Shown here: piece after piece, positions 1 to 64,000 of the stretch
Position numbering within the stretch: the first letter of the stretch is position 1
Layout of the letters: every line of letters begins with the position of its first letter
From: Sulfolobus sp. E5-1-F
GTDB taxonomy: Archaea > Thermoproteota > Thermoprotei_A > Sulfolobales > Sulfolobaceae
NCBI RefSeq assembly: GCF_009601705.1
Contig: NZ_CP045687.1
Location: forward strand, 1,586,001 to 1,650,000
DNA length: 64,000 nucleotides
Direction: 5' to 3'
Translations under genes and position numbers: made by a program
The notes under the pieces: generated by a model
Databases searched by the model: none
Seen by the model: the letters and a program-made list of their open reading frames with translations, nothing else
Told to the model about the DNA's origin: nothing

Positions 1-591
1 GTAACCACTGAGTTCGCCTCCAAAAGAATAGTTAATATAGCATTAAATTATGCTTTAATGAGGCGTCGTAAAGTTACGTGTGTTCATAAATCTAATGTTA
101 TGAGAGTTACGGATGGACTTTTCGCAAGTGTTTGTAGGGAAGTTTTGAAAGGCAAGGTGAATTTTGAGGAGATGTATGTTGATGCAGCTGCTGCCAATTT
201 AGTACGAGATCCAACTCGGTTTGATGTAATAGTGACTAGTAACGTTTATGGTGATATTTTAAGTGATGAGGCTAGTCAGATAGCGGGGAGTTTAGGTTTA
301 GCTCCATCTGCGAATATTGGAGATAGAAAATCCATGTTTGAACCAGTACATGGTGCGGCTTTTGATATTGCAGGAAAAGGAATTGCTAATCCTACCGCAT
401 TTCTGTTATCTGTATCAATGATGCTTAGTAGAATGTATGAATTATCTAAGGAGGATAGATATCTATTAGCATCTAAGTCGTTAGAGAATGCAATAATAGA
501 GACCTACAAAAGTGGGAAGAAGCTAACGGAAGATGTTGGTGGTAATGCTAAGTTAAAGGACATGGTAGACGAAATATATAAGTATATATAA
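1..591 (+). CDS. leuB: 3-isopropylmalate dehydrogenase, 3' part
   Basis: C-terminal part of a beta-decarboxylating dehydrogenase. The frame is open from the first base, so the gene starts outside the window. Visible family motifs are KVTCVHKSNVMR, the metal/substrate motif GDILSDEASQIAGS and the cofactor-side EPVHGAAFDIAGK. These fit NAD-dependent 3-isopropylmalate dehydrogenase of leucine biosynthesis, and the sequence resembles what I recall of Sulfolobales LeuB. Homoisocitrate and isocitrate dehydrogenases belong to the same superfamily and cannot be fully excluded without the N-terminal substrate loop. The next gene has its own promoter. Confidence 0.85.
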   Translation, partial: VTTEFASKRIVNIALNYALMRRRKVTCVHKSNVMRVTDGLFASVCREVLKGKVNFEEMYVDAAAANLVRDPTRFDVIVTSNVYGDILSDEASQIAGSLGLAPSANIGDRKSMFEPVHGAAFDIAGKGIANPTAFLLSVSMMLSRMYELSKEDRYLLASKSLENAIIETYKSGKKLTEDVGGNAKLKDMVDEIYKYI

Positions 592-629
592 TGTGTGCAA
601 TGTAAAGTTTGATTAGTTACGAAGTTTAA

Positions 630-639
630 TTTTTATAAA
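630..639 (+). promoter_or_regulatory. TATA-like promoter of ileS
   Basis: The AT-rich box TTTTTATAAA lies in the leuB-ileS gap. A start of transcription about 25 nt downstream would fall at roughly 657-664, so the ileS transcript would have almost no leader. Inference from spacing only. Confidence 0.5.
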
Positions 640-666
640 CTTGTCAAGTTTAATAGGGTATGGTGA

Positions 667-3600
667 GTTGAATTATCCACTGTAATCAAGCCTCTTACTG
701 GTAATTATGACCCCAAAAAGATTGAAGAGGAAATAATTTCATTTTGGGAAGAAAGTAAAATTTTCAACAAATTAAAAGATATTGTAAGCAAAAGAAAGGA
801 AAAGTTCCTATTTATAGATGGTCCCCCATACCCTTCAAGCCCTACTCCTCATATAGGGACTATTTGGAACAAGGTAATAAAGGATTGTATATTGCGTTAC
901 GAACGATTACTAGGTAAAAAGGTCCATGACCAGCCAGGGTATGATACACATGGATTGCCTATAGAAGTTGCAACTGAAAGGCTACTTGGAATATCGAATA
1001 AGCAAGAAATTATAGATAAAATTGGAGTAGAGAATTTCATTAATAAATGCAAAGAGTTTGCATTATCTAATGCTGCTAAAATGACACAAAACTTTAAGGA
1101 TGTTGGAGTCTTTATGGATTGGGAGAATCCTTACTATACGTTAGACCCTTCTTATATAAGCTCTTCATGGAGCGTAATTAAGAAAGCTTATGAGAAAGGG
1201 ATGTTAGATAAGGGTACTGCAGTATTACATTGGTGTCCTAGATGTGAAACAACTCTGTCAGATTATGAAGTGTCTGAATATAAGGATTTAGAGGATCCTT
1301 CTATCTATGTTAAGTTTAAGATTAAAGGTGAAAAAAACAGATATCTATTAATATGGACTACTACACCATGGACTATACCATCTAATGTTTTTGTAATGAT
1401 AAATAAGGACTATGATTATGCTGATGTAGAGGTTAATGGTGAGGTATTAATACTTGCAAAGGATCGTATAGAGGCTGTTATGAATGAGGCAGGTATAACT
1501 AACTACAAGATACTCAGAGTCTATAAGGGTAGTGAGTTAATAGGAATAAAGTACGAGCATCCTCTAAGAGATTTTGTTAGTGCTCAAACTAGATTAGATG
1601 ATTTTCATCAAGTTGTAGATGCTGGTAATGTAGTTACATTAACTGATGGTACTGGTCTCGTGCACGGTGCTACTGGACATGGTGAAGAAGATTTCATGGT
1701 AGGTCAGAAATATGGTTTTCCAGTAGTAATGTTTGTTAATGATAGGGGGGAATTTACTGAAGAAGGTGGAAAATATAAAGGCCTGAAAGTTAGAGAAGCG
1801 TCTAAGGTGATAATTAACGATTTGAAATTGAAAAACGCTTTATTCTTTGAAGGGAAGATAACCCATCGTTATCCCGTATGTTGGAGATGTAAGACTCCAT
1901 TAATACTTAGAGCTATTGATCAATGGTTCATAAGAGTTACGAAAATAAAAGATAAAATGCTTAATGAAATAGAGAATGTAAACTGGATTCCAGATTGGGG
2001 TAAATCCAGAATATCTAACATGGTTAAGGAGCTCAGAGATTGGGTTATAAGTAGGCAAAGATTCTGGGGAACTCCTCTTCCTATATGGATTTGTGAGAAG
2101 TGTAATAATGTTATAGTAGTTGGGAGTAAAGAAGAACTAGAGAGTATAGCAATAGATTCTGTTCCTAACGATTTACATAGACCGTGGATAGATAATGTAA
2201 GGGTAAAATGTAATAAGTGTGGTGGAGTTGCTAAGAGAATTTCTGATGTGGCGGATGTTTGGTTTGATAGTGGTGTGGCTTTCTTTGCTAGTCTGGGTAA
2301 AGATTGGCAAGAGAAATGGAAGGAATTAGGTCCAGTAGATCTGGTTCTAGAAGGCCATGATCAGTTAAGGGGTTGGTTCTTCAGTTTGCTTAGATCTGGA
2401 TTAATACTACTAGATAAAGCTCCCTATTCTTCTGTATTAGTTCATGGATTTATGCTGGATGAACAAGGTAGAGAAATGCATAAGAGTTTAGGTAATTATG
2501 TTGAACCTGCTATAGTAATTCAAAGGTATGGTAGGGATATATTACGTTTATGGCTACTCAGAAATACTACATGGGAGGACGCTAAATTTTCATGGAGAGC
2601 ATTAGAGCTAGCTAAAAGGGATTTACAAATAATTTGGAACACATACGTGTTTGCATCAATGTATATGAACTTAGATAACTTTGACCCGCTCAAGTATAGT
2701 CTTGATAGCGTTATAAAATACGCTAAGATAGAAGATTTATGGATATTATCTAGATTTAATTCGATGTTAAAGAAGGTAACTGAGTCAATGAAGAATTATA
2801 AGGTACATGAAATGGCTAATTACCTGATAAACTTTCTAGTAGAGGATGTCAGTAGGTTTTATATAAGGTTAATAAGAAAGAGGGCCTGGATAGAAGCTAC
2901 CACTCAAGATAAGATAGCAATGTACTATATTCTCTATTTTGTATTGAAGCAATGGATTATATTAGCATCTACTATAATTCCATTTATTTCAGAGAAAATC
3001 TATAAATCCTTTGTAGTTAATGCTAAGGAATCAGTCTCAATGGAGTCTAGTATTAGTTATGATGAGAGATTTATCGATAATGAGTTAGAAAAGGCTTTTG
3101 AAGTTGCTAGGGAAATAAATGAGGCTTCATTAAACGCTAGAGCTAAAGCTGGAATAAAACTAAGATGGCCATTAGCTAAGGTTTATATTTTTATAGAAGA
3201 TGAAGATACTTTGGCTAAGGTTAATAGAATAAAAGATGTTTTGTTATCTCTCCTAAACGCTAAAGATATAGAAATAGGTAAAATAGAAGGGTTCAAAAGC
3301 TTCAGTAAATATAAGGTAGAGCCTAATAGGTCGGTCATAGGGAAAGAGTACAAAAGTATGTCGCCTAAGATATTGGATTATATTGTAAAAAATAGTGATA
3401 TAATAGCTATAGATATACTTAATAAAAAACAGCACGTAGCTAAAATAGATAATGTTGATATAATACTTAATACTTCCCATGTTAATATCTCAGAAGAAAC
3501 AATTGAAGGTTATGTTTCATCTAAATTTACCCAAGGGATAGTAGTCATAAGTAAGGAAATTTCAGAGAGTGAGGAAGAAGAGGGATTAGTTAGAGATATC

Positions 3601-3834
3601 ATAAGGAGGATACAGTTTATGAGAAAGCAACTAAAGCTAAATGTTGTAGATTACATTGAGATTAGTATAAAAGCGCCAGAAGAAAGAGTAAAAACCATTC
3701 AAAAGTGGGAGGAATTTATTAAGAATGAGACTAGGGGTAATAAGATAATTTTGGGTGAGGCTAAAGGAGATATCGTTATGGATTGGGATATAGAAGGAGA
3801 ATCTTATATAATAGGGATAAAGAAGTCTACATGA
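667..3834 (+). CDS. ileS: isoleucyl-tRNA synthetase
   Basis: Class I aminoacyl-tRNA synthetase that charges tRNA-Ile. The HIGH-type signature appears as PHIGT (about nt 847-861), the editing-domain region includes [10 protein letters not shown], and the KMSKS-type loop reads EMHKSLGN (about nt 2472-2495). [14 protein letters not shown] zinc-type segment and an anticodon-binding C-terminal domain follow. Coding similarity extends upstream to about nt 670, but no ATG, GTG or TTG occurs in frame between the stop at 664-666 and TTG 892, which lies past the HIGH motif. The 5' limit is therefore the frame opening; the true start is probably a non-canonical codon near 667-687. About 1055 residues, normal for the family. 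Confidence 0.93.
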
Positions 3835-4580
3835 TGTTTCCTTTTCCACGATATAAGCCCTTAAATGTTGCTCTTTTTTTATCTATATTTGATGTTGAAA
3901 ATTCTCTTCTTGAAATTACGTTAAAACTTTCATTTATACTCAGAGTTACAAATACATTTAGGGTCAATAAAATTTACTGGATAACAGACTCCGTCAATTC
4001 TAATACCTTGGAAAAAATAATTAAAGATATTACGAAATACGCTATTTTACCTCCTTATCTTAAAAAATATGTTCCTATAAGTCGTAATTTAAAGAAAGTT
4101 GGTTTAATGAGTCCCTTGACAATACCATATCACCTCATTTTTAAACAAGTTGCTGAAGGTGAAATAAGATTAGGATATAAGGGTGATTTCGGTTTAAATA
4201 AGAGAATAACTTCATCATCAAAGTCAATTCTGATTACTGACTCCCTAAAACTCGGTTATATTGATTATAATGTTTTCTATTATAGCGGAGTTAAAAATGA
4301 GTTTATAGATTTTAAAAAGATACTCGATTTTGATAATCTTATAATTGCTAGTAGGAATGGCAAAAATCCCTTAAAGGCAAAGGAAGAGTTGACTAACTTA
4401 TACAATAAATATGGCCTTACCTTGCTTATTGGACCACCTGCTGGAAATCTATTACAAAGGTTAGGTAAGCAATACTTGGATAAGTCATATAACTTCGTAA
4501 TTAAACAAGGAGTTTTAGATATAAGGGCGGAAGAGGCATTGGCTTATTCTCTTTCTATTCTAAACCTTCTGTTAAGTTAG
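3831..4580 (+). CDS. SPOUT-family RNA methyltransferase (COG2106/DUF171-like)
   Basis: About 249 residues. The ATG at 3831 overlaps the ileS stop (ATGA); a second ATG at 3834 is equally possible. The C-terminal half has a SPOUT-like end ([11 protein letters not shown], then an [14 protein letters not shown] helix that would form the trefoil knot), as in the putative RNA methyltransferases encoded just upstream of archaeal rpl3. The conserved position beside ribosomal protein L3 supports a role in rRNA modification. The exact substrate is not visible. Family assignment comes from pattern and context rather than an unambiguous motif. Confidence 0.7.
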
Positions 4581-4590
4581 ATTTATAATG
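4581..4590 (+). promoter_or_regulatory. TATA-like promoter of the ribosomal-protein cluster
   Basis: ATTTATAATG sits about 40-50 nt before the rpl3 start, just after the methyltransferase stop. It is the best candidate for the main promoter of the long ribosomal-protein transcript. Confidence 0.45.
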
Positions 4591-4630
4591 CTTGAGTGAT
4601 AGGTGAAATAGCAATTAGCGGGGATTAAGA

Positions 4631-5686
4631 ATGGGTCACCGAAAGTTAGCCTCACCTAGACGTGGATCAGCTGGTCTTAGACCTAGAAAAAGATCATCTG
4701 AATTATTACCAACACCTAGAACATGGCCCCAAATAAATTCACAGAATCCAAAATTGTTAGGCTTTGTAGGATATAAGGTTGGTATGACACATGTTTTTAT
4801 GATTGATGATTGGCCTAATTCTCCTACTAATGGTAAAGAAATATATATGCCAGTTACAGTGTTAGAAGTACCTCCAATTATACCGTTGGCATTGAGAGCC
4901 TACGCAGTGGATGGTAAAGGTGAACCAAACGTGATAACAGAATATTGGTCTCCCTCCTCTTTACAGTTCTTGGATATCACGAGAAGAATTCATTCTCTTT
5001 CATTCTTTTTGAAAAATGATGAAAATAAAAAGAAGTTTGAGGAAAAGTTTAGTAGTAAATTGGATCTTATCAAATCTAACCTAGATAGAATAGTCTACTT
5101 TAGGCTCTTAGTCGCTACTCAACCTAGGAAGATTCCATCATTAGGTAAAAAAGTACCAGATCTGGTAGAGATCCAAATAGGTGGAGGAGAAAAGAAAGCA
5201 CAACTAGATTACGCATTAAACGTTTTAGGAAAGGAAATTTCAATTAGAGACGTTTTCAAGGAGGGTCAACTAATAGACGTTATAGGAGTTACTAAAGGTA
5301 AAGGTTTCGCTGGTGTGATAAAAAGGTATAGTGTAGTGGAATTACCTAGGTGGCATAAACATAGAAAAGGAAGTAGGAAAATAGGTACTAGAGGCCCATC
5401 TTTAGGAACACCTAGCTATACACCTCAGCCAGGTCAGTTAGGTTTTCACAGAAGAACCGAATATAATAAGAGAATTATAAAAATTGGGGATGATTCTAAG
5501 GAGATAAATCCTGCAGGTGGTTTTGTTAGGTACGGAATAGTTAGGAACACGTATATTTTGTTAGAAGGCTCTATATTAGGTTCAAAGAAGAGGCCAATAT
5601 TCTTAAGAGATCCGATTAGACCTTCTTATGTTTTCGAAAGTGCTCCTAAGATAACTTATATTAACATTTTAAGTCAGCAAGGGTGA
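4631..5686 (+). CDS. rpl3: 50S ribosomal protein L3
   Basis: 351 residues, the usual length of archaeal uL3. The N-terminus MGHRKLASPRRGS is typical. The conserved core GVTKGKGFAGVIKRY followed by the extended loop HKHRKGSRKIGTRGPS reaches the peptidyl-transferase centre in known structures. First gene of the S10/spc-type cluster; rpl4 starts 6 nt after its stop. Confidence 0.98.
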   Translation: MGHRKLASPRRGSAGLRPRKRSSELLPTPRTWPQINSQNPKLLGFVGYKVGMTHVFMIDDWPNSPTNGKEIYMPVTVLEVPPIIPLALRAYAVDGKGEPNVITEYWSPSSLQFLDITRRIHSLSFFLKNDENKKKFEEKFSSKLDLIKSNLDRIVYFRLLVATQPRKIPSLGKKVPDLVEIQIGGGEKKAQLDYALNVLGKEISIRDVFKEGQLIDVIGVTKGKGFAGVIKRYSVVELPRWHKHRKGSRKIGTRGPSLGTPSYTPQPGQLGFHRRTEYNKRIIKIGDDSKEINPAGGFVRYGIVRNTYILLEGSILGSKKRPIFLRDPIRPSYVFESAPKITYINILSQQG

Positions 5687-5691
5687 GTTAA

Positions 5692-6495
5692 ATGTATTTA
5701 GAGCTAATTAAGAAAAACTCTGTAATTTTAGATAAAGATGGAAATAAGGTAAAAGATATTGAGTTACCTTTAATTTTTTCATTTCCAGTTAGAAAAGATA
5801 TAATAAGAAGAGTATTTTTAGCGGAGTTTACACATTCTCTACAACCGAAAGGCAGAGACCCTATGGCAGGCAAAAGAACATCAGCTGAGAGTTTTGGAAT
5901 AAATTTAGGTATGGCAAGAGTTCCTAGAGTAAAAAATTCTGGAGAAGCTGCCTTAGCACCTAATACCGTAGGTGGTAGATTAGCGTTTCCACCTTTGATA
6001 GATAAAAAACTTGTAGAAGAGGTAAACGATAAGGAAAAACAATTAGCAGTAATTAGTGCGTTGAGCGCTACAGCGGATAAAGCCTTTATTATAGCTAGGG
6101 GACATGTATTTAAAGATACAGTAAGTTTTCCTATAATAGTAGCTGATGATATTGTTAATCTAAAAACTGCAAGCGAAGTGGAAGAATTTTTAGAGAAAAT
6201 AGGTGTTTATGATGATGTAAAGAGAGTTAAAGAGAGGATTAAGATAAGAGCTGGAAAGGGTAAAATGAGAGGAAGAAAATATAAAGAACCGGTAGGTCCA
6301 TTGATTATAGCACATGACACTAATTCTCCAATAATAAAGGCAGCACGAAACATAGCTGGAGTTGACGTAGTTAACGCTAAAGATGTGAGTGTTATTCATC
6401 TGGCTCCAGGTGCACATCCGGGCAGGCTTACTATTTACACTGAAAGTAGCATAAATATTTTAGATAAGCGATTGAGTAGGAGATTGGTGAGTTAA
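5692..6495 (+). CDS. rpl4: 50S ribosomal protein L4
   Basis: 267 residues, archaeal/eukaryotic uL4. Visible hallmarks are the long basic internal loop [15 protein letters not shown] and GGRLAFPP, and the C-terminal domain with [16 protein letters not shown]. The start follows GGTGAG with the usual spacing. Co-directional with rpl3 and rpl23, with only a few nucleotides between genes, so the genes are likely cotranscribed. Confidence 0.98.
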
Positions 6496-6496
6496 A

Positions 6497-6742
6497 ATGA
6501 TTCAAATGGCTTTAGCTACGGAGAAAGCATTAAAACTTATTGAGGCTTATAATACGCTCACATTAATAGTAGATAAGACTGATACAAAGAGTGACATTAA
6601 GAAATCTGTTGAGAGATTATTTGGTGTTAAGGTGGTAAAAGTTAACGTGGTTATAACGCCTCAAGGTTACAAGAAGGCATATGTAAAATTGGCACCAGAA
6701 TATAAAGCAAGTGATATAGCCCATAGATTGGGCATCTTGTGA
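6497..6742 (+). CDS. rpl23: 50S ribosomal protein L23
   Basis: 81 residues, uL23 at the tunnel exit, where SRP and the Sec channel dock. Typical fold pattern with [19 protein letters not shown] at the N-terminus and [23 protein letters not shown] precedes ATG 6497; an in-frame ATG at 6506 is an alternative start. Lies between rpl4 and rpl2 as in all archaeal clusters. Confidence 0.97.
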
Positions 6743-6753
6743 GGTGATATAGA

Positions 6754-7470
6754 ATGGGTAAGAAGTTATTACAGCAGAGAGCAGGAAAGGGTTCTCCAAC
6801 TTTTAGGAGTCCAGGTTGGCTACGAATAGGCAAGGTAAGATATCCTAACATATTTGGACATCTTGTAGGTAAGGTAATAGACATTGTGCATAATCCAGGT
6901 ATGAATGCACCAGTTGCTATCATAAAATTAGAGAACGGAACTAAGTTTTTGACCCAAGCAGTTCAAGGTTTGGTTGTTAACCAGAAGATCGAATTTGGTA
7001 AAGGATCCCCAATAGCTAATGGTAATATTATAGAGATAGGTGACGCGCCAGAAGGTACAATAGTATGTAATGTTGAAGAAAATTTTGGAGATGGGGGCAA
7101 ATACGCTAGAAGTGCTGGTTCATATGCAGTAGTAGTAGGCAAGAGCGGTGATAAAGTACTAATTAAATTGCCTTCAGATAAAATAAAAGCAGTTTCGAAT
7201 AAAGCTAGAGCTACTGTGGGTGTAGTGGCTGGAGGTGGAGTTATAGAAAAACCACTATTGAAGGCTGGGGCTAATTATTGGAAGTACAAAGTAAAGGCCA
7301 AGAAATGGCCTATTGTGAGAGGAGTTGCAATGAACGTAGTCGATCATCCTCACGGTGGTGGGCTACATCAGAGCGTAAGTAGACCTTCTACGGTATCTAG
7401 AAATGCTCCTCCAGGTAGAAAAGTTGGTCATATTGCAGCAAGGAGAACAGGGAGGAAGGAGGGTAAGTGA
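6754..7470 (+). CDS. rpl2: 50S ribosomal protein L2
   Basis: 238 residues, archaeal uL2. The functionally essential loop [15 protein letters not shown] is intact, including the conserved histidine near the peptidyl-transferase centre. N-terminus [19 protein letters not shown] is canonical. GGTGA precedes the start. Confidence 0.98.
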
Positions 7471-7480
7471 ATTTTATAAA
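7471..7480 (+). promoter_or_regulatory. possible internal promoter before rps19
   Basis: The 35-nt gap between rpl2 and rps19 contains ATTTTATAAA, a good TATA-box match about 30 nt upstream of the rps19 start. It could give an internal transcript start in the cluster. A GGTGA ribosome binding site is also present, so read-through transcripts can be translated as well. Confidence 0.4.
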
Positions 7481-7505
7481 TGAAAAAGGGAATAGGTGAA
7501 ATTAG

Positions 7506-7928
7506 ATGTCATTAGAAATACCACCTGAATGGAAGAACTTTAAATACAGAGGTAAGAGTATAGATGAGTTACTAAATATGCCAATGGATGAGTTTATTAA
7601 GTTACTACCTTCAAGGCAAAGGAGATCATTAAAACGCGGATTTACTGATGCGCAAAGGCACTTGCTGGAAAAAGTAAGGAAATATAGAAGGGAAGGAAAG
7701 GTTAATAAGACTATAAAGACGCATGTTAGAAACTTAGTTATATTACCAGAGCTAATTGGCCTTAAAATGGCTGTGTATAATGGAAAGGAATTTGTTGAAT
7801 TTACAGTTACACCAGAAATGATAGGCCATTATCTGGGAGAATATTCAGTAACAACCAAGAAGGTTGAGCATGGAGAGCCAGGGTTAAAGGCTACAAGATC
7901 AAGTTTATTCTTAGCAATGAAAGGATGA
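7506..7928 (+). CDS. rps19: 30S ribosomal protein S19
   Basis: 140 residues, archaeal uS19 with the extra N-terminal helix ([18 protein letters not shown]) seen in archaea and eukaryotes. The universal core is present ([35 protein letters not shown]). Head protein of the small subunit. Ends 6 nt before rpl22. Confidence 0.97.
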
Positions 7929-7934
7929 TTAGCT

Positions 7935-8408
7935 ATGGCAAGTTGGAATTATCCTCAATTAAATCTCGATGAGTTGAAAATTGCAAAGGCTGTAATTAGA
8001 GATGTTCCTGCGTCCATAAGGGATCTTTACAACGTCTGCAAAGCTATTAGGGGAATGTATCTTAATGATGCGAAAGATTTTCTAAATAGAGTTTTAGAAG
8101 AAAAGGAAGCATTACCATTCTGGAGATATAATAAGGGTGCATCACATAAGGCTAATATATCTGCAAAGTGGAAAATAAAGGCAGGTAGATATCCAAAGAA
8201 AGCTATAAGGTATGTATTAAAGCTATTAGAAAACGCTGAGGCTAATGCAACTAATAAAGGGCTAGATGTTGATAAATTAATTATAAGGCATATAGCTGCC
8301 CATAAGGGTATAACATTAAAAAGATATATGCCCAGAGCATTTGGGAGAGCTACTGCAAAGTATAGAAGGTCATCTAACGTAGAGGTAATCTTAGAGGAGG
8401 TGGAGTAA
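7935..8408 (+). CDS. rpl22: 50S ribosomal protein L22
   Basis: 157 residues, archaeal uL22. The beta-hairpin that lines the exit tunnel lies in the C-terminal half ([17 protein letters not shown], then [16 protein letters not shown]). Its last codons contain the purine-rich GGAGGTGGA that serves as ribosome binding site for the next gene, rps3. Confidence 0.97.
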
Positions 8409-8409
8409 G

Positions 8410-9099
8410 ATACCGAATATCAAGAGATATTTCCTTGAGAAGTCTATAGTAAAAGTCAAGATTGATGAGTATCTAGCTAAGCAATACTATAATGCTGAGT
8501 ATGCAGGAGTAGAGGTGTTGAAAACTCCAATTGGAACCAGAGTTATAATATATGCAGGGAGACCTTCAATGATAATAGGAAGGGGTGGAAGAAATATAAA
8601 ACAGCTTGCCCAAATTTTTGAAAAAGTTTTTGGTTTAGAGAACCCACAGATTACAATAACCAATGTGGAGAACCCAGAGCTTAATGCTAGAGTAATGGCA
8701 TTTAGGTTAGCGATAGCTTTAGAAAAAGGATATCACTTTAGGAGAGCAGCCTTCATATCAATGAGAAGAATTATGAATGCCGGTGCATTAGGTGCGGAAA
8801 TAATAATAAGTGGTAAGCTCACTACAGAAAGGGCAAGATATGAGAAGTTAAAAGAGGGTATTGTCTATAAGAGCGGACAACAATTAGAGAAAATGATAGA
8901 TAGGGCGGTTGCAATAGCGATGTTGAAACCCGGAATATTTGGTGTTGAGGTAGTTATAACTAAACCATTAAAGATTGAAGATAAAATCAGTTTGAAAGAA
9001 TCTCCTTCCGTTCCTCAAGAGGTATCAGTAACTAATGTAACTTTTATTGACGAATCCTCACAAAAGAGTGAGGAGAAAGGCGAGGGTGAGAAAGAATGA
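8410..9099 (+). CDS. rps3: 30S ribosomal protein S3, apparent AUA start
   Basis: 229 residues, archaeal uS3 with an N-terminal KH domain ([15 protein letters not shown]) and a basic/acidic C-terminal tail ([14 protein letters not shown]). The family N-terminus [21 protein letters not shown] is encoded from 8413, and the codon just before it is ATA (8410-8412), placed 5 nt after GGAGGTGGA. No ATG, GTG or TTG lies in frame until GTG 8515, which would remove about 35 conserved residues. The natural reading is initiation at AUA. Overlaps rpl29 by 4 nt. Confidence 0.95.
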
Positions 9100-9323
9100 C
9101 AGTAGATCTTGAAGAGTTAAGGAAAATGGAAAAAGGAGAGCTGTTAAAAAAGGTGAATGAGCTAAGGTTGGAACTAATCAAACTTAGAGTGCAAGCTAGA
9201 ATGGGAACTTTAAAGAATACTGCTAGCATTAGAAATACGAGAAAAGACATAGCAAGAATATTAACAGTTTTAAGTGAGAAGAAGAGAGAAGGTAAAGCAA
9301 AAACAAAAGTTGAGAATAAATAA
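9096..9323 (+). CDS. rpl29: 50S ribosomal protein L29
   Basis: 75 residues, uL29, two antiparallel helices ([20 protein letters not shown] and [16 protein letters not shown] then [15 protein letters not shown]). ATG overlaps the rps3 stop (ATGA), indicating translational coupling. Confidence 0.96.
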
Positions 9324-9336
9324 TTTTAAATGTTTC

Positions 9337-9576
9337 ATGATCTTAGATTATATCAATTCTAATATCAAGATTTTATGGTATATCGATCCCTCTCTAATTT
9401 CTAGAAAAGGGCTTATTTTACTAGAGACAGAAAAAACGTTTTTGGTTAGATTAGAAGGTGAAAACAAGGTTATAAGGATATTTAAAGCTCATGGTATATT
9501 TGAGATAACTTTTAAAGGTAAGTCTTTTATAATAGGTGGCTATAAGCTGGTAAGAAAACCTTGGAAAAGGATTTAG
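9337..9576 (+). CDS. rnp1: RNase P protein component 1 (Rpp29/Pop4)
   Basis: About 79 residues from ATG 9337. Small beta-barrel, Sm-like pattern (RKGLILLETEKTFLVRLEG, then IRIFKAHGIFEITFKGKSFIIGG) typical of archaeal Rpp29, a protein subunit of RNase P that matures tRNA 5' ends. The position between rpl29 and rps17 is the conserved archaeal locus for this gene, which strengthens the call. A longer frame upstream overlaps rpl29 and is unlikely to be used. Confidence 0.88.
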   Translation: MILDYINSNIKILWYIDPSLISRKGLILLETEKTFLVRLEGENKVIRIFKAHGIFEITFKGKSFIIGGYKLVRKPWKRI

Positions 9577-9585
9577 GTGAGTTAG

Positions 9586-9930
9586 ATGGGATCTAAGGGG
9601 AAGTTAGTAAAGGACCCGGGAATACCTAACGTTACTATTCCTGAGAAAGCATGTGAGGATGAAGATTGCCCTTATCACGGATCATTGAGGGTTAGGGGTA
9701 TTACACTGGAAGGAGTAATTGTAAAATATAGAGGTACTAAAGCTGCAGTTATAGAAAGGCAATACTTATACTATGATTCGAAATATAAGAGGTATGAAAG
9801 GAGAAGAAGTAGGATACACGCTCATGTGCCACCATGTGTTAATGTTAAAGAAGGAGATAAAGTTATAATTGGTGAATGCAGACCTCTTTCTAAATCTATA
9901 AGTTTTGTAGTATTAAGCAAGGTGAGTTAA
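9586..9930 (+). CDS. rps17: 30S ribosomal protein S17
   Basis: 114 residues, archaeal uS17 with the archaeal N-terminal cysteine-containing segment ([18 protein letters not shown]) and OB-fold core. GGTGAG precedes the ATG; GGTGAG at its own 3' end serves rpl14. Confidence 0.97.
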
Positions 9931-9931
9931 A

Positions 9932-10348
9932 GTGTCAGAGAAGATTCAAGTTTTAGGATCTAGAAAAGGTTTAACGCCAGGTCTCCAGCATAATTCAATA
10001 GTTAACGTTGCTGATAATAGTGGAGCAAAAGAAGCAATGATAATTGGAGTTTATGGCTATAGAGGTGTTCTGAGAAGGGTCCCATTCGCCAATATTGCGG
10101 ACATGGTTATGGTGTCAGTCAAGAGAGGAACACCAGAGGTTAGAAAACAGAAGTTTAGGGCAGTAATCGTAAGACAAAGAATGCCATATAGAAGATCTGA
10201 TGGTACGTGGATCTCTTTTGAAGATAACGCAGTAGTTATAATAAATCCAGACGGAACACCAAAAGGTACTGAAGTTAGGGGTCCAATAGCAAGAGAAGCA
10301 GCTGAAAGATGGCCAAAAATAGCAAGTCTTGCTACATTGGTGGTGTAA
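9932..10348 (+). CDS. rpl14: 50S ribosomal protein L14
   Basis: 138 residues, archaeal uL14; GTG start 1 nt after the rps17 stop and downstream of GGTGAG. Conserved [19 protein letters not shown], and [19 protein letters not shown] with the family's central loop. Binds 23S rRNA at the subunit interface. Confidence 0.97.
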
Positions 10349-10352
10349 AAAC

Positions 10353-10712
10353 ATGGTATCTCTTAAACCTTCTAAACAGAGGAAATTCTTATACAGTTTA
10401 CCATTACATCAAAGGAAGAAGTTGTTAATTGCTAGAGTCTCTGATGAGATTGCTTCTCAATATGGTATAAAACGCATTAGAGTGAGAAAAGGTGATACTG
10501 TCAGAGTTATGCGTGGAAGTCATAGTGGAAAGGAAGGGAAGGTAACTCAAGTTGATACTAAAACTGGAAGATTAGCAATAGAAGGGATAACAACGAAAAA
10601 AGCTGATGGAACACCAGTATACGTGTGGATTCATGCATCTAAAGTAATAGTAACTAGGCTAGATTTGAGTGATCCAAGAAGGCGAGAAAAGTTAGAAAAA
10701 TCTAAGAAGTGA
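10353..10712 (+). CDS. rpl24: 50S ribosomal protein L24
   Basis: 119 residues from ATG 10353 (MVSLKPSKQRKFLYSLPLHQ is the archaeal uL24 N-terminus). The KOW motif reads VRKGDTVRVMRGSHSGKEGK. An in-frame TTG at 10329 would overlap rpl14 and adds non-conserved residues, so 10353 is preferred. Confidence 0.96.
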   Translation: MVSLKPSKQRKFLYSLPLHQRKKLLIARVSDEIASQYGIKRIRVRKGDTVRVMRGSHSGKEGKVTQVDTKTGRLAIEGITTKKADGTPVYVWIHASKVIVTRLDLSDPRRREKLEKSKK

Positions 10713-10718
10713 TGGAAA

Positions 10719-11438
10719 ATGGCTCATATAACAAGATTTGAAGCACCTTGGTTTTTGGTAATAAGCAAAAAACTATATAAGTGGACAGTTAGGTCTAATC
10801 CTGGACCTCATCCTATAGAGAAAAGTATACCTTTGGCTATTGTAATTAGAGATTATCTTAAATTTGCGGGAACAATAAGAGAGGCTAAGCGTATAATATT
10901 TGACGGCAAAGTTCTAATAGATGGTAAGGTAAGGAAAGACTATAAATATCCTGTTGGACTTATGGACATTGTTTCAATTCCATCTGCTGATTTGTATTTT
11001 AGAGTACTTCCTGATAACGTAAGGTTTATGAGATTATCCAAGATATCAGCAGACGAGGCTCGTTATAAATATGTTAGAATCATGAATAAAACCACAATAA
11101 AAGGAGGACGTATTCAGCTTAATTTAGAAGATGGAAGAAATATATTAGTCGATAAAGAAGCAGCAAAGAATTTCAAAACGCTTATGACGTTAAAGATTGA
11201 ATTGCCAAGTCAAAATATAGTGGATTCGTTTGCTATTTCTGAAGGCTCATATGCAATTTTTGTAGGGGGTAAGAACGTTGGTATTCACGGTATTGTTAAG
11301 AGTGTGAATTTGAGTAAGTTTAAATCTAGAAAATATAGTGTAGTGACACTAGAAAGCAAAGATGGTAATACTTATCAGACTAATCTCATGAATGTAATGG
11401 GTATAGGTAGGGAAAAATCTGATATGAGAGTTGATTAA
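10719..11438 (+). CDS. rps4e: 30S ribosomal protein S4e
   Basis: 239 residues, archaeal/eukaryotic eS4 with N-terminal region ([20 protein letters not shown]), S4-type RNA-binding segment ([20 protein letters not shown]) and a C-terminal KOW-like domain ([14 protein letters not shown]). Standard position between L24 and L5. Confidence 0.97.
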
Positions 11439-11439
11439 A

Positions 11440-11979
11440 ATGGCAGAGTCTACTTTATCTGTTAATCAAAATCCAATGAGGAAAATTAAGTTAGCCAAGG
11501 TCACTGTTAATATAGGACTTGGCGAATCTGGAGATAGGTTGCAAAAAGCTTATCAACTTTTACAAGAGTTAACTGGGGTCAAACCAGTATATACTATTTC
11601 CAAGAAAACTATAAGGGAATTTGGAATTAGAAAAGGTCAAGAGATTGGAGTTAAGGTTACCTTAAGGGGTACTAGAGCTGAAGAATTCCTAAGAAAGACC
11701 TTAGAAGCTATAGGATATAGATTAAAGAAGAGTAGTTTTGATGAATATGGTAACGTATCTTTTGGTATTGCGGAACATGTGATCTTACCAGGTGCAAGAT
11801 ATGATCCAGAAATTGGTATATTTGGAATGGATATAGCTATAACTCTCGAGAGAGCTGGCTATAGAGTTGCTAGACGAAGAAGAAAAAAGGCTAGAATTCC
11901 GAAGAGGCATAGGGTTTCGAAGGAAGAAGCTATGGAATTTTTAAGAAATAATTTTAATGTACAGTTGATAGAAGGGTGA
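11440..11979 (+). CDS. rpl5: 50S ribosomal protein L5
   Basis: 179 residues from ATG 11440 ([20 protein letters not shown]). It starts 1 nt after the rps4e stop; an in-frame TTG at 11431 would overlap that stop. Family motifs include [33 protein letters not shown] and the C-terminal basic [14 protein letters not shown]. uL5 binds 5S rRNA. Confidence 0.96.
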
Positions 11980-11984
11980 ATAAA

Positions 11985-12149
11985 ATGGGAAAATATAAGC
12001 CACCAGCCGAGAGAAAATACGGCAAAGGAGTTCAAGCTTGTCAGAGATGTGGAAGTAGAGATTCTGTAATTCAAAAATATGGGATTTATTTATGTAGACA
12101 GTGTTTTAGAGAAGTCGCGTATGAGTTAGGGTTTAGGAAGTATTGGTGA
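11985..12149 (+). CDS. rps14: 30S ribosomal protein S14 (zinc type)
   Basis: 54-residue uS14. The four cysteines of the zinc form are present as CQRC and, about 15 residues later, CRQC. N-terminus MGKYKPPAERKYGKG and C-terminus ELGFRKYW are the archaeal form. ATG follows the GGGTGAATAA of the rpl5 end; 6 nt separate it from rps8. Confidence 0.96.
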   Translation: MGKYKPPAERKYGKGVQACQRCGSRDSVIQKYGIYLCRQCFREVAYELGFRKYW

Positions 12150-12155
12150 TAGGTT

Positions 12156-12557
12156 ATGGTATTTGTAAATCCATTGGCAAATGCTTTAACGTCTATCTAT
12201 AATAACGAGATGAGAAGGAATAAACAAGCTATTATAATGCCCGCATCTAAATTAGTAATAAACGTTTTAAGAGTTATGCAGAAGGAGGGTTATGTAGGGG
12301 AGTTTGAGTATATTGACGATGGTAGATGGGGTAAGATCACAGTACAATTATTAGGAAGGGTTAACAAATGTGGGCCAATAACTCCACGATATCCTCTTAG
12401 TTATAGACAGATGATTGCATTACCAGATTATATTAGGCGTTACTTACCATCAAAAGAGATTGGTATAATTATCGTTTCAACATCTAAAGGAGTAATGTCT
12501 CACAAGGAAGCAGCGAGAATGCGATTAGGAGGAGTAGCATTAGGATATGTATATTGA
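12156..12557 (+). CDS. rps8: 30S ribosomal protein S8
   Basis: 133 residues, archaeal uS8: N-terminal [17 protein letters not shown] and C-terminal [19 protein letters not shown], the helix-junction binding core. Archaeal length and standard gene order. Confidence 0.97.
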
Positions 12558-12568
12558 GGTGATTTTTA

Positions 12569-13114
12569 ATGCAAGTGGTATTTTTAAGGGAAGAAATTGA
12601 AATTCCAAATAACGTAAATGTTGAATTGAAAGGCTCAGTAATTAAGATGAAAGGATCTAAAGGTGAGGTAGTGAAGGATTTCAGTTTCGCTAAGGGTATA
12701 CAAATTAGTTTAGATGGAAATAAAATAGTATTGGAAACTACATTTGCTGACAGACGGAAAAAGGCGGTTTTCTATAGTATAGTTAGTCATATCAAAAATA
12801 TGATAACTGGGGTAACTAAGGGTTATAGATATTATCTTAAAATCATATATACGCATTTCCCAACATCTGTAAAGGTAGTAGGAAATGAAGTTCAAATAAC
12901 TAATCTAATAGGTGAAAAGAATATAAGGAGAGCACCAATATTGCAAGGCGTTAAGGTTACTGTGAAAGGTGAAGATATAGTTGTGGAGGGACCAAATTTA
13001 GAGGCTGTTGCCCAAACTGCAGCAAATATTGAGGCAGCTTCAAAGATAACTGGTTTTGATAGACGTATCTTCTCAGATGGGATTTTCATCTATAAAAAAG
13101 AGGTGATTGAATGA
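12569..13114 (+). CDS. rpl6: 50S ribosomal protein L6
   Basis: 181 residues, archaeal uL6, two repeats of the L6 fold: first ending [17 protein letters not shown], second with [22 protein letters not shown] 8 nt before ATG. Overlaps rpl32e by 4 nt (ATGA). Confidence 0.96.
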
Positions 13115-13527
13115 CTGAAGAAAAAATGCGATTATATAGGAAAAAGATTTATACAATAAGGCAAAAGCTTAAGGCAAGGAAGCCAAAGTTCTTACGTTAT
13201 GATTCCGATAAGTTCTTCAGATTAGGAAGGCAAGAGAAATGGAGAAGACCATACGGAAGAGATAATAAGACTAGACTAAAAGTTAGGGGATTCCCTGCTA
13301 TAGTGAGTGTTGGTTACAGATTGCCTAAAGAAGTTAGGGGATTTCACCCAAGTGGATTAAGACAAGTTATAGTTCATAATGTTAATGAATTAGTTAAAGT
13401 GCAAAACCAAAAGGATAATGTTATTGTAACAATAGCTTCTTCAGTTGGTTTTAAAAAGAGGCTTGAAATTCTAAATAAAGCTAGGGAATTGGGTTTGAAG
13501 GTAAGTAATGGGGGTATTAATGCATGA
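13111..13527 (+). CDS. rpl32e: 50S ribosomal protein L32e
   Basis: 138 residues, eL32, absent from bacteria. Conserved [34 protein letters not shown] and [18 protein letters not shown] overlaps the rpl6 stop; the 3' end overlaps rpl19e by 4 nt. Confidence 0.96.
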
Positions 13528-13982
13528 CTAACTTAAAAGCTCAAAAAAGGCTAGCTGCATCGGTTGCTGGTGTAGGGATAAGCAGAGTTAAGATAGTGGA
13601 GGACTACATTGAAGATGTTCAAAGCTCATTGACCAGAGAAGAAATTAGGAATTTAATAAAAGATGGTAAGATTATAATCCTCAAAAAGGTTGGAATAAGC
13701 GGTGGTAGGTTAAAGGAAAAGAGAAAAAAGAGAACCCTTAAGAGCGAAGGAAAGAAGGCAGGAAGCAGAAAAGGTAAGAAGGGAGCAAGGGCAAATAGCA
13801 AGCAAATGTGGGTTAAAAGAATAAGAAAAATAAGGGCTTATCTTAAGTGGTTAAGAGATCATAAGGTAATCGATAGACATACTTATAGGGAATTATACTT
13901 GAAAGCCAAAGGTGGCAACTATAAAGGAGTTTCTGATGTTAGGAATGTCTTAATACAGATGGGGAAATTAAAAGGTGAGTAA
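13524..13982 (+). CDS. rpl19e: 50S ribosomal protein L19e
   Basis: 152 residues, eL19. N-terminal [20 protein letters not shown] and the highly basic central stretch [20 protein letters not shown], followed by the long helix [14 protein letters not shown]. Archaeal/eukaryotic only. Confidence 0.96.
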
Positions 13983-13983
13983 A

Positions 13984-14574
13984 TTGGCTAAGGGTCCTAA
14001 TTATAAGATAAAACCGAGGAGAAGAAGAGAAGGAAAAACTAACTACTATAAGAGATATGTTTATGTCATGAGTAAACAAATAAGATTTATTGTGAGAATA
14101 ACAAACAAATATGTTATAGTGCAAATCGCAAAAGTCGATCCTAAGGGTGATATTATGATTACTAGCGCTCATTCTGCAGAACTTGCTAAGAAGTTTGGAT
14201 GGAAAGGAGATGAAAACAATACTCCAGCTGCGTACCTTACCGGATATCTAGCAGCCTTAAGAGCTATGAAGAAAGGTATAACAGAGTGTGTCGCAGATAT
14301 AGGACTTCACGTGCCATCCAAGGGTAATAGGGTGTTCTATGCAATAAAAGGTGCTATAGATGCTGGATTGAAAATTCCAATAGGTGATATAGGTATAGAA
14401 AACGATAGAATAAAGGGAGAGCATATAGCTAAATATGCAGAGAAGTTGAAATCTGAAAATTCAGATTTATATAACAAATTGTTTTCCCGATATTTGGAAA
14501 GGGGACTAAACCCTGAGAATTTACCTTCTCATTTTGAGGAAATATTAAATAAGATTAAATCTTCTGGTGGTTGA
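13984..14574 (+). CDS. rpl18: 50S ribosomal protein L18
   Basis: 196 residues from TTG 13984 ([20 protein letters not shown]), placed 4 nt after the GGTGAG that overlaps the rpl19e stop. An in-frame GTG at 13975 would overlap rpl19e more and place the start inside the ribosome binding site. uL18 binds 5S rRNA; conserved [20 protein letters not shown] and [12 protein letters not shown]. Confidence 0.95.
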
Positions 14575-14575
14575 A

Positions 14576-15220
14576 GTGGCAGAGGAAGTACCAAGTATAA
14601 ATATAGAAGAATGGAAGCCAAGAACTTCTATAGGTAATCTCGTAAAGAATGGTAAGATATCATCTATAAAGGAACTTTTTGATAGAAATCTTCCAATTAC
14701 TGAACCAGAAATTGTAGATGTTCTGTTGCCTAAACTAAAATATGAAGTTGTGGATATTAAAGTAGTGCAAAAGCAAACTGATGCAGGGGAGATATCTAGA
14801 TATAAAGTTCTTATTATAATGGGTAACATGGATGGCTATGTCAGTATAGGAACTGGAAAAGCCAAACAGTTAAGGGTCGCAATTCAGAAGGCAATTAGAG
14901 ATGCTAAGATGAATATAATACCGGTAAGAAGAGGTTGTGGTAGTTGGCAGTGTACATGTGGTGAACCGCACAGTTTACCCTTTAGGGTAGTTGGTAAAGC
15001 GGGTAGTGTAGAGGTTGATCTATTGCCTGCACCAAAAGGTACTGGATTAGTAGTTGGTAGTGTATTAAAGATCTTGTTAACTTATGCTGGTATTAGGGAT
15101 GCTTGGTCTATCACAAAAGGTGAAACTAGGACAACAGAAAATTTTGTCAGAGCTGGATATAGTGCGCTTTATAACACTTATAACTTCGTAACTTTACAAG
15201 ATTGGGCTAGGAAGAGGTAA
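14576..15220 (+). CDS. rps5: 30S ribosomal protein S5
   Basis: 214 residues from GTG 14576 (MAEEVPSINIEEWKPRTSIG). Archaeal uS5 with the S5 double-stranded RNA-binding signature in MGNMDGYVSIGTGKAKQLRV and the archaeal RRGCGSWQCTCGEPHSLPF insertion. Starts 1 nt after rpl18. An upstream GTG at 14567 overlaps rpl18. Confidence 0.95.
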   Translation: MAEEVPSINIEEWKPRTSIGNLVKNGKISSIKELFDRNLPITEPEIVDVLLPKLKYEVVDIKVVQKQTDAGEISRYKVLIIMGNMDGYVSIGTGKAKQLRVAIQKAIRDAKMNIIPVRRGCGSWQCTCGEPHSLPFRVVGKAGSVEVDLLPAPKGTGLVVGSVLKILLTYAGIRDAWSITKGETRTTENFVRAGYSALYNTYNFVTLQDWARKR

Positions 15221-15226
15221 TCAGAT

Positions 15227-15703
15227 ATGGTGGAGTTATTAGGCATAATCAGAATTAGAGGTTGGGCAAAGGCTCCTTGGTATATTAATGAGACATTAGA
15301 GATGTTGAGATTAAAGTATAATTTCAATGCCATGATATATCCAAAAACATCTCAAATACTAGGTATGCTAAATAAAGTTTCTCCATATATTACGTGGGGA
15401 GAGATAGAGCCAAACACTTTAAAGCTACTAATTATAAATAAACTTGAAACGACAAAAGGGGATAAGGTTTCAGATAGTTATGTTAAAGAAGCGTTAAAGA
15501 TTGAGAATATCGATACGATGGTAAAACAGTTATACGAAGGCAAGATTTATCTACATAAACTTGATCAATATTTTAAGTTGCCTATTCGACTACATCCACC
15601 AAAAGGTGGGTTTAAAGGTAGTGTTAAAAGGCCCTATAAAAATAAAGGTGAGTTCGGATATAGGGGAGATAAGATAAATGAGTTAATAAGGAGGATGATG
15701 TAA
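15227..15703 (+). CDS. rpl30: 50S ribosomal protein L30
   Basis: 158 residues, the long archaeal uL30. Conserved LGIIRIRGWAKAPWYINETL and the C-terminal FKLPIRLHPPKGGFKGSVKR. Followed 1 nt later by rpl15. Confidence 0.96.
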   Translation: MVELLGIIRIRGWAKAPWYINETLEMLRLKYNFNAMIYPKTSQILGMLNKVSPYITWGEIEPNTLKLLIINKLETTKGDKVSDSYVKEALKIENIDTMVKQLYEGKIYLHKLDQYFKLPIRLHPPKGGFKGSVKRPYKNKGEFGYRGDKINELIRRMM

Positions 15704-15704
15704 A

Positions 15705-16139
15705 ATGGTAGTAAGAAGAGAGAAAAAGAGTAGAAAAATGAGAGGATCCCGAACCATGGGATGGGGAATTAGGGGTCAACATAGGGATAGGGGCTCGCAA
15801 GGTGGTAGACAAATTGGTATGCATAAAGAGAAATGGTCATGGTTAGTTAAGTACGGTGAAGGATGGTATGGGAAGCATGGATTCAGAAACCCTACTACAA
15901 AATTAATAAGTGCTATTTCGTTGAGAAAACTTAATGAATTATTGATAAATGGTTCTATAAAAATCAAAGAAGCAGATGGAAAAAAGATAGTAGACTTAAA
16001 TGAGTTAGGGTATAATAAACTACTCGGTGGAGGTATTCTAAGCGTTCCCGTTACTATAAAAGTGGGTAAAGCTACTGAGAGAGCGATACAGAAAGTTAAG
16101 CAGATGGGAGGAGAAGTAATATTAAGCCCTACTGAGTAA
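15705..16139 (+). CDS. rpl15: 50S ribosomal protein L15
   Basis: 144 residues, archaeal uL15. N-terminal REKKSRKMRGSRTMGWG with the glycine/arginine-rich extension and the C-terminal KVGKATERAIQKVKQMGGEV domain. Last ribosomal gene before secY, the universal order. Confidence 0.96.
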   Translation: MVVRREKKSRKMRGSRTMGWGIRGQHRDRGSQGGRQIGMHKEKWSWLVKYGEGWYGKHGFRNPTTKLISAISLRKLNELLINGSIKIKEADGKKIVDLNELGYNKLLGGGILSVPVTIKVGKATERAIQKVKQMGGEVILSPTE

Positions 16140-16155
16140 TTTTTTTGAGTAAATT

Positions 16156-18155
<2,000 letters not shown>

Positions 18156-18159
18156 AATT

Positions 18160-18609
18160 ATGGAGCTTAGTACTATATATATTTTTTTAATTTCATTTTT
18201 ATCAAATTTTGTCGTTTATCTAATTTATAAGTATTATTTTTATGATAAAATAAGTAAGAAGATAAGTCTTGTTGAAAAATACGAGGAGAGGCTAAGGAGT
18301 ATAGCCTCATCTAAAAGAAGAGAGAAAACTTACAAGAAAATTTCTAAAGAGTTAGAATCCTATATCTCATCTATTAGATACTATATGTTCTTGCGATCAA
18401 TGATATTAGTAGGAGTTTATATAGTTAATCTTGTAATTATTTTAAATTACCTAACTGTTAATATTTATCTTCCATTCTTTATACCTTATCTTACAGTGAA
18501 GAGTAATAGCAGTGGGTATTTGATGCTCAACGGATCTCTATTTGAGTTTATAGCATCTTATGTCCTATTTACCCCTATTTCTTTAAGATCAAATTTAAAA
18601 ACACGGTAG
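18160..18609 (+). CDS. DUF106 membrane protein (EMC3/YidC-like)
   Basis: 149 residues with one N-terminal membrane segment, a basic coiled-coil stretch (about residues 35-75, rich in K/R/E), then two or three hydrophobic segments. This layout, and the position between adkA and the L34e/cmk genes, match the archaeal DUF106 proteins related to EMC3 and the Oxa1/YidC insertase superfamily. The presence of secY in the same cluster fits a role in membrane-protein insertion. Assignment rests on topology and context. Confidence 0.7.
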   Translation: MELSTIYIFLISFLSNFVVYLIYKYYFYDKISKKISLVEKYEERLRSIASSKRREKTYKKISKELESYISSIRYYMFLRSMILVGVYIVNLVIILNYLTVNIYLPFFIPYLTVKSNSSGYLMLNGSLFEFIASYVLFTPISLRSNLKTR

Positions 18610-18622
18610 GATAGATTAAGAT

Positions 18623-18889
18623 ATGCCTAAACCAGCTTTACGCTCAAGGTCGCTTAGAAGGATTTATATGAAGTTACCAAGTGGAAAGACTGTAATACAT
18701 TATGAAAGAAAGAAAAACGATATTGCAAAATGCGCTATATGTAAGAAACCTTTGCATGGTGTAAAAACTAACTTTTTGCATAAGTACAGTAAGTCCGAGA
18801 AGAGGCCAGAAAGACCTTTTGGTGGATATTTATGCTCATCTTGCCTTGCTCAACTGCTCAAAGCTACGGTAAGGCAACAAATTCAATAA
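18623..18889 (+). CDS. rpl34e: 50S ribosomal protein L34e
   Basis: 88 residues, eL34. N-terminal [20 protein letters not shown] and a zinc-ribbon pair [10 protein letters not shown] and CSSCLAQL. Archaeal/eukaryotic ribosomal protein, usual neighbour of cmk. Confidence 0.95.
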
Positions 18890-18931
18890 TATAATTTAAT
18901 TGATTTTTGGTTCCAATGAGGAAGAAAATTG

Positions 18932-19501
18932 ATGATAATTGTAATAAGTGGGCCTCCTGGAAGCGGTAAAACTTCAGTGGCTATTAAACTTGCAAACGAG
19001 CTATCGTATAAATTTATTTCAGCTGGAAAAATTTTTAGGGACATCGCTCAAAAAATGGGGATTGATATTATAAATTTGAATAAGTTTGCAGAATCTAATT
19101 TTGATATAGACAAGATGGTCGATAAAAAAATTTTTGAATATATATTGAATGAGAAAAACCTTATCGTAGAGTCACATATTGCCGGCTGGTTATTTAGAGA
19201 ATATACTAATATAGCGATATATTTATGGGCCCCACTTAAAATCAGAGCAAATAGAATAGCTATTAGAGACAATGTATCATTTGATGAAGCGATTTCACAA
19301 ATAGTTAAAAGGGAATATATGCACTACAAAAGATTTAACAAATTCTATGGAATTGATATAAATGATTTGTCGGTTTTCGATTTAGTTATCAACACATCGA
19401 ATATAGATGTTAATAATACAGTGAAGTTAATTCTAACATATCTATCATCAGTTTCACAAAACCCTCAGCCATTAAAAGAAAAAAATATCAAAGATAAGTA
19501 A
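18932..19501 (+). CDS. cmk: cytidylate kinase
   Basis: 189 residues from ATG 18932 (TTG 18929 is an alternative). P-loop [17 protein letters not shown] at the N-terminus, NMP-binding region [16 protein letters not shown], and lid region RIAIRDN. It phosphorylates CMP/dCMP. The last nucleotide of the stop is the first of the cedA1 ATG (TAATG overlap), so translation of the ced genes is probably coupled to this housekeeping gene. Confidence 0.92.
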
Positions 19502-19743
19502 TGGCTGATATAGTTCAATTTGTACAAAATTTGGATACACAAGTTACTGAAGTTGCTTGGAGCGTGTTTATACTAGCGTGGGCTGTTGGATGGGCATTAA
19601 GAGGAGCACCTATACCTATTTTCAGAATAAAAAGAACAGGTCAAGACTTAATTGAAGACGCAATATTGGCAGCATTCTGGATTGCATTAGGAACTACTGT
19701 CTTCTCACTAATAACTTATATAGCTTCACAAGTGGGATCATGA
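19501..19743 (+). CDS. cedA1: CedA1, DNA-import pilin-like membrane protein
   Basis: 80 residues with two membrane segments and the conserved hairpin WALRGAPIPIFRIKR. It matches CedA1 of the crenarchaeal Ced system, which imports DNA during UV-induced species-specific exchange. CedA1 is regarded as VirB2-pilin-like in work relating Ced to conjugation machinery. cedA overlaps it by 4 nt. Recognition is by sequence pattern, size, topology and adjacency to cedA; the ATPase gene cedB lies elsewhere. Confidence 0.85.
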   Translation: MADIVQFVQNLDTQVTEVAWSVFILAWAVGWALRGAPIPIFRIKRTGQDLIEDAILAAFWIALGTTVFSLITYIASQVGS

Positions 19744-20543
19744 GTAGCGGATATTCTCCATTCTATATACTTTACATAGCGATCAATATAGCGACATTGA
19801 CATACACTATTGGTTCATTATTTTATGGCTTACCAATACCTATTTATGGCTTAAAGAAATGGGGACCAAGGATGATGAGTGATGCAATATATGCAGCTGT
19901 TTGGATAAACATTTATGGTGTTATAATTTTTGTCATAGGTCAGATTCAAAGTTTACTTGGAGTAGATTGGAGTAGTTTCTTTTCCTCAATTTTACAGTTA
20001 CAAGCTAATATGTTTAGTGCGCTCATTCAGGTGAAGAGTGTATACTATATTATCACTACTGAAAAGATATCAATGGCACTCGCTCTTCTTGCAGATCCAG
20101 TTCTTCAGTTTTCATCTTTTATTACGGATATAATATTTCTCTTACAGTTTTTTATTGATTTAGGGGAATTTATACAGCAGTCTTATATGGTACTTATAGC
20201 AATTGGTATTCTTTTATTATCACTTCCTTTTAGGATGGGAAAGAGTATAGGAGGGACCTTAATATCTTCCGCAATCACCTTTTATATCGGTCTGCCATAT
20301 TTACCGATTTTCATGCAAGAATTGTCTTTCACTTCATTGTCTCAAATAGGTTCTCAATTATCTACGATTACTGATGTAAACACGTTGGTTGCAACCATAG
20401 CGGGCATAGTTCCAGAACTTGTAATCATATTTATAATAATACCAATGCTTTATTTGAGTATTTTAGCTGGTATATCGCTAGGATTAGGAAATGCAATTGG
20501 AGGCTCTAGTGGCAGAGTTCCATTTCCATTGGACCTATTTTAG
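19740..20543 (+). CDS. cedA: CedA, DNA-import channel protein
   Basis: 267 residues with about six to seven membrane segments. Proposed membrane channel of the Ced DNA importer, compared with VirB6 of type IV systems. Residues about 23-73 (YGLPIPIYGLKKWG, then DAIYAAVWI) closely resemble CedA1, so the N-terminus looks like a fused CedA1-type hairpin. ATG overlaps the cedA1 stop. Known from the literature: needed in the recipient cell for DNA uptake. Confidence 0.85.
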   Translation: MSSGYSPFYILYIAINIATLTYTIGSLFYGLPIPIYGLKKWGPRMMSDAIYAAVWINIYGVIIFVIGQIQSLLGVDWSSFFSSILQLQANMFSALIQVKSVYYIITTEKISMALALLADPVLQFSSFITDIIFLLQFFIDLGEFIQQSYMVLIAIGILLLSLPFRMGKSIGGTLISSAITFYIGLPYLPIFMQELSFTSLSQIGSQLSTITDVNTLVATIAGIVPELVIIFIIIPMLYLSILAGISLGLGNAIGGSSGRVPFPLDLF

Positions 20544-20553
20544 GTGATCGAAG

Positions 20554-20709
20554 GTGAAAAGCAGCAATCTTATGATAATATTGATAATAATAGACAGTAT
20601 TCTAGCTTTTGTATATTCAAAAAACGATTACGTTATCATTTATACTACTCTATTCATTTTGGTTCTACTATTGATAAGCAAGTTTATTTTGAAGCGGGTT
20701 GAGGATTAG
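20554..20709 (+). CDS. cedA2: CedA2-like small membrane protein
   Basis: 51 residues from GTG 20554, preceded by GGTGATCGAAG just after the cedA stop. Two hydrophobic helices (LMIILIIIDSILAFVY and VIIYTTLFILVLLLI) separated by a short polar turn. Size, topology and location downstream of cedA match CedA2, the second small membrane partner. Too short to be certain by sequence alone. Confidence 0.65.
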   Translation: MKSSNLMIILIIIDSILAFVYSKNDYVIIYTTLFILVLLLISKFILKRVED

Positions 20710-20829
20710 TTTGACCGCCCTTCTTCTCTTTTCTAACCTCTTTTGTCATAAATAATGTCGTCTTCTGTCTCCCTCCCATGGTATATCATCAAATAACTAT
20801 TAATGTGAAGAAATGTTATAAAGTTATAT

Positions 20830-21249
20830 ATGAGACCGTTTGAATTCTTTGAGCATACTGCGGATGTTGGTATTAGGGCGTACGGTAAATCATTAGAAGA
20901 AGCATTTTCAAATGCCGCATTAGGAGTTTTTGAGATAATTACAGATACCTCAAAAGTAAAACCTATTGAATACCGCGAAATTTATTTAAATGGATACGAT
21001 TTAGAAAATCTATTATATAAGTGGATAGAGGAACTTCTTTACCATTATGATTCTGAATTAATGGTCTTCAGTAAATTTGATCTCATGATAGATCAAGATT
21101 CTATTATTTTAGAAGGAAAAGCGTGGGGAGAGAAATTTGATGGTAAGATACATGAGCGCAGAACAGTAGTAAAAGCAATGACTTATCATCAACTGTCAAT
21201 AGAAAAGACGGAAAATGGATACATCATCACTTTTGTCGTAGATATTTAG
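20830..21249 (+). CDS. archease
   Basis: 139 residues. Typical archease sequence: N-terminal FEFFEHTADVGIRAYG, central NLLYKWIEELLYHYDSE, and C-terminal VKAMTYHQLSIEKTENGY. Archease activates the tRNA-splicing ligase RtcB and broadens its nucleotide use. Its 3' end overlaps the convergent archaemetzincin gene by 23 bp. Confidence 0.93.
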   Translation: MRPFEFFEHTADVGIRAYGKSLEEAFSNAALGVFEIITDTSKVKPIEYREIYLNGYDLENLLYKWIEELLYHYDSELMVFSKFDLMIDQDSIILEGKAWGEKFDGKIHERRTVVKAMTYHQLSIEKTENGYIITFVVDI

Positions 21250-21769
21250 ATAGATTTTCTACTTTATATGTACAATTTTTACAGAATTTAGTTTGTTTTT
21301 TATCCACATCTTCCACTGTATTGCTGAAATTCATGACGCAACCTATTGTATTACAATGACCCAGTCCTAATGTATGACCTACTTCGTGAGTTACTTCCTT
21401 CACTACTCTTTCCATAAATAGTTCTAGATTCGGTTTTCTGTTATAGAATTCTTCTCTTAATCTATTAAGAAAGACAATAGCAAAGTTATCTATAGTTAAT
21501 CCAAATATAAAGTTATAACCATTTATGTAACCGTCAGAATCTGCTATGAATATTATGGAGTCATAACTAAAGTCGTATGTAGATTTAAGGAAGCTCAATA
21601 CTTTTTCCGCGTTGTATTGTAATCTTTCCCAATCAAAAGCAGAAATGGGAAGATATTTCCTACTATCGAGTAGTATATCAACTTCTAGTCCATAACCTGA
21701 AAGATTATTAATAATCTCATCTATTATTGATTTTTCAATGTAAGTTAATGTAACTATTAAAATCTTCAT
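21227..21769 (-). CDS. amzA: archaemetzincin zinc protease
   Basis: 180 residues. The complete archaemetzincin signature is present: HEVGHTLGLGHC, then CVMNFSNTVEDVD and FCKNC. The first motif binds the catalytic zinc, and the following cysteines bind a second structural zinc in solved members. Physiological substrate unknown in archaea. Convergent with archease. Confidence 0.93.
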   Translation of the reverse strand: MKILIVTLTYIEKSIIDEIINNLSGYGLEVDILLDSRKYLPISAFDWERLQYNAEKVLSFLKSTYDFSYDSIIFIADSDGYINGYNFIFGLTIDNFAIVFLNRLREEFYNRKPNLELFMERVVKEVTHEVGHTLGLGHCNTIGCVMNFSNTVEDVDKKQTKFCKNCTYKVENLSKYLRQK

Positions 21770-21783
21770 TTTTTATCACCTAC

Positions 21784-21862
21784 TGTGGGGATCTCTGGAG
21801 ACCCTACTTCATCGAACCCCTAAATATTTAGGGTTCTCCAAGGGTGTCGCCAGATCCCCGTA
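21784..21862 (-). ncRNA. candidate H/ACA guide RNA
   Basis: On the minus strand a long hairpin ends directly at an ACA. The lower stem pairs plus-strand 787-794 with 852-859 (GGGGATCT/AGATCCCC), and ACA (21786-21784) follows immediately 3'. Above it is an internal loop with strands GGCGAC and CTCCAG, then an upper stem ACCCT/AGGGT, then a segment with GA-rich strands (GGAGA and GATGA) that could form the L7Ae kink-turn, capped by the palindrome CCCTAAATATTTAGGG. The upper-stem to ACA distance is 14 nt, as required for pseudouridylation guides. An AT-rich TATA-like stretch lies between it and tRNA-Phe. No CDS overlaps it. Confidence 0.65.
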
Positions 21863-21911
21863 AGAAGTAATGACAATAAAAGTTAAAAAGTCATATCTAT
21901 ATTATTATAAT

Positions 21912-21985
21912 GCCGCCGTAGCTCAGCCCGGGAGAGCGCCCGGCTGAAGACCGGGTTGTCCGGGGTTCAAGTCCCCGCGGCGGCA
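21912..21985 (+). tRNA. tRNA-Phe (GAA)
   Basis: 74 nt, no encoded CCA and no intron. Acceptor stem GCCGCCG/CGGCGGC with A as discriminator; anticodon stem CCCGG/CCGGG around CTGAAGA, giving anticodon GAA; T stem CGGGG/CCCCG. Its 3' half is the integration target of the downstream plasmid, and the gene is kept intact by integration. Confidence 0.96.
21952..21985 (+). repeat. attL, 34-bp direct repeat in tRNA-Phe
   Basis: The last 34 nt of tRNA-Phe (from CGGGTTGTCC to the discriminator A) recur identically at 51330-51363. This is the left attachment core of the integrated element. The similarity continues slightly leftward with one mismatch. Confidence 0.93.
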
Positions 21986-22063
21986 TTCCCCTTATTCTTC
22001 TCATGAATTGAAAGAGATTAACGTTCTTATTAAGAGAATTATCGGAAACGCCCGAGGAAGAAA

Positions 22064-23359
22064 ATGGAAACGAATATATCAGTTACGTCTCAGATATTTA
22101 TATCAGAGTGTTTAGGTATGATAGACGTTTCCAGTTTAACTGAAGAACAGAGGATAAAAATTGTAGAGACGGTCCTACAAAAGGGCATCTCGTATGAAGA
22201 ACTAGGTATAGACAGAGTAACATGGTGGAGGTATAAAAATAAGAAAAGGAAAATACCAGACGAAGTAGTCCAAAAGGCAACTGGTTATTTAACATCGGAC
22301 GAATTCCTTCAATTAACTACCGGAGTCGATACGTCAAAAATAGGAATTAATGAGGCTATAGGGGTAATCATAAAAGCTACCAAGGATCCGGAGTTTCGAG
22401 AACTGTTTCTATCAATGTTACAAAGGAGCTTAGGGGAGTTCATTAAAGCAGCCTCTTACTCTTATCCGGTAACTTCTGAGGACCTACAAACTTTCAAAAA
22501 ATTAATAGAAAAGAAGAAGGCCAAACGCACTTCAGAGGATCATTTAAGATATATAAATAGAGTACTTGCGGACAATAACTATGTAATTTCGCCCGATAAG
22601 ATTAAGGATTACTTATTCGAACAAGAGGAGGAAAGCGAACACAGAGCCAGAAAAATGGCTATTGTACTTAAGCTGTTTATCAAAGAAATAGTAAAGCCTA
22701 AAGATCCCATTCTTGCACAAATCCTCTATTATTCCTTTTCAATACCTCAACCTAGAACCAAATATAAGCCAACTATCCTTTCAGTAGACCTCCTTAAACG
22801 GATTTTTAGCGAGATTCAAGAAATAGGGAGTAAAACTTACTTTTTATTAGCCTCAGAGACCGGGCTGCGAACCGGAGAATTATTCCGTCTATCAATTGAA
22901 CAGATTGATTTAAAACATAGGGTGATTAGGCTGATGAAAGAAAACGAAACAAAGAGAGCTTACATAACGTTTTTACACAGAAAAACAGTCGAATGGATAG
23001 AAAAGAACTACATTTCTTATAGGGAAGAATACATAAGGAGGTTTTGGGGAGGGCCCATGGCACTGGGACAGGACGTAGAAAAATGGAAGACAAAGTTCTT
23101 CCCTATGAATGAAGATAAGATAAGAGCTGAGATAAAGACAGCTATGCAGAGAGCAGGCAAAGTATTCAGGCTATATGACTTAAGGGCCTTTTGGGCTAGC
23201 TATATGATTAAACAGGGAGTAAGCCCGATGATAGTGAATATTTTTCAGGGCCGTGCAGCACCAAATCAGTTTAGAATCTTGCAAGAGCATTACTTACCTT
23301 TTTCAGAAGAAGAGCTTAGAGAAATATATGAGAAATATGCCCCAAAACTATTGAGTTAA
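22064..23359 (+). CDS. int: tyrosine integrase, unpartitioned plasmid type
   Basis: 431 residues. C-terminal tyrosine recombinase domain with GLRTGE (Arg269), possible Lys298 in ETKRAY, YDLRAFWASYM (Arg374) and the nucleophile candidate Tyr410 in EHYLPF. The N-terminal 80 residues contain a HTH-like stretch (VTWWRYKNKKRKIP). The gene lies complete beside attL, unlike SSV-type integrases that split on integration, and matches the class in Sulfolobus conjugative plasmids. It would recombine the plasmid attP with the tRNA-Phe 3' end. Starts 79 nt after the tRNA; converges with the regulator operon, overlapping it by 12 bp. Confidence 0.92.
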   Translation: METNISVTSQIFISECLGMIDVSSLTEEQRIKIVETVLQKGISYEELGIDRVTWWRYKNKKRKIPDEVVQKATGYLTSDEFLQLTTGVDTSKIGINEAIGVIIKATKDPEFRELFLSMLQRSLGEFIKAASYSYPVTSEDLQTFKKLIEKKKAKRTSEDHLRYINRVLADNNYVISPDKIKDYLFEQEEESEHRARKMAIVLKLFIKEIVKPKDPILAQILYYSFSIPQPRTKYKPTILSVDLLKRIFSEIQEIGSKTYFLLASETGLRTGELFRLSIEQIDLKHRVIRLMKENETKRAYITFLHRKTVEWIEKNYISYREEYIRRFWGGPMALGQDVEKWKTKFFPMNEDKIRAEIKTAMQRAGKVFRLYDLRAFWASYMIKQGVSPMIVNIFQGRAAPNQFRILQEHYLPFSEEELREIYEKYAPKLLS

Positions 23360-23644
23360 GGGTTCTAAAACCAGGGTAACTTCTCTGTTTTCCTTCATTA
23401 TTCTTTCCCAAACTATTGATAATTCCTTTGGTAAGATTATAGCATATTTGCCCCCTCCTGCTTTGAAAGGCTTTCTGACTCCCAATTTCAGCGTCTCGTT
23501 TTTGTCTATTATTGTAACAAAAGCAGGGATCGGGAGAAGGTCATTGAAGTCCTGTGGAATGTAAATCGTATAATAAGTATAGTTTCCTTTGGTCTTCCTA
23601 TATACTCGACGTTTTGGGATAACTAATGGCATTGTTAGTGCCAT
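23348..23644 (-). CDS. 98-residue plasmid protein, possible AbrB-like
   Basis: Last gene of the leftward small-gene operon. Two beta-rich segments, YYTIYIPQDFNDLLPIPAF and KYAIILPKELSIVWERIM, resemble duplicated swapped-hairpin (SpoVT/AbrB-type) patterns ending in a hydrophobic strand, but the match is weak. A DNA-binding role would fit its operon of regulators. Otherwise unrecognised. Overlaps the integrase 3' end. Confidence 0.6.
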   Translation of the reverse strand: MALTMPLVIPKRRVYRKTKGNYTYYTIYIPQDFNDLLPIPAFVTIIDKNETLKLGVRKPFKAGGGKYAIILPKELSIVWERIMKENREVTLVLEPLTQ

Positions 23645-23650
23645 CCCAGT

Positions 23651-23926
23651 TCACCCGGTAAACTCCCCGGTTTCCTCTTTGAGCTTTTCGATTATCTTTT
23701 TCAGATGGAGGTCCTGCTTTTCCTTGCTTGATATCTGCAAAGCTATTTCTATCCCTCTTAATAGTATATCCCTCTGACTCCTTAATTTTTCATTCTCCTT
23801 CCTAAGAGCCTCTAACTTCTTCTGTAATACTAACACTCTGTTCTCCAGGGCAGTGATTGTATTGATCGCTCTGCTGTATTGAACTTGCAGCTCCCTGTTT
23901 TCCTCTATAATTTCGTTAATTGTCAT
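23651..23926 (-). CDS. 91-residue coiled-coil protein
   Basis: Mostly heptad-patterned helix (about residues 8-60, rich in L/E/K/R), so a coiled-coil dimer is likely. Its last residues, EETGEFTG, are encoded by a copy of the plasmid motif (23659-23673), so the C-terminus is set by that DNA repeat. ATG overlaps the stop of the ribbon-helix-helix gene. Function unknown; a replication or copy-control role is suggested only by the operon. Confidence 0.65.
   Translation of the reverse strand: MTINEIIEENRELQVQYSRAINTITALENRVLVLQKKLEALRKENEKLRSQRDILLRGIEIALQISSKEKQDLHLKKIIEKLKEETGEFTG
23659..23673. repeat. plasmid motif copy (TAAACTCCCCGGTTT)
   Basis: One-base variant of the plasmid-wide motif, inside the 3' end of the coiled-coil gene. 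Confidence 0.8.
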
Positions 23927-24071
23927 CTTTCTTCACCAGTGTTTTCTGCTGGAACAGATAGAATTTGATAGCTTCTCTGATAACTTCGCTACGCTCTTTT
24001 CTGTTATTTACACAGTATAGATCTAGCTTCGTCAAAAGTTCTTCATCCACTTTGAACGTTACAACCCTCAT
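23916..24071 (-). CDS. CopG-like ribbon-helix-helix regulator
   Basis: 51 residues, read directly from the sequence. N-terminal strand RVVTFKVDEELLTKLDLYC, then the helix-turn-helix RKERSEVIREAIKFYL: the classic ribbon-helix-helix layout of CopG-type repressors. The ATG abuts the stop of the upstream gene, and GGAGGTGAG precedes it. CopG homologues are known in the replication-control operons of Sulfolobus plasmids, so copy control or autoregulation is likely. Confidence 0.88.
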   Translation of the reverse strand: MRVVTFKVDEELLTKLDLYCVNNRKERSEVIREAIKFYLFQQKTLVKKDDN

Positions 24072-24344
24072 TTAGCTCACCTCCTCAAATTCTAAATATT
24101 CTAAAATTTTGAATTTCATTATTTTTCCGTTTGAAATAATCTCAAACGGGATATTATGCTCAGAGTCGTTTCCCCTTATTGTAAGCTGTACATTGTTATA
24201 AAGCATCGCTTCTACGATGATTTTGTTGGGATCAAATTCGAAATTGAGATATTTCGATAGTAATGATGCTGCAGTATTCTTTATCTTTAGTATTAGTATG
24301 TCAATATCATCTTTCGTTAATAATAACTCGTCAGTCATAGCCAT
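24072..24344 (-). CDS. 90-residue plasmid protein
   Basis: Acidic start (TDELLLTKDDIDILILKIKN), then beta-strand-rich C-terminal half (NNVQLTIRGND, NIPFEIISNGKIMKFKILEY). No recognisable domain. Part of the leftward regulator operon directly before the ribbon-helix-helix gene. Function unknown. Confidence 0.6.
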   Translation of the reverse strand: MAMTDELLLTKDDIDILILKIKNTAASLLSKYLNFEFDPNKIIVEAMLYNNVQLTIRGNDSEHNIPFEIISNGKIMKFKILEYLEFEEVS

Positions 24345-24410
24345 TTTCTTAACCCCTCCCTTCTCTCTATCTTCTTATTCCTTCCCTCTTTCTCTAATGC
24401 TTCTAACAGT

Positions 24411-24605
24411 TCATCTTTGTATTTCTCTAACCAGAATTTGTATTAGCTCGTCAGTGTACTGGTATGCTATTTTTTCCAAATCTTCGTCACTAAGCTCAAC
24501 GTCATCAATATCTATTTCAATGTCGTCATAGCATACGATTCCATTTTTAGTACAACTGCAATTATTGTACGCTAGTTCGTCAAACTTCTTCCAGTTCATC
24601 TTCAT
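24411..24605 (-). CDS. 64-residue acidic protein with Cys cluster
   Basis: Short protein with CSC and a further Cys nearby (NNCSCTKNGIVCYDD), then an Asp/Glu-rich stretch (DIEIDIDDVELSDEDLEK) and a helix. The cysteines could bind a metal. Start overlaps the stop of the preceding gene (ATGA). No family recognised. About 66 nt without a gene follow before the next ORF. Confidence 0.55.
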   Translation of the reverse strand: MKMNWKKFDELAYNNCSCTKNGIVCYDDIEIDIDDVELSDEDLEKIAYQYTDELIQILVREIQR

Positions 24606-24940
24606 TCCTCCTCACCAAACTGCTGTACTATCTTCAATGCCTTCCTTGCCTTTTCAGCAACTCTCTTCTTCAGCCATTCTAGTGCCTTTTCGTTAGCCTG
24701 AACTATCAATAATACTTTTTCATCAGATAATCTTATTTCATGATTTACGAGCTTGTAGTACGCAGTTTTGCTTAACTCTCTTGCCTCTACTAGTTCCCAG
24801 ATTGTATCTGCGAACTCATCCGCGAATTCCTCTTTATCTTCTACGTCTAATAGAGAGATTAAAAAAAGGATATTTTGGGTTTCCCCGTGAACAGGGGTGT
24901 TTTCCTTTGAAACCTGAAGTGTGAACATTTCTGTTATCAC
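24602..24940 (-). CDS. 112-residue helical plasmid protein
   Basis: First gene of the leftward operon. GTG at 24940 or ATG at 24928 could start it. Mostly helical, with a HTH-like middle (TAYYKLVNHEIRLSDEKVLLI) resembling DNA-binding helices that recognise sites through a short turn. Its promoter region holds two ATACGT-type palindromes, so its expression is probably controlled together with the divergent DUF5678 gene. Function unknown. Confidence 0.6.
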   Translation of the reverse strand: MITEMFTLQVSKENTPVHGETQNILFLISLLDVEDKEEFADEFADTIWELVEARELSKTAYYKLVNHEIRLSDEKVLLIVQANEKALEWLKKRVAEKARKALKIVQQFGEEE

Positions 24941-24944
24941 TATG

Positions 24945-24959
24945 ATACGTATAACGTAT
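24945..24959. promoter_or_regulatory. operator 1, ATACGT-N3-ACGTAT family
   Basis: ATACGTATAACGTAT is a perfect 6-bp inverted repeat with a 3-nt spacer, in the divergent gap 24941-25029. Four more sites of the same family follow up to 26243. Confidence 0.7.
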
Positions 24960-24978
24960 TAGGTATATAAATTTTTTG

Positions 24979-24993
24979 ATACGTAAAGCGTAG
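24979..24993. promoter_or_regulatory. operator 2, ATACGT-N3-ACGTAT family
   Basis: ATACGTAAAGCGTAG, one perfect and one degenerate half-site, centred 34 bp from operator 1. An AT-rich TATATAAATTT lies between the two. Confidence 0.6.
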
Positions 24994-25029
24994 AGTATGT
25001 TAATATTCCTATAAAGCAATAGTAGTTAT

Positions 25030-25227
25030 ATGCCGGAGAGTTTGGTTGTCAAAGATCCTAAATACCTGGGTAAGTTCATAGCCGTGGACGAGGACTTCAA
25101 TATTATAGGGTATTCGGATTCGAAGGAAGAATTGAAGAGAGAGTTAGCGGAAAAGGGTTATAGTATCACAGATTACGATATAATATATGTCCCTAAATCC
25201 CTCCAAAAAGATTCTAAAAGTGATTAA
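25030..25227 (+). CDS. DUF5678-domain small protein
   Basis: 65 residues, nearly all one domain: KYLGKFIAVDEDFNIIGYSD then KEELKRELAEKGY and YDIIYV. This matches the DUF5678 pattern known from small proteins often found beside aspartyl proteases. The same domain forms the N-terminus of the protein at 34508. The overlapping next gene encodes a retropepsin-like protease, supporting a functional pair. Two ATACGT palindromes precede it. Molecular role unknown. Confidence 0.75.
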   Translation: MPESLVVKDPKYLGKFIAVDEDFNIIGYSDSKEELKRELAEKGYSITDYDIIYVPKSLQKDSKSD

Positions 25228-25627
25228 ATTTTCTGATTTTTACGGAAATCTTATTCCCTTACTAAAAATAAGGTTTGAATGCCCCAAGGTGGGGAAAGAT
25301 AAACTAGTGTTAGGACTGATAGATACAGGCAGTAGATACACAGTAGTTAACAAATACACTGTTAACGAATGTTTTACAGAAGATGAGATAAAAGGTAGAC
25401 ATGTAGATAAAGTGATAATCAATAACAAGGAGCACTATAGATATTCGTTTAGGTTAATCTTTCCTCAACTTGACAATATAAGCAATATCTTTAATGCAGC
25501 AGTATTAGAATATAGTCCTTTTCCAGAAGAAATAATTCCGGCTATAATTTTAGGTAGAGAAGATTTCTTACGTAATATTATATTGTGTATATATAAATCC
25601 GAATGGATGACAATATATATTGATTAA
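25187..25627 (+). CDS. retropepsin-like aspartic protease
   Basis: 146 residues from ATG 25187; GTG 25220 would leave only an 8-nt overlap with the preceding gene and may be the true start. The retroviral-type active-site motif LVLGLIDTGSRYTVV (Asp46, DTG) is followed, about 75 residues later, by AIILGREDF, corresponding to the second hydrophobic-Gly motif of the fold. One catalytic Asp per chain implies a homodimer. Coupled to the DUF5678 gene. Substrate unknown. Confidence 0.75.
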   Translation: MSLNPSKKILKVIKFSDFYGNLIPLLKIRFECPKVGKDKLVLGLIDTGSRYTVVNKYTVNECFTEDEIKGRHVDKVIINNKEHYRYSFRLIFPQLDNISNIFNAAVLEYSPFPEEIIPAIILGREDFLRNIILCIYKSEWMTIYID

Positions 25628-25680
25628 TAGTTCCAGTACTCCCACACCGCTATTTATTATTTTGTATTAAATGACCAAAC

Positions 25681-25851
25681 ATGGATAAAGATTGTTATCT
25701 AAAAGGATTCGAGGATTGCTTAGATTTAGTATTAATAGAATTGAAGAAATCTAAGAATTTAGAGGAAGCAAAAGTACGCATAGAGGTAATCTACACAGAG
25801 TTAAAAGAGAATAAATACGAGGTTATAAGAAAAATGCTAAATTTGGATTAA
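25681..25851 (+). CDS. 56-residue helical protein
   Basis: ATG 25681 to TAA 25851. Charged, helical (CLDLVLIELKKSKNLEEAK, then VIYTELKENKYEVIRKML). It ends 4 bp inside the convergent wHTH gene. Lies between the protease and the regulators of module 1. No family recognised. Confidence 0.5.
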   Translation: MDKDCYLKGFEDCLDLVLIELKKSKNLEEAKVRIEVIYTELKENKYEVIRKMLNLD

Positions 25852-26150
25852 ACCTCTACCGAAGGTTTTTGCGGGTGTTTGGAACTTTCATTGACTATGT
25901 CAACTATTTCTTTTAACCTCTTAGCTACTTCCTTCCCGTATTCCGTCAAAAATATAAGCCTTCTTCTTGGGAACGTATCTTCCCTCTTATCATAAACAAG
26001 ACCTAATTCCATTAATTCGTCTATAGCTTTCTTAATCGCGTTAGGATTACTCCCTGTTTTTTCAGATATATCCCTAAATGCAGACCCATCTTTTTCGAGT
26101 AAGAATAACAGTACCCTTTGTTGCATTTCAGTAAGCTCTGTACGTTTCAC
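25848..26150 (-). CDS. wHTH regulator of module 1, leftward
   Basis: 100 residues, GTG start at 26150. Winged helix-turn-helix: TEMQQRVLLFLLEKDGSAF, recognition region ISEKTGSNPNAIKKAIDEL, wing FPRRRLIFLTEYGKEV. Clear paralogue of the leftward regulator at 36094 (shared FPR[RK][RK]xI-LT-GKE pattern and LKxIxDI tail). Operator 3 (26141-26153) overlaps its start codon, so autoregulation is likely. Confidence 0.8.
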   Translation of the reverse strand: MKRTELTEMQQRVLLFLLEKDGSAFRDISEKTGSNPNAIKKAIDELMELGLVYDKREDTFPRRRLIFLTEYGKEVAKRLKEIVDIVNESSKHPQKPSVEV

Positions 26151-26153
26151 GTA
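26141..26153. promoter_or_regulatory. operator 3, over the wHTH start codon
   Basis: TACGTTTCACGTA is a perfect inverted repeat with 3-nt spacer. It covers the GTG start of the leftward wHTH gene. Confidence 0.65.
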
Positions 26154-26195
26154 ATAGACTTATACAATATTATATAATTAATATATGTAAACTGC

Positions 26196-26208
26196 TACGT
26201 GAAACGTA
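26196..26208. promoter_or_regulatory. operator 4
   Basis: TACGTGAAACGTA, perfect half-sites with a GAA spacer, in the divergent promoter between the two wHTH genes. Confidence 0.65.
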
Positions 26209-26228
26209 TAGGAATATTTATATATTAG

Positions 26229-26243
26229 ATACGCTATACGTAT
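26229..26243. promoter_or_regulatory. operator 5, just before the rightward wHTH start
   Basis: ATACGCTATACGTAT ends 3 nt before the ATG at 26247 and follows the TATA-like TTTATATATTA, so a bound repressor would block transcription start. Confidence 0.65.
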
Positions 26244-26246
26244 CAT

Positions 26247-26522
26247 ATGAAAATAAGAGATCAGTTGATGTACCCGACAGCTAAGATTTTACTAGTTTTA
26301 TTGGACGGACCAAAGACGGATAAGGAAATAAGAGAAATTCTTGGAATGAGCTTGACTACGTATCATGAAAACATAACATGGCTGATCGCAAACGGATATA
26401 TTGAGAAAAAGGAAGAAAGATATACACTTACTGAAAAAGCCAGGCAACAACTAATTAAGACGTTCTTGCCATTTTCGAGATATATAGAGAAATTGAAAGA
26501 AACTGCCATTACATTAACTTAA
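26247..26522 (+). CDS. wHTH regulator of module 1, rightward
   Basis: 91 residues. Winged helix: LMYPTAKILLVLLDGPKTDK, recognition helix EILGMSLTTYHENITWLI, wing KKEERYTLTEKARQQL. Divergent from the other module-1 regulator, as at 36094/36469. Probably a transcription factor that binds one or more of the ATACGT-type palindromes. A single-membrane-helix protein and a PIP-box protein follow. Confidence 0.8.
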   Translation: MKIRDQLMYPTAKILLVLLDGPKTDKEIREILGMSLTTYHENITWLIANGYIEKKEERYTLTEKARQQLIKTFLPFSRYIEKLKETAITLT

Positions 26523-26554
26523 AAAAAGAGGGCTAATGGCTGGAGGGGTGATCA

Positions 26555-26662
26555 ATGAAAGTATTCTCTGCAATTCTTATAAGCATTACGCTGTTACTCA
26601 TCATCTTCTTCATCATCTTACAACTGGAATTTCTCTCAAAAGAGAGTAAACTGGGGGGTTAA
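26555..26662 (+). CDS. 35-residue membrane peptide
   Basis: ATG 26555, preceded by GGAGGGGTGAT. One hydrophobic helix (FSAILISITLLLIIFFIIL), then a short charged tail whose last codons (KLGG, stop) come from a copy of the plasmid motif. Too small for family recognition; coding is suggested by the strong ribosome binding site and tight spacing to the next gene (1 nt). Confidence 0.55.
   Translation: MKVFSAILISITLLLIIFFIILQLEFLSKESKLGG
26647..26662. repeat. plasmid motif copy (TAAACTGGGGGGTTAA)
   Basis: Six-G variant, containing the stop codon of the 35-residue peptide and placed just before the start of the next gene. Confidence 0.75.
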
Positions 26663-26663
26663 C

Positions 26664-27263
26664 ATGCTAATAGCCATGGGACATACGGTCTATGGAGAGA
26701 GAATAAGAAGAGATTTTCCTAATATCTTAGTATATCCTGAGTTTTTCGACTCTAAGAGAGAACTAATCCAGGGTGATTTCAAAAATTATGTGAAGAAGCT
26801 TTGGAATCTGAGAACTATTATTAAAATCGCAATATATCCCGACTACATCTACTACACGCTTACGGTCCCGAAGAATGTGGAATACATTATTCCGGTCCAT
26901 TCATTAAATGAAGGAGTAGTAAGGATTTACAAACAGTTAAGCAATTTTACAAAAGTCTGGTTGGGCTTTGCATCAAACGAGAAATACAGAGACTATGAGA
27001 TTACTGATTTTATTGAATTTGCTAAAAGGCTTAACGCTAAGAGGTGGTACCTCGGCGTATCAACCAAAAGAGAATTAAGAGAAGCAATACGATGGAACTT
27101 TGATGGCCTAGACATAACTACGATGCTTCTAGGGAAGTTCGAACAGATAAAGAACTTAGATTATGTGGTGAGAAAGCTCAGGGAACTACTAAACTATACA
27201 AAATCTCAGGGATCCCAAAGGCAAACTACTCTTTATGAATTCGTTAACTGGGGGGTTTACTGA
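26664..27263 (+). CDS. 199-residue protein with C-terminal PIP-box
   Basis: Alternating strand/helix pattern compatible with an alpha/beta barrel-like fold (VWLGFASNEKYRDYEITDF, then WYLGVSTKRELREA and FDGLDITTMLLG). No enzyme family recognised with confidence. Near the C-terminus QTTLYEF (residues 187-193) fits the PCNA-interacting peptide consensus QxxLxxF as used by crenarchaeal replication proteins. The final VNWGVY is encoded by a plasmid motif copy. Located just before the origin-like region, so a role in recruiting the host sliding clamp to plasmid replication is a reasonable guess. Confidence 0.6.
   Translation: MLIAMGHTVYGERIRRDFPNILVYPEFFDSKRELIQGDFKNYVKKLWNLRTIIKIAIYPDYIYYTLTVPKNVEYIIPVHSLNEGVVRIYKQLSNFTKVWLGFASNEKYRDYEITDFIEFAKRLNAKRWYLGVSTKRELREAIRWNFDGLDITTMLLGKFEQIKNLDYVVRKLRELLNYTKSQGSQRQTTLYEFVNWGVY
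27244..27259. repeat. plasmid motif copy (TTAACTGGGGGGTTTA)
   Basis: Six-G variant within the last codons of the PIP-box protein, reading V-N-W-G-V-Y. Confidence 0.75.
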
Positions 27264-27264
27264 G

Positions 27265-27594
27265 ATGAGGAAAAACACTCCTGCAAAAATCATGAAGTTA
27301 CTAGAATCAGGTCCTAAGTCTGCAGGTGAAATAGCCTCAGTTCTCAATATACAGTCCAAAGAAGTATATCCGTGTGTTAGGAGATTAGTAAAATGGGGAT
27401 TTGTTGAAGCTGAAGGAACAGCCAATTTAAGGATATACAGACTTACCGATAAGTACTATCAGTTTAAGGAATATGCGGAAAGAGCTAATCTATCCGACGC
27501 TATTTCGGAGTTAGAAAAGATACTGAAAAGGAAACTGACAAACGACGAGATATACGCATTAGTCTGGCTCAGGGTGAGACTATGGAGACAATAA
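27265..27594 (+). CDS. wHTH protein near the origin-like region (a)
   Basis: 109 residues from ATG 27265, 1 nt after the preceding stop. wHTH: PAKIMKLLESGPKSAGEIA, recognition region NIQSKEVYPCVRRLVKWGFV, wing ANLRIYRLTDKYY. Shares an EVYPxxxRxxxW pattern with the next gene, so the two are probably paralogous. An in-frame upstream ATG at 27235 overlaps the preceding gene and is less likely. Candidate replication initiator or repressor. Confidence 0.7.
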   Translation: MRKNTPAKIMKLLESGPKSAGEIASVLNIQSKEVYPCVRRLVKWGFVEAEGTANLRIYRLTDKYYQFKEYAERANLSDAISELEKILKRKLTNDEIYALVWLRVRLWRQ

Positions 27595-28133
27595 CACCGC
27601 TTTTTAGATCTGAAAAGACGCTAGCTACATTTGAACTACTTGCGGATCTCAGGCCCCACACTGCTGCAGAAATAGCTGCATATATAGGAATAGATGATTC
27701 ACGCGAGGTCTACCCCAGGCTAAAACGCTGGACCTCTCTGATCGAAATAAGGAAGATAGGGATCAGAAAGAATATTTACAGACTTAAGGACAGGGTAGTA
27801 GAGGCGGTAAAGAGAGGACTAAAGATATCAACGAAAACTGAAAAGGTCCTAAAGAAGGCTGAGAGGGTAATGAGAAAGACTATGGGAAGAGAACTGACTG
27901 ATGAGGAGAAGGTAGTACTTGAGTTCCTTATTAATTATTATAAGGAGACTGGAAAGAAGTGGTATGAAGGGAAAGTAGAACCTGTAGTGCAGACAATTGC
28001 CAGGGTAAAAGGGTTGGATCCTAGTGATGTTGTTTCTGCGATACTGTCTCTATATCAAGCAGGGCTGATAGCGTTATGGCCTGACGCTGATAGGCCTAAG
28101 AAAGTGGCCGTAACTAAAACACTTCTTGCATGA
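27582..28133 (+). CDS. wHTH protein near the origin-like region (b)
   Basis: 183 residues, overlapping the preceding gene by 13 nt. The N-terminal wHTH (TFELLADLRPHTAAEIAAYI, then SREVYPRLKRWTSLIEIRK) resembles that of its neighbour. A basic linker (about residues 75-105) and a second helical, HTH-like C-terminal domain follow (VQTIARVKGLDPSDVVSAIL). Two DNA-binding domains immediately beside a long repeat-bearing non-coding region make it the best candidate initiator-type protein in the element. No RepA motif recognised. Confidence 0.65.
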   Translation: METITPLFRSEKTLATFELLADLRPHTAAEIAAYIGIDDSREVYPRLKRWTSLIEIRKIGIRKNIYRLKDRVVEAVKRGLKISTKTEKVLKKAERVMRKTMGRELTDEEKVVLEFLINYYKETGKKWYEGKVEPVVQTIARVKGLDPSDVVSAILSLYQAGLIALWPDADRPKKVAVTKTLLA

Positions 28134-28200
28134 GAGAATAACAATTAGTTAACACTATCAACCTTTTTTCTCAATTTTGTAAAATAAATTCTAACAAGCG

Positions 28201-28273
28201 TTAACTCCCCAGTTTAATTTGTAAATTTTTGTCTAAAAGTGTAATTAACTCTTTGAATAAACTCCTCAGTTTA
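28201..28273. repeat. two plasmid motif copies
   Basis: TTAACTCCCCAGTTTA at 28201-28216 and the one-base variant TAAACTCCTCAGTTTA at 28258-28273, both in non-coding DNA just after the wHTH genes. Confidence 0.85.
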
Positions 28274-28559
28274 TTAAAATAAAATTCAATCTTCTCTAAA
28301 AAGAGATATAATATATATAACTACTACCGAAAACATTCCAAACACATTTACTACAAAACTCACTTCACTTTTTACTTTCAATTTTACGTATTTTTACATA
28401 AGCTAACATATAGCAATTGTTTAAGCTAATTGAATTTTTTATTTCACTTTTAGAAAAATTTTAGAAGATGAGAGGCCTTACACTGAGGAAACTACCCTGG
28501 GCCTACTTTTTCATTCCAAAATTCACTGGGCCTTTCACTTTAGTAGTAGTTAATAATAG

Positions 28560-28575
28560 TAAACTCCCCAGTTTC
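28560..28575. repeat. plasmid motif copy (TAAACTCCCCAGTTTC)
   Basis: Perfect motif core, 9 bp from the left arm of the 50-bp inverted repeat. Confidence 0.85.
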
Positions 28576-28583
28576 TCTAGAAA

Positions 28584-28633
28584 AAAAATTCAAACTTTAC
28601 GCGGTCCTTTTCTATATGCGCACTTCACTTTTT
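28584..28633 (+). repeat. left arm of 50-bp inverted repeat
   Basis: This segment recurs in inverted orientation at 49341-49390 with about three mismatches. The identical core includes CGGTCCTTTTCTATATGCGC. The two arms enclose about 20.7 kb holding the conjugation genes and insertion sequences. Confidence 0.85.
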
Positions 28634-28803
28634 TGCATACTTTATGAAACTTACTTTTTCACTTTTTCTTACTATTTTCGCAATTTTCAATCTATTATTT
28701 CTTTCATTTTTTGTCTAATTTTCTACTTTGAATTTATTTACTTTTTATCGCAACGCTCCTTCGCCCGCCCCAATTTCACCGGGCCCCCCAGGTCAGACAG
28801 TCA

Positions 28804-28878
28804 GTAGGTCCAGATTAGAAGTAGGTCCAAGGGATCCGATTAGTTAGTAGGCCCTGTAGGTCCATAGTAGGTAGGTCC
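28804..28878 (+). repeat. GTAGGTCC direct repeats
   Basis: GTAGGTCC occurs at 28804, 28821, 28856 and 28871, with a variant GTAGGCCC at 28847. Irregularly spaced short iterons in the origin-like region; possible initiator binding sites. Confidence 0.6.
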
Positions 28879-28899
28879 TTTTAGGAAGTAGGGAGGGGT

Positions 28900-28918
28900 T
28901 AAGGGGCGAAGCCCCTTA
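28900..28918. other. GAA-loop hairpin in origin-like region
   Basis: AAGGGGC and GCCCCTT pair around a three-base GAA loop, with one more A-T pair outside. It is the strongest hairpin in the non-coding region and could mark a replication or transfer site; it has no T-run like a terminator. Confidence 0.5.
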
Positions 28919-29609
28919 TACATATGATTAGAGATTAGAAGAGTTAGAGAGTCAAGCTGTTAGAGGTCCTCTGTTAAGAGATTAGATAGAATAGCAGCTT
29001 AGAAACTTTGAAGAATAGCAGTTAGTGATGTTTGTAGGATACAGAGCTGTTTAGAAATAATTAGGTTCAGGTTAGGGAGTTAGTTTAGAAGTAAGAATTT
29101 AGGTAAGTATAGTCAGAAAGCAGAAGAAGAGATAGATTAGTCAAGAAAAAATAGAGTAAGTAAAGCTGCAGAAAGCAGATTTGTTTTAGAAAAACCTATG
29201 TAGATTCTTAAAAAAGAGAATTTGAGAGTTAAGAGAAAGTAGGATAGTTTTGGTTAGTGCGTTAGAAGTAAAGAGAAAAGAGAGGAAGAAGCAGAAGCAA
29301 AGAGAAAGTAGTTTTGAAGAGTTAGTCGGATTAGAAAGAGTTGTAAAAAAGCAGAGTTAGTTAGACAGAAGATTTGTAAAGCGATTGGCAGCAAAAACAA
29401 AACAGAGACAGATAAAAAGAAAATGAAGTAGTTGAAGAGAAGATGATTTGTAAAGCAAAAGCAAAAACAGAGACAGAAGAGTAGAGATTTGCAAAGCAAA
29501 AAGAGAGAGCAAAAGAGAGATTTGTTAGTAAAGATAGAGTAAAGTTAGAAGTGAGTTAGAAAAGAAGCAGAGAAACAAAGTTAGAAAGAGAAAAGAGAGT
29601 TTTAGGGGC

Positions 29610-29624
29610 CGGGCGAATAGCCCG
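29610..29624. other. second hairpin of the origin-like region
   Basis: CGGGC and GCCCG around GAATA, at the end of the purine-rich stretch. Short; functional meaning unknown. Confidence 0.35.
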
Positions 29625-29847
29625 AAATTGAAGTTAGAAATTTTTGATAGAGAGTAAGAGAAAAATAAAAGAGAGGGGGAATATAGATGAAGCGCGGAGC
29701 ATCCAGTAACATTGAGTAACATATTCGTAGCATTCAGTTATAATAAGTAAAAGTTCAACCGCATTGAATAGTTTATAGTATATAATTGCAACTATCTGTA
29801 GCATTTTGTGAGGTATTTAAACTTTTAAATATATTATATAAGAGAGC

Positions 29848-30270
29848 ATGAGTGAAAGTAATTTAAATCAAGCAAATCAAAATTCTGATAATAAACAAGA
29901 AATAGAAAAAAAGAAAGAAAAGAAAAAGAAAGCTAAGGAAAATGAAAAAGAAATAGTATTAATACTTCCAGATAAAGCTAAAACATTTAAAGCTAAAGTA
30001 GAAAATTGTATAATTCTTATTCTTAAAAGTGTTGATATTATAAATGAGAAAGATCTTATAACTAGACTTATTTTAGAATGCGAAACTGCTAAAGAATATT
30101 TTAAGAAAACACAAGATGTCGGTTATCTGAGGATAATCTTATGGAAGATGGCACGAAAGGGAATAATAAAAAGGGCAAGAATCCTGGGTGACGGAAGAAG
30201 AAGATACTATTTATTGCCAGAAAAACTGGAACAGCTGAAGGACAGAATTATGCAGGGGCCAGGGGAATAA
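29848..30270 (+). CDS. 140-residue basic wHTH-like protein
   Basis: Polar N-terminus with a lysine-rich tract (residues about 20-35), then a helical domain with a winged-helix look (DLITRLILECETAKEYF, VGYLRIILWKMARKGIIKRA, wing GDGRRRYYLLPEKLEQL). TATA-like TTTAAATATATT lies about 25 nt upstream, so the mRNA may be nearly leaderless. Tail-to-tail with the TraG-like gene, overlapping by 23 bp. Probable DNA-binding plasmid regulator. Confidence 0.65.
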   Translation: MSESNLNQANQNSDNKQEIEKKKEKKKKAKENEKEIVLILPDKAKTFKAKVENCIILILKSVDIINEKDLITRLILECETAKEYFKKTQDVGYLRIILWKMARKGIIKRARILGDGRRRYYLLPEKLEQLKDRIMQGPGE

Positions 30271-33200
30271 CATAATCTGCGCCGCCCATGTCTATTCTTA
30301 AGTTAAGCTCCTTAACGTATACGTTTTTTATCATGTCCTGCCCCCTTGAAAATCTCTGCAGCATTTCTATATATTCGCTATCAATGTAGTATTTATTATC
30401 GTTTATTTGTACTAAGTATTTGCTATCCTCTCTGCCAATTATATCTATGATCAAATCCTTCAGCGTTATCCTTGTTAACTGGGGAGTTAACTCTGGGCCT
30501 TTTGTACTTTCCTTACTTTTGTCTGGTCCCTCTGTAAACTGGGGAGTTAGTTCCAGTCTTTCATTAACAGTTTTAATCTCAGCTGGTCCCTTTTCGTTTC
30601 CATCGTTATTATTAGTAATAATATTTTCACTTTGCTCTCTCTCTTGTTCATTTCCAGTAAACTCCCCAGTTTTTGCAGGATTTTCTAGTTTTTTGTTCTG
30701 TTTTTTCGCCGTAAACTCCCCAGTTTCTATCTTCTTCTTTTCCTTCCCTTTCATTCTTACAGAAAATATCTTTACTTTATTCTTATAATCTTGCGGAATA
30801 CTTTGATCCTGCATGAAGCTATCATAGATCTCTTTCAGTTTTGCAAATTTATCTTCGCTAGTCCAAATGTGAATCTCTTTAAATAAGTTCATAATTGGGA
30901 TATACTTCTGCATATTTCTTCTGACTTGCTCAGGATGAACTTCTATTTCGTTAGGCGATTCAATTTCTATAGCAATCGCTTCGTTATAGTGGGGTCTGAA
31001 TGTGCTTTTATCAACTAGAAACGCTACCAGGTCTGGTCTTATATCGCCCTCCTGCTTGCCTCTTACAACCGTGTAGCCTTTTTCTAGATATTTAGTCATC
31101 ACTCTCATAGCAATCTTTCTACCTTCTTCGTTATCTACAATTCCTTTCAATCTGAACAGCCCGCGATTGTATTGCAGTTTTAGTTTGTTTCCAATTTTTT
31201 CAGTTGTTATATACTGATCTTGTTGCAATCTCGCGATAATTTCCCTCAGTTTTTCTCTGTCAATTCCCAAATCTTTTAATAAATCAGCCTGGAACGTCAT
31301 ATGTTCAGGTGATTTCCATATATAATATAGGATATATTGTTCCAAAGGCTTCGGCACTTCGCAATATCTTAGCACAGGGTTCAGCATTGTCTTCGAATCT
31401 TTCTTCTCAATTTTAGGTGTAAATTTCTCAGCAGTTTTTTGGGCTAACTGCTTAGCGTTACCTTCAGAGCCAACCTTATCTACCCTGTCTATCAGAACTT
31501 TCACTGGCGCAGTCTTTTCGCCCGGCCTTGCTCTCATAAATACTACTGCCTCACCAACCGATAAGTTGGGGACTACTTCGCTAAGTTCTTCGCTAAATGC
31601 TCTATCTAATTTTATTGCTAATTCCTGCCCCCTGGGGCTGCTTTGTGCCATAATGAATTTCACGTTAGTATTTGATAGTACATGCTCCAAAACTCCTGCC
31701 TCTTCTAATTGCGCCAGGTTCTGATTCGCCATTATAAGATGCATTCCGTACTTTCGTGCCTCAGCTAGGATTTCACTTATATAAGGCAGATGAGCGACAT
31801 TCTGGAATTCATCTATATAAGTCAGGATTGGCATTCTATCAGAAGTCTTGATGCTCCTCTGTAAAACGTGGTAAAATAATGATGTTATTATAGAAGCCTG
31901 AACTAAATAACTAGGAATCTCGCCTAGCTTGTTTTTCCCTGTATCAAACAACACTAATACGTTGTCTTTCAATATTTCGTCCCAATTGATAGTAGAAGGT
32001 CCAGTTACCTTCTTCAATATTTCATTCTCTACAAATGGCTTAAGTCTGCTCAGCAAAGATATGAACGATTGGGCGGGCATCTGCTGAAGTGCTTCTACCT
32101 CTTTTTCAAACACCTCGTCGTTTATGTCTAAGTCAAGTTCTTCATTACGCAACGCTAAAACCAGTTCGTAAATGTCTGAAAGTATGGGGTTGTCAGTTTT
32201 TTCGTAAAGCTTCGTAAGAAGAACTTGGAATATGTACTTTACGTTCACTGCAGTCTCTACTAGGCCTAACATTTTTTCGAGAATAGCAGTAGCAATTGAT
32301 ACACCTAGCGAAATGTTATCTTTTCTGTTCTCGAAAACGTTCGGCAATTGCAGAGGATTAATTGCGAAGTTTGGTATAGAAGCGTCAAAATAATAATCAG
32401 CATAAATTGAAAGATCTCTAGCCAAGTCATGGTTTGGGTCTATAACAACTTGAGCTTTCTTCTTGTTAGTCAGTTTTTTCATTTCTACAACAAGCTTCGT
32501 AATTGTTGTTGACTTACCAGACCCAGTAGCTCCTACGATATAAAGATGCCGATAGAAATCTTCTAAATCAAGTCTGAAAGGCGTACCATCTTCCAGGTGA
32601 CCGATCATTATGTCATGTCTTTCAACTGTAGTTAACGGCAACTGAGCAGATCTAGAAAATTCAATTTTTACTACAGAAGGATTAGGTACTATAACTAGTG
32701 TCGGTAGCGAAGATCTGTTCATGTTTAACCACAGGGTTTGGTATAGAGATGGAAACGTAGGAAGCTTAGGCGGTATATACAATATATTATATATTGCTTT
32801 CTCTCTTCTCTTCCTCAAGAAATAGAAATCTAGCAAGTAATTTCCTAGAATAGCATTTCCGTCAGTCCTTACTGGGAAATTAACATACTGTTTAAACTCA
32901 TCAGCAAGCAATAAAACCCTGCTTCTATCGGATCCTAAAATTGCAACCCTCAGATAAAACAGATCTTCCCTCATTTTGTTGCGTATAATCTGAGCTTCAG
33001 CATCGATATCTTCTGATGGTACATTGTACTTTTGTCTTGATTTTTTTATTGCCAACAATCTGTTCATGTGTTTTGTATGTAGACCCCTTAGACGATTGTC
33101 CAACACAGCCCACACTAAAAGCCCATCACCTTTTTCGAAGTCGTTCAAGAAGCTGTGTAAATCATGAACCTCTAAGGGATATGGAAAATCTCTTTCTTTC

Positions 33201-33424
33201 TTCAGCAAAAATTCAACGTAATATTGGAAACTGGGGAGTTTTTTCGCTTCATTTATTCCGAAATATTGCGCTAAGGATTGTTTAGCAGTTATCGTATTAA
33301 CGTAAAAATGCAGATATTTCTCACCTTGATAATATAGCACTCCGAATGTTCTTCCTAGAAGATTTATCAGACTAACTTTAGAATAATCAATATCTACCCT
33401 GGGATAAAGCTCATACCACCTCAT
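30248..33424 (-). CDS. TraG/VirD4-HerA-type conjugation ATPase
   Basis: 1058 residues, similar in size and motifs to the TraG-like protein of pNOB8-type plasmids. Walker A YIVGATGSGKSTT (residues 298-306), Walker B ILTYIDEFQNV (about 534-541), then ARKYGMHLIMANQNLAQ as in HerA/VirD4 sensors. Likely motor or coupling ATPase that moves DNA to the transfer channel. No clear membrane anchor; the small two-helix gene upstream (33421) may supply it. A C-terminal extension (about 700-1058) carries a low-complexity linker with TGEFT and LTPQFT/LTPQL segments, each encoded by a plasmid motif copy. Confidence 0.88.
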   Translation of the reverse strand: MRWYELYPRVDIDYSKVSLINLLGRTFGVLYYQGEKYLHFYVNTITAKQSLAQYFGINEAKKLPSFQYYVEFLLKKERDFPYPLEVHDLHSFLNDFEKGDGLLVWAVLDNRLRGLHTKHMNRLLAIKKSRQKYNVPSEDIDAEAQIIRNKMREDLFYLRVAILGSDRSRVLLLADEFKQYVNFPVRTDGNAILGNYLLDFYFLRKRREKAIYNILYIPPKLPTFPSLYQTLWLNMNRSSLPTLVIVPNPSVVKIEFSRSAQLPLTTVERHDIMIGHLEDGTPFRLDLEDFYRHLYIVGATGSGKSTTITKLVVEMKKLTNKKKAQVVIDPNHDLARDLSIYADYYFDASIPNFAINPLQLPNVFENRKDNISLGVSIATAILEKMLGLVETAVNVKYIFQVLLTKLYEKTDNPILSDIYELVLALRNEELDLDINDEVFEKEVEALQQMPAQSFISLLSRLKPFVENEILKKVTGPSTINWDEILKDNVLVLFDTGKNKLGEIPSYLVQASIITSLFYHVLQRSIKTSDRMPILTYIDEFQNVAHLPYISEILAEARKYGMHLIMANQNLAQLEEAGVLEHVLSNTNVKFIMAQSSPRGQELAIKLDRAFSEELSEVVPNLSVGEAVVFMRARPGEKTAPVKVLIDRVDKVGSEGNAKQLAQKTAEKFTPKIEKKDSKTMLNPVLRYCEVPKPLEQYILYYIWKSPEHMTFQADLLKDLGIDREKLREIIARLQQDQYITTEKIGNKLKLQYNRGLFRLKGIVDNEEGRKIAMRVMTKYLEKGYTVVRGKQEGDIRPDLVAFLVDKSTFRPHYNEAIAIEIESPNEIEVHPEQVRRNMQKYIPIMNLFKEIHIWTSEDKFAKLKEIYDSFMQDQSIPQDYKNKVKIFSVRMKGKEKKKIETGEFTAKKQNKKLENPAKTGEFTGNEQEREQSENIITNNNDGNEKGPAEIKTVNERLELTPQFTEGPDKSKESTKGPELTPQLTRITLKDLIIDIIGREDSKYLVQINDNKYYIDSEYIEMLQRFSRGQDMIKNVYVKELNLRIDMGGADYVIPLAPA
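30475..30549. repeat. two plasmid motif copies in traG-like gene
   Basis: TTAACTGGGGAGTTAA at 30475-30490 and TAAACTGGGGAGTTAG at 30535-30549. On the coding (minus) strand they encode LTPQL and LTPQF. Confidence 0.85.
30658..30727. repeat. two plasmid motif copies in traG-like gene
   Basis: TAAACTCCCCAGTTTT at 30658-30673 and TAAACTCCCCAGTTTC at 30712-30727. On the coding (minus) strand both encode TGEFT, i.e. the opposite orientation and a different frame from the pair at 30475-30549. Confidence 0.85.
33227..33242. repeat. plasmid motif copy in traG-like gene
   Basis: GAAACTGGGGAGTTTT, encoding KLPSF near residue 63 of the ATPase, a third reading frame for the same DNA word. Confidence 0.8.
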
Positions 33425-33687
33425 TTCATCACCACCGCAACTAAAATTACTACTGCAAATAATACTATTACAGCCGAAACATATTTTCTAAAAGCAGTAA
33501 ACATATGAGACGTCAAATACGTCAAAAGAACTGCCAGAAATATAAGAATGATGGGACTCAATTCTTCTGCTTGCATTTGCGTTAGTCCTAAGTATTTTGC
33601 TAGAAATGTGGTTATATACTGTAAAATTTCATTGTACGCTTTATATATCATACCCAGTACATTGATAGATATCATCACCTGAATCAA
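33421..33687 (-). CDS. two-helix membrane protein before traG-like gene
   Basis: 88 residues (ATG 33675 is a shorter alternative after the TTG 33687 start). Two strong membrane segments (SPIILIFLAVLLTYLTSHMF and YVSAVIVLFAVVILVAVVM) and a helical N-terminus. Its stop overlaps the ATG of the ATPase gene (4 nt), so the two are translated together. A membrane anchor or partner for the VirD4-like ATPase is likely. Confidence 0.7.
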   Translation of the reverse strand: MIQVMISINVLGMIYKAYNEILQYITTFLAKYLGLTQMQAEELSPIILIFLAVLLTYLTSHMFTAFRKYVSAVIVLFAVVILVAVVMK

Positions 33688-33757
33688 GGAAAATACTTAA
33701 ATATGAGGACCCGAAATTTTCCTAATACCTTTGAATGATAACGCCATTAAAACCACC

Positions 33758-33885
33758 TCAACTTATCATCCTCTCAATAACTTTCCTAACCTTATCCTTC
33801 ACGTCAGAGATCTGAGCAATAACCTCATCGTCAATAACTTTGTTAAGTAGTCGATATTCTTTTGAGTGCTTAATACCTCAGTCAT
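33758..33885 (-). pseudogene. small ORF with an apparent 1-nt deletion
   Basis: ATG 33885 overlaps the stop of the preceding small gene. It reads MTEVLSTQKNIDYL and would then continue as NKVIDDEVIAQISDVKD to a stop at 33758-33760 only if one A is restored near 33842. As written the frame stops after 28 codons. The helical C-terminal part is protein-like. Either a frameshifted 42-residue gene or a sequence error. Confidence 0.35.
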
Positions 33886-34057
33886 TTCCTCTCACCTGGG
33901 ATATTAAGTAATCTATTAGGGATTCTTTGGCTTTCGTTAGGTATTCGTATGCCTCATCATCGTAGCTCATTGCAACCTTCATAGCCTCATTAATGTGATA
34001 GATTGCTGTGATGATTTCTAGTAGTTCATTACCATTAACTTGTCTCTGTGCCTGCAT
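33878..34057 (-). CDS. 59-residue helical plasmid protein
   Basis: ATG 34057 to TGA 33878. Mostly helical (NELLEIITAIYHINEAMK, then DEAYEYLTKAKESLIDYLI). Starts 3 nt after the SWIM-protein stop and overlaps the next small ORF. No family recognised; leftward operon with the SWIM protein. Confidence 0.5.
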   Translation of the reverse strand: MQAQRQVNGNELLEIITAIYHINEAMKVAMSYDDEAYEYLTKAKESLIDYLISQVRGND

Positions 34058-34060
34058 TCT

Positions 34061-34381
34061 TCATCCCCAGCTCGCTATGTCCTCTTCTATCTTCATTAGT
34101 TCGTTTCTTGTCTTCTCTACTTCCTCCTTAACCTTAGCATCATTTAATAACTGCTTTAGAGTTTCGATGTGCCAGCAGTGTCTTCTAAATGTGTATCCTT
34201 CGCAATCACAGGAAGCTTTAACAGTCTTCAGAGTTAGAGGATCTATTACTAACCTCGTATAGTGGGTTAAATTTGGTCTGGACTTACTTTCTATATCTGC
34301 ACTTACGATTATTCCTTCACCAAAATTGTAAAAAACATCTAACCTTTTGATCGGATTTTTGGGGATTTGTGTGGAAATCAT
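34061..34381 (-). CDS. SWIM zinc-finger protein
   Basis: 106 residues. CDCEGYTFRRHCWHI matches the SWIM motif CxC-xn-CxH, preceded by the usual beta strands (HYTRLVIDPLTLKTVKASC). A helical tail follows. SWIM domains bind DNA or proteins and occur in recombination and defence proteins. Its start lies 3 bp from a module-2 operator (34384-34401), so it is probably under the same control as the divergent DUF5678-Panacea gene. Confidence 0.75.
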   Translation of the reverse strand: MISTQIPKNPIKRLDVFYNFGEGIIVSADIESKSRPNLTHYTRLVIDPLTLKTVKASCDCEGYTFRRHCWHIETLKQLLNDAKVKEEVEKTRNELMKIEEDIASWG

Positions 34382-34383
34382 GT

Positions 34384-34401
34384 TTGTTTCATATTTTTAA
34401 A
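34384..34401 (-). promoter_or_regulatory. module-2 operator, copy A (inverted)
   Basis: TTGTTTCATATTTTTAAA is the reverse complement, with one change, of the word TTTAAAAACATGAAACAA found at 34430 and 36450. It sits at the start of the SWIM gene. Confidence 0.6.
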
Positions 34402-34429
34402 CACAAAACAAGTATATAAATGTTTCTAA

Positions 34430-34447
34430 TTTAAAAACATGAAACAA
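34430..34447 (+). promoter_or_regulatory. module-2 operator, copy B
   Basis: TTTAAAAACATGAAACAA, identical to the 18 bp at 36450-36467. With copy A it frames the TATA-like AGTATATAAATG (34411-34422) in the divergent promoter. Confidence 0.65.
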
Positions 34448-34507
34448 TAAAACACGGTATAGGTAGGCAAAGTTATAGCTTTAGAAGTAAATATTTAATT
34501 TGAGAGT

Positions 34508-35098
34508 ATGTCGGAGAACATTAAGCTCGTAAGAAAGTATTTGGCAATAGATGAGAATAGGAATATTGTGGCTGAGGGTAATTCGTGGGAGGAGGTTGAG
34601 GAGATAATGAAAAAGAAGGGCTATAAAAGAAGTCAATACGATATTTTAATCGTCGTTGAAGGAAATGAGAACAAATACATCACGGGAAAAAGAGCAATTA
34701 TCCTTACAATTTTAGAATTGGCTAGGGAAAAACAAATTGTATTGTCTAAAACTAAAATACAAAAATTAGTTTTCTTAGTCCAAAAGGAATTGGGAAAGGA
34801 ATATTTTAAATTCGTACCTTATAAGTACGGCCCATGGAGCTCTGAATTAGCCGAAGAATTAGATAAATTAGTAAATGAAGGAATAGTTAAGAAGTACGAG
34901 AAGGATTCATCGAATTTCTACGAGCTTCAAACGCAGGCCGAAAAGGATAAAGAAGTAGAAAGGAAGGCAAATAAGTATATTAGTATGCCTTTAGAATACC
35001 TTCTAGCCCTTATTTATGCAAGGTATCCAGAAATGACTGAGCTGAGTGAGATAAAGGAGAAAGTTAAGGAATTTCAGAAAAGATTTAATATATTGTGA
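34508..35098 (+). CDS. DUF5678-Panacea fusion protein
   Basis: 196 residues. The N-terminal domain (residues about 8-50: KYLAIDENRNIVAEG, then KKKGYKRSQYDILIV) is clearly related to the DUF5678 protein at 25030 (shared A-[VI]-D-E-x-x-N-I, KGY and YDI). The rest (KIQKLVFLVQKELGKEYF, FVPYKYGPWSSELAEELDKL) matches the Panacea/SocA-type (DUF4065-like) domain, known as the antitoxin of many toxin-antitoxin pairs. The next gene starts 6 nt later and encodes a serine protease, so an antitoxin/effector pair is suspected. Confidence 0.75.
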   Translation: MSENIKLVRKYLAIDENRNIVAEGNSWEEVEEIMKKKGYKRSQYDILIVVEGNENKYITGKRAIILTILELAREKQIVLSKTKIQKLVFLVQKELGKEYFKFVPYKYGPWSSELAEELDKLVNEGIVKKYEKDSSNFYELQTQAEKDKEVERKANKYISMPLEYLLALIYARYPEMTELSEIKEKVKEFQKRFNIL

Positions 35099-35104
35099 AG
35101 AAAA

Positions 35105-36067
35105 ATGGAGGACATTCTTCAAAAATTATTAAATGAGATTGAGAAATCAATTTCAGACTATGAAAAAAGTTTTGGTGATAATAAAGTATTTACAATAATT
35201 CTTGCCTACCATACGGGTAGTTTCTCTCCTGCCTCAATTTCTAGGCAAGATGTAGAGGTTATCTATACTTTTTTGAAGAATAAAATGAAATTCATAGGGA
35301 ATAAAAAAGTAGAGGAATTTCATGTAATATTACATTCTAGTGGTGGAGATCCAGATGCCGCATATCAAATAGCCAGAATTATAGATAGGATAGGTAACTC
35401 TATAGCTAATTCCGTAGTTTATTGTACCCCAAGGTTTGCTAAAAGTGCTGCAACTCTTATGGCTTTAGGTGGCAATAGGATTATAATGACCGAAATAGCG
35501 GAATTAGGTCCTATAGATCCACAGATATATTTTGAAGGGCAGTGGATCTCAGCAAAGACTGTAAGGGATTCTATGAAGTATATGATTGGAACCCTACTAG
35601 ACCTTTTAAGGGAAAAAGGAGGAGAGATTAATTTTGGCAATGTACCAGGGTTGCAGCAAGTTGTGAATAGTATCGTAGATAGTATAGTTGGAAGATTTGT
35701 AGGTATAGGTGAGTACGAATCGTTAATAAGTTATATAAAGCAATTGGCTAAGGAGCTCCTCGCTCTCAGAATGTTCGAAAATCCTTCGGAAATAGATAAT
35801 ATTGTGAATAACCTCATAGAAAGGTATTCTTCACATGGGATGGTAATAGATTATCAAAAAGCTCAGCAACTGGGTTTAAGGATTGAAAAAGTAAACGATA
35901 ACATGGAAGATAAGTTATTGCAAATATACTCTAATCTCGGCAATCTATTTAAATATATAGACATGTTAGGTTCTGGAATATCAGAACAGATTAATCCCCA
36001 ATATATACCAACGTATCCCTGGAACATAGAGCATGGTATTATCTTTCTACCTTATCCAAATCAATGA
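35105..36067 (+). CDS. SDH/SppA-type serine protease (ClpP fold)
   Basis: 320 residues. The ClpP/crotonase-fold pattern FHVILHSSGGDPDAAYQIAR is followed by FAKSAATLMALGGNRIIM, with Ser114 the likely nucleophile, then AELGPIDPQI. This order is that of the SDH family (serine dehydrogenase proteinase, Pfam SDH_protease), usually linked to membrane-protein turnover. No signal peptide, so probably cytoplasmic. Encoded directly after the DUF5678-Panacea protein and likely regulated by it. Natural substrate unknown. Confidence 0.8.
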   Translation: MEDILQKLLNEIEKSISDYEKSFGDNKVFTIILAYHTGSFSPASISRQDVEVIYTFLKNKMKFIGNKKVEEFHVILHSSGGDPDAAYQIARIIDRIGNSIANSVVYCTPRFAKSAATLMALGGNRIIMTEIAELGPIDPQIYFEGQWISAKTVRDSMKYMIGTLLDLLREKGGEINFGNVPGLQQVVNSIVDSIVGRFVGIGEYESLISYIKQLAKELLALRMFENPSEIDNIVNNLIERYSSHGMVIDYQKAQQLGLRIEKVNDNMEDKLLQIYSNLGNLFKYIDMLGSGISEQINPQYIPTYPWNIEHGIIFLPYPNQ

Positions 36068-36093
36068 AGATTAATCATAAGGGCGGTTAATTT

Positions 36094-36372
36094 TTAACTA
36101 TTAAGAATATCATAGATTTTCTTTAAATATTCGGAGATTTCCTTACCCTTATCTGTTAATCTGATTATCTTCTTACGCGGAAATTCTTGTTGTTGTTCTT
36201 CTTTGGCTAATCCTATTTCTACTAAGTAATTTACCGCATCGACTACGGTCTTTGAACCCAATTTAGTCCTCTCTATTATCTCCCTAACACTCATACCCTG
36301 GGAATCCGATAAAGCTATTAGTATTTTCTGTTCTGGGTTAAGGAACTCTCTCTGTCGCATTTCGAATTTCAA
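36094..36372 (-). CDS. wHTH regulator of module 2, leftward
   Basis: 92 residues from TTG 36372 (ATG 36360 is possible). Winged helix: NPEQKILIALSDSQGMS, recognition helix RTKLGSKTVVDAVNYLVEIG, wing FPRKKIIRLTDKGKEI. Paralogue of the module-1 regulator at 25848, sharing wing and C-terminal helix. Convergent with the protease gene, as in module 1. Confidence 0.8.
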   Translation of the reverse strand: MKFEMRQREFLNPEQKILIALSDSQGMSVREIIERTKLGSKTVVDAVNYLVEIGLAKEEQQQEFPRKKIIRLTDKGKEISEYLKKIYDILNS

Positions 36373-36449
36373 AAGGAGAAACGTTATTATTAATCTGAGC
36401 TTTCTGTTTTGAAATTAAAAAACCGAAACATTTATAGCTATGTTTAACT

Positions 36450-36467
36450 TTTAAAAACATGAAACAA
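36450..36467 (+). promoter_or_regulatory. module-2 operator, copy C
   Basis: TTTAAAAACATGAAACAA, identical to 34430-34447, ends 1 nt before the ATG of the rightward wHTH gene. A degenerate relative (AAAAAACCGAAACA) lies about 30 bp upstream. Confidence 0.65.
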
Positions 36468-36468
36468 G

Positions 36469-36720
36469 ATGCCCACTCTAAACGAGTTTGAATACCCTAT
36501 ATATTATTTAGAAATATTGAAAAGACTGAACGAACCTAAAGGCATAAGACAATTAGAAAAAGAGACTGGGCTTAATTATCATAAAATATACAACGCATTA
36601 AAAAACCTGGAAATAGACGGAATAGTATCTAGAAGAGATGCTGGAAAGGAAAAGCTGTATTATCTAACTGAAAAGGGATATGAACTTTTAAGAAAACTTA
36701 GGGTGATATTAATTGAGTAA
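36469..36720 (+). CDS. wHTH regulator of module 2, rightward
   Basis: 83 residues. Winged helix: EYPIYYLEILKRLNEPKG, recognition helix KETGLNYHKIYNALKNLE, wing GKEKLYYLTEKGYELL. Same relative position and orientation as 26247 in module 1. The operator word abuts its start codon, suggesting autoregulation. Confidence 0.8.
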   Translation: MPTLNEFEYPIYYLEILKRLNEPKGIRQLEKETGLNYHKIYNALKNLEIDGIVSRRDAGKEKLYYLTEKGYELLRKLRVILIE

Positions 36721-36922
36721 GCTGAAGGAGTATAAGATAATTTCTACAGATCTCATTAAGGAAGTTGAGGAGTTTAAGAACTTCGTCCCTGAAAATAACA
36801 TGTATGATAAGATTAAGGAGGACATATCAAAGAACGGAATAAAGGTACCGCTTATTGTTAACCAAAACTATGAGTTAATTAACGGATATACAAGGCTAAA
36901 GATAGCCAGGGAACTTTTCTAA
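36713..36922 (+). CDS. stand-alone ParB-like (ParB N) domain
   Basis: 69 residues from TTG 36713, overlapping the wHTH gene by 8 nt. Pattern IKEDISKNGIKVPLIVNQNY then ELINGYTRLKIAREL matches the ParB/Srx N-terminal fold, which binds a nucleotide in CTP-dependent ParB proteins. It ends right after the conserved GYTRLKIA helix, so the DNA-binding HTH is missing. Either a minimal domain protein or a truncated gene; no parA is present in the element. Confidence 0.65.
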   Translation: MSKLKEYKIISTDLIKEVEEFKNFVPENNMYDKIKEDISKNGIKVPLIVNQNYELINGYTRLKIARELF

Positions 36923-37233
36923 CGTTTTATATTCTCTAACTCTAGCTAATGCTTCTTTAGGATCATTAACACCCTTTAACATTTCAGCTAAACCCTAGCT
37001 CACTGCTTTCTATATCTGATATACAAAATGAAAAAATACACAACCGCGGTTTCGTATATTTAAAGCAGAAATTGTAAAAAGTGAATAGCAAAGTCCCTTC
37101 AATTTTTCTCTTAGAAACTCCCCAGTTTTTCCAGTTCTTTCTCAGCTGTACTACGTAAAAATTCAGATTTTTTAAAAAACTGGGGAGTAAAAGCGTCGTA
37201 ATCTTTATATTTTTCGGAATTCAAAATAGAATT
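36923..37233. other. non-coding gap with two plasmid motifs
   Basis: No convincing gene. Two plasmid-motif copies (37114-37129, 37176-37191) face each other about 46 bp apart, and an AT-rich stretch (37199-37225) probably holds the promoter of the next gene. A leftward 16-codon ORF near 36930-36980 looks like a remnant. Confidence 0.5.
37114..37191. repeat. two plasmid motif copies, opposite orientation
   Basis: GAAACTCCCCAGTTTT at 37114-37129 and AAAACTGGGGAGTAAA at 37176-37191: an inverted pair in non-coding DNA. Confidence 0.85.
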
Positions 37234-37677
37234 ATGGAGCAAATAGTAGATTTCCCAGACCCAGCAGATTATAACTACCCAGAAGAGGTTAGACTACCAG
37301 ATGGAACTTTATTGATGGGAAGAACACCTGGCGAAAGTCCACTAATCATGAATAGGAAAATCTGGCGATTATATCCATCATTTAAAGCAATTAGATATAA
37401 GCAATACGATGATGGGACATATGATATAATACTACAGTCGACGCAGAACGGAATAACATACAGAATGCCGCAAGATCCTATAACAGTAAGCATCGTTGAT
37501 ACTATTTTACATAATCCTGGAATCAAACCTGAAGAAGTCATGGGTACTGCTTTAGCATTACAACAACAGGCTGGTGTAGATCTTTCTAATGAAGATAGAA
37601 TGTTTGCTTGGGCGTTTTATGTTTATGATGCAATATCACTTCTAGCAGTTTATGGTTTAATTAGAATAGAAATGTGA
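37234..37677 (+). CDS. 147-residue plasmid protein
   Basis: Acidic N-terminus (DFPDPADYNYPEEVRLPDG), a beta-rich middle (YKQYDDGTYDIILQSTQNG) and a helical C-terminus ending in a hydrophobic stretch (VYDAISLLAVYGLIRIEM). No membrane helix long enough to be certain. No family recognised. Convergent with the VirB6-like gene inside the conjugation region, so probably part of transfer or its control. Confidence 0.6.
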   Translation: MEQIVDFPDPADYNYPEEVRLPDGTLLMGRTPGESPLIMNRKIWRLYPSFKAIRYKQYDDGTYDIILQSTQNGITYRMPQDPITVSIVDTILHNPGIKPEEVMGTALALQQQAGVDLSNEDRMFAWAFYVYDAISLLAVYGLIRIEM

Positions 37678-37703
37678 AAAAGAAAGAAAAAACTTTTTAC
37701 TTT

Positions 37704-39611
37704 TTATGGATTTTGATTTTGTTGAATTCCTATAGTTTTTCTTTCTAATTTGATATCTGGTTGGTAGTTGTTTGCTCTAAGCATTGAAGAACCTATTCCT
37801 AGTCTTCTTTGAAGGGACATATCGAAATGTCTAACAAATAGTGCTGTATTCTGTTTCAGCGCGTCAAGGAAAGCATGGAATTTCGTTTCTTGTGCCATTA
37901 CATTTGCTGTTGCGGATGATTTTCCTCCAGAAATACTATTTCCTCCTATTGTTCCACGTGATACCACAGTACCTATTTTTGAATTTCTAGGAGTCAGTCT
38001 CATTCCAGTTCCGTAAACTGTGTTTCCTATTCTGAGATTTTGATTTCCTGGTAGCGGATTGATTGTTCTGTTGGGGTTCGTAATTTGTTGCGCTCTGAAA
38101 CCAGATGGTAATGCCTGACGTACCCTCCCTATTGGTGCCTGTGTTTGCACTGTTGGCCTGTTCATCACCCTTTGCACCGTGGGTGGGATTATAGCGTTCC
38201 TAATCCCTGATAATGGTGAAGATTGCAGCGCGGGGGCTATTGCTACTGCTGTAGTCTGCGCTGGGGCGGGATTATTTAGTGTTGCTGGCTGTGGTGTTGT
38301 AATTGGAGTTGGCCTGTTTAGTGGTACATTACTGGGTACCTGGTTTGGTCTATTTCCCTGTAGCTGTGTAGTTCCAGATGATCCCCCACCCTGTATTTGG
38401 GATCCGCCTCCTCTAAAACTTCTGCTTATTATCCCTCCTCCTCCAGTACCTGCCCCTATCCCTCCGAAAGCTATTCCAGTAGTCCATGGTAATATCCCCA
38501 TCGTCAATGGTGCAAAAGCTGCGGCTAATCCTGTCAGTAATCCAGAATCTGCCAGAATGTATATTGCTCCTGCCGCAATTATTCCTCCTACTGCCATTCC
38601 TAATACGAAATACGCTATGAATTCCACAACCCTCCTTAACGGAGGCCATAACCATAATGCAGCCAAGATAGGTGCTAGAGCAATTGTAGCAGATATTATT
38701 AAATATCTTGCCAGTGCCAAGTCGAAAGCAATTATACTCATTTCTAGTAGTGTTGCCGAAAAATCAGCAAGAAATGGCACAAAATATCCTGAAGCTATCC
38801 CTCCTGCGATCCATCCAATCAGAACACCTATAACTGCATTTAAGAATGTCTGTACGCTAGAACTATTCAGAATTGTTGCTATTATACCGTTTATTATTTC
38901 AGCAAATCCAGACCATATAGAAAGGGCTCCTGCAATTAGTATAGAAGCAACTACTATGTCCTTAACTATTGTAACTAGGTAACGCATTAGTTCTGTTTCC
39001 ATATCAAACAGAAACCGCCAGATTGCTAAGATTATTACTCCTATTACCGCTATTGCTCCAGCATACTGATCTACTAGACCCGCTAAACTCTGCATTGCTC
39101 CAGTGTTAGGCAATATAGTAGCGAAATTTATTATATCAGCAATGAAATTAAGCGAAATTCCGTGGGCTGCTGCGCTTGCTGTTAATTGATTTAGCTGAAC
39201 ATTTGTAGGTAAAGAAGATGAAGAAAATAAAGAAGATGCTGATGACATTAATATAAACATGACCGCAACTAATCCGATCATTTCAAATCCATGTTCTAGA
39301 TCCCCCTTAGCAACTAAATAACCGCCATAGATCGCTCCTATACCAAATGCTACTATTGCTAAATCTATTATGTAATTTGCTCCAGGTAAGTTCAACACAG
39401 ATGATGGAATTACACTATTTACTTGTGGAACTAAATAATTTACTATTGTAAGAATTAATGCACCTCCAGCAGTTGCCATTATTAATTTTCTAAATCCTTC
39501 GTGAAGATTATGTTCGGCACTGATTTTCCATGTAGCTATGATTATTTCTATTCCTATCGCTACTAATGCTATCCATTCTGCGTATCCTAAAGCAGTATAA
39601 ATTGCACTCAT
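37704..39611 (-). CDS. VirB6/TrbL-like polytopic membrane protein
   Basis: 635 residues. About ten hydrophobic segments in the first ~370 residues with glycine/alanine-rich helices (IIAGGALILTIVNY-like, WIAGGIASGYFVPF, VLGMAVGGIIAAGAIYI), then a long soluble tail rich in Pro, Gln, Asn, Thr and Gly. Polytopic core plus polar tail is the layout of VirB6/TrbL channel proteins of conjugation systems. No single motif proves it; the call rests on topology and on the neighbouring ATPases and pilin-like protein. Confidence 0.65.
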   Translation of the reverse strand: MSAIYTALGYAEWIALVAIGIEIIIATWKISAEHNLHEGFRKLIMATAGGALILTIVNYLVPQVNSVIPSSVLNLPGANYIIDLAIVAFGIGAIYGGYLVAKGDLEHGFEMIGLVAVMFILMSSASSLFSSSSLPTNVQLNQLTASAAAHGISLNFIADIINFATILPNTGAMQSLAGLVDQYAGAIAVIGVIILAIWRFLFDMETELMRYLVTIVKDIVVASILIAGALSIWSGFAEIINGIIATILNSSSVQTFLNAVIGVLIGWIAGGIASGYFVPFLADFSATLLEMSIIAFDLALARYLIISATIALAPILAALWLWPPLRRVVEFIAYFVLGMAVGGIIAAGAIYILADSGLLTGLAAAFAPLTMGILPWTTGIAFGGIGAGTGGGGIISRSFRGGGSQIQGGGSSGTTQLQGNRPNQVPSNVPLNRPTPITTPQPATLNNPAPAQTTAVAIAPALQSSPLSGIRNAIIPPTVQRVMNRPTVQTQAPIGRVRQALPSGFRAQQITNPNRTINPLPGNQNLRIGNTVYGTGMRLTPRNSKIGTVVSRGTIGGNSISGGKSSATANVMAQETKFHAFLDALKQNTALFVRHFDMSLQRRLGIGSSMLRANNYQPDIKLERKTIGIQQNQNP

Positions 39612-39646
39612 TTCATAAGACTAAAAGAAAAACCTAAAATACTCAG

Positions 39647-39838
39647 TTAGATTTCTTCCTCCTTTATAATTCTCACGTTCAGTTTCTTTATTCCCGCAAC
39701 GAATTTAGGATTAGAAGTTATCAAGATTACTTTCTCAATATCTTCGCGTAGAAGAAATTTTCTTGCTAGCTTCTTATCTTCAATTTCAATCCTATAATGC
39801 ATTAATTCTTTTTGTGTATTCCAGGCTAATAAGTACAT
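39647..39838 (-). CDS. 63-residue alpha/beta protein
   Basis: Strands and helices alternate (MHYRIEIEDKKLARKFLL, EDIEKVILITSNPKFVAG, VRIIKEEEI). No domain recognised. Leftward, 35 nt before the VirB6-like gene and probably cotranscribed with it. Confidence 0.5.
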   Translation of the reverse strand: MYLLAWNTQKELMHYRIEIEDKKLARKFLLREDIEKVILITSNPKFVAGIKKLNVRIIKEEEI

Positions 39839-39933
39839 TCTTATTTTTTAGAGTATTACATGCGATCCAGGGGAAATAATGATATCACAATTATCTGTTT
39901 CCTTAAATTCAATTTGTTTTATCAATTTCCTCA

Positions 39934-40212
39934 ATGTTAAAGGATCATGAAATAATTGTAGATCCTGTTTATGTATTTGTAGAAGATAATGTGAAAAGAT
40001 TTGAGAATGTGTTGAACATCAAGATCCCGAACTACATGATAATGCAGATAACGTACGATTTGAAGAAACTCTACAAAAATAATGCTAAATATAAGTACAG
40101 CGTTTCTTCAATAATTGCTCTTCTTTATCATTACAAAATGATAAACTACAGAGAAGCATTACAATTATTGAAGCTATATAGCACATGGAAAAACGATTTA
40201 GAGAAACCCTAA
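39934..40212 (+). CDS. 92-residue helical protein
   Basis: Rightward gene between leftward conjugation genes. Helical, with a possible HTH-like segment (KYSVSSIIALLYHYKMINYREA). Overlaps the zinc-ribbon gene by 28 nt. Unrecognised; a regulator of the surrounding genes is possible. Confidence 0.5.
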   Translation: MLKDHEIIVDPVYVFVEDNVKRFENVLNIKIPNYMIMQITYDLKKLYKNNAKYKYSVSSIIALLYHYKMINYREALQLLKLYSTWKNDLEKP

Positions 40213-40385
40213 GGCTGTTAAAGCCGAAGAAAGCAGAGAAGAAGAAAGTTGTTTGCCCGAAGTGTGGGGAAGAAGGTTACGTAGTGATAAGTAAAAATTA
40301 TGTATATATCTCTCACTATAAGAATAAAATTCTAACAAAATGTTATGTTGGAAGGATAGAGGGGTTAAAAAACTTTTTGGTATAG
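40185..40385 (+). CDS. 66-residue zinc-ribbon protein
   Basis: Basic N-terminus, then CPKCGEEGYVVISKNYVYIS, a His and a further Cys (SHYKNKILTKCYVG), a small zinc-ribbon-like arrangement seen in many archaeal plasmid and virus proteins. Follows the previous gene with overlap. Function unknown. Confidence 0.55.
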   Translation: MEKRFRETLRLLKPKKAEKKKVVCPKCGEEGYVVISKNYVYISHYKNKILTKCYVGRIEGLKNFLV

Positions 40386-40409
40386 GAAAGGAAAAAAGGA
40401 TTACCTTCT

Positions 40410-40742
40410 TTAGACGAAGAAGTTCAATATTATTGAAATTAATGATATTATTACTCCGCCTATAACGCTGTACATTAAATCTCTTTTTCCGCCTTCCATA
40501 TCATGAAGCATTGCGATCTTAATTCCAGCAAGTAAAGCGCCTACTCCTATTCCGCCTACAATCCCTATCCATGATAAATATCCCAGAATACTTGTTAATG
40601 CGTTGGATGTGGTCGGTGCGGTTGGCGTTATCGATACTTGTGCGCTAACTATTATCATTCGTATTAACATTATCGATAATATTGCTAATGATATTTTAGT
40701 TGATCTAGATATCCTTATTATTTTTCTTAACAACTTCTTCAT
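40410..40742 (-). CDS. VirB2-like pilin candidate
   Basis: 110 residues. A basic start and a signal-like hydrophobic stretch ending in VSAQVS (a plausible cleavage site near residue 34) are followed by two membrane helices (GIVGGIGVGALLAGIKIAML and SVIGGVIISLISIILNFFV) joined by a short polar loop, EGGKRD. Signal peptide, two helices and a short basic loop are the hallmarks of VirB2/TrbC pilins, and the CedA1 pilin-like protein is comparable. Probably the conjugative pilus subunit. Inference from topology and context. Confidence 0.6.
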   Translation of the reverse strand: MKKLLRKIIRISRSTKISLAILSIMLIRMIIVSAQVSITPTAPTTSNALTSILGYLSWIGIVGGIGVGALLAGIKIAMLHDMEGGKRDLMYSVIGGVIISLISIILNFFV

Positions 40743-40771
40743 TTTTCCCTCGCCCTATTTTCTGCAAAAAT

Positions 40772-41023
40772 TTATATACCTTCAATCTTCTTCACATTCT
40801 TTCTCTCTATAAGAACTATATTTGATAATTTCACTCCGCCCTCTGAAATATCTTCTACAACAAATTCGCTATTATCAAGAACTATTCTGTCGCCGACTTT
40901 GATTGCATGATCAAAAATAGTGATCGGAGCTATTACAATCATTTTGATTTTAAGCAATTTTTTGTCCATTTTCAGGATTTCCCCTATAATTTTTTGTCCA
41001 TTTTCAAGCTCAATCGTGTACAT
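40772..41023 (-). CDS. 83-residue beta-rich protein
   Basis: ATG 41023 follows GGTGAGAAT and is the preferred start; an upstream in-frame start overlaps the surface-protein gene. Several beta strands (MYTIELENGQKIIGEIL, VGDRIVLDNSEFVVEDI) give a small-barrel look. No family identified. Lies between the pilin candidate and the large surface protein. Confidence 0.55.
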   Translation of the reverse strand: MYTIELENGQKIIGEILKMDKKLLKIKMIVIAPITIFDHAIKVGDRIVLDNSEFVVEDISEGGVKLSNIVLIERKNVKKIEGI

Positions 41024-41039
41024 ATTCTCACCAAGATTA

Positions 41040-43379
41040 TCAATAAAACTTATATTCAGCAGTATCATTGTACGACAATTTCAGTGTTGTAGTAGTATTA
41101 TAAAATATGATAGGTGTTATATTCAGATAATAAGTTCCATAGTGAAAGATAATTGTAGTCGGTAGCGGACTGTATAGCGTCACGTTGTTATACGTGCCGT
41201 TAGGGATCTGCCAATAGCTGAAGTACTTGTATAAGCTTGCTATGTCGCTTAGATATGTATAGTTATATTGCAGAAATACAGTGTTGTTAAGCCAATATTC
41301 TGGAAGATCTTGCACGTTAACATAGACATAAGACCAATTGTTTATCCAGTGCCCTGCAATGGGATAGAAGCTTGTCACGTTATAATAATTTCCTATTGTT
41401 ACGTTAACAGGCATCAGATTTTCTAGAATTAAAGCTAGATTGATATTTGCTTCATACTGCGTTCCGTTTTCATCCCACAGTGCCTCGATCGGATATTGAT
41501 GTTGATAAGATGAAGAGATATTTCTAATATTATGAGCAATTAATTCTGCAGTTATTCCATAAGCCTCTGCCTTCCAGAATTTAGTGTAATTGTAGTTTAG
41601 ATGTGCTGTAACATTATCTGTGAATTGAATTGTGAAATTATAGATATTTTCTGCTAATAATCTGTATTCAGTCCACTCCAGATATTCAAATGCATAATTA
41701 TTCTTGAAAACTTCTGAGGGCGGAGGATGAATGACAACGTAATCAGGTACTGGAAATGTTGTTATGTTTATCGAGAATTTGAGAGTGTAATTATATCCAC
41801 CGTATTGGTTTTGAACTATAGCTGGTGTTGCGTTTATCCAACCTACAAGCCCTGTATAATTCCTTTTTATTATAATATTACCGTAATGCATGTCCATTAT
41901 TAGTGTATCATTTGCGAAGACTTTTACATATTCCTTGTAAGATTGATTCGCGAACATTGTATATGTCAGTGAAAATTGATAAGGTCCGTCACCATATCTT
42001 AATAATTTATAATAAGTATTATTTTGAAGCCACGTTAATGGGTTCGTGCCATTGTACGTATATCCTTCACCTTGTAGATTTACATAAGAAATTTCCATGA
42101 AGTTTGGTATATAGTAACGCATTGACGCATAATTTATGTACCAATTACCGTCGCCAGTTCCTGTAGCTCCCCCTAAATATATTGTATATAAGCCGTTTTG
42201 TAACGTGGGGTACCAATCGAAGTTTGAAAGTGCAACACTAAGTTTCACATATTGCCCTGTGTTTACATTAGCAACATATGCTGTAATTATTCCGTTCTGA
42301 AGTGTTACGTTAAAATATAATAGCTGTCCTATGCGGTAACTTATTCCTAACCCTACGTATGATATTTGATATCTCACATTTCCGTTAGAAATGAAGAAGT
42401 TTACGTTAGGTCCTAGAGGATCAAACTGAACAACGATAGCATATGTATTAGCAGGAAACGCTACAGATCCGCTGTAGGGAAATCCAGAGCCATAAATAGT
42501 TTTTTGAATTGAATATATATTGAATGCCCATGATGTTACGTAACCATATGCTATTCCAATATAGAATCCGTCTGCAATACTTGGCGTATTACTTTCTGTT
42601 GCTCCTCCCTCTAATGCAATAGAAATTCCTCCCTGAATGTATAGATATTTTGTGAAATATATAAGACCAGAAGACGCTGTTTGAGCAGGAACAAAAACTA
42701 AATAGTTACCGCTTATGTAAGGATATGAATAAGTTATTCGATAAGACTCACCATAGACGTCATAGAAACCAATTTCGTTAAATGTTCCGCTAGGCCAGAT
42801 ATTGTATTCCGTGGGTTTTAGAACTACAATTGTGCTATTTATTATAGAAAGATGAGCGGTTACATTAGTAGAAGGTGTGTAAGTATTATTATATATCGTC
42901 ACATTGAATTTAGATATGTTAAATGTAAGATAATTCTGTGTCCAGGTTTCATTCTCTTTATCAGATAGTGGTATGGTGTAAGAGTGCATGATTCTATAGC
43001 TAAAAAATGACGCATTAAGGAACTGAATTAAATCCTCGGCCTCCCAATAGCGGACGGGACTTACCAACGTTGCGTTCAGTTCTAATATCTTCTTCAGTGA
43101 ATCAATTATGTTCATATTTCCAGTTTGATTGACGATTGGACCTAAAGAATCCTTAGTGAGATTTGATAGAACTTTGAAGTGCTGTATCTTAGCATATTTT
43201 ATAATATTGTCTAGGCTTAAGCTGATGTTATAGCTAGTAATATTGTAGTGAATATTTCCAGAAGCTGATGGAGGTGAGGGGGATTGATAAAAATAATTAA
43301 TGTTTGCAAACACGGCTAAAAGAATGATTAAACCTAGAAAAAATACAGAATAATATACGTATCTACTTGCGAAGCTCAT
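41040..43379 (-). CDS. large secreted/surface conjugation protein
   Basis: 779 residues. One N-terminal membrane anchor or signal (YSVFFLGLIILLAVFANIN), then an extracellular beta-rich region with very many NxS/T glycosylation sites. A middle section (about residues 240-420) with YGYVTSWAFNIYSIQKTIYG and VVQFDPLGPNVNFFISNG resembles lectin/concanavalin-like jelly-roll folds. Start overlaps the VirB3-like gene by 4 nt. Likely cell-surface adhesin or mating-contact protein of the transfer apparatus. Confidence 0.65.
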   Translation of the reverse strand: MSFASRYVYYSVFFLGLIILLAVFANINYFYQSPSPPSASGNIHYNITSYNISLSLDNIIKYAKIQHFKVLSNLTKDSLGPIVNQTGNMNIIDSLKKILELNATLVSPVRYWEAEDLIQFLNASFFSYRIMHSYTIPLSDKENETWTQNYLTFNISKFNVTIYNNTYTPSTNVTAHLSIINSTIVVLKPTEYNIWPSGTFNEIGFYDVYGESYRITYSYPYISGNYLVFVPAQTASSGLIYFTKYLYIQGGISIALEGGATESNTPSIADGFYIGIAYGYVTSWAFNIYSIQKTIYGSGFPYSGSVAFPANTYAIVVQFDPLGPNVNFFISNGNVRYQISYVGLGISYRIGQLLYFNVTLQNGIITAYVANVNTGQYVKLSVALSNFDWYPTLQNGLYTIYLGGATGTGDGNWYINYASMRYYIPNFMEISYVNLQGEGYTYNGTNPLTWLQNNTYYKLLRYGDGPYQFSLTYTMFANQSYKEYVKVFANDTLIMDMHYGNIIIKRNYTGLVGWINATPAIVQNQYGGYNYTLKFSINITTFPVPDYVVIHPPPSEVFKNNYAFEYLEWTEYRLLAENIYNFTIQFTDNVTAHLNYNYTKFWKAEAYGITAELIAHNIRNISSSYQHQYPIEALWDENGTQYEANINLALILENLMPVNVTIGNYYNVTSFYPIAGHWINNWSYVYVNVQDLPEYWLNNTVFLQYNYTYLSDIASLYKYFSYWQIPNGTYNNVTLYSPLPTTIIFHYGTYYLNITPIIFYNTTTTLKLSYNDTAEYKFY

Positions 43380-44272
43380 TTCCTCACCACCGAGAATCTT
43401 TTCCTTCCTATTTTCTTTTCTAATTCTGCTTTCTTTTTGTAAATCTCTTTGAGCTCAGCGCTTATTCTGCTCTTAAGCGCTTTATCGTTAATGAGCTTTA
43501 TTAATGCTTTATCCTGAGTGATTTTTTTGTTATAATATTCTAGTAAGACACTGTGATATTGTTCTTTCAGTTCTTTCAATTTCTTCTTGTCTGTTGTTGT
43601 CTTTATTTGATTCCTTAATTCATCTATCTTCTTCTTCAGCTCATTTAGTTCTTCGTTAGATATCAATTGCACTTTCTCAAATTTTCTGAGCTCAGCATTA
43701 TTCTTATTCTTTAATTTGTTCAGTTCTGAACGTTTTTTGTAAAGTTTCTTTATTTTTTCTGATATTTTCTTTCTTTCAATTTTGTTTGCGCTTTTCATTT
43801 TTGTTCTCAGTTCTTGTATTTTACTATCAATATTGCTTATCTCAGCCGAATAGTATTCTATTTCATATTGTAATAGATCTGTCTTTAACATCAGCTTCTT
43901 AACTAGATCTTTTTCATCTTTTATCTGTTGTCTTAACGAAGATATTTTTATTTCTAATTCTTCAGTGTTCTGTATCTGTGTTGTTGTTGGTACTATTCTC
44001 ATGCCCTTAGATTTTAAAGTATAATAGTAGAGCATTGCCTGCAACTGATTCTCAAATGATAATGCTCTATCAGGTCCAAATGCTATTATCAATGACGCTA
44101 TTATTACTATGATTCCTATGGCAATATCATCTATAGTTCCTTTCCTGATCATTCCATATCCTAACATTCCTCCTAGTGCTAGTGGTAATAATTTTCTTAT
44201 CTTGAAAGGACCAAGTTTTTCATTTAGAAGACTTGAGTCTTTTATTATAGTTACTTCCCTGAGCTTTACCAT
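43376..44272 (-). CDS. VirB3/PrgI-like protein with coiled coil
   Basis: 298 residues. The N-terminal ~85 residues contain a pair of membrane segments (LLPLALGGMLGYGMI and AIGIIVIIASLIIAFG) followed by FENQLQAMLYYYTLKS, a layout like the two-helix VirB3/PrgI proteins usually encoded beside VirB4. The remaining ~190 residues form a long charged coiled coil. It is divergent from the VirB4-like gene across a 78-bp promoter region. VirB3 assignment is inference. Confidence 0.6.
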   Translation of the reverse strand: MVKLREVTIIKDSSLLNEKLGPFKIRKLLPLALGGMLGYGMIRKGTIDDIAIGIIVIIASLIIAFGPDRALSFENQLQAMLYYYTLKSKGMRIVPTTTQIQNTEELEIKISSLRQQIKDEKDLVKKLMLKTDLLQYEIEYYSAEISNIDSKIQELRTKMKSANKIERKKISEKIKKLYKKRSELNKLKNKNNAELRKFEKVQLISNEELNELKKKIDELRNQIKTTTDKKKLKELKEQYHSVLLEYYNKKITQDKALIKLINDKALKSRISAELKEIYKKKAELEKKIGRKRFSVVRK

Positions 44273-44350
44273 CCCATTTCGATAATGAAAAATATTTAAA
44301 TATAGGACTCCGCCTTTAGCCCTATTTAAATATTTGTCTTAAATTGGCTG

Positions 44351-46213
44351 ATGAAGCTGTTCAACTTTCAAAATCAGAAAAAGAAGGAAGAAGAATACAA
44401 ATGGTACACAGTAGAACCGAGCCCGTTCCAATTATTGGCTCAGGAAGATCAGGATAGGCTAACTAATAATTTTTCAAATTTATTGAATTCTGTAAATGAT
44501 GCAGTAATATATATAAAAAATGTATTTGATGAATATGAATACGAAGGAAATCGATACCAGGTGTTGATAACTAAATTTTTCTTTGGGACAAAAGAAAATT
44601 CACCAGGTTTCTTCAATATGAAAGATACTGGGGATCCACTAAAAGAAAGGCCAAAAGTTAGATACGAATATAGGGACAAAGTTCTGTTAGATGACAATAC
44701 TTATGCTAAAGTTCTTGTTGTGTATAATTATCCCGACTATCTGCCAGATGGATTCGTTTATGAATATACTGGAATTGCTGATGAAATTTTCATGAAATTT
44801 AGACAAGTAGACCAGTATAAGGCAATCAAAATGATATCAGCTGCCAGATTGAGGGCTGAAAGTCTTTTGACTGGAAACAGGGTTACGCCAGAAATTGAAA
44901 GAAAAGTTCAGAAATTGAGAGACCTATCTTCTACGATTGGAGGGTCATCACGTCTGTTTGAAATTTATCTATATATTATAATAAAAGGTAAGAATGAATT
45001 GGAGCTTTCAGAAAAAGAAAAGCGTGCAAAAGAAATAGCTAACGCTAGGTTATTGTCTGTTGAAGCACCACCCTATATTCAAAGAGATTTGTATGAGTTG
45101 AAGACTTCTATAAGTGCATTCACTTCGTTCTCTGTAGAGAAAAATTACATAGATAGTATAAGTGCGGGAGCTTTCTATCCATTCATTTCTGAAGATTTAA
45201 TAGATGAAAACGGAATATTTCTAGGTGTTTCTGGCTCAAACTCCCCAGTTATTTTCAATCCTTATGCCAGAAACAATTACAATATCGTGATTTTAGGCGA
45301 AACTGGTTCTGGAAAAAGTATCACAACTAAAGTGTTTTTGAGAAGGCTTAGAAAGAGGATGAGTATCGGAATCAATGGGATAGATCCTGAAAACGAATAT
45401 GTTAAGGACGTTGTAGCCAAAGAATTAGGCATAACACCAATTATAATAAGGCCAGGGCAAAAACTAGGACTAGATTTGATGAAATTCGTGAGAGAAGGAC
45501 TGATTGACGCTACTGATGCGGCAGAACTTCTAGCAGATCTGTACTATGTTCCGCAGGAACTGAGACCGAGACTAAGAAGGCTTTTTGTATCTTCCGATGC
45601 GGACACTATCTTTCAATTTGTCGATGATCTGAGAGAAAGTAAAACTGAGGACCTTTTGAAGTATTTAGATGGGATAGATGCGCCTCCAGATAGTCAAATT
45701 TATGACGGTACTCCAGTAAATATTACAGAAAATGTAGTATTCGGAATAAAAGAATTGAGGAACCAGAGGCTGAAGGTAGTAGTGAGCGCCCTGGTCACGT
45801 TGTTGTTACAGAAGAAAATGCTATCTGGAAAACAACTGCTTTTCGTTGATGAAGCATGGATTTTCAGTGAATATCCTGCAGTTCTGAACTTATTACAGGA
45901 AGTCGCAAGAAGAGGAAGAAAATACGGTGATATATTCATGTATGTAACGCAGAGACCATGGGACGTTTACGCAACGCCAGAAGGTAGAACGATACTAGAA
46001 CAATCTGCTACCGCAATTCTACTAAGGCAAAGAGCAGTAGCTACTGAAATTCTTCAAAAATCTTACAATTTAAGCCAAGCTGAGATAGACTATTTGCTGA
46101 ATGCAAATCCAGGGCAAGGAATAATCAGAGCGGGAAATTACAAACTATCAATTCAGATTCTGCCTACTAAAGAAGAACTAGAGAAATTCTCTACATCGCC
46201 AGTGGTGAGCTAG
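44351..46213 (+). CDS. VirB4/TrbE-type conjugation ATPase
   Basis: 620 residues, matching the second conserved conjugation ATPase of Sulfolobus plasmids. Walker A NIVILGETGSGKSITTK (residues 316-323), Walker B KQLLFVDEAWIFSE (Asp500-Glu501), then RRGRKYGDIFMYVTQRP as in VirB4/HerA. The N-terminal ~300 residues form the usual VirB4 platform domain. Energises the secretion channel at the membrane. Residues SNSPV (about 296-300) are encoded by a plasmid motif copy. Confidence 0.88.
   Translation: MKLFNFQNQKKKEEEYKWYTVEPSPFQLLAQEDQDRLTNNFSNLLNSVNDAVIYIKNVFDEYEYEGNRYQVLITKFFFGTKENSPGFFNMKDTGDPLKERPKVRYEYRDKVLLDDNTYAKVLVVYNYPDYLPDGFVYEYTGIADEIFMKFRQVDQYKAIKMISAARLRAESLLTGNRVTPEIERKVQKLRDLSSTIGGSSRLFEIYLYIIIKGKNELELSEKEKRAKEIANARLLSVEAPPYIQRDLYELKTSISAFTSFSVEKNYIDSISAGAFYPFISEDLIDENGIFLGVSGSNSPVIFNPYARNNYNIVILGETGSGKSITTKVFLRRLRKRMSIGINGIDPENEYVKDVVAKELGITPIIIRPGQKLGLDLMKFVREGLIDATDAAELLADLYYVPQELRPRLRRLFVSSDADTIFQFVDDLRESKTEDLLKYLDGIDAPPDSQIYDGTPVNITENVVFGIKELRNQRLKVVVSALVTLLLQKKMLSGKQLLFVDEAWIFSEYPAVLNLLQEVARRGRKYGDIFMYVTQRPWDVYATPEGRTILEQSATAILLRQRAVATEILQKSYNLSQAEIDYLLNANPGQGIIRAGNYKLSIQILPTKEELEKFSTSPVVS
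45237..45252. repeat. plasmid motif copy in virB4-like gene
   Basis: CAAACTCCCCAGTTAT, read as S-N-S-P-V, about 15 codons before the Walker A motif. Confidence 0.8.
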
Positions 46214-46216
46214 AAA

Positions 46217-46372
46217 ATGCTCAGCCCAATAGAAATTATAAAAATATTTTTGCTTACATCAGCGATAGTTTTTCTATTTTTTAGTGCAATATATTATATT
46301 CTATATTTAGCACAGGTTCCGAATTTCAATACAAAATCAATAAAAGTAGTAAGTTTCATTCTTCTACGGTAG
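46217..46372 (+). CDS. 51-residue membrane peptide, cut by IS
   Basis: ATG 46217 is 3 nt after the VirB4-like stop, which carries GGTGAG. One long hydrophobic segment (IIKIFLLTSAIVFLFFSAIY). Its last codons and the TAG stop lie inside the terminal inverted repeat of the insertion sequence at 46366, so the original C-terminus was probably different and longer. Confidence 0.5.
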   Translation: MLSPIEIIKIFLLTSAIVFLFFSAIYYILYLAQVPNFNTKSIKVVSFILLR

Positions 46373-46582
46373 ACCCAAAATCACCTCCATAAAAATAAAT
46401 CTATAGTATTAATAAGTGTTTCCTCAAGATTAAATATAAAATCCTTTAGATCAGATAAATCGTCTAGAAAGCAGAGGATGAGCAGCAATCTAAACTCCTC
46501 TCTTGTCATGACAAAAGAAACAACAAGCCTCGCCACTCGTGGCGGGGTAAAAGTTTTTAAATACTGAGTACTTTAAAGTATT

Positions 46583-46981
46583 GTGGAACTGAAGTCCACG
46601 AGACATGTAAAGTATCTCTGTAACTATCATTTTGTATGGATACCGAAGTACAGAAGAGACGTTCTCAGAGGAGATATCTCTGAATACACTAAACAAGTCT
46701 TAAAATCAATAGCTGAAGAATTAGGTTGTGAGATAATTGCACTTGAGGTAATGCCAGACCATGTTCATCTGTTTGTTAATTGCCCACCTAGATATTCGCC
46801 ATCATACCTAGCAAATTACTTCAAAGGGAAATCAGCAAGGCTCATTCTGAAGAGATACCCAGACTTGAAAACACGTGGGAAGCTATGGACAAGAAGTTAT
46901 TTCGTTGCAACAGCTGGGAATGTTTCAAGTGAGATAATTAAGAAATATATAGAAAGTCAGTGGGAGAATGAAGAGGAGTAA
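46583..46981 (+). CDS. tnpA: TnpA HUH transposase (IS200/IS605)
   Basis: 132 residues from GTG 46583. Y1-type HUH protein: ARHxxYH-like opening KYLCNYHFVWIPKYRRDVL, the metal-binding HUH as VMPDHVHLFVNCPP, and the catalytic tyrosine in the C-terminal helix (EIIKKYIESQ). Full length and intact. Overlaps tnpB by 14 nt. Confidence 0.92.
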   Translation: MELKSTRHVKYLCNYHFVWIPKYRRDVLRGDISEYTKQVLKSIAEELGCEIIALEVMPDHVHLFVNCPPRYSPSYLANYFKGKSARLILKRYPDLKTRGKLWTRSYFVATAGNVSSEIIKKYIESQWENEEE

Positions 46982-48236
46982 TATCGTTAAATTGTTTATT
47001 GATAAAGAGACTAAGAAGAGATTACTTGGCTTATTAGAGGTATATAGGGCTTGTTGGAATACTGTTAATTATCTTAGAATGCAACAGTTTAAGAACCACG
47101 AAAAAGTAGATTTCGTAAAGACTGAGAAAGAAACATATGAGAAGTTTAAGCAAATTCTCAAAGTTAATGCACAACAAGTTACAAGAAAAAACACTGAGGC
47201 ATGGCGTTCTTTCTTTTCTTTGATAAAAGAGAAGAGGCAAAATAAGAGTCTAAAACCAAGACCACCAGGTTATTGGACACGCGGTATAATTCTTGTAAGG
47301 AATGATAGGTATACTATTGATGAGGAGGAACGTGTAATATATTTGAAGGATTTTAAGATGAGATTAAAGTATTCTGGGAAGCTGAAGTGGAGGGGAAAAC
47401 AAGGTAGACTCGAAATCCATTATGATGAGGTAAGAAGACTGTTTTATGCAACCATACCAATAGAGGTTGAAGATGTTAAACTAAAAGAGAGTGGATTAAA
47501 AGCATCTATAGATTTAGGAATAGTGAACTTAGCAACAGTGTTCATAGAGAATGGCAAATGGTTTCTATTCAGAGGTGGGTCCGTTCTCTCACAGTATGAA
47601 TATTACAGTAAAAAGATCGTCATAACACAGAAAAAATTAGCAATACATAAACAGAATAGAAGCAGAAGATTGAGCATGTTATACAAAAAGAGAAGTTTGT
47701 TCATGAGACATGTAATAAATTCGTTAGCGAGGAGGGTAATGGATATACTTAACAAGGAAGGAGTAAGTGAGGTTAGAGTTGGTTACCCTAAAGAGATCGC
47801 GAAACAACATGGGAATAAACTAACTGTGAACTTCTGGCGGTATAATATAATCATACAGAGGCTTAAGGAGGTTGGCGAAGAATTAGGGATAAAAGTCATT
47901 GAAGTTAGCGAGGCTTACACATCTAAAATTTGCTCCTTGTGTGGGGAAATTCACCCTCATGGAAGGGTTCATCGTGGTTTATTTAGGTGTCCCCACACAA
48001 GGAAAGTGATCAATGCAGATCTGAACGGTGCTATAAACATACTACATAGCCCCGAGTCCCAAGGAAGCTCCTATAGAGGGATAGGGGTAATAGGGCTGAA
48101 GACCCAGCCCGTGGTCTACCGCTGGACGAATGGAGCGGGGTGGAGGGATTTCCCCTCCACTAGCTATGAAGTAATGAGAGTGAAAGCGGTAAACCACAAA
48201 CCTATGAACCGCTCTAAGGGAACCCCCGTCCTTTAG
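46968..48236 (+). CDS. tnpB: TnpB RNA-guided nuclease (IS605 type)
   Basis: 422 residues. RuvC-like nuclease: ASIDLGIVNLATVF (first Asp), a Glu-containing VRVGYPKEIAKQ, and VINADLNGAINIL (last Asp). The zinc finger between the last two has CSLCGEIHPHG, but its second pair reads CPHTRK, so the fourth ligand is not Cys as in most TnpB. TnpB proteins use an RNA from the element's right end to cut matching DNA and promote element retention. The right-end hairpin and stop lie together at 48225-48244, where such a guide RNA scaffold would be encoded. Confidence 0.9.
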   Translation: MKRSNIVKLFIDKETKKRLLGLLEVYRACWNTVNYLRMQQFKNHEKVDFVKTEKETYEKFKQILKVNAQQVTRKNTEAWRSFFSLIKEKRQNKSLKPRPPGYWTRGIILVRNDRYTIDEEERVIYLKDFKMRLKYSGKLKWRGKQGRLEIHYDEVRRLFYATIPIEVEDVKLKESGLKASIDLGIVNLATVFIENGKWFLFRGGSVLSQYEYYSKKIVITQKKLAIHKQNRSRRLSMLYKKRSLFMRHVINSLARRVMDILNKEGVSEVRVGYPKEIAKQHGNKLTVNFWRYNIIIQRLKEVGEELGIKVIEVSEAYTSKICSLCGEIHPHGRVHRGLFRCPHTRKVINADLNGAINILHSPESQGSSYRGIGVIGLKTQPVVYRWTNGAGWRDFPSTSYEVMRVKAVNHKPMNRSKGTPVL

Positions 48237-49340
48237 GGCGGGGAGGAGGTCAGGTTCTTAAACACGGTGTAAAGCGAGTAGAAGATCATGGCCAGCACGA
48301 AGATCAACTCGCGGAAGATGAACTTGGTGGAGCTCGTGAAGGGAAGGAAGGCCTTGATGTTCCTGTAAGACGTCTCAATGGGACTCCTAACCTTGTTGTA
48401 CAACTTCAGCACTTCCCTCTTGGGTAGGTCGAGGTTGGTCGCCCTCGCGAAGTACACCACGGTCTTCTTCCTCTTCTTAACGATTTCCTTACCATACACC
48501 AGGAGTCTGAACTTGACCTGCTCTTCCTTCTTATGCCTCTTACTGTTTGTCGTGTACTCTCCGTCGAACTCCTCGTAGATCTTCACGTCCCCCACAGGAC
48601 TCCTATCACGAACTTGAACTGCGATATGAACTTGAGGACTTCCACGGTGTAGAATCCCGCGTCCAAGGTTACGAGCCCCACCTTGAAGCCCATTCCCACA
48701 ATTTGCTCCATGAGAAGCTTCACGATCTCATCCTTGCTCATCCCGTTAACTTGGGGAACGAAAGCTAGGAGGAGCACCATATTCTGATACTTCGTGGTCG
48801 CGGTAGCGTAGTTCCACGAGTTCCCCTTGGCTGAACTACCCAGTCCCTCCACCGGCTTACCATACCACGTCTTGGTTGTCCAGTCTATGGAGATGTCGAC
48901 TTCCTTCACTCCCTTGAGTATCTCCATGGAAATCCTCCTCATGGACTCTAATAGCTTCTCGATCACCTCAGTTCCCTGCTCCTCCACGTAGTTCCTCACG
49001 GTCTGTGGTGACACGTTATACCCTTTGGACTTGCTTTCCACGGAGTCGTTCCACAAGCACGCGGAGACCAGAACTCTCGATACCTCCTCCGCCTTTCTTC
49101 CCTTGAAGCTCAACATGGAAAGTAATTTATACCCTACTTGTTGTAGATTATTTTGGTGAGGAAGACCAGGTGTTATCACCTTGTCTTCACCACGTGATAA
49201 TACCGGCTTCCTCACCTTAAATCTTTCTTCAATTAATTGCGTTCTTGTCAAAGCTATAAATTCTATTATTTTTCAGAATCTGATATTACCCAACCAAAAT
49301 TATTTTTTGTAAAATGATTTTGGGTCTACCGTTTACTGAG

Positions 49341-49390
49341 AAAAAGTGGAGTGCGCATATAGAAAAGGACCGCGCAAACTTTGAATTTTT
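49341..49390 (-). repeat. right arm of 50-bp inverted repeat
   Basis: Reverse-complement partner of 28584-28633 with about three mismatches. It starts 9 bp beyond the IS terminal repeat. Confidence 0.85.
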
Positions 49391-49431
49391 CTATTAAAAA
49401 GTAAGATAATTTCAACTGTGCATATACGCGA

Positions 49432-49447
49432 GAAACTCCCCAGTTTA
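49432..49447. repeat. plasmid motif copy (GAAACTCCCCAGTTTA)
   Basis: Near the right inverted-repeat arm, as the copy at 28560 is near the left arm. Confidence 0.85.
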
Positions 49448-49682
49448 CACAATATTTTCTAGATTCAGATTTTCTGCCTTAAGGTGTTCTACCTAATGAT
49501 GTTCGTAAATAATATACATATCTATTTATACATGAATAGATTGTCAACACTTTCTACTCGTCATTAAGCATATAATGATAAAAATAAAGAGTATAAGACT
49601 AAACAACGACGTAAATTAATCCTGCCCGGATCCCAAAAATTTTAGTTGCAGCAGCTCGCTCTTGCGATAATGACGACAAACC

Positions 49683-49764
49683 TAACACTCTGTTAAGCCT
49701 GATATACCCGGGTCAGGAAGCCAATTTTTGAGTCCTTCAATGGAGGTAACACTCTGTTAAGCCT
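49683..49764 (+). repeat. two 18-bp direct repeats, 64 bp apart
   Basis: TAACACTCTGTTAAGCCT at 49683-49700 and again at 49747-49764, upstream of the wHTH-HEPN genes. The second copy is just before the TATA-like GGTTTAATAAGG. Likely operators for the wHTH protein. Confidence 0.65.
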
Positions 49765-49803
49765 AGTTAAGGTTTAATAAGGAGAAATTTCCAATACAAT
49801 TTT

Positions 49804-50055
49804 ATGGAAAGTAAGATTGAGAAACACAAGAAACGCTTCACAATCACACAGATCGTTTTGATGGTAATGGCAAAGGCTCCGGGAAGTTGCTGCAGTTTGG
49901 AGTACCTCAGTGAGAAGACGTCAGTGGATAAAGATGAGTTGTTGGTCTATCTGTCCAGGTTAGTAAAGAGGGGTATAATAGAGAGGAAGTGGCACAGAGG
50001 AAGGGCAGGGAAAGAGAGGATGTACTGTCTGAAGTACAAGGAGGAGATACTATGA
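49804..50055 (+). CDS. wHTH protein paired with HEPN
   Basis: 83 residues. Winged helix: FTITQIVLMVMAKAPGSCCS, recognition region EKTSVDKDELLVYLSRLVKRG, wing GRAGKERMYCLKYKEE. Its stop overlaps the ATG of the HEPN gene (ATGA). Probable repressor of the pair, acting on the two 18-bp direct repeats upstream, and perhaps the antitoxin. Confidence 0.75.
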   Translation: MESKIEKHKKRFTITQIVLMVMAKAPGSCCSLEYLSEKTSVDKDELLVYLSRLVKRGIIERKWHRGRAGKERMYCLKYKEEIL

Positions 50056-51176
50056 GTAAACCCGACGATAAATTCCTAGAGTATGCCAAAGCATTTTTAG
50101 AAGTAGCGGAATCCGATCTACAAGCAAGCAAACTTCTCTGGGAAAATAACTATCAAGCTCAAGCTGTATTTTATCTACAGCAATCAACTGAGAAGATGTT
50201 CAAATCGTTCAGAAGTATGTACCAGTATTTCCTTGTAGAATTTTTCGGGACTATTACAGAGGAACTATTAGCCTCCAGTAGTAGTAAACTTAATAACTTA
50301 AAGACGCTTCTTCAGTCGTTAAATAAGGGATTCAAAGATCGGAAGATAGATATACATGGACTAGAAGGTTCGCTAAGAAAAGACTATTCTCATGATCTAC
50401 AAAAAGGACTGGCAAAGGATATGGAAGAGTTAAGGGGCAGGTTAAATTCCAATAAAGATATTTTTAAAGAAATTTTTTCCTTGCTGGGATACGCTAATTT
50501 AGCAGATTCTGTCGACGGGGTAGTAAATTGGCTACAAACTAATTTATTATCAAGTGATAGTGTGGCTAAAAGTAAAGGCCAAAAAATTAATGACATAGAT
50601 TTAAAGCTGAAATCATTTAACGACGTTGCCTCAGCCCTAGAAATATGTTTTGATCAGTTCATCCAGCCACTAGCAAGACTCTCGCAGGATAAGCCGTCAT
50701 CCAATCAGATAAGTTCCATTTTGCATATGGTGCCTCGTGCGTTATTTAGCATTTTAATATTACCGCTAGATTTATATGAAATTGCTTTCTACTTGGCAGA
50801 TTTTGAACAGAAATCAAGATATCCTCAAGCGGATAGTAATAATAAGACCATAACAACTCCTGCTAATATTATTTCCAAAGAATTCAGTAATAAGGGGCTT
50901 TATGATCAAATATATATAATTGCGGAGAAAATTTTAGATAACTTCAAAAAAACTAACGACTTTCTATTCAAATTGCATGAGAAGATCACACAAGTGAATT
51001 ATCCGATAGACAATGTTGTCGATGACCTCCTTAGGTTAATGAAGCTATTTAATTCCTTAGTGCCAGAATTAAAGAATTCCATACAGGGTTTTAAGAATGT
51101 TTCTGGTCCGAAGAGCTTCATTGCACAGCTTTGCGATCCTAAAATATTATCATCTTTATTACAGAATATGAAATAG
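50052..51176 (+). CDS. HEPN-domain protein, candidate RNase toxin
   Basis: 374 residues from ATG 50052. HEPN pattern in the N-terminus: ESDLQASKLLWENNYQAQAV then FYLQQSTEKMFKSF, and the RX4H motif RKDYSH (Arg109-His114) typical of HEPN ribonucleases, with a later SRYPQAD. The long middle and C-terminal helical parts are unfamiliar. Translationally coupled to a wHTH gene at the right edge of the element, a usual place for cargo such as toxin-antitoxin or defence genes. Confidence 0.7.
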   Translation: MSKPDDKFLEYAKAFLEVAESDLQASKLLWENNYQAQAVFYLQQSTEKMFKSFRSMYQYFLVEFFGTITEELLASSSSKLNNLKTLLQSLNKGFKDRKIDIHGLEGSLRKDYSHDLQKGLAKDMEELRGRLNSNKDIFKEIFSLLGYANLADSVDGVVNWLQTNLLSSDSVAKSKGQKINDIDLKLKSFNDVASALEICFDQFIQPLARLSQDKPSSNQISSILHMVPRALFSILILPLDLYEIAFYLADFEQKSRYPQADSNNKTITTPANIISKEFSNKGLYDQIYIIAEKILDNFKKTNDFLFKLHEKITQVNYPIDNVVDDLLRLMKLFNSLVPELKNSIQGFKNVSGPKSFIAQLCDPKILSSLLQNMK

Positions 51177-51329
51177 CCAAAGTGAACCTTGGAGTTAACG
51201 CAATGAAACACTTATGGGCTATTCTGACTTTCATATCTTTTTTTTCTTCTTTTTTACGGATCAGATCTTCATTCTCTCGTGAAACGTCTAACGTTACTAA
51301 AACACGTTAACTGGAAACTTTTTAGAGAT

Positions 51330-51363
51330 CGGGTTGTCCGGGGTTCAAGTCCCCGCGGCGGCA
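51330..51363 (+). repeat. attR, 34-bp direct repeat
   Basis: Second copy of the tRNA-Phe 3' sequence (CGGGTTGTCC...GGCGGCA), identical to 21952-21985. It marks the right end of the integrated plasmid. It is only a tRNA fragment, not a gene. Confidence 0.93.
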
Positions 51364-51478
51364 CCCTCAGAATTTTTGCCATATTTCACTATAAAGGACT
51401 GTTCTTAACTTTTCTAGATTGTTCAATATCATAATTATTAGCAAAAGATTTTTTAGAGCTGTCAAGAAAGTCGATTAT

Positions 51479-52177
51479 ATGACCGATATCTTAATCGATG
51501 CAATAGATTTAAAGAAAGTATACAAAACTAAGAATATTGAATACATTGCATTAAGAGGAGTAACTTTGAAAGTAAAGAAAGGAGAGTTTCTCGTTATTGC
51601 AGGTCCTTCTGGATCTGGTAAGACAACCCTTTTAGACTTGCTAGGTCTTTTAGATTCACCTAGTGCTGGTAAAATAATAATAGATGGAAGCGATGTTACA
51701 AATTTTGACGAAGATAAAAGAGCAATTTTTAGAAGAAAATATATAGGTTTTGTATTTCAGTCATATAATTTAATTACGTATCTAACAGTTCTTGAGAACG
51801 TTGAATTAGCTTTAGCAGCTGTAGGAATTCCTGTATGGAAAAGGAAGGAAAAAGCAGAAGAGATTCTATCTATGATACCCGGTATGTTAGAACTTAAGAA
51901 TAAAAAGCCTAATGAGTTATCCGGGGGCCAGCAACAGAGGGTTGCTATAGCCAGAGCGTTAGCTAACGATCCCAAAATATTACTTGCAGATGAACCCACT
52001 GCAAATCTAGATTCGAAAACTGGTGAGGCAATAGTGGAGTTAATGAAGAAGTTGAATGATGAAAAAAAGGTAACTATTATAATGGCTACTCATGATCCCG
52101 ATATGATGAAATATGCTGATAGAATTGTGTATATTAGAGATGGGTTAATTGAGAAAGAGGTGATACAGAATGAGTAA
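51479..52177 (+). CDS. MacB/LolD-type ABC transporter ATPase
   Basis: 232 residues from ATG 51479 (MTDILIDAIDLKKVY). Walker A GPSGSGKTT, signature LSGGQQQRVAIARAL, Walker B ILLADEPTANLDS, and H-loop MATHDPD: the pattern of the LolD/MacB/FtsE-like family. First of three overlapping genes (ATPase, surface protein, FtsX-type permease). The plasmid attR lies about 115 bp upstream, so integration has moved the operon away from its original upstream DNA. Confidence 0.92.
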   Translation: MTDILIDAIDLKKVYKTKNIEYIALRGVTLKVKKGEFLVIAGPSGSGKTTLLDLLGLLDSPSAGKIIIDGSDVTNFDEDKRAIFRRKYIGFVFQSYNLITYLTVLENVELALAAVGIPVWKRKEKAEEILSMIPGMLELKNKKPNELSGGQQQRVAIARALANDPKILLADEPTANLDSKTGEAIVELMKKLNDEKKVTIIMATHDPDMMKYADRIVYIRDGLIEKEVIQNE

Positions 52178-54725
52178 AGCACTATCTCTTATTATTGTAT
52201 CACTATTTCTACTATCACTACTATTTATTCCATTAGCGTCCTCCGGTACCCAATCATCTTTTTCAGCATCTTCACAATGGCTTACCTCTCCACCTTATGT
52301 AACTCCAGGTGAAAAATTAGTACAGTTACAAGTGAATTTAGTATATCACGGAAATGGGAATATAACTAATGTGGAAATTTTTCCAGTAGAAAGTGGTCCT
52401 TTTATAGTATATCCATCTACACAAACATACACTCTTTCCTCAATACTTCCCAATCAGCAGTATTCGTTCATATTCATTGGAAATATTACACCTAATATAC
52501 CTTTAGGTGTATATAATTTCTATCTCCAAGTAATATATCTGGAAAATGGAGTTGAACAGACACAGACGATTCCAGTACAAATCCCTATTCTCGGATATGT
52601 ACAACTTTCTGCAATAGCCCAAACTAGCGGTACAATATTTCCGGGAGAACAATACGTTCCAATAAATTTAGTAATATATAATACTGGTACTGTTACTGCT
52701 ACTAACGTAACTCTATTCTTAAACTCAACATATCCATTGCAATTCATAACTAAAGAGATAAATATACCAATTATTAATGCAGAATCTTCAGTTTCTGTTC
52801 AAGCAATAGCAAATATTTATAATAATGCAACGATTGGTACATATAAAATACCACTTACGGCTTTAGTATATAGTGCATATCATTCGCTAAACGTTTCAGT
52901 AGTAATTAACAGTAATCAAACTATAGGAGGGAAGCTAATAACTCCGTATGTTATCCTCCCCGCTGGTTCAAATCAGTTAGGAGTCCCAATAACCCTTCAA
53001 TTAATTTATACTGGTCCAGTTCAAGTAACTAGCTATTCAATTCAACTTACGTTACCGAATGGGTTTACTAATATAACTGGTGGAAATTCCGTTTATGTTA
53101 ATGGTGGCCCATTGCAACCTTATGAGGAATTCACAGTACCATTTACTATTAACATTCATAATGCATCTTTAGGTGCATATACTATCCCCTTAAAGATAAC
53201 TTGGAACACTATAGAAGGTAACGGTGTTATTGTAAATACAGTACAATATATGACATTTACTGTGTTCCTTACGGGTCAACCAAATATAGAAGTTTCTCCA
53301 GAAACCTCTTTACTATATGCAGGAGAAGTTAATAATATCACTTTAGTTATATCGAATGTAGGGACTGGAAGTATATATAATCTATCCCTTTCAGTTTCAT
53401 CCCAACAAGTATCTATTCTTAATAACATACCTAAAATACAATTACTATCTCCAAACCAATCGGTCAAAATACCTTTAGAAGTTTATGTGCCGTCTAGTTA
53501 TCAAGGAACTCCTATACAATTAGCCATTTCAATATCTTATTTAAATTCAGTTTATCAACAGTCGCAATATCAACAACAAATAGGTCTTTACGTTTCTCCC
53601 TTAATATCACCAAGTATCCCTATTATAACCACTTTAAATCCAGCCATAATATCACCAAATATATTCGCAACAACGTATCTTGTACTGTCAAACACGTTAA
53701 ATACTACGTTGTATAATATATCAGCTACCCTTTCATCATCAATTTATATAAACTCTACTGCGTTCAACTTAGCATCATTGAGGGCTAATTCTCAATACAA
53801 GTTACCAATAACTGTCTATGCTCAAAACCCGGGAACCTATTCAATTTCAATTTCAATTGTTTATTACCAAGGTAATATAGAAAGGCAAGAACAGATTACA
53901 GTTCCAATTTATATTATGCAAATTAATTCACCAACTATACCAATTTTAATTCAATTTAATTCTTCTACATTACTAACTGGCCAAGTAGAGTATACAAATA
54001 TTGCAATACAAAACACATTAAATCAACCACTGTATAACGTTACTATATCATTAGCTACTCAAGGAACACTTTATATTAATATAACTACAATAACTCTACC
54101 TATGCTTCAACCATTACAAAAATTATACATTCCAGTAGAAGTGTATACGCAAAGCGCTGGAATTATTAGCGTAAGTGCTAGTATCTCATATTATCAAACG
54201 GGACAACTGAAGCAAGCTCAAGAGGTTATTAATGAGTTGGCAGCAGGCTCAGTTAATATTATAATAACTGGTGTTTCCACTGTTCCTTCGATAGCAGTAA
54301 GAGGTAGTATAGTTTCAGTTACTGCAACAATCTATAATTTTGGTACTGGTCCTGCAAACGGGCTCACAGTAACAGTATTTCCACCTAAAGGTATTGTGGT
54401 AATAGGCCAAAACACTTACTATGTGGGTAATTTAGGTTCAGATACGTCATCTACATTTACCTTTGCATTTAGAATACTTAACTCCACTAAGCCAGGTTCT
54501 TATGTTATTCCTATAGAGTATACTTATACTAACGATATTGGGCAAGTTTTACATTCATATTCAAACATCACGTTACAAGTTTCAAATAGTTCTTCTAGTT
54601 TCTTTAGCTCGTCGTTTAGGAGTAGCAATAGTTCACACACATCCCTAATAGATATATTAGGCATAATAATCGCAATAATTATAGTTATAGTCTTAGTGAT
54701 AGTATTTTTAAGAAGAAGGAGGTGA
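52170..54725 (+). CDS. secreted repeat surface protein of ABC operon
   Basis: 851 residues. N-terminal signal peptide (LSLIIVSLFLLSLLFIPLA), a series of Ig-like/NEW3- or CARDB-like beta domains with recurring N-G-T/Q-Y-T-N patterns (e.g. VYNTGTVTATNVTLFL, ISNVGTGSIYNLSLSV, IYNFGTGPANGLTVTV), many glycosylation sites, a Ser-rich stretch and a C-terminal anchor (IIIAIIIVIVLVIVFLRRRR). Overlaps the ATPase by 8 nt. COG1361-type extracellular partner of a MacB-like transporter. Confidence 0.8.
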   Translation: MSKALSLIIVSLFLLSLLFIPLASSGTQSSFSASSQWLTSPPYVTPGEKLVQLQVNLVYHGNGNITNVEIFPVESGPFIVYPSTQTYTLSSILPNQQYSFIFIGNITPNIPLGVYNFYLQVIYLENGVEQTQTIPVQIPILGYVQLSAIAQTSGTIFPGEQYVPINLVIYNTGTVTATNVTLFLNSTYPLQFITKEINIPIINAESSVSVQAIANIYNNATIGTYKIPLTALVYSAYHSLNVSVVINSNQTIGGKLITPYVILPAGSNQLGVPITLQLIYTGPVQVTSYSIQLTLPNGFTNITGGNSVYVNGGPLQPYEEFTVPFTINIHNASLGAYTIPLKITWNTIEGNGVIVNTVQYMTFTVFLTGQPNIEVSPETSLLYAGEVNNITLVISNVGTGSIYNLSLSVSSQQVSILNNIPKIQLLSPNQSVKIPLEVYVPSSYQGTPIQLAISISYLNSVYQQSQYQQQIGLYVSPLISPSIPIITTLNPAIISPNIFATTYLVLSNTLNTTLYNISATLSSSIYINSTAFNLASLRANSQYKLPITVYAQNPGTYSISISIVYYQGNIERQEQITVPIYIMQINSPTIPILIQFNSSTLLTGQVEYTNIAIQNTLNQPLYNVTISLATQGTLYINITTITLPMLQPLQKLYIPVEVYTQSAGIISVSASISYYQTGQLKQAQEVINELAAGSVNIIITGVSTVPSIAVRGSIVSVTATIYNFGTGPANGLTVTVFPPKGIVVIGQNTYYVGNLGSDTSSTFTFAFRILNSTKPGSYVIPIEYTYTNDIGQVLHSYSNITLQVSNSSSSFFSSSFRSSNSSHTSLIDILGIIIAIIIVIVLVIVFLRRRR

Positions 54726-54731
54726 TTTTTG

Positions 54732-55991
54732 ATGAATTCATTAGACATTTTATGGCTAGCATACAAGGGATTAGTATCTAGGAAAGCAATAGCGATTTTA
54801 GCTATAATATCAGTTATGATAGGAGTAGCTAGTGTAACTATTCTAGTAGCTTTTACTCAAGGTGTGAGCCAATCTATCTTATCAGTTGTGGAGGCACTAG
54901 GACCTAATACAATTTTGGTTTTACCTAGGGGTGGTGCAAGTTTGACTCAAGCTAGTGTAGCAACCATAGCGAGTTTGCCAGGAATAAAAGCAGTTTATCC
55001 AGTAGTTAGTGGTTTCGGCGAAATAAATGCTGAAGGACAACCATTAGGAGTCAGTATAATTGGAGTAGATAACTTATCTGCACTTCTTGGTCAAGTACTA
55101 CTAGAAAGTGGGTCAGTTTATCCTCCAGTTACTTCTCCAGAAGCTGTAATTGGATCGGAAGTGGCAAACCCTGTCCCTGGTGTTTTCTTCTCTCCAGGTA
55201 ATACAATTACCGTTCAAATTTCTAGGGGTAATAGTGTAACGTTAGAAGTTGTAGGAGTACTGTCGCCATCAGGTGCTAATCCTTTATCTAATTCTGAAAC
55301 TTCTATATTTCTACCTTTAGGCGAAGCGATGGCTATTCTAAACAGAACTTCGTATAGCGAATTGATAGTTGAGGCTCAATCAGTTAACGATGTTAATAAT
55401 ATAGTGAACCTTATTGGAGAAATATATGGTAATCAATATAGTGTGATCTCAGTCCAGCAATTAATTAATACAGTATCTACTATTACGTCTGGATTTAGTT
55501 TTCTATTAATATCAGTTGCATCAATATCTCTTTTCGTAGGTGCTGTAGGGATAATGGCAATAATGTTAAGCAGAGTGTATCAGAGGATAAGAGAAATAGG
55601 TATAATGAAAACAGTAGGGTTGACAACTAGAGATATTCTTTTAGTTTTCTTGGCAGAATCTGGGATTATAGGATTAATTGGGGGAATAGTAGGTGTATTG
55701 GTAGGATTAGTGGGTACTTCGTTTATCGATCTTTTATCAGCGATAACATCTCAATCTGTGTCTAGTAGTTCAGTCAATACAAACACAGGCGGATTTAGAG
55801 GGGGTGGTTTTGGGAGATTTGGTAGTGCATCTACTTCATCTTCATCTTTCTTTACATTTAAACCAGTTATTTCGATAGAAGCTATTTTAATAGCATTAAT
55901 AGTAGCAGTTGCTGTGAGTTTAATAGCGGGGATTTATCCAGCTTGGAAGGCTGCAAAGCTTACAGCGATTGATGCGATTAGAAGAGATTAA
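54732..55991 (+). CDS. FtsX/MacB-type ABC permease
   Basis: 419 residues from ATG 54732 (after GGAGGTGATTTTTG). One N-terminal membrane helix, a large extracellular MacB_PCD-like domain (about residues 40-240, ANPVPGVFF, NTITVQISRG), then three C-terminal helices with the FtsX loop RVYQRIREIGIMKTVGLT. Gly/Phe- and Ser-rich insert before the last helix. Works with the two upstream genes; MacB-type systems act on extracytoplasmic substrates. Confidence 0.9.
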   Translation: MNSLDILWLAYKGLVSRKAIAILAIISVMIGVASVTILVAFTQGVSQSILSVVEALGPNTILVLPRGGASLTQASVATIASLPGIKAVYPVVSGFGEINAEGQPLGVSIIGVDNLSALLGQVLLESGSVYPPVTSPEAVIGSEVANPVPGVFFSPGNTITVQISRGNSVTLEVVGVLSPSGANPLSNSETSIFLPLGEAMAILNRTSYSELIVEAQSVNDVNNIVNLIGEIYGNQYSVISVQQLINTVSTITSGFSFLLISVASISLFVGAVGIMAIMLSRVYQRIREIGIMKTVGLTTRDILLVFLAESGIIGLIGGIVGVLVGLVGTSFIDLLSAITSQSVSSSSVNTNTGGFRGGGFGRFGSASTSSSSFFTFKPVISIEAILIALIVAVAVSLIAGIYPAWKAAKLTAIDAIRRD

Positions 55992-56058
55992 ATTTTTGTC
56001 TTTATAATGTATCATATAGCGTAGAGCTTAGTTTTTAGGGTTAGGAAGGAATTTGTAT

Positions 56059-56108
56059 GTGATGATGAGAGGGTCCAATGATTTGATGATTATCGCTGGA
56101 AAAACTGA
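56059..56108 (+). ncRNA. possible C/D box sRNA
   Basis: Box C GTGATGA (56059-56065), possible D' ATGA (56078-56081, non-consensus), C' TTGATGA (56083-56089) and D CTGA (56105-56108). The first guide interval is 12 nt, the second 15. Short flanking pairs are weak and the D'-C' spacer is only 1 nt. Located in the 167-nt gap between the permease and tRNA-Gly. Confidence 0.35.
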
Positions 56109-56158
56109 TAATCAGAAAGCTTAAAATAAACCTTTTATAAACAATTTTTAGTAAAGAT

Positions 56159-56600
<442 letters not shown>

Positions 56601-58745
56601 TTGCTCGTATACAACAAATATCTGCCAATACCAAAACAATTTAATGATGAATTTTGGACTGTGGAAAAGATAGAACACATTAGGTACCTCTCTTTAACTG
56701 GCAGGCCTTATAAAATATTCAATGAGGATATGAATTCTTTAAGAATATTGGACAAAGTTAAATTTAAACTTGATAAATCACCTTCAATTTCTTTAACCCC
56801 AAAGGCTAATCTGGAGCTAGAATTTTCTGGAATTTACATGAAGTCTCCTTTATATCTAGGTGACATGTCGTATGGAGCCTTAAGTGGTAATCCCAATATA
56901 GCAATTGCTACTGCAGCTGATTTAACAGAAACTCTTGCTGGCACGGGTGAAGGTGGCCTACATCCTGAGGTTGCTAAGCATAAGAGAATTTTTGTGCAGT
57001 GGGCGTCAGCTAGATTTGGTGTTGATATTAGAGTTTTAACTGCTGGTATGGGCATCGTTATAAAAATTGGCCAAGGGGCTAAGCCCGGAATTGGTGGTCA
57101 TTTACCGGGCAATAAAGTTACTGAGCCTATATCTGTCACTAGAAGAATTCCAATCGGTATAGACGCTATATCTCCAGCTCCTCACCATGATATTTATTCC
57201 ATTGAGGATCTGGGACAAAGGATAGAAGCATTAAAAGAAGCAACTGGAAAGCCGGTTTTTGTTAAAGTAGCTGCAACTAATTATATTCCTTACATAGTTT
57301 CTGGTATTGCCAGAATGGGGGCAGATGGTGTTATAATAGATGGTCATGGAGCAGGGACTGGTGCTACTCCTGTTGTAATAAGAGATAACGTTGGAATACC
57401 AATAGAACTGGCCGTAGCTTCAGCTGATAAGATTTTAAGGAGAGAAGGCCTTAGGGATAAATTTACTATTATAGCCGCTGGTAGAGTTTCGTCAGCAACG
57501 GATGCTGCTAAACTATTTGCTTTAGGTGCTGACGTGGTGAGCGTTGGTACCGGGGCCTTAATAGCTATGGGTTGTGTAATGGTGCATAAGTGCCATGTAG
57601 GTTCATGCCCTACAGGTTTAACTGCAAAGATTGATGGAACTAGAGTAGTTGATGTAGAATTCGGCGTTAAAATGTTAGTTAATTTTATCAATGGATTTTC
57701 CATGGAGTTAGCTAATATTTTAGATAATTTAGGTTTAAGTGATATTAAGGAACTTAGAGGTAAAAGAGAGTTACTTTATGGCCATGGTTTGAGTAAAGAT
57801 ACGTTAGAAATTCTAGGAATTGAAGGTACGGAGGATGAAGTAAATCCTAAATTGGGAGAGTTATGGAATAGGAGACTTACTGCTTACATGCATGAACTGA
57901 TGAATAAGGGAAATCCAGTAATAACTAGTATGGGTAGTACTGCACCACCTGACGTAGAGAAACCCGCTAGAATAATTGATTGGCTTAGATCGGATGGAGC
58001 CCAGGTTACTAGACCTTCAATAGATCCCTATAGAGAAGATGTAGATACTTCCTTTTATCTTAAAGGTGGAGATATATACCTATCACTCCCAATAATCTTC
58101 GATATTACTGATGCTCCTTTAGAGTATAAGGAAGCGTTTAGTTGGAGTGCTCTAGCTTTATCTTCAGCAGTTTTCGACTATGAAACTATTGACAAATATG
58201 CAGAAGTGTTCATAAGTAGTGATGGGAAAGGTATTGCTAGATGGAGTAAGAGTGACATCTACGAGAACTCATATCTTCTGATACCTGCAGATGAAAACGT
58301 AATAGACGAAGTAATTGGAATGGGCGTTCAAGGGTTTATAGTTGATGAGGATAGTGGCAATAGTGATTTGGAATTGGTAGTTAGTGCTTTAGATACTAAA
58401 TTAAAGGAAGTCGGTGTTAGAAATCATTATGATATTTTGGCTAAATCGAGTAGACTCAGACATTCTGCGGATGCTTTTAAATTAGTTCTATTAGGTGCTG
58501 ATTCTGTTATTATGCCTTATTTTATTTTAGAAAAAGCCATAGGTGAGGGAAATAAAGGAAATTTGAAAGAGAAAGCCTTCAGTCTTATAGCTGGAATGAA
58601 GAAGGAAATAGCTTTGCTGGCAGGTGCAGCTGGAGTTTATAGCGTCCAATCTACTTTGACCGGTAACCGGGAGTTATTACGTTCTATCAATTTGAACTAT
58701 TCTATAAGGAGAGCACTTAGAATAAAACCAGCGGGGTCTTTATGA
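56601..58745 (+). CDS. glutamate synthase, FMN/Fe-S synthase subunit
   Basis: 714 residues from TTG 56601. The FMN-binding glutamate-synthase domain is clear: [58 protein letters not shown], and the 3Fe-4S cysteines [14 protein letters not shown]. About 240 additional C-terminal residues form another alpha/beta domain. Converts 2-oxoglutarate and ammonia from glutamine to glutamate. Overlaps the amidotransferase subunit by 4 nt. The TTG start is the best available but unproven. Confidence 0.9.
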
Positions 58746-60724
58746 TGGTTGAATACTATCCTTCTGATTGTGGTGTTTTTGCGATCTTAAGGAAAAGAAA
58801 TTCTCCAAAAGTCAAAGGAAATTTAGTTGTAAGAGCAATAGATAGAGTTAGATACAGAGGTAGTGATAAAGGAGCCGGATTTGCTGTATTTAATTTGGAA
58901 AAAAGAAACTATTATGTTATTAAAGCGTTTTATGAGGGAAACCCAGCTGAACTAAAGGAGATGTTTAGCAAGTATGGTGTAGAAGTTAAGAACGTTGAGT
59001 TGTTAACCAAGTATTCGACTCTGTGTGATTGTAATCTTATTGCCTTAGGTGATATAAATGAGATTAGGAAGGCCATAAGGAATATAAATGAGATGATATG
59101 GAATGGTAAAGAAAGGAAAGGCAGAATATATAGCGTTGGTAGCTCCCTTCATGTGTATAAAGGTGTTGGATATCCTAGAGATGTAGCAGAAAAATATCGT
59201 GTTGAGGAGTTAGAAGGTGATTTATGGCTTGCACATACCAGACAACCCACCAATTCTCCTGGCTACTATCCATTTTGGTCTCATCCCTTTTCCTCGTTTA
59301 ATGTTGCTATAGTCCACAATGGCGATGTTAGTTCATTCGGAGCTAACGTAGAATATTTGAATTCAAGAGGGCTAAGTAGTTTTGTAGGAACTGATAGTGA
59401 AGTATTAGCTTTCTTATTTGAGGAACTCATTGCTGAAGGTTTAACTATTGAAGAGGCAGTAAAGATTCTAATTAATCCATCAAGAAGATTCAATGCCTTA
59501 CCCAAAGATATTGATTATTTGTATAGAAATGCTAGGCTCGATGGTCCCTTTACAGCAATTATTGGTTACGATTCAGGTGATGATTTATATTTGATAGCAA
59601 TAGCCGATAGATCTAAGTTTAGGCCGGCAATAGTTGGTGAGGATGAGTCGTATTATTATGTAGCAAGCGAGGAGAATGAAATTAGGGAAATAAGCCCTAA
59701 AGCTAAAGTTTGGACGCTTAAACCTGGTTCTTACTTTATTGCATCCTATAAAAAGGGTATTATATCGTATGGAAGAAGCGACGAAGAGTTAAAGACATTT
59801 TCTCCTCCACCAATAATGGTCCCAGAAAAGTATGATATTAATGCCTATAATATAGGGTACAAGGAGTTAAATTATGAGATTCTCAAGTTAGCTGAAAAAG
59901 GAAAGAGAGAAATAACAGTCGCTAATGTTTTAGGTCATAGATATATTGGGATAAACCTACCGGCTAGAAACATAAACAATTTGAGAATCAACCTTTATGG
60001 TGTAGTAGGAAATGCTATGGCAAATCTAAACGAGGGTAATGAATTTTACGTCTATGGGAATGTCGCTGATGATTGTTGTGATACTATGCATGGAGGAAAA
60101 GTAGTGATTTACGGTGACGCGAGAGACGTTTTAGCTCAGACTTTTCAGAATGGTAAGATTTTCGTTAAGGGTAATGCTGGAAATAGGGTTGGTATTCAAA
60201 TGAGGGAGTATAAGGATAAACGACCTTATCTTATAATAGGCGGTATTGTTGATGATTATTTAGGCGAATATATGGCTGGAGGTGTAATAATAGTATTTGG
60301 TAAGGGGTTTAACGGAGAACCAGTGGGAAACTTCGTGGGAACGGGAATGGTAAGGGGTAGAATATATATAAGAGGCAAGGTTTCCCCGTCAAAGCTAGGA
60401 TTGCAACCACCCAAATATGAGGTGATGAGATTACTAAAAGCACTATTTGTAGAGGGTTTAATTTCTAGTGAGGAATACGATTCGCTGAAGAACGAAGAGT
60501 ATATTGAGATTGTTAATAAGTTAGAAGGAGAAGCAAAGGAGTATGCAAGAAAATTGTTTGAAGAGAAAATCGGAGTCCCGACGTATGAATACAGAGAATT
60601 AACTGAGGAAGAGTTTAAGGAACTTTACCCGGTAGTTGATGAATATTCTAAAGATATGATGGACTACTCTTATACTGAACTTTTAAAGGAAAAGTTTACT
60701 GTAATAACTGCTAGAAAATTATAG
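58742..60724 (+). CDS. glutamate synthase, amidotransferase + GXGXG subunit
   Basis: 660 residues. Class II glutamine amidotransferase at the N-terminus, with [11 protein letters not shown] (Cys10 the likely nucleophile after propeptide removal) and [13 protein letters not shown]. The C-terminal GXGXG beta-helix is visible in [20 protein letters not shown] and [11 protein letters not shown], ending [11 protein letters not shown]. Bacterial GltB carries all domains in one chain; here amidotransferase and GXGXG form one subunit and the synthase another. Tail-to-tail with the next gene (14 bp). Confidence 0.88.
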
Positions 60725-61778
60725 AAGATATTTCGTTGAAGATATTTCGCTTGAAGTTTTCTTTACTGAAATTTAGGGCCCTATTTCTCATTTCCCTTCT
60801 TAACTCTATATTTTCCTTTTCCAATAAGCTCTTTAATAGAATAACAGCTTCTTCTATGTCTGAGTACGAGAATTCGGGAACGACTTCATAGGCCCCACTC
60901 TCTTTAGGGACTATTGGGATAACTCCACTTGCCATTGCTTCTATGACTGGTATACCAAAATGCTCTCCTATCGTTGCATGGAAATAGATTTTAGCCCGTG
61001 ACAGCACCTTAAGCAATTCCTCTCTTGATAAATCAGTAAGAATTTCTACGTCAGCGTTAAGTTCTCTCTTAAGCTTAATTAACTTATTCAGATAGTCTTT
61101 TTCATTCAGGGAACCGATGATTATGCCTTTAACTCCACTTTTAGCTGCTAAAAAGATTGAATTTTCAAGCATTTTCCCTCTTTCTATTCTTCCTATTGTA
61201 ACAAAGAAATTTTCCCTTTTTTCCTCACTATATGCTCTTTGGAAATATTCTATATCCACTGGAGGATATATTACTTTAGGCTCATTTATTTCATAAACTT
61301 CAGCTATCGCCTTTGCTGAATAGCGAGAATTTGCTATTATCTTTGCTTTTTTCGCCTCGTCTTTTATCTTATTTATAACAAGACGAAATGGTAATAAATA
61401 AAGTTTCCAAAAGAGAGATCTGGTATACTTGCTTGGCAAATTAGCTATTGAAGGTGCTCCAGCGTAAATTACATGTGGAGCTATTTCTGATAATGGTATA
61501 GGAACTCCGGATGCGTTTAGGTACAAATCTGGTTTTACCTTTTTTGCCGTATAATAGGTCAATAACCTTTGATACTTATCTAGCTTTGGTAAATGAAAAG
61601 GTAACGTATATATTGAGGGTATTGATGTATCATAAGGTTTTGCAAAGCTTATTGTAACATAATCTATTTTTCTTTCCTCTAGCATTTCAAAAAATGATTT
61701 ATATATATTTCCCTCACCACTATAACCTCTACTCATTCCTAAGCCATGGGCTATTACTGCAACCTTTATTTTCCTCAT
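60711..61778 (-). CDS. glycosyltransferase, GT4/GT1-like
   Basis: 355 residues. GT-B fold: N-terminal [21 protein letters not shown]-terminal donor-binding region with [16 protein letters not shown], then [24 protein letters not shown], the E-x7-E-type motif of family 4. No membrane helix. Probably glycan assembly for surface glycoproteins or lipids, with the divergent GT2 gene. Substrate not predictable. Confidence 0.88.
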
Positions 61779-61797
61779 ATTTCATTATTACTTCTAG

Positions 61798-62685
61798 ATG
61801 GTTCAGATTATAATACCAGTGGGTCCTAATGATAGGCTAGATTGGGTTAAAAGAAGTGTGAATTCAGCGTTATCACAACCAGTTGATAAGGTTATAATTT
61901 ATGATAATAGCGAAAGAAATGATATCTATAATTTTTTTCAAGAATTGAAGGATAAATTAGTTTATATTAAGGATAAGAGAATGAAAAAGGTTAACATGGC
62001 TAGATTACGTAATAAGATGCTCTCACTGACTGACGATAAATACGTAATCATGCTAGATAGTGATGTAGTTATACCCGTCGGATACGCTAATAAAATTGTA
62101 AATAAATTGGAAAATGGAGTAGCATATAGCTGGATGCACTATGCTTATTCTGAAGAGGAAATTGAAAACCCATTATCTTTATCTGAAAATAATCCTAATT
62201 TAGGATGTGCGGGACTTAATTTAGAGATAATTAAGAAAGGAATTGGTTATTTTGATGAACGATATGAAAGAGATGAGGATGTATGGCTTTACGCAAAACT
62301 AAAAAAGGCCGGATACAAAGTAGAGCCAGCTGACGGCAGATGCTTACATCTTAATAAGGTTCACGCAAGGCTCAATTTATCTTCATCAATTGTTGAAGCT
62401 AAGAGAAATCTTTGGAGGAGTAAATACGACATCATGCTAATGTTTGATGGTCTTACAGATGTTATCTTTTTAACGGGTTACTCTTACTATGGCAGTTACT
62501 ATATATTGGCAATTTTATCGGCTATTTTTCATCCCTTAGCTTTCCTCTATTTACCACTCATAGGTTATGGTATCTACTATTATAAGGGACCAAAGAAATA
62601 TTTACTAAATTTAATCCCAGGTTTAGCTTTGGCAATCTCATTTCCTTACGGCCTATGGTATAACCTTATCCAAAAGGTCAAGTAA
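61798..62685 (+). CDS. membrane-anchored family 2 glycosyltransferase
   Basis: 295 residues. GT-A fold: [21 protein letters not shown], the metal-binding DxD-type [14 protein letters not shown], and [20 protein letters not shown]. Two or three membrane helices at the C-terminus ([20 protein letters not shown]). Divergent from the GT4 gene, with only 19 nt between them; its 3' end overlaps the deaminase gene by 33 bp. Confidence 0.87.
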
Positions 62686-63888
62686 TTCTCTTCTTCTCCT
62701 ATTAAACTCTCTCTCTATTTCTTCGTCATAAACTATTCTTCCGTTTACTATAACCTTTGCTACATGTTCACCTACAGCATAATAAACAATATTTGAAAGA
62801 ATCCTATCCTTTTTTAACGGATACAATTTATCTTTCTTCAATAGTACTATATCAGCGATATAACCTTCCTCTATCTTTCCACCTTTTAAATTAATAAGCT
62901 TATATCCATTTTCTGTCGCAGCCTTAAATACATGATATGCTTTTATTCCAACATCCCAGTATGAATGCCTTTGAAGTAATACTGCATTCTTCATTTCTCT
63001 AAACATATCTAGCGAATTATTACTTGCTGCTCCATCAGTACCTATAGTTACGTTTACTCCATTTTCTATTAACTCTTTAAATGGAAAGGAACCTGCGGTA
63101 GCAAGCTTCATATTTGAAGTAGGGCAGTGGGTTGCATGGGTCACATATCGTAATTCCCAATTAGCGACCCATCCTAGATGAACTAATTGCGTATTTCTCA
63201 CGAGTTCCAGTTCGTTCAATAACTCTACTGGGAATTTACCATACTTTTTCTTTATCTCGTAAATCTCACTTCTAGTCTCAGATATGTGAAGGTGAATCCA
63301 GGTATTTGTTTCTTCTGCGAGTTGTTTAGCTAATTTTAAAGTGTCTATAGACGTTGAATATATGCTATGTACATTTACGATTGGTTTGAATAACCTGCTT
63401 GCTTTAAGTTGTCTTTGTTTTTTATCTATCTCATAAGGATCAAATAAACTATTGAGAAACGTAAAACCCGCGTAAGCTCTTATTCCGTACTTTTCGGCGA
63501 TTTCTTTTACCCCTTCAGGGTTAAAATACATATCTATGAAGGCTGTAGTTCCTTTTGATAGCATTTCCATTACAGCCAGTTCTGAGGCTATGTTCATTTC
63601 ATTTATTTTGAAAACTTTTTCAAATTCCCACATTTTTTCTAACCATTCTGTTAGTTCAGCATCGTCATAGTATCCACGTAATGCTACCATTGGAGTATGT
63701 GTATGCGCGTTAACTAATCCAGGTATTGCAACGTATTCTGAGCAATCTAACTCGTCTCCCTCAACTTCTCTTCCTATTTCCTTTATATATCCATCTTGTA
63801 CAACTATGTTAGTGTTTTCCAATATTTTATCATGATTTACGATAAATCTACAATTTTTTAACGTATATCTGTTATTTCGTATCTCCAT
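62653..63888 (-). CDS. amidohydrolase, MTA/SAH deaminase type
   Basis: 411 residues. Metal ligands HTHTPM, a central HLHISETR and [20 protein letters not shown] and GTDGAASNN follow the ATZ/TRZ deaminase order seen in 5'-methylthioadenosine/S-adenosylhomocysteine deaminase. Likely purine-nucleoside or MTA salvage; guanine/cytosine-type substrates cannot be ruled out. Start overlaps the upstream gene's stop by 31 bp; no clear internal start, so a later one is uncertain. Confidence 0.85.
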
Positions 63889-64000
63889 TCATATTCACTT
63901 ATTCTTTTTAATTTACCTTTCACTCTTAATTGCGTTTTGAAAAGTGGAGCATAGGTTACAAAAGTTTCAGCTTCTCCACCCTCAAATGCGGGGTTAAATC
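63858..64000 (-). CDS. Dph6-like protein, C-terminal end
   Basis: Only the last 46 codons are in the window; the frame runs on beyond the edge. [20 protein letters not shown] matches the C-terminal signature of the diphthine-ammonia ligase/ATP-binding family, GEGGE-ETFV. Dph6 completes diphthamide on elongation factor 2. Part of the same leftward unit as the deaminase, which it overlaps by 31 bp. Confidence 0.8.

Follow-up and report, generated by a model that had tools for sequence, protein, structure and literature searches.

The systems closest to the locus described here are type II toxin-antitoxin systems, ImmR-ImmA and RosmerTA, PanTA (Panacea/SocA), and the clan AA retropepsins (DDI1, Rickettsia ApRick and retroviral proteases). 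ImmA cleaves ImmR, which releases a conjugative element (PMC6540685). Fic/Doc toxins are among the partners of Panacea domains, and Panacea loci with an accessory protease are on record (PMC8832971). In the pTC1 paper (PMC4390865), the plasmid section that corresponds to the present locus is given only as hypothetical proteins together with MarR-like and CopG regulators.

The window, a 64,000 nucleotide stretch of the Sulfolobus sp. E5-1-F genome, contains an element of ~29.4 kb bounded by a tRNA-Phe repeat found at 21948 and 51326 by direct-repeat search. This element is an integrated archaeal conjugative plasmid and carries two small self-controlled switches built around DUF5678, termed modules 1 and 2. 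The eight open reading frames that the initial annotation assigned to the two modules are all present where it placed them. The borders and module 1 are as follows.

21948..21985, + strand, left att repeat, the 3′ part of tRNA-Phe (direct repeat, tRNA-Phe call)
24602..24940, − strand, divergent gene, 112 aa, no Pfam match; leftward plasmid-core operon, the module 1 promoter region being common to both
24944..24958, + strand, putative module 1 operator half-site GATACGTATAACGTA (sequence comparison, genome-wide scan)
24964..24971, no strand assigned, TATA box TATATAAA, flanked by both module 1 half-sites
24978..24992, + strand, putative module 1 operator half-site GATACGTAAAGCGTA
25030..25227, + strand, DUF5678 protein P0001, 65 aa; PF18929 at 23.6 bits, above the gathering cut-off of 23.2
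25187..25627, + strand, retropepsin-like aspartic protease P0002, 146 aa; D46-T47-G48, ILGR 121-124
25681..25851, + strand, conserved 56 aa protein, between retropepsin and wHTH
25848..26150, − strand, leftward wHTH, MarR/TrmB-like (Pfam search)
26196..26244, putative second copy of the operator, in the gap separating the two wHTH genes; one half-site at 26196-26210, the other at 26230-26244, TATA 26217-26224
26247..26522, + strand, rightward wHTH (Pfam search)
51326-51363, right att copy of the tRNA-Phe repeat (direct repeat)

Module 1 and the divergent 112 aa gene are found in an identical layout in L171, L173 and L174, and the 56 aa gene recurs in these loci and in L114 and L115. Where computable, dN/dS is 0.04-0.12 for the DUF5678 and retropepsin genes alike. 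On these comparisons module 1, with its DUF5678, retropepsin and two wHTH genes, is a conserved unit of Sulfolobus conjugative plasmids under purifying selection. A structure model of P0001 gives a predicted beta-beta-alpha-beta fold.

The module 1 protease is retropepsin-like, as had been proposed. A 36-member profile that includes P0002 matches solved retropepsins (the DDI1, Rickettsia ApRick, EIAV, FIV and HIV-2 proteases) at E-values of 5e-10 to 3e-5, the matches to DDI1, ApRick and lentiviral proteases including values of 5e-10 to 1e-8, and P0002 alone gives a weak match to RVP (E-value = 0.088). The active site residues D, G and G are invariant among the 36 diverse homologues: D46 and G48 belong to the catalytic D[TS]G motif and G123 (alignment A3) to the C-terminal hydrophobic-hydrophobic-Gly motif, where I121-L122-G123-R124 is invariant in alignment A1. 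The AlphaFold2 model of P0002, made from two sequences, has a pLDDT of 39.6, too low for use. The archaeal proteins share both motifs and a significant profile similarity with clan AA, but differ in being stand-alone proteins coupled to DUF5678. To our knowledge, few roles are known for stand-alone prokaryotic retropepsins. A search of viral contigs showed no relatives of this protease or of the SDH protease of module 2.

The neighbors of DUF5678 were counted at 81 loci in Thermoproteota, a retropepsin being scored when within 800 bp. An intact D[TS]G retropepsin adjoins DUF5678 at 56 of the 81 loci, being situated directly 3′ on the same strand at 53 of these, and a decayed one is found at 9 further loci. 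In this census no other protease is found beside DUF5678 except in module 2 of the window. In the reverse count, 24/26 strong retropepsin loci in relatives have DUF5678 immediately 5′, and none of 14 control loci with spurious weak Pfam matches (L015-L025, L028-L030) has a retropepsin. DUF5678 is therefore enriched next to proteases in the phylum tested. The initial annotation had named a lack of such enrichment, or unconserved active sites, as grounds against its proposal; neither holds in Thermoproteota, because the enrichment is strong and the active sites are conserved. The phylum-wide adjacency points to an overlooked two-protein system.

Several features of this candidate system are those of type II toxin-antitoxin systems. 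It is a two-gene operon with the small partner first (53/81 loci), and in module 1 the upstream gene overlaps the effector gene by 41 bp. It is carried on plasmids, and its promoter is predicted to be autoregulated. About a dozen DUF5678 genes are solitary and several stand intact beside a frameshifted retropepsin, which resembles orphan antitoxins. In many loci (L058, L088, L113, L164) DUF5678 is preceded by an N-terminal RHH-like domain, mostly under Pfam cut-offs; type II antitoxins are organised likewise. The DUF5678 proteins of the window lack a DNA-binding domain, a counterpoint to an antitoxin model. The system differs from type II systems in that the effector is a retropepsin, whose toxicity is hypothetical, and in that the DNA-binding part on the plasmid is a separate wHTH pair with a predicted shared operator. 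Targeted full-text literature searching showed no link of retropepsins to toxin-antitoxin systems, and DUF5678 is named there only in an unrelated plant study.

Comparison of DUF5678 with structures by Foldseek and VIA-align yields no confident fold match, a point against the antitoxin or inhibitor reading. A HicB-like antitoxin domain was considered and rejected, the likeness being at motif level alone (hhalign probability 2.7%), though a distant relation may exist. Matches of the DUF5678 profile to BLIP-II in the PDB are repeat artefacts. A tblastn search against plasmids for bacterial relatives of DUF5678 gave no matches, nor did PADLOC for DUF5678, the retropepsin or the SDH protease.

Module 2 and its flank display the following features.

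34061..34381, − strand, gene for a SWIM-like zinc-finger protein, divergently oriented to module 2; first in a leftward series of genes, among them the T4SS coupling ATPase (30248-33424)
34384..34447, putative operator of module 2; one half-site at 34384-34401, the other in inverted orientation at 34430-34447; TATA 34413-34420
34508..35098, + strand, DUF5678-Panacea fusion P0005, 196 aa; the two parts join near 34682
35105..36067, + strand, SDH/ClpP-fold serine protease P0006, 320 aa; conserved S114, D138, H244
36094..36372, − strand, leftward wHTH (Pfam search, paralogy to module 1 wHTH)
36450..36467, − strand, putative operator copy between the wHTH genes
36469..36720, + strand, rightward wHTH (Pfam search)

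The DUF5678 domains of the two modules were said to be homologous, and they share 37% identity over 46 residues (BLASTP, E-value = 3e-9). P0005 falls under the PF18929 gathering score (18.2 vs 23.2) and is matched by an archaeal-relative profile at E-value = 7.7e-14. The Panacea-type domain fused to it is confirmed: positions 61-188 match the DarG antitoxin, in its C-terminal domain (E-value = 1e-9), and PDC-M19A (E-value = 1e-19). The score for SocA/Panacea PF13274 is below gathering (11.2 vs 25.7), yet the assignment is sound. P0006 is above the PF01972 (SDH_protease) cut-off (37.1 vs 31.3), in agreement with the fold first proposed. Its S114, D138 and H244 are invariant across 8 sequences, their catalytic role being assumed from the family name.

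The leftward wHTH proteins of both modules are paralogues, as stated initially (33% identity, E-value = 1e-18), and the rightward ones are weakly similar (E-value = 0.005). Putative operators, one kind per module, bracket the TATA boxes of the DUF5678 and wHTH-wHTH promoters. Exact copies occur inside the modules only, genome-wide (2.54 Mb). Operators score 52-70 within their own module and at most 33 across modules, the 99% point of shuffled sequence being 34. The operator is found in 6/6 M1 loci with wHTH genes and in 0/2 without; the latter pairs have lost it. Because these module-specific operators bracket the TATA boxes of both promoters and track the wHTH genes, the paired regulators are truly part of the modules, as had been claimed.

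At the site of module 2, a sister species (L061) has a near-identical DUF5678 followed by a retropepsin. A close relative, whose SDH/wHTH DNA is 97.4% identical to that of the window, shows, in this order, an intact DUF5678, a Fic/Doc gene and the Panacea-SDH protease segment. The Fic/Doc gene is present in L064; in G005 a Fic gene (PF02661, 37.9 bits) is divergent from a Panacea with a different N-terminus, followed by SDH. The DUF5678-Panacea plus SDH arrangement is found in the window only, and no recognised toxin gene is seen near Panacea there. Compared with the close relative, the fusion lies at a ~758 bp deletion junction with a one-base overlap. Since that relative keeps Panacea-SDH apart from an intact DUF5678 and beside Fic/Doc, a deletion junction of recent origin is the best reading of the fusion. 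Judged by these sites, module 2 is a derivative, with its different protease there only through recent rearrangement.

Module 2 resembles PanTA in its Panacea-type domain and in the divergent Fic/Doc gene of the close relative, but differs in that the window has no toxin gene and Panacea is fused to DUF5678. It is probably the remnant of a Panacea toxin-antitoxin locus in which the Fic/Doc toxin was deleted, the SDH protease is an accessory and the fusion to DUF5678 is accidental, as the Fic-Panacea-SDH order retained in G005 suggests. However, the fused frame is open, the operator is intact and the SDH catalytic residues are retained, and therefore the fusion may still work. Such a history covers module 2 alone, is silent on module 1, and is compatible with the explanation preferred for it below. 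In the relative the obvious partner of Panacea is Fic/Doc; an antitoxin role for Panacea towards the SDH protease is conjectural. The initial annotation saw DUF5678 instead as an adaptor or inhibitor common to interchangeable, unrelated protease effectors, and the same site does hold a near-identical DUF5678 with a retropepsin in L061 and with Panacea and the SDH protease in the window. But this is one occurrence, accounted for by the deletion junction, and every other protease-bearing DUF5678 locus in the census has a retropepsin. Module 2 being derived by rearrangement, interchangeability is unsupported, and a shared adaptor of this kind is improbable. The idea that SDH proteases generally accompany DUF5678 was likewise rejected: a near-identical homologue is found in G005 only, and the other SDH loci read have neither Panacea nor DUF5678.

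A further reading makes the protease an anti-repressor, like ImmA acting on ImmR in ICEBs1. It would respond to a signal passing through DUF5678 by cleaving the wHTH repressor, or at other loci RHH-DUF5678, thereby lifting repression of the divergent plasmid operon and of its own gene. As in ImmR-ImmA and RosmerTA, an HTH-type repressor pair, a protease, operators and a conjugative element would make up a single circuit. Module 1 shares its operator region with a divergent plasmid-core operon, module 2 with the SWIM/T4SS ATPase operon. However, a wHTH gene is absent beside many DUF5678-retropepsin pairs, which leaves DUF5678 as the constant partner. The modules also use aspartic (D[TS]G) or SDH serine proteases rather than ImmA-like metalloproteases, and add two wHTHs and a dedicated partner. 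We consider this reading doubtful.

The explanation preferred here, held with about equal belief and reserve as a whole, is that DUF5678 is the dedicated partner of the retropepsin within an autoregulated plasmid switch, and that module 2 was once alike and later rearranged. DUF5678 would most likely be of antitoxin or inhibitor type, binding the retropepsin and keeping it in check; an adaptor role is a further candidate. The protease target would be a cell or plasmid protein. On the plasmid the circuit would be closed: the divergent wHTH pair would bind and repress at the putative operators of its own and the DUF5678 promoters, so that the protease operon is repressed, and switched on, together with the divergent plasmid-core operon. 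Module 2 would have started as DUF5678-retropepsin; a cassette of Fic/Doc, Panacea and SDH protease would have replaced the retropepsin, and a later deletion would have joined DUF5678 to Panacea, in this presumed order.

With a conserved small partner across an archaeal phylum, the control and purpose of retropepsins become directly testable, and for archaeal promoter biology the plasmid version provides three naturally occurring wHTH-operator specificities. The pair would be an overlooked two-gene system, present on archaeal chromosomes as well as on conjugative plasmids. Chromosomal pairs without wHTH genes are kept across several Sulfolobaceae (L150, L151, L155), which suggests an established function rather than addiction. 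Tentatively, and with somewhat more doubt than belief, these genes may form an unrecognised family of archaeal antitoxin-toxin or repressor-protease systems with a protease at their core, the retropepsin being the effector, DUF5678 the inhibitor and, in some species, a dead fused retropepsin a dominant-negative. G005 and G003 carry an extra DUF5678 joined to a retropepsin whose DTG has been lost (hhalign 96%, E-value = 1e-9), and this fusion adjoins a putatively active pair.

Module 1 (the DUF5678 gene P0001 and the retropepsin gene P0002) and module 2 (the DUF5678-Panacea fusion P0005 and the SDH/ClpP-fold serine protease P0006), each with a leftward and a rightward wHTH gene, lie within the same integrated element. 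The genome is a single archaeal contig of 2.54 Mb, of which the window represents 64 kb. The element spans ~29.4 kb between two tRNA-Phe repeats and is related to the free Sulfolobus islandicus plasmids pHVE14 and pARN3.

21948 and 51326, 38-bp direct repeat of the tRNA-Phe 3′ end, bounding the element
30248–33424, conjugative T4SS coupling ATPase, inside the element

The element also carries an IS200/IS605-like TnpA/TnpB pair and broken transposase-like open reading frames (46583–48236 and 48233–49251).

The eight genes assigned to the modules in the initial annotation are all real, and its domain identities hold. The two DUF5678 domains align (37% identity over 46 residues, E = 3e-9) and the leftward wHTH proteins are paralogues (33% identity, E = 1e-18); the rightward pair shows weak similarity (E = 0.005). 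Identification of P0002 as a retropepsin is weak from P0002 by itself and firm at the family level. Across 36 retropepsin neighbours of DUF5678 the D, G and G are invariant, 23 of the 36 match Pfam gag-asp_proteas, and their profile matches DDI1, Rickettsia ApRick and lentiviral proteases (E = 5e-10 to 1e-8). P0006 scores above the SDH_protease cut-off with Ser114, Asp138 and His244 conserved, and P0005 resembles Panacea/DarG in its C-terminal half. The structure predicted for DUF5678 is a small domain of beta-beta-alpha-beta order (core pLDDT about 90) and has no confident structural match. SDH-protease relatives of P0006 close multiubiquitin-ThiF operons on a Methylocystis plasmid (L118:2848–3747), together with E2 and DUF6527 genes, and on a Rhizobium plasmid (L119:2746–3642).

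DUF5678 (PF18929, E-value = 1e-3 or better) is found in 63 of 398 Thermoproteota genomes. The proposed enrichment next to proteases is borne out there: an intact D[TS]G retropepsin, detected by motif and then by a wider profile search, lies within 800 bp at 56 of 81 loci (raw counts, uncorrected for relatedness). In 53 of these it is directly 3′ on the same strand. Nine further loci carry a decayed retropepsin and 16 carry none, some of the latter stopping at a contig edge; a protease of another type was found at none of the 12 inspected. In the reverse search of 60 relatives, DUF5678 is immediately 5′ at 24 of 26 strong retropepsin loci (relatedness again uncorrected), three of these being weak (L161, L163 and L165, E = 0.001 to 0.02). 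The rough chance rate is near 0.1% per locus (about 80 retropepsin matches across 60 genomes, each with roughly 2,000 genes). Where computable, dN/dS of the plasmid genes for both proteins is 0.04–0.12, indicating purifying selection. The best supported role of DUF5678 is that of cognate partner of the retropepsin.

The wHTH pair likewise belongs to the module, as had been proposed. In each module the same operator occurs both upstream of DUF5678 and between the wHTH genes (best score 58 in each, versus shuffle maxima of 33 and 41).

24944–24958 and 24978–24992, module 1 half-sites upstream of DUF5678, bracketing a TATA box (24964–24971)
26196–26210 and 26230–26244, module 1 half-sites between the wHTH genes, with the same 34-bp spacing
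34384–34401 and 34430–34447, module 2 half-sites upstream of DUF5678, bracketing a TATA box (34413–34420)
36450–36467, further module 2 site

No operator similarity was found between the two modules. Three types occur (module 1, pHVE14 and pARN3; module 2 and genome G005; the retropepsin version in genome G004), each matching its own wHTH region only. Exact sites are confined to the modules genome-wide, and the operator is kept in 6/6 module 1 loci with wHTH genes and lost in 2/2 without. The promoter region also serves a divergent plasmid-core gene in both modules. Site position and co-occurrence suggest that the wHTH proteins bind the operators and repress. DUF5678 would probably be an inhibitor or antitoxin of the retropepsin, the plasmid pair being embedded in an autoregulated switch. 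A rival reading, modelled on ImmA-ImmR (PMC6540685), is that the retropepsin may be an ImmA-like anti-repressor cutting the wHTH.

Module 2 is, as judged from sequence, a derivative. At the same site in G004 (L061), identified by the SWIM-like zinc-finger and ParB-like neighbours, there is a near-identical stand-alone DUF5678 with a retropepsin and a wHTH pair. The block 34682–36915 is 97.4% identical to G005 (L064), where DUF5678 is intact and ends a few codons past the junction, followed by ~758 bp with a Fic/Doc gene (PF02661) and a different Panacea N-terminus. The most likely origin of the P0005 fusion is therefore an in-frame deletion, its junction having a one-base overlap; the direction may be the opposite, an insertion in G005. 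This other N-terminus is a stand-alone protein in SIRV7-10, SMV1 and Acidianus tailed spindle virus; the first ~60 residues of the G005 protein (L064:7054–7674) match the stand-alone phrog_12592 family. Bacterial Panacea-Fic/Doc loci that include accessory proteases have been described (PMC8832971). Segment 33877–36915 is inverted relative to the right flank compared with G005, and the region is therefore recombination-prone. The ParB-like gene 3′ of module 2 (36713–36922) is cut to 69 aa, versus 462 aa in L061 and 436 aa in L064.

Other architectures are also found. In RHH-type loci the protein has an RHH-like N-terminus and DUF5678 as its C-terminal half. In G005 and genome G003 an extra DUF5678 is joined to a retropepsin domain that lacks its catalytic DTG, possibly a dominant-negative subunit; these fusions (L069:9491–9973 in G005 and L070:9754–10305 in G003) directly precede an active DUF5678-retropepsin pair. 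In several Sulfolobaceae (L150, L151, L155) a chromosomal pair without wHTH genes adjoins a conserved unknown gene (MPQSLKPKSIKLLHYEEKKDD...).
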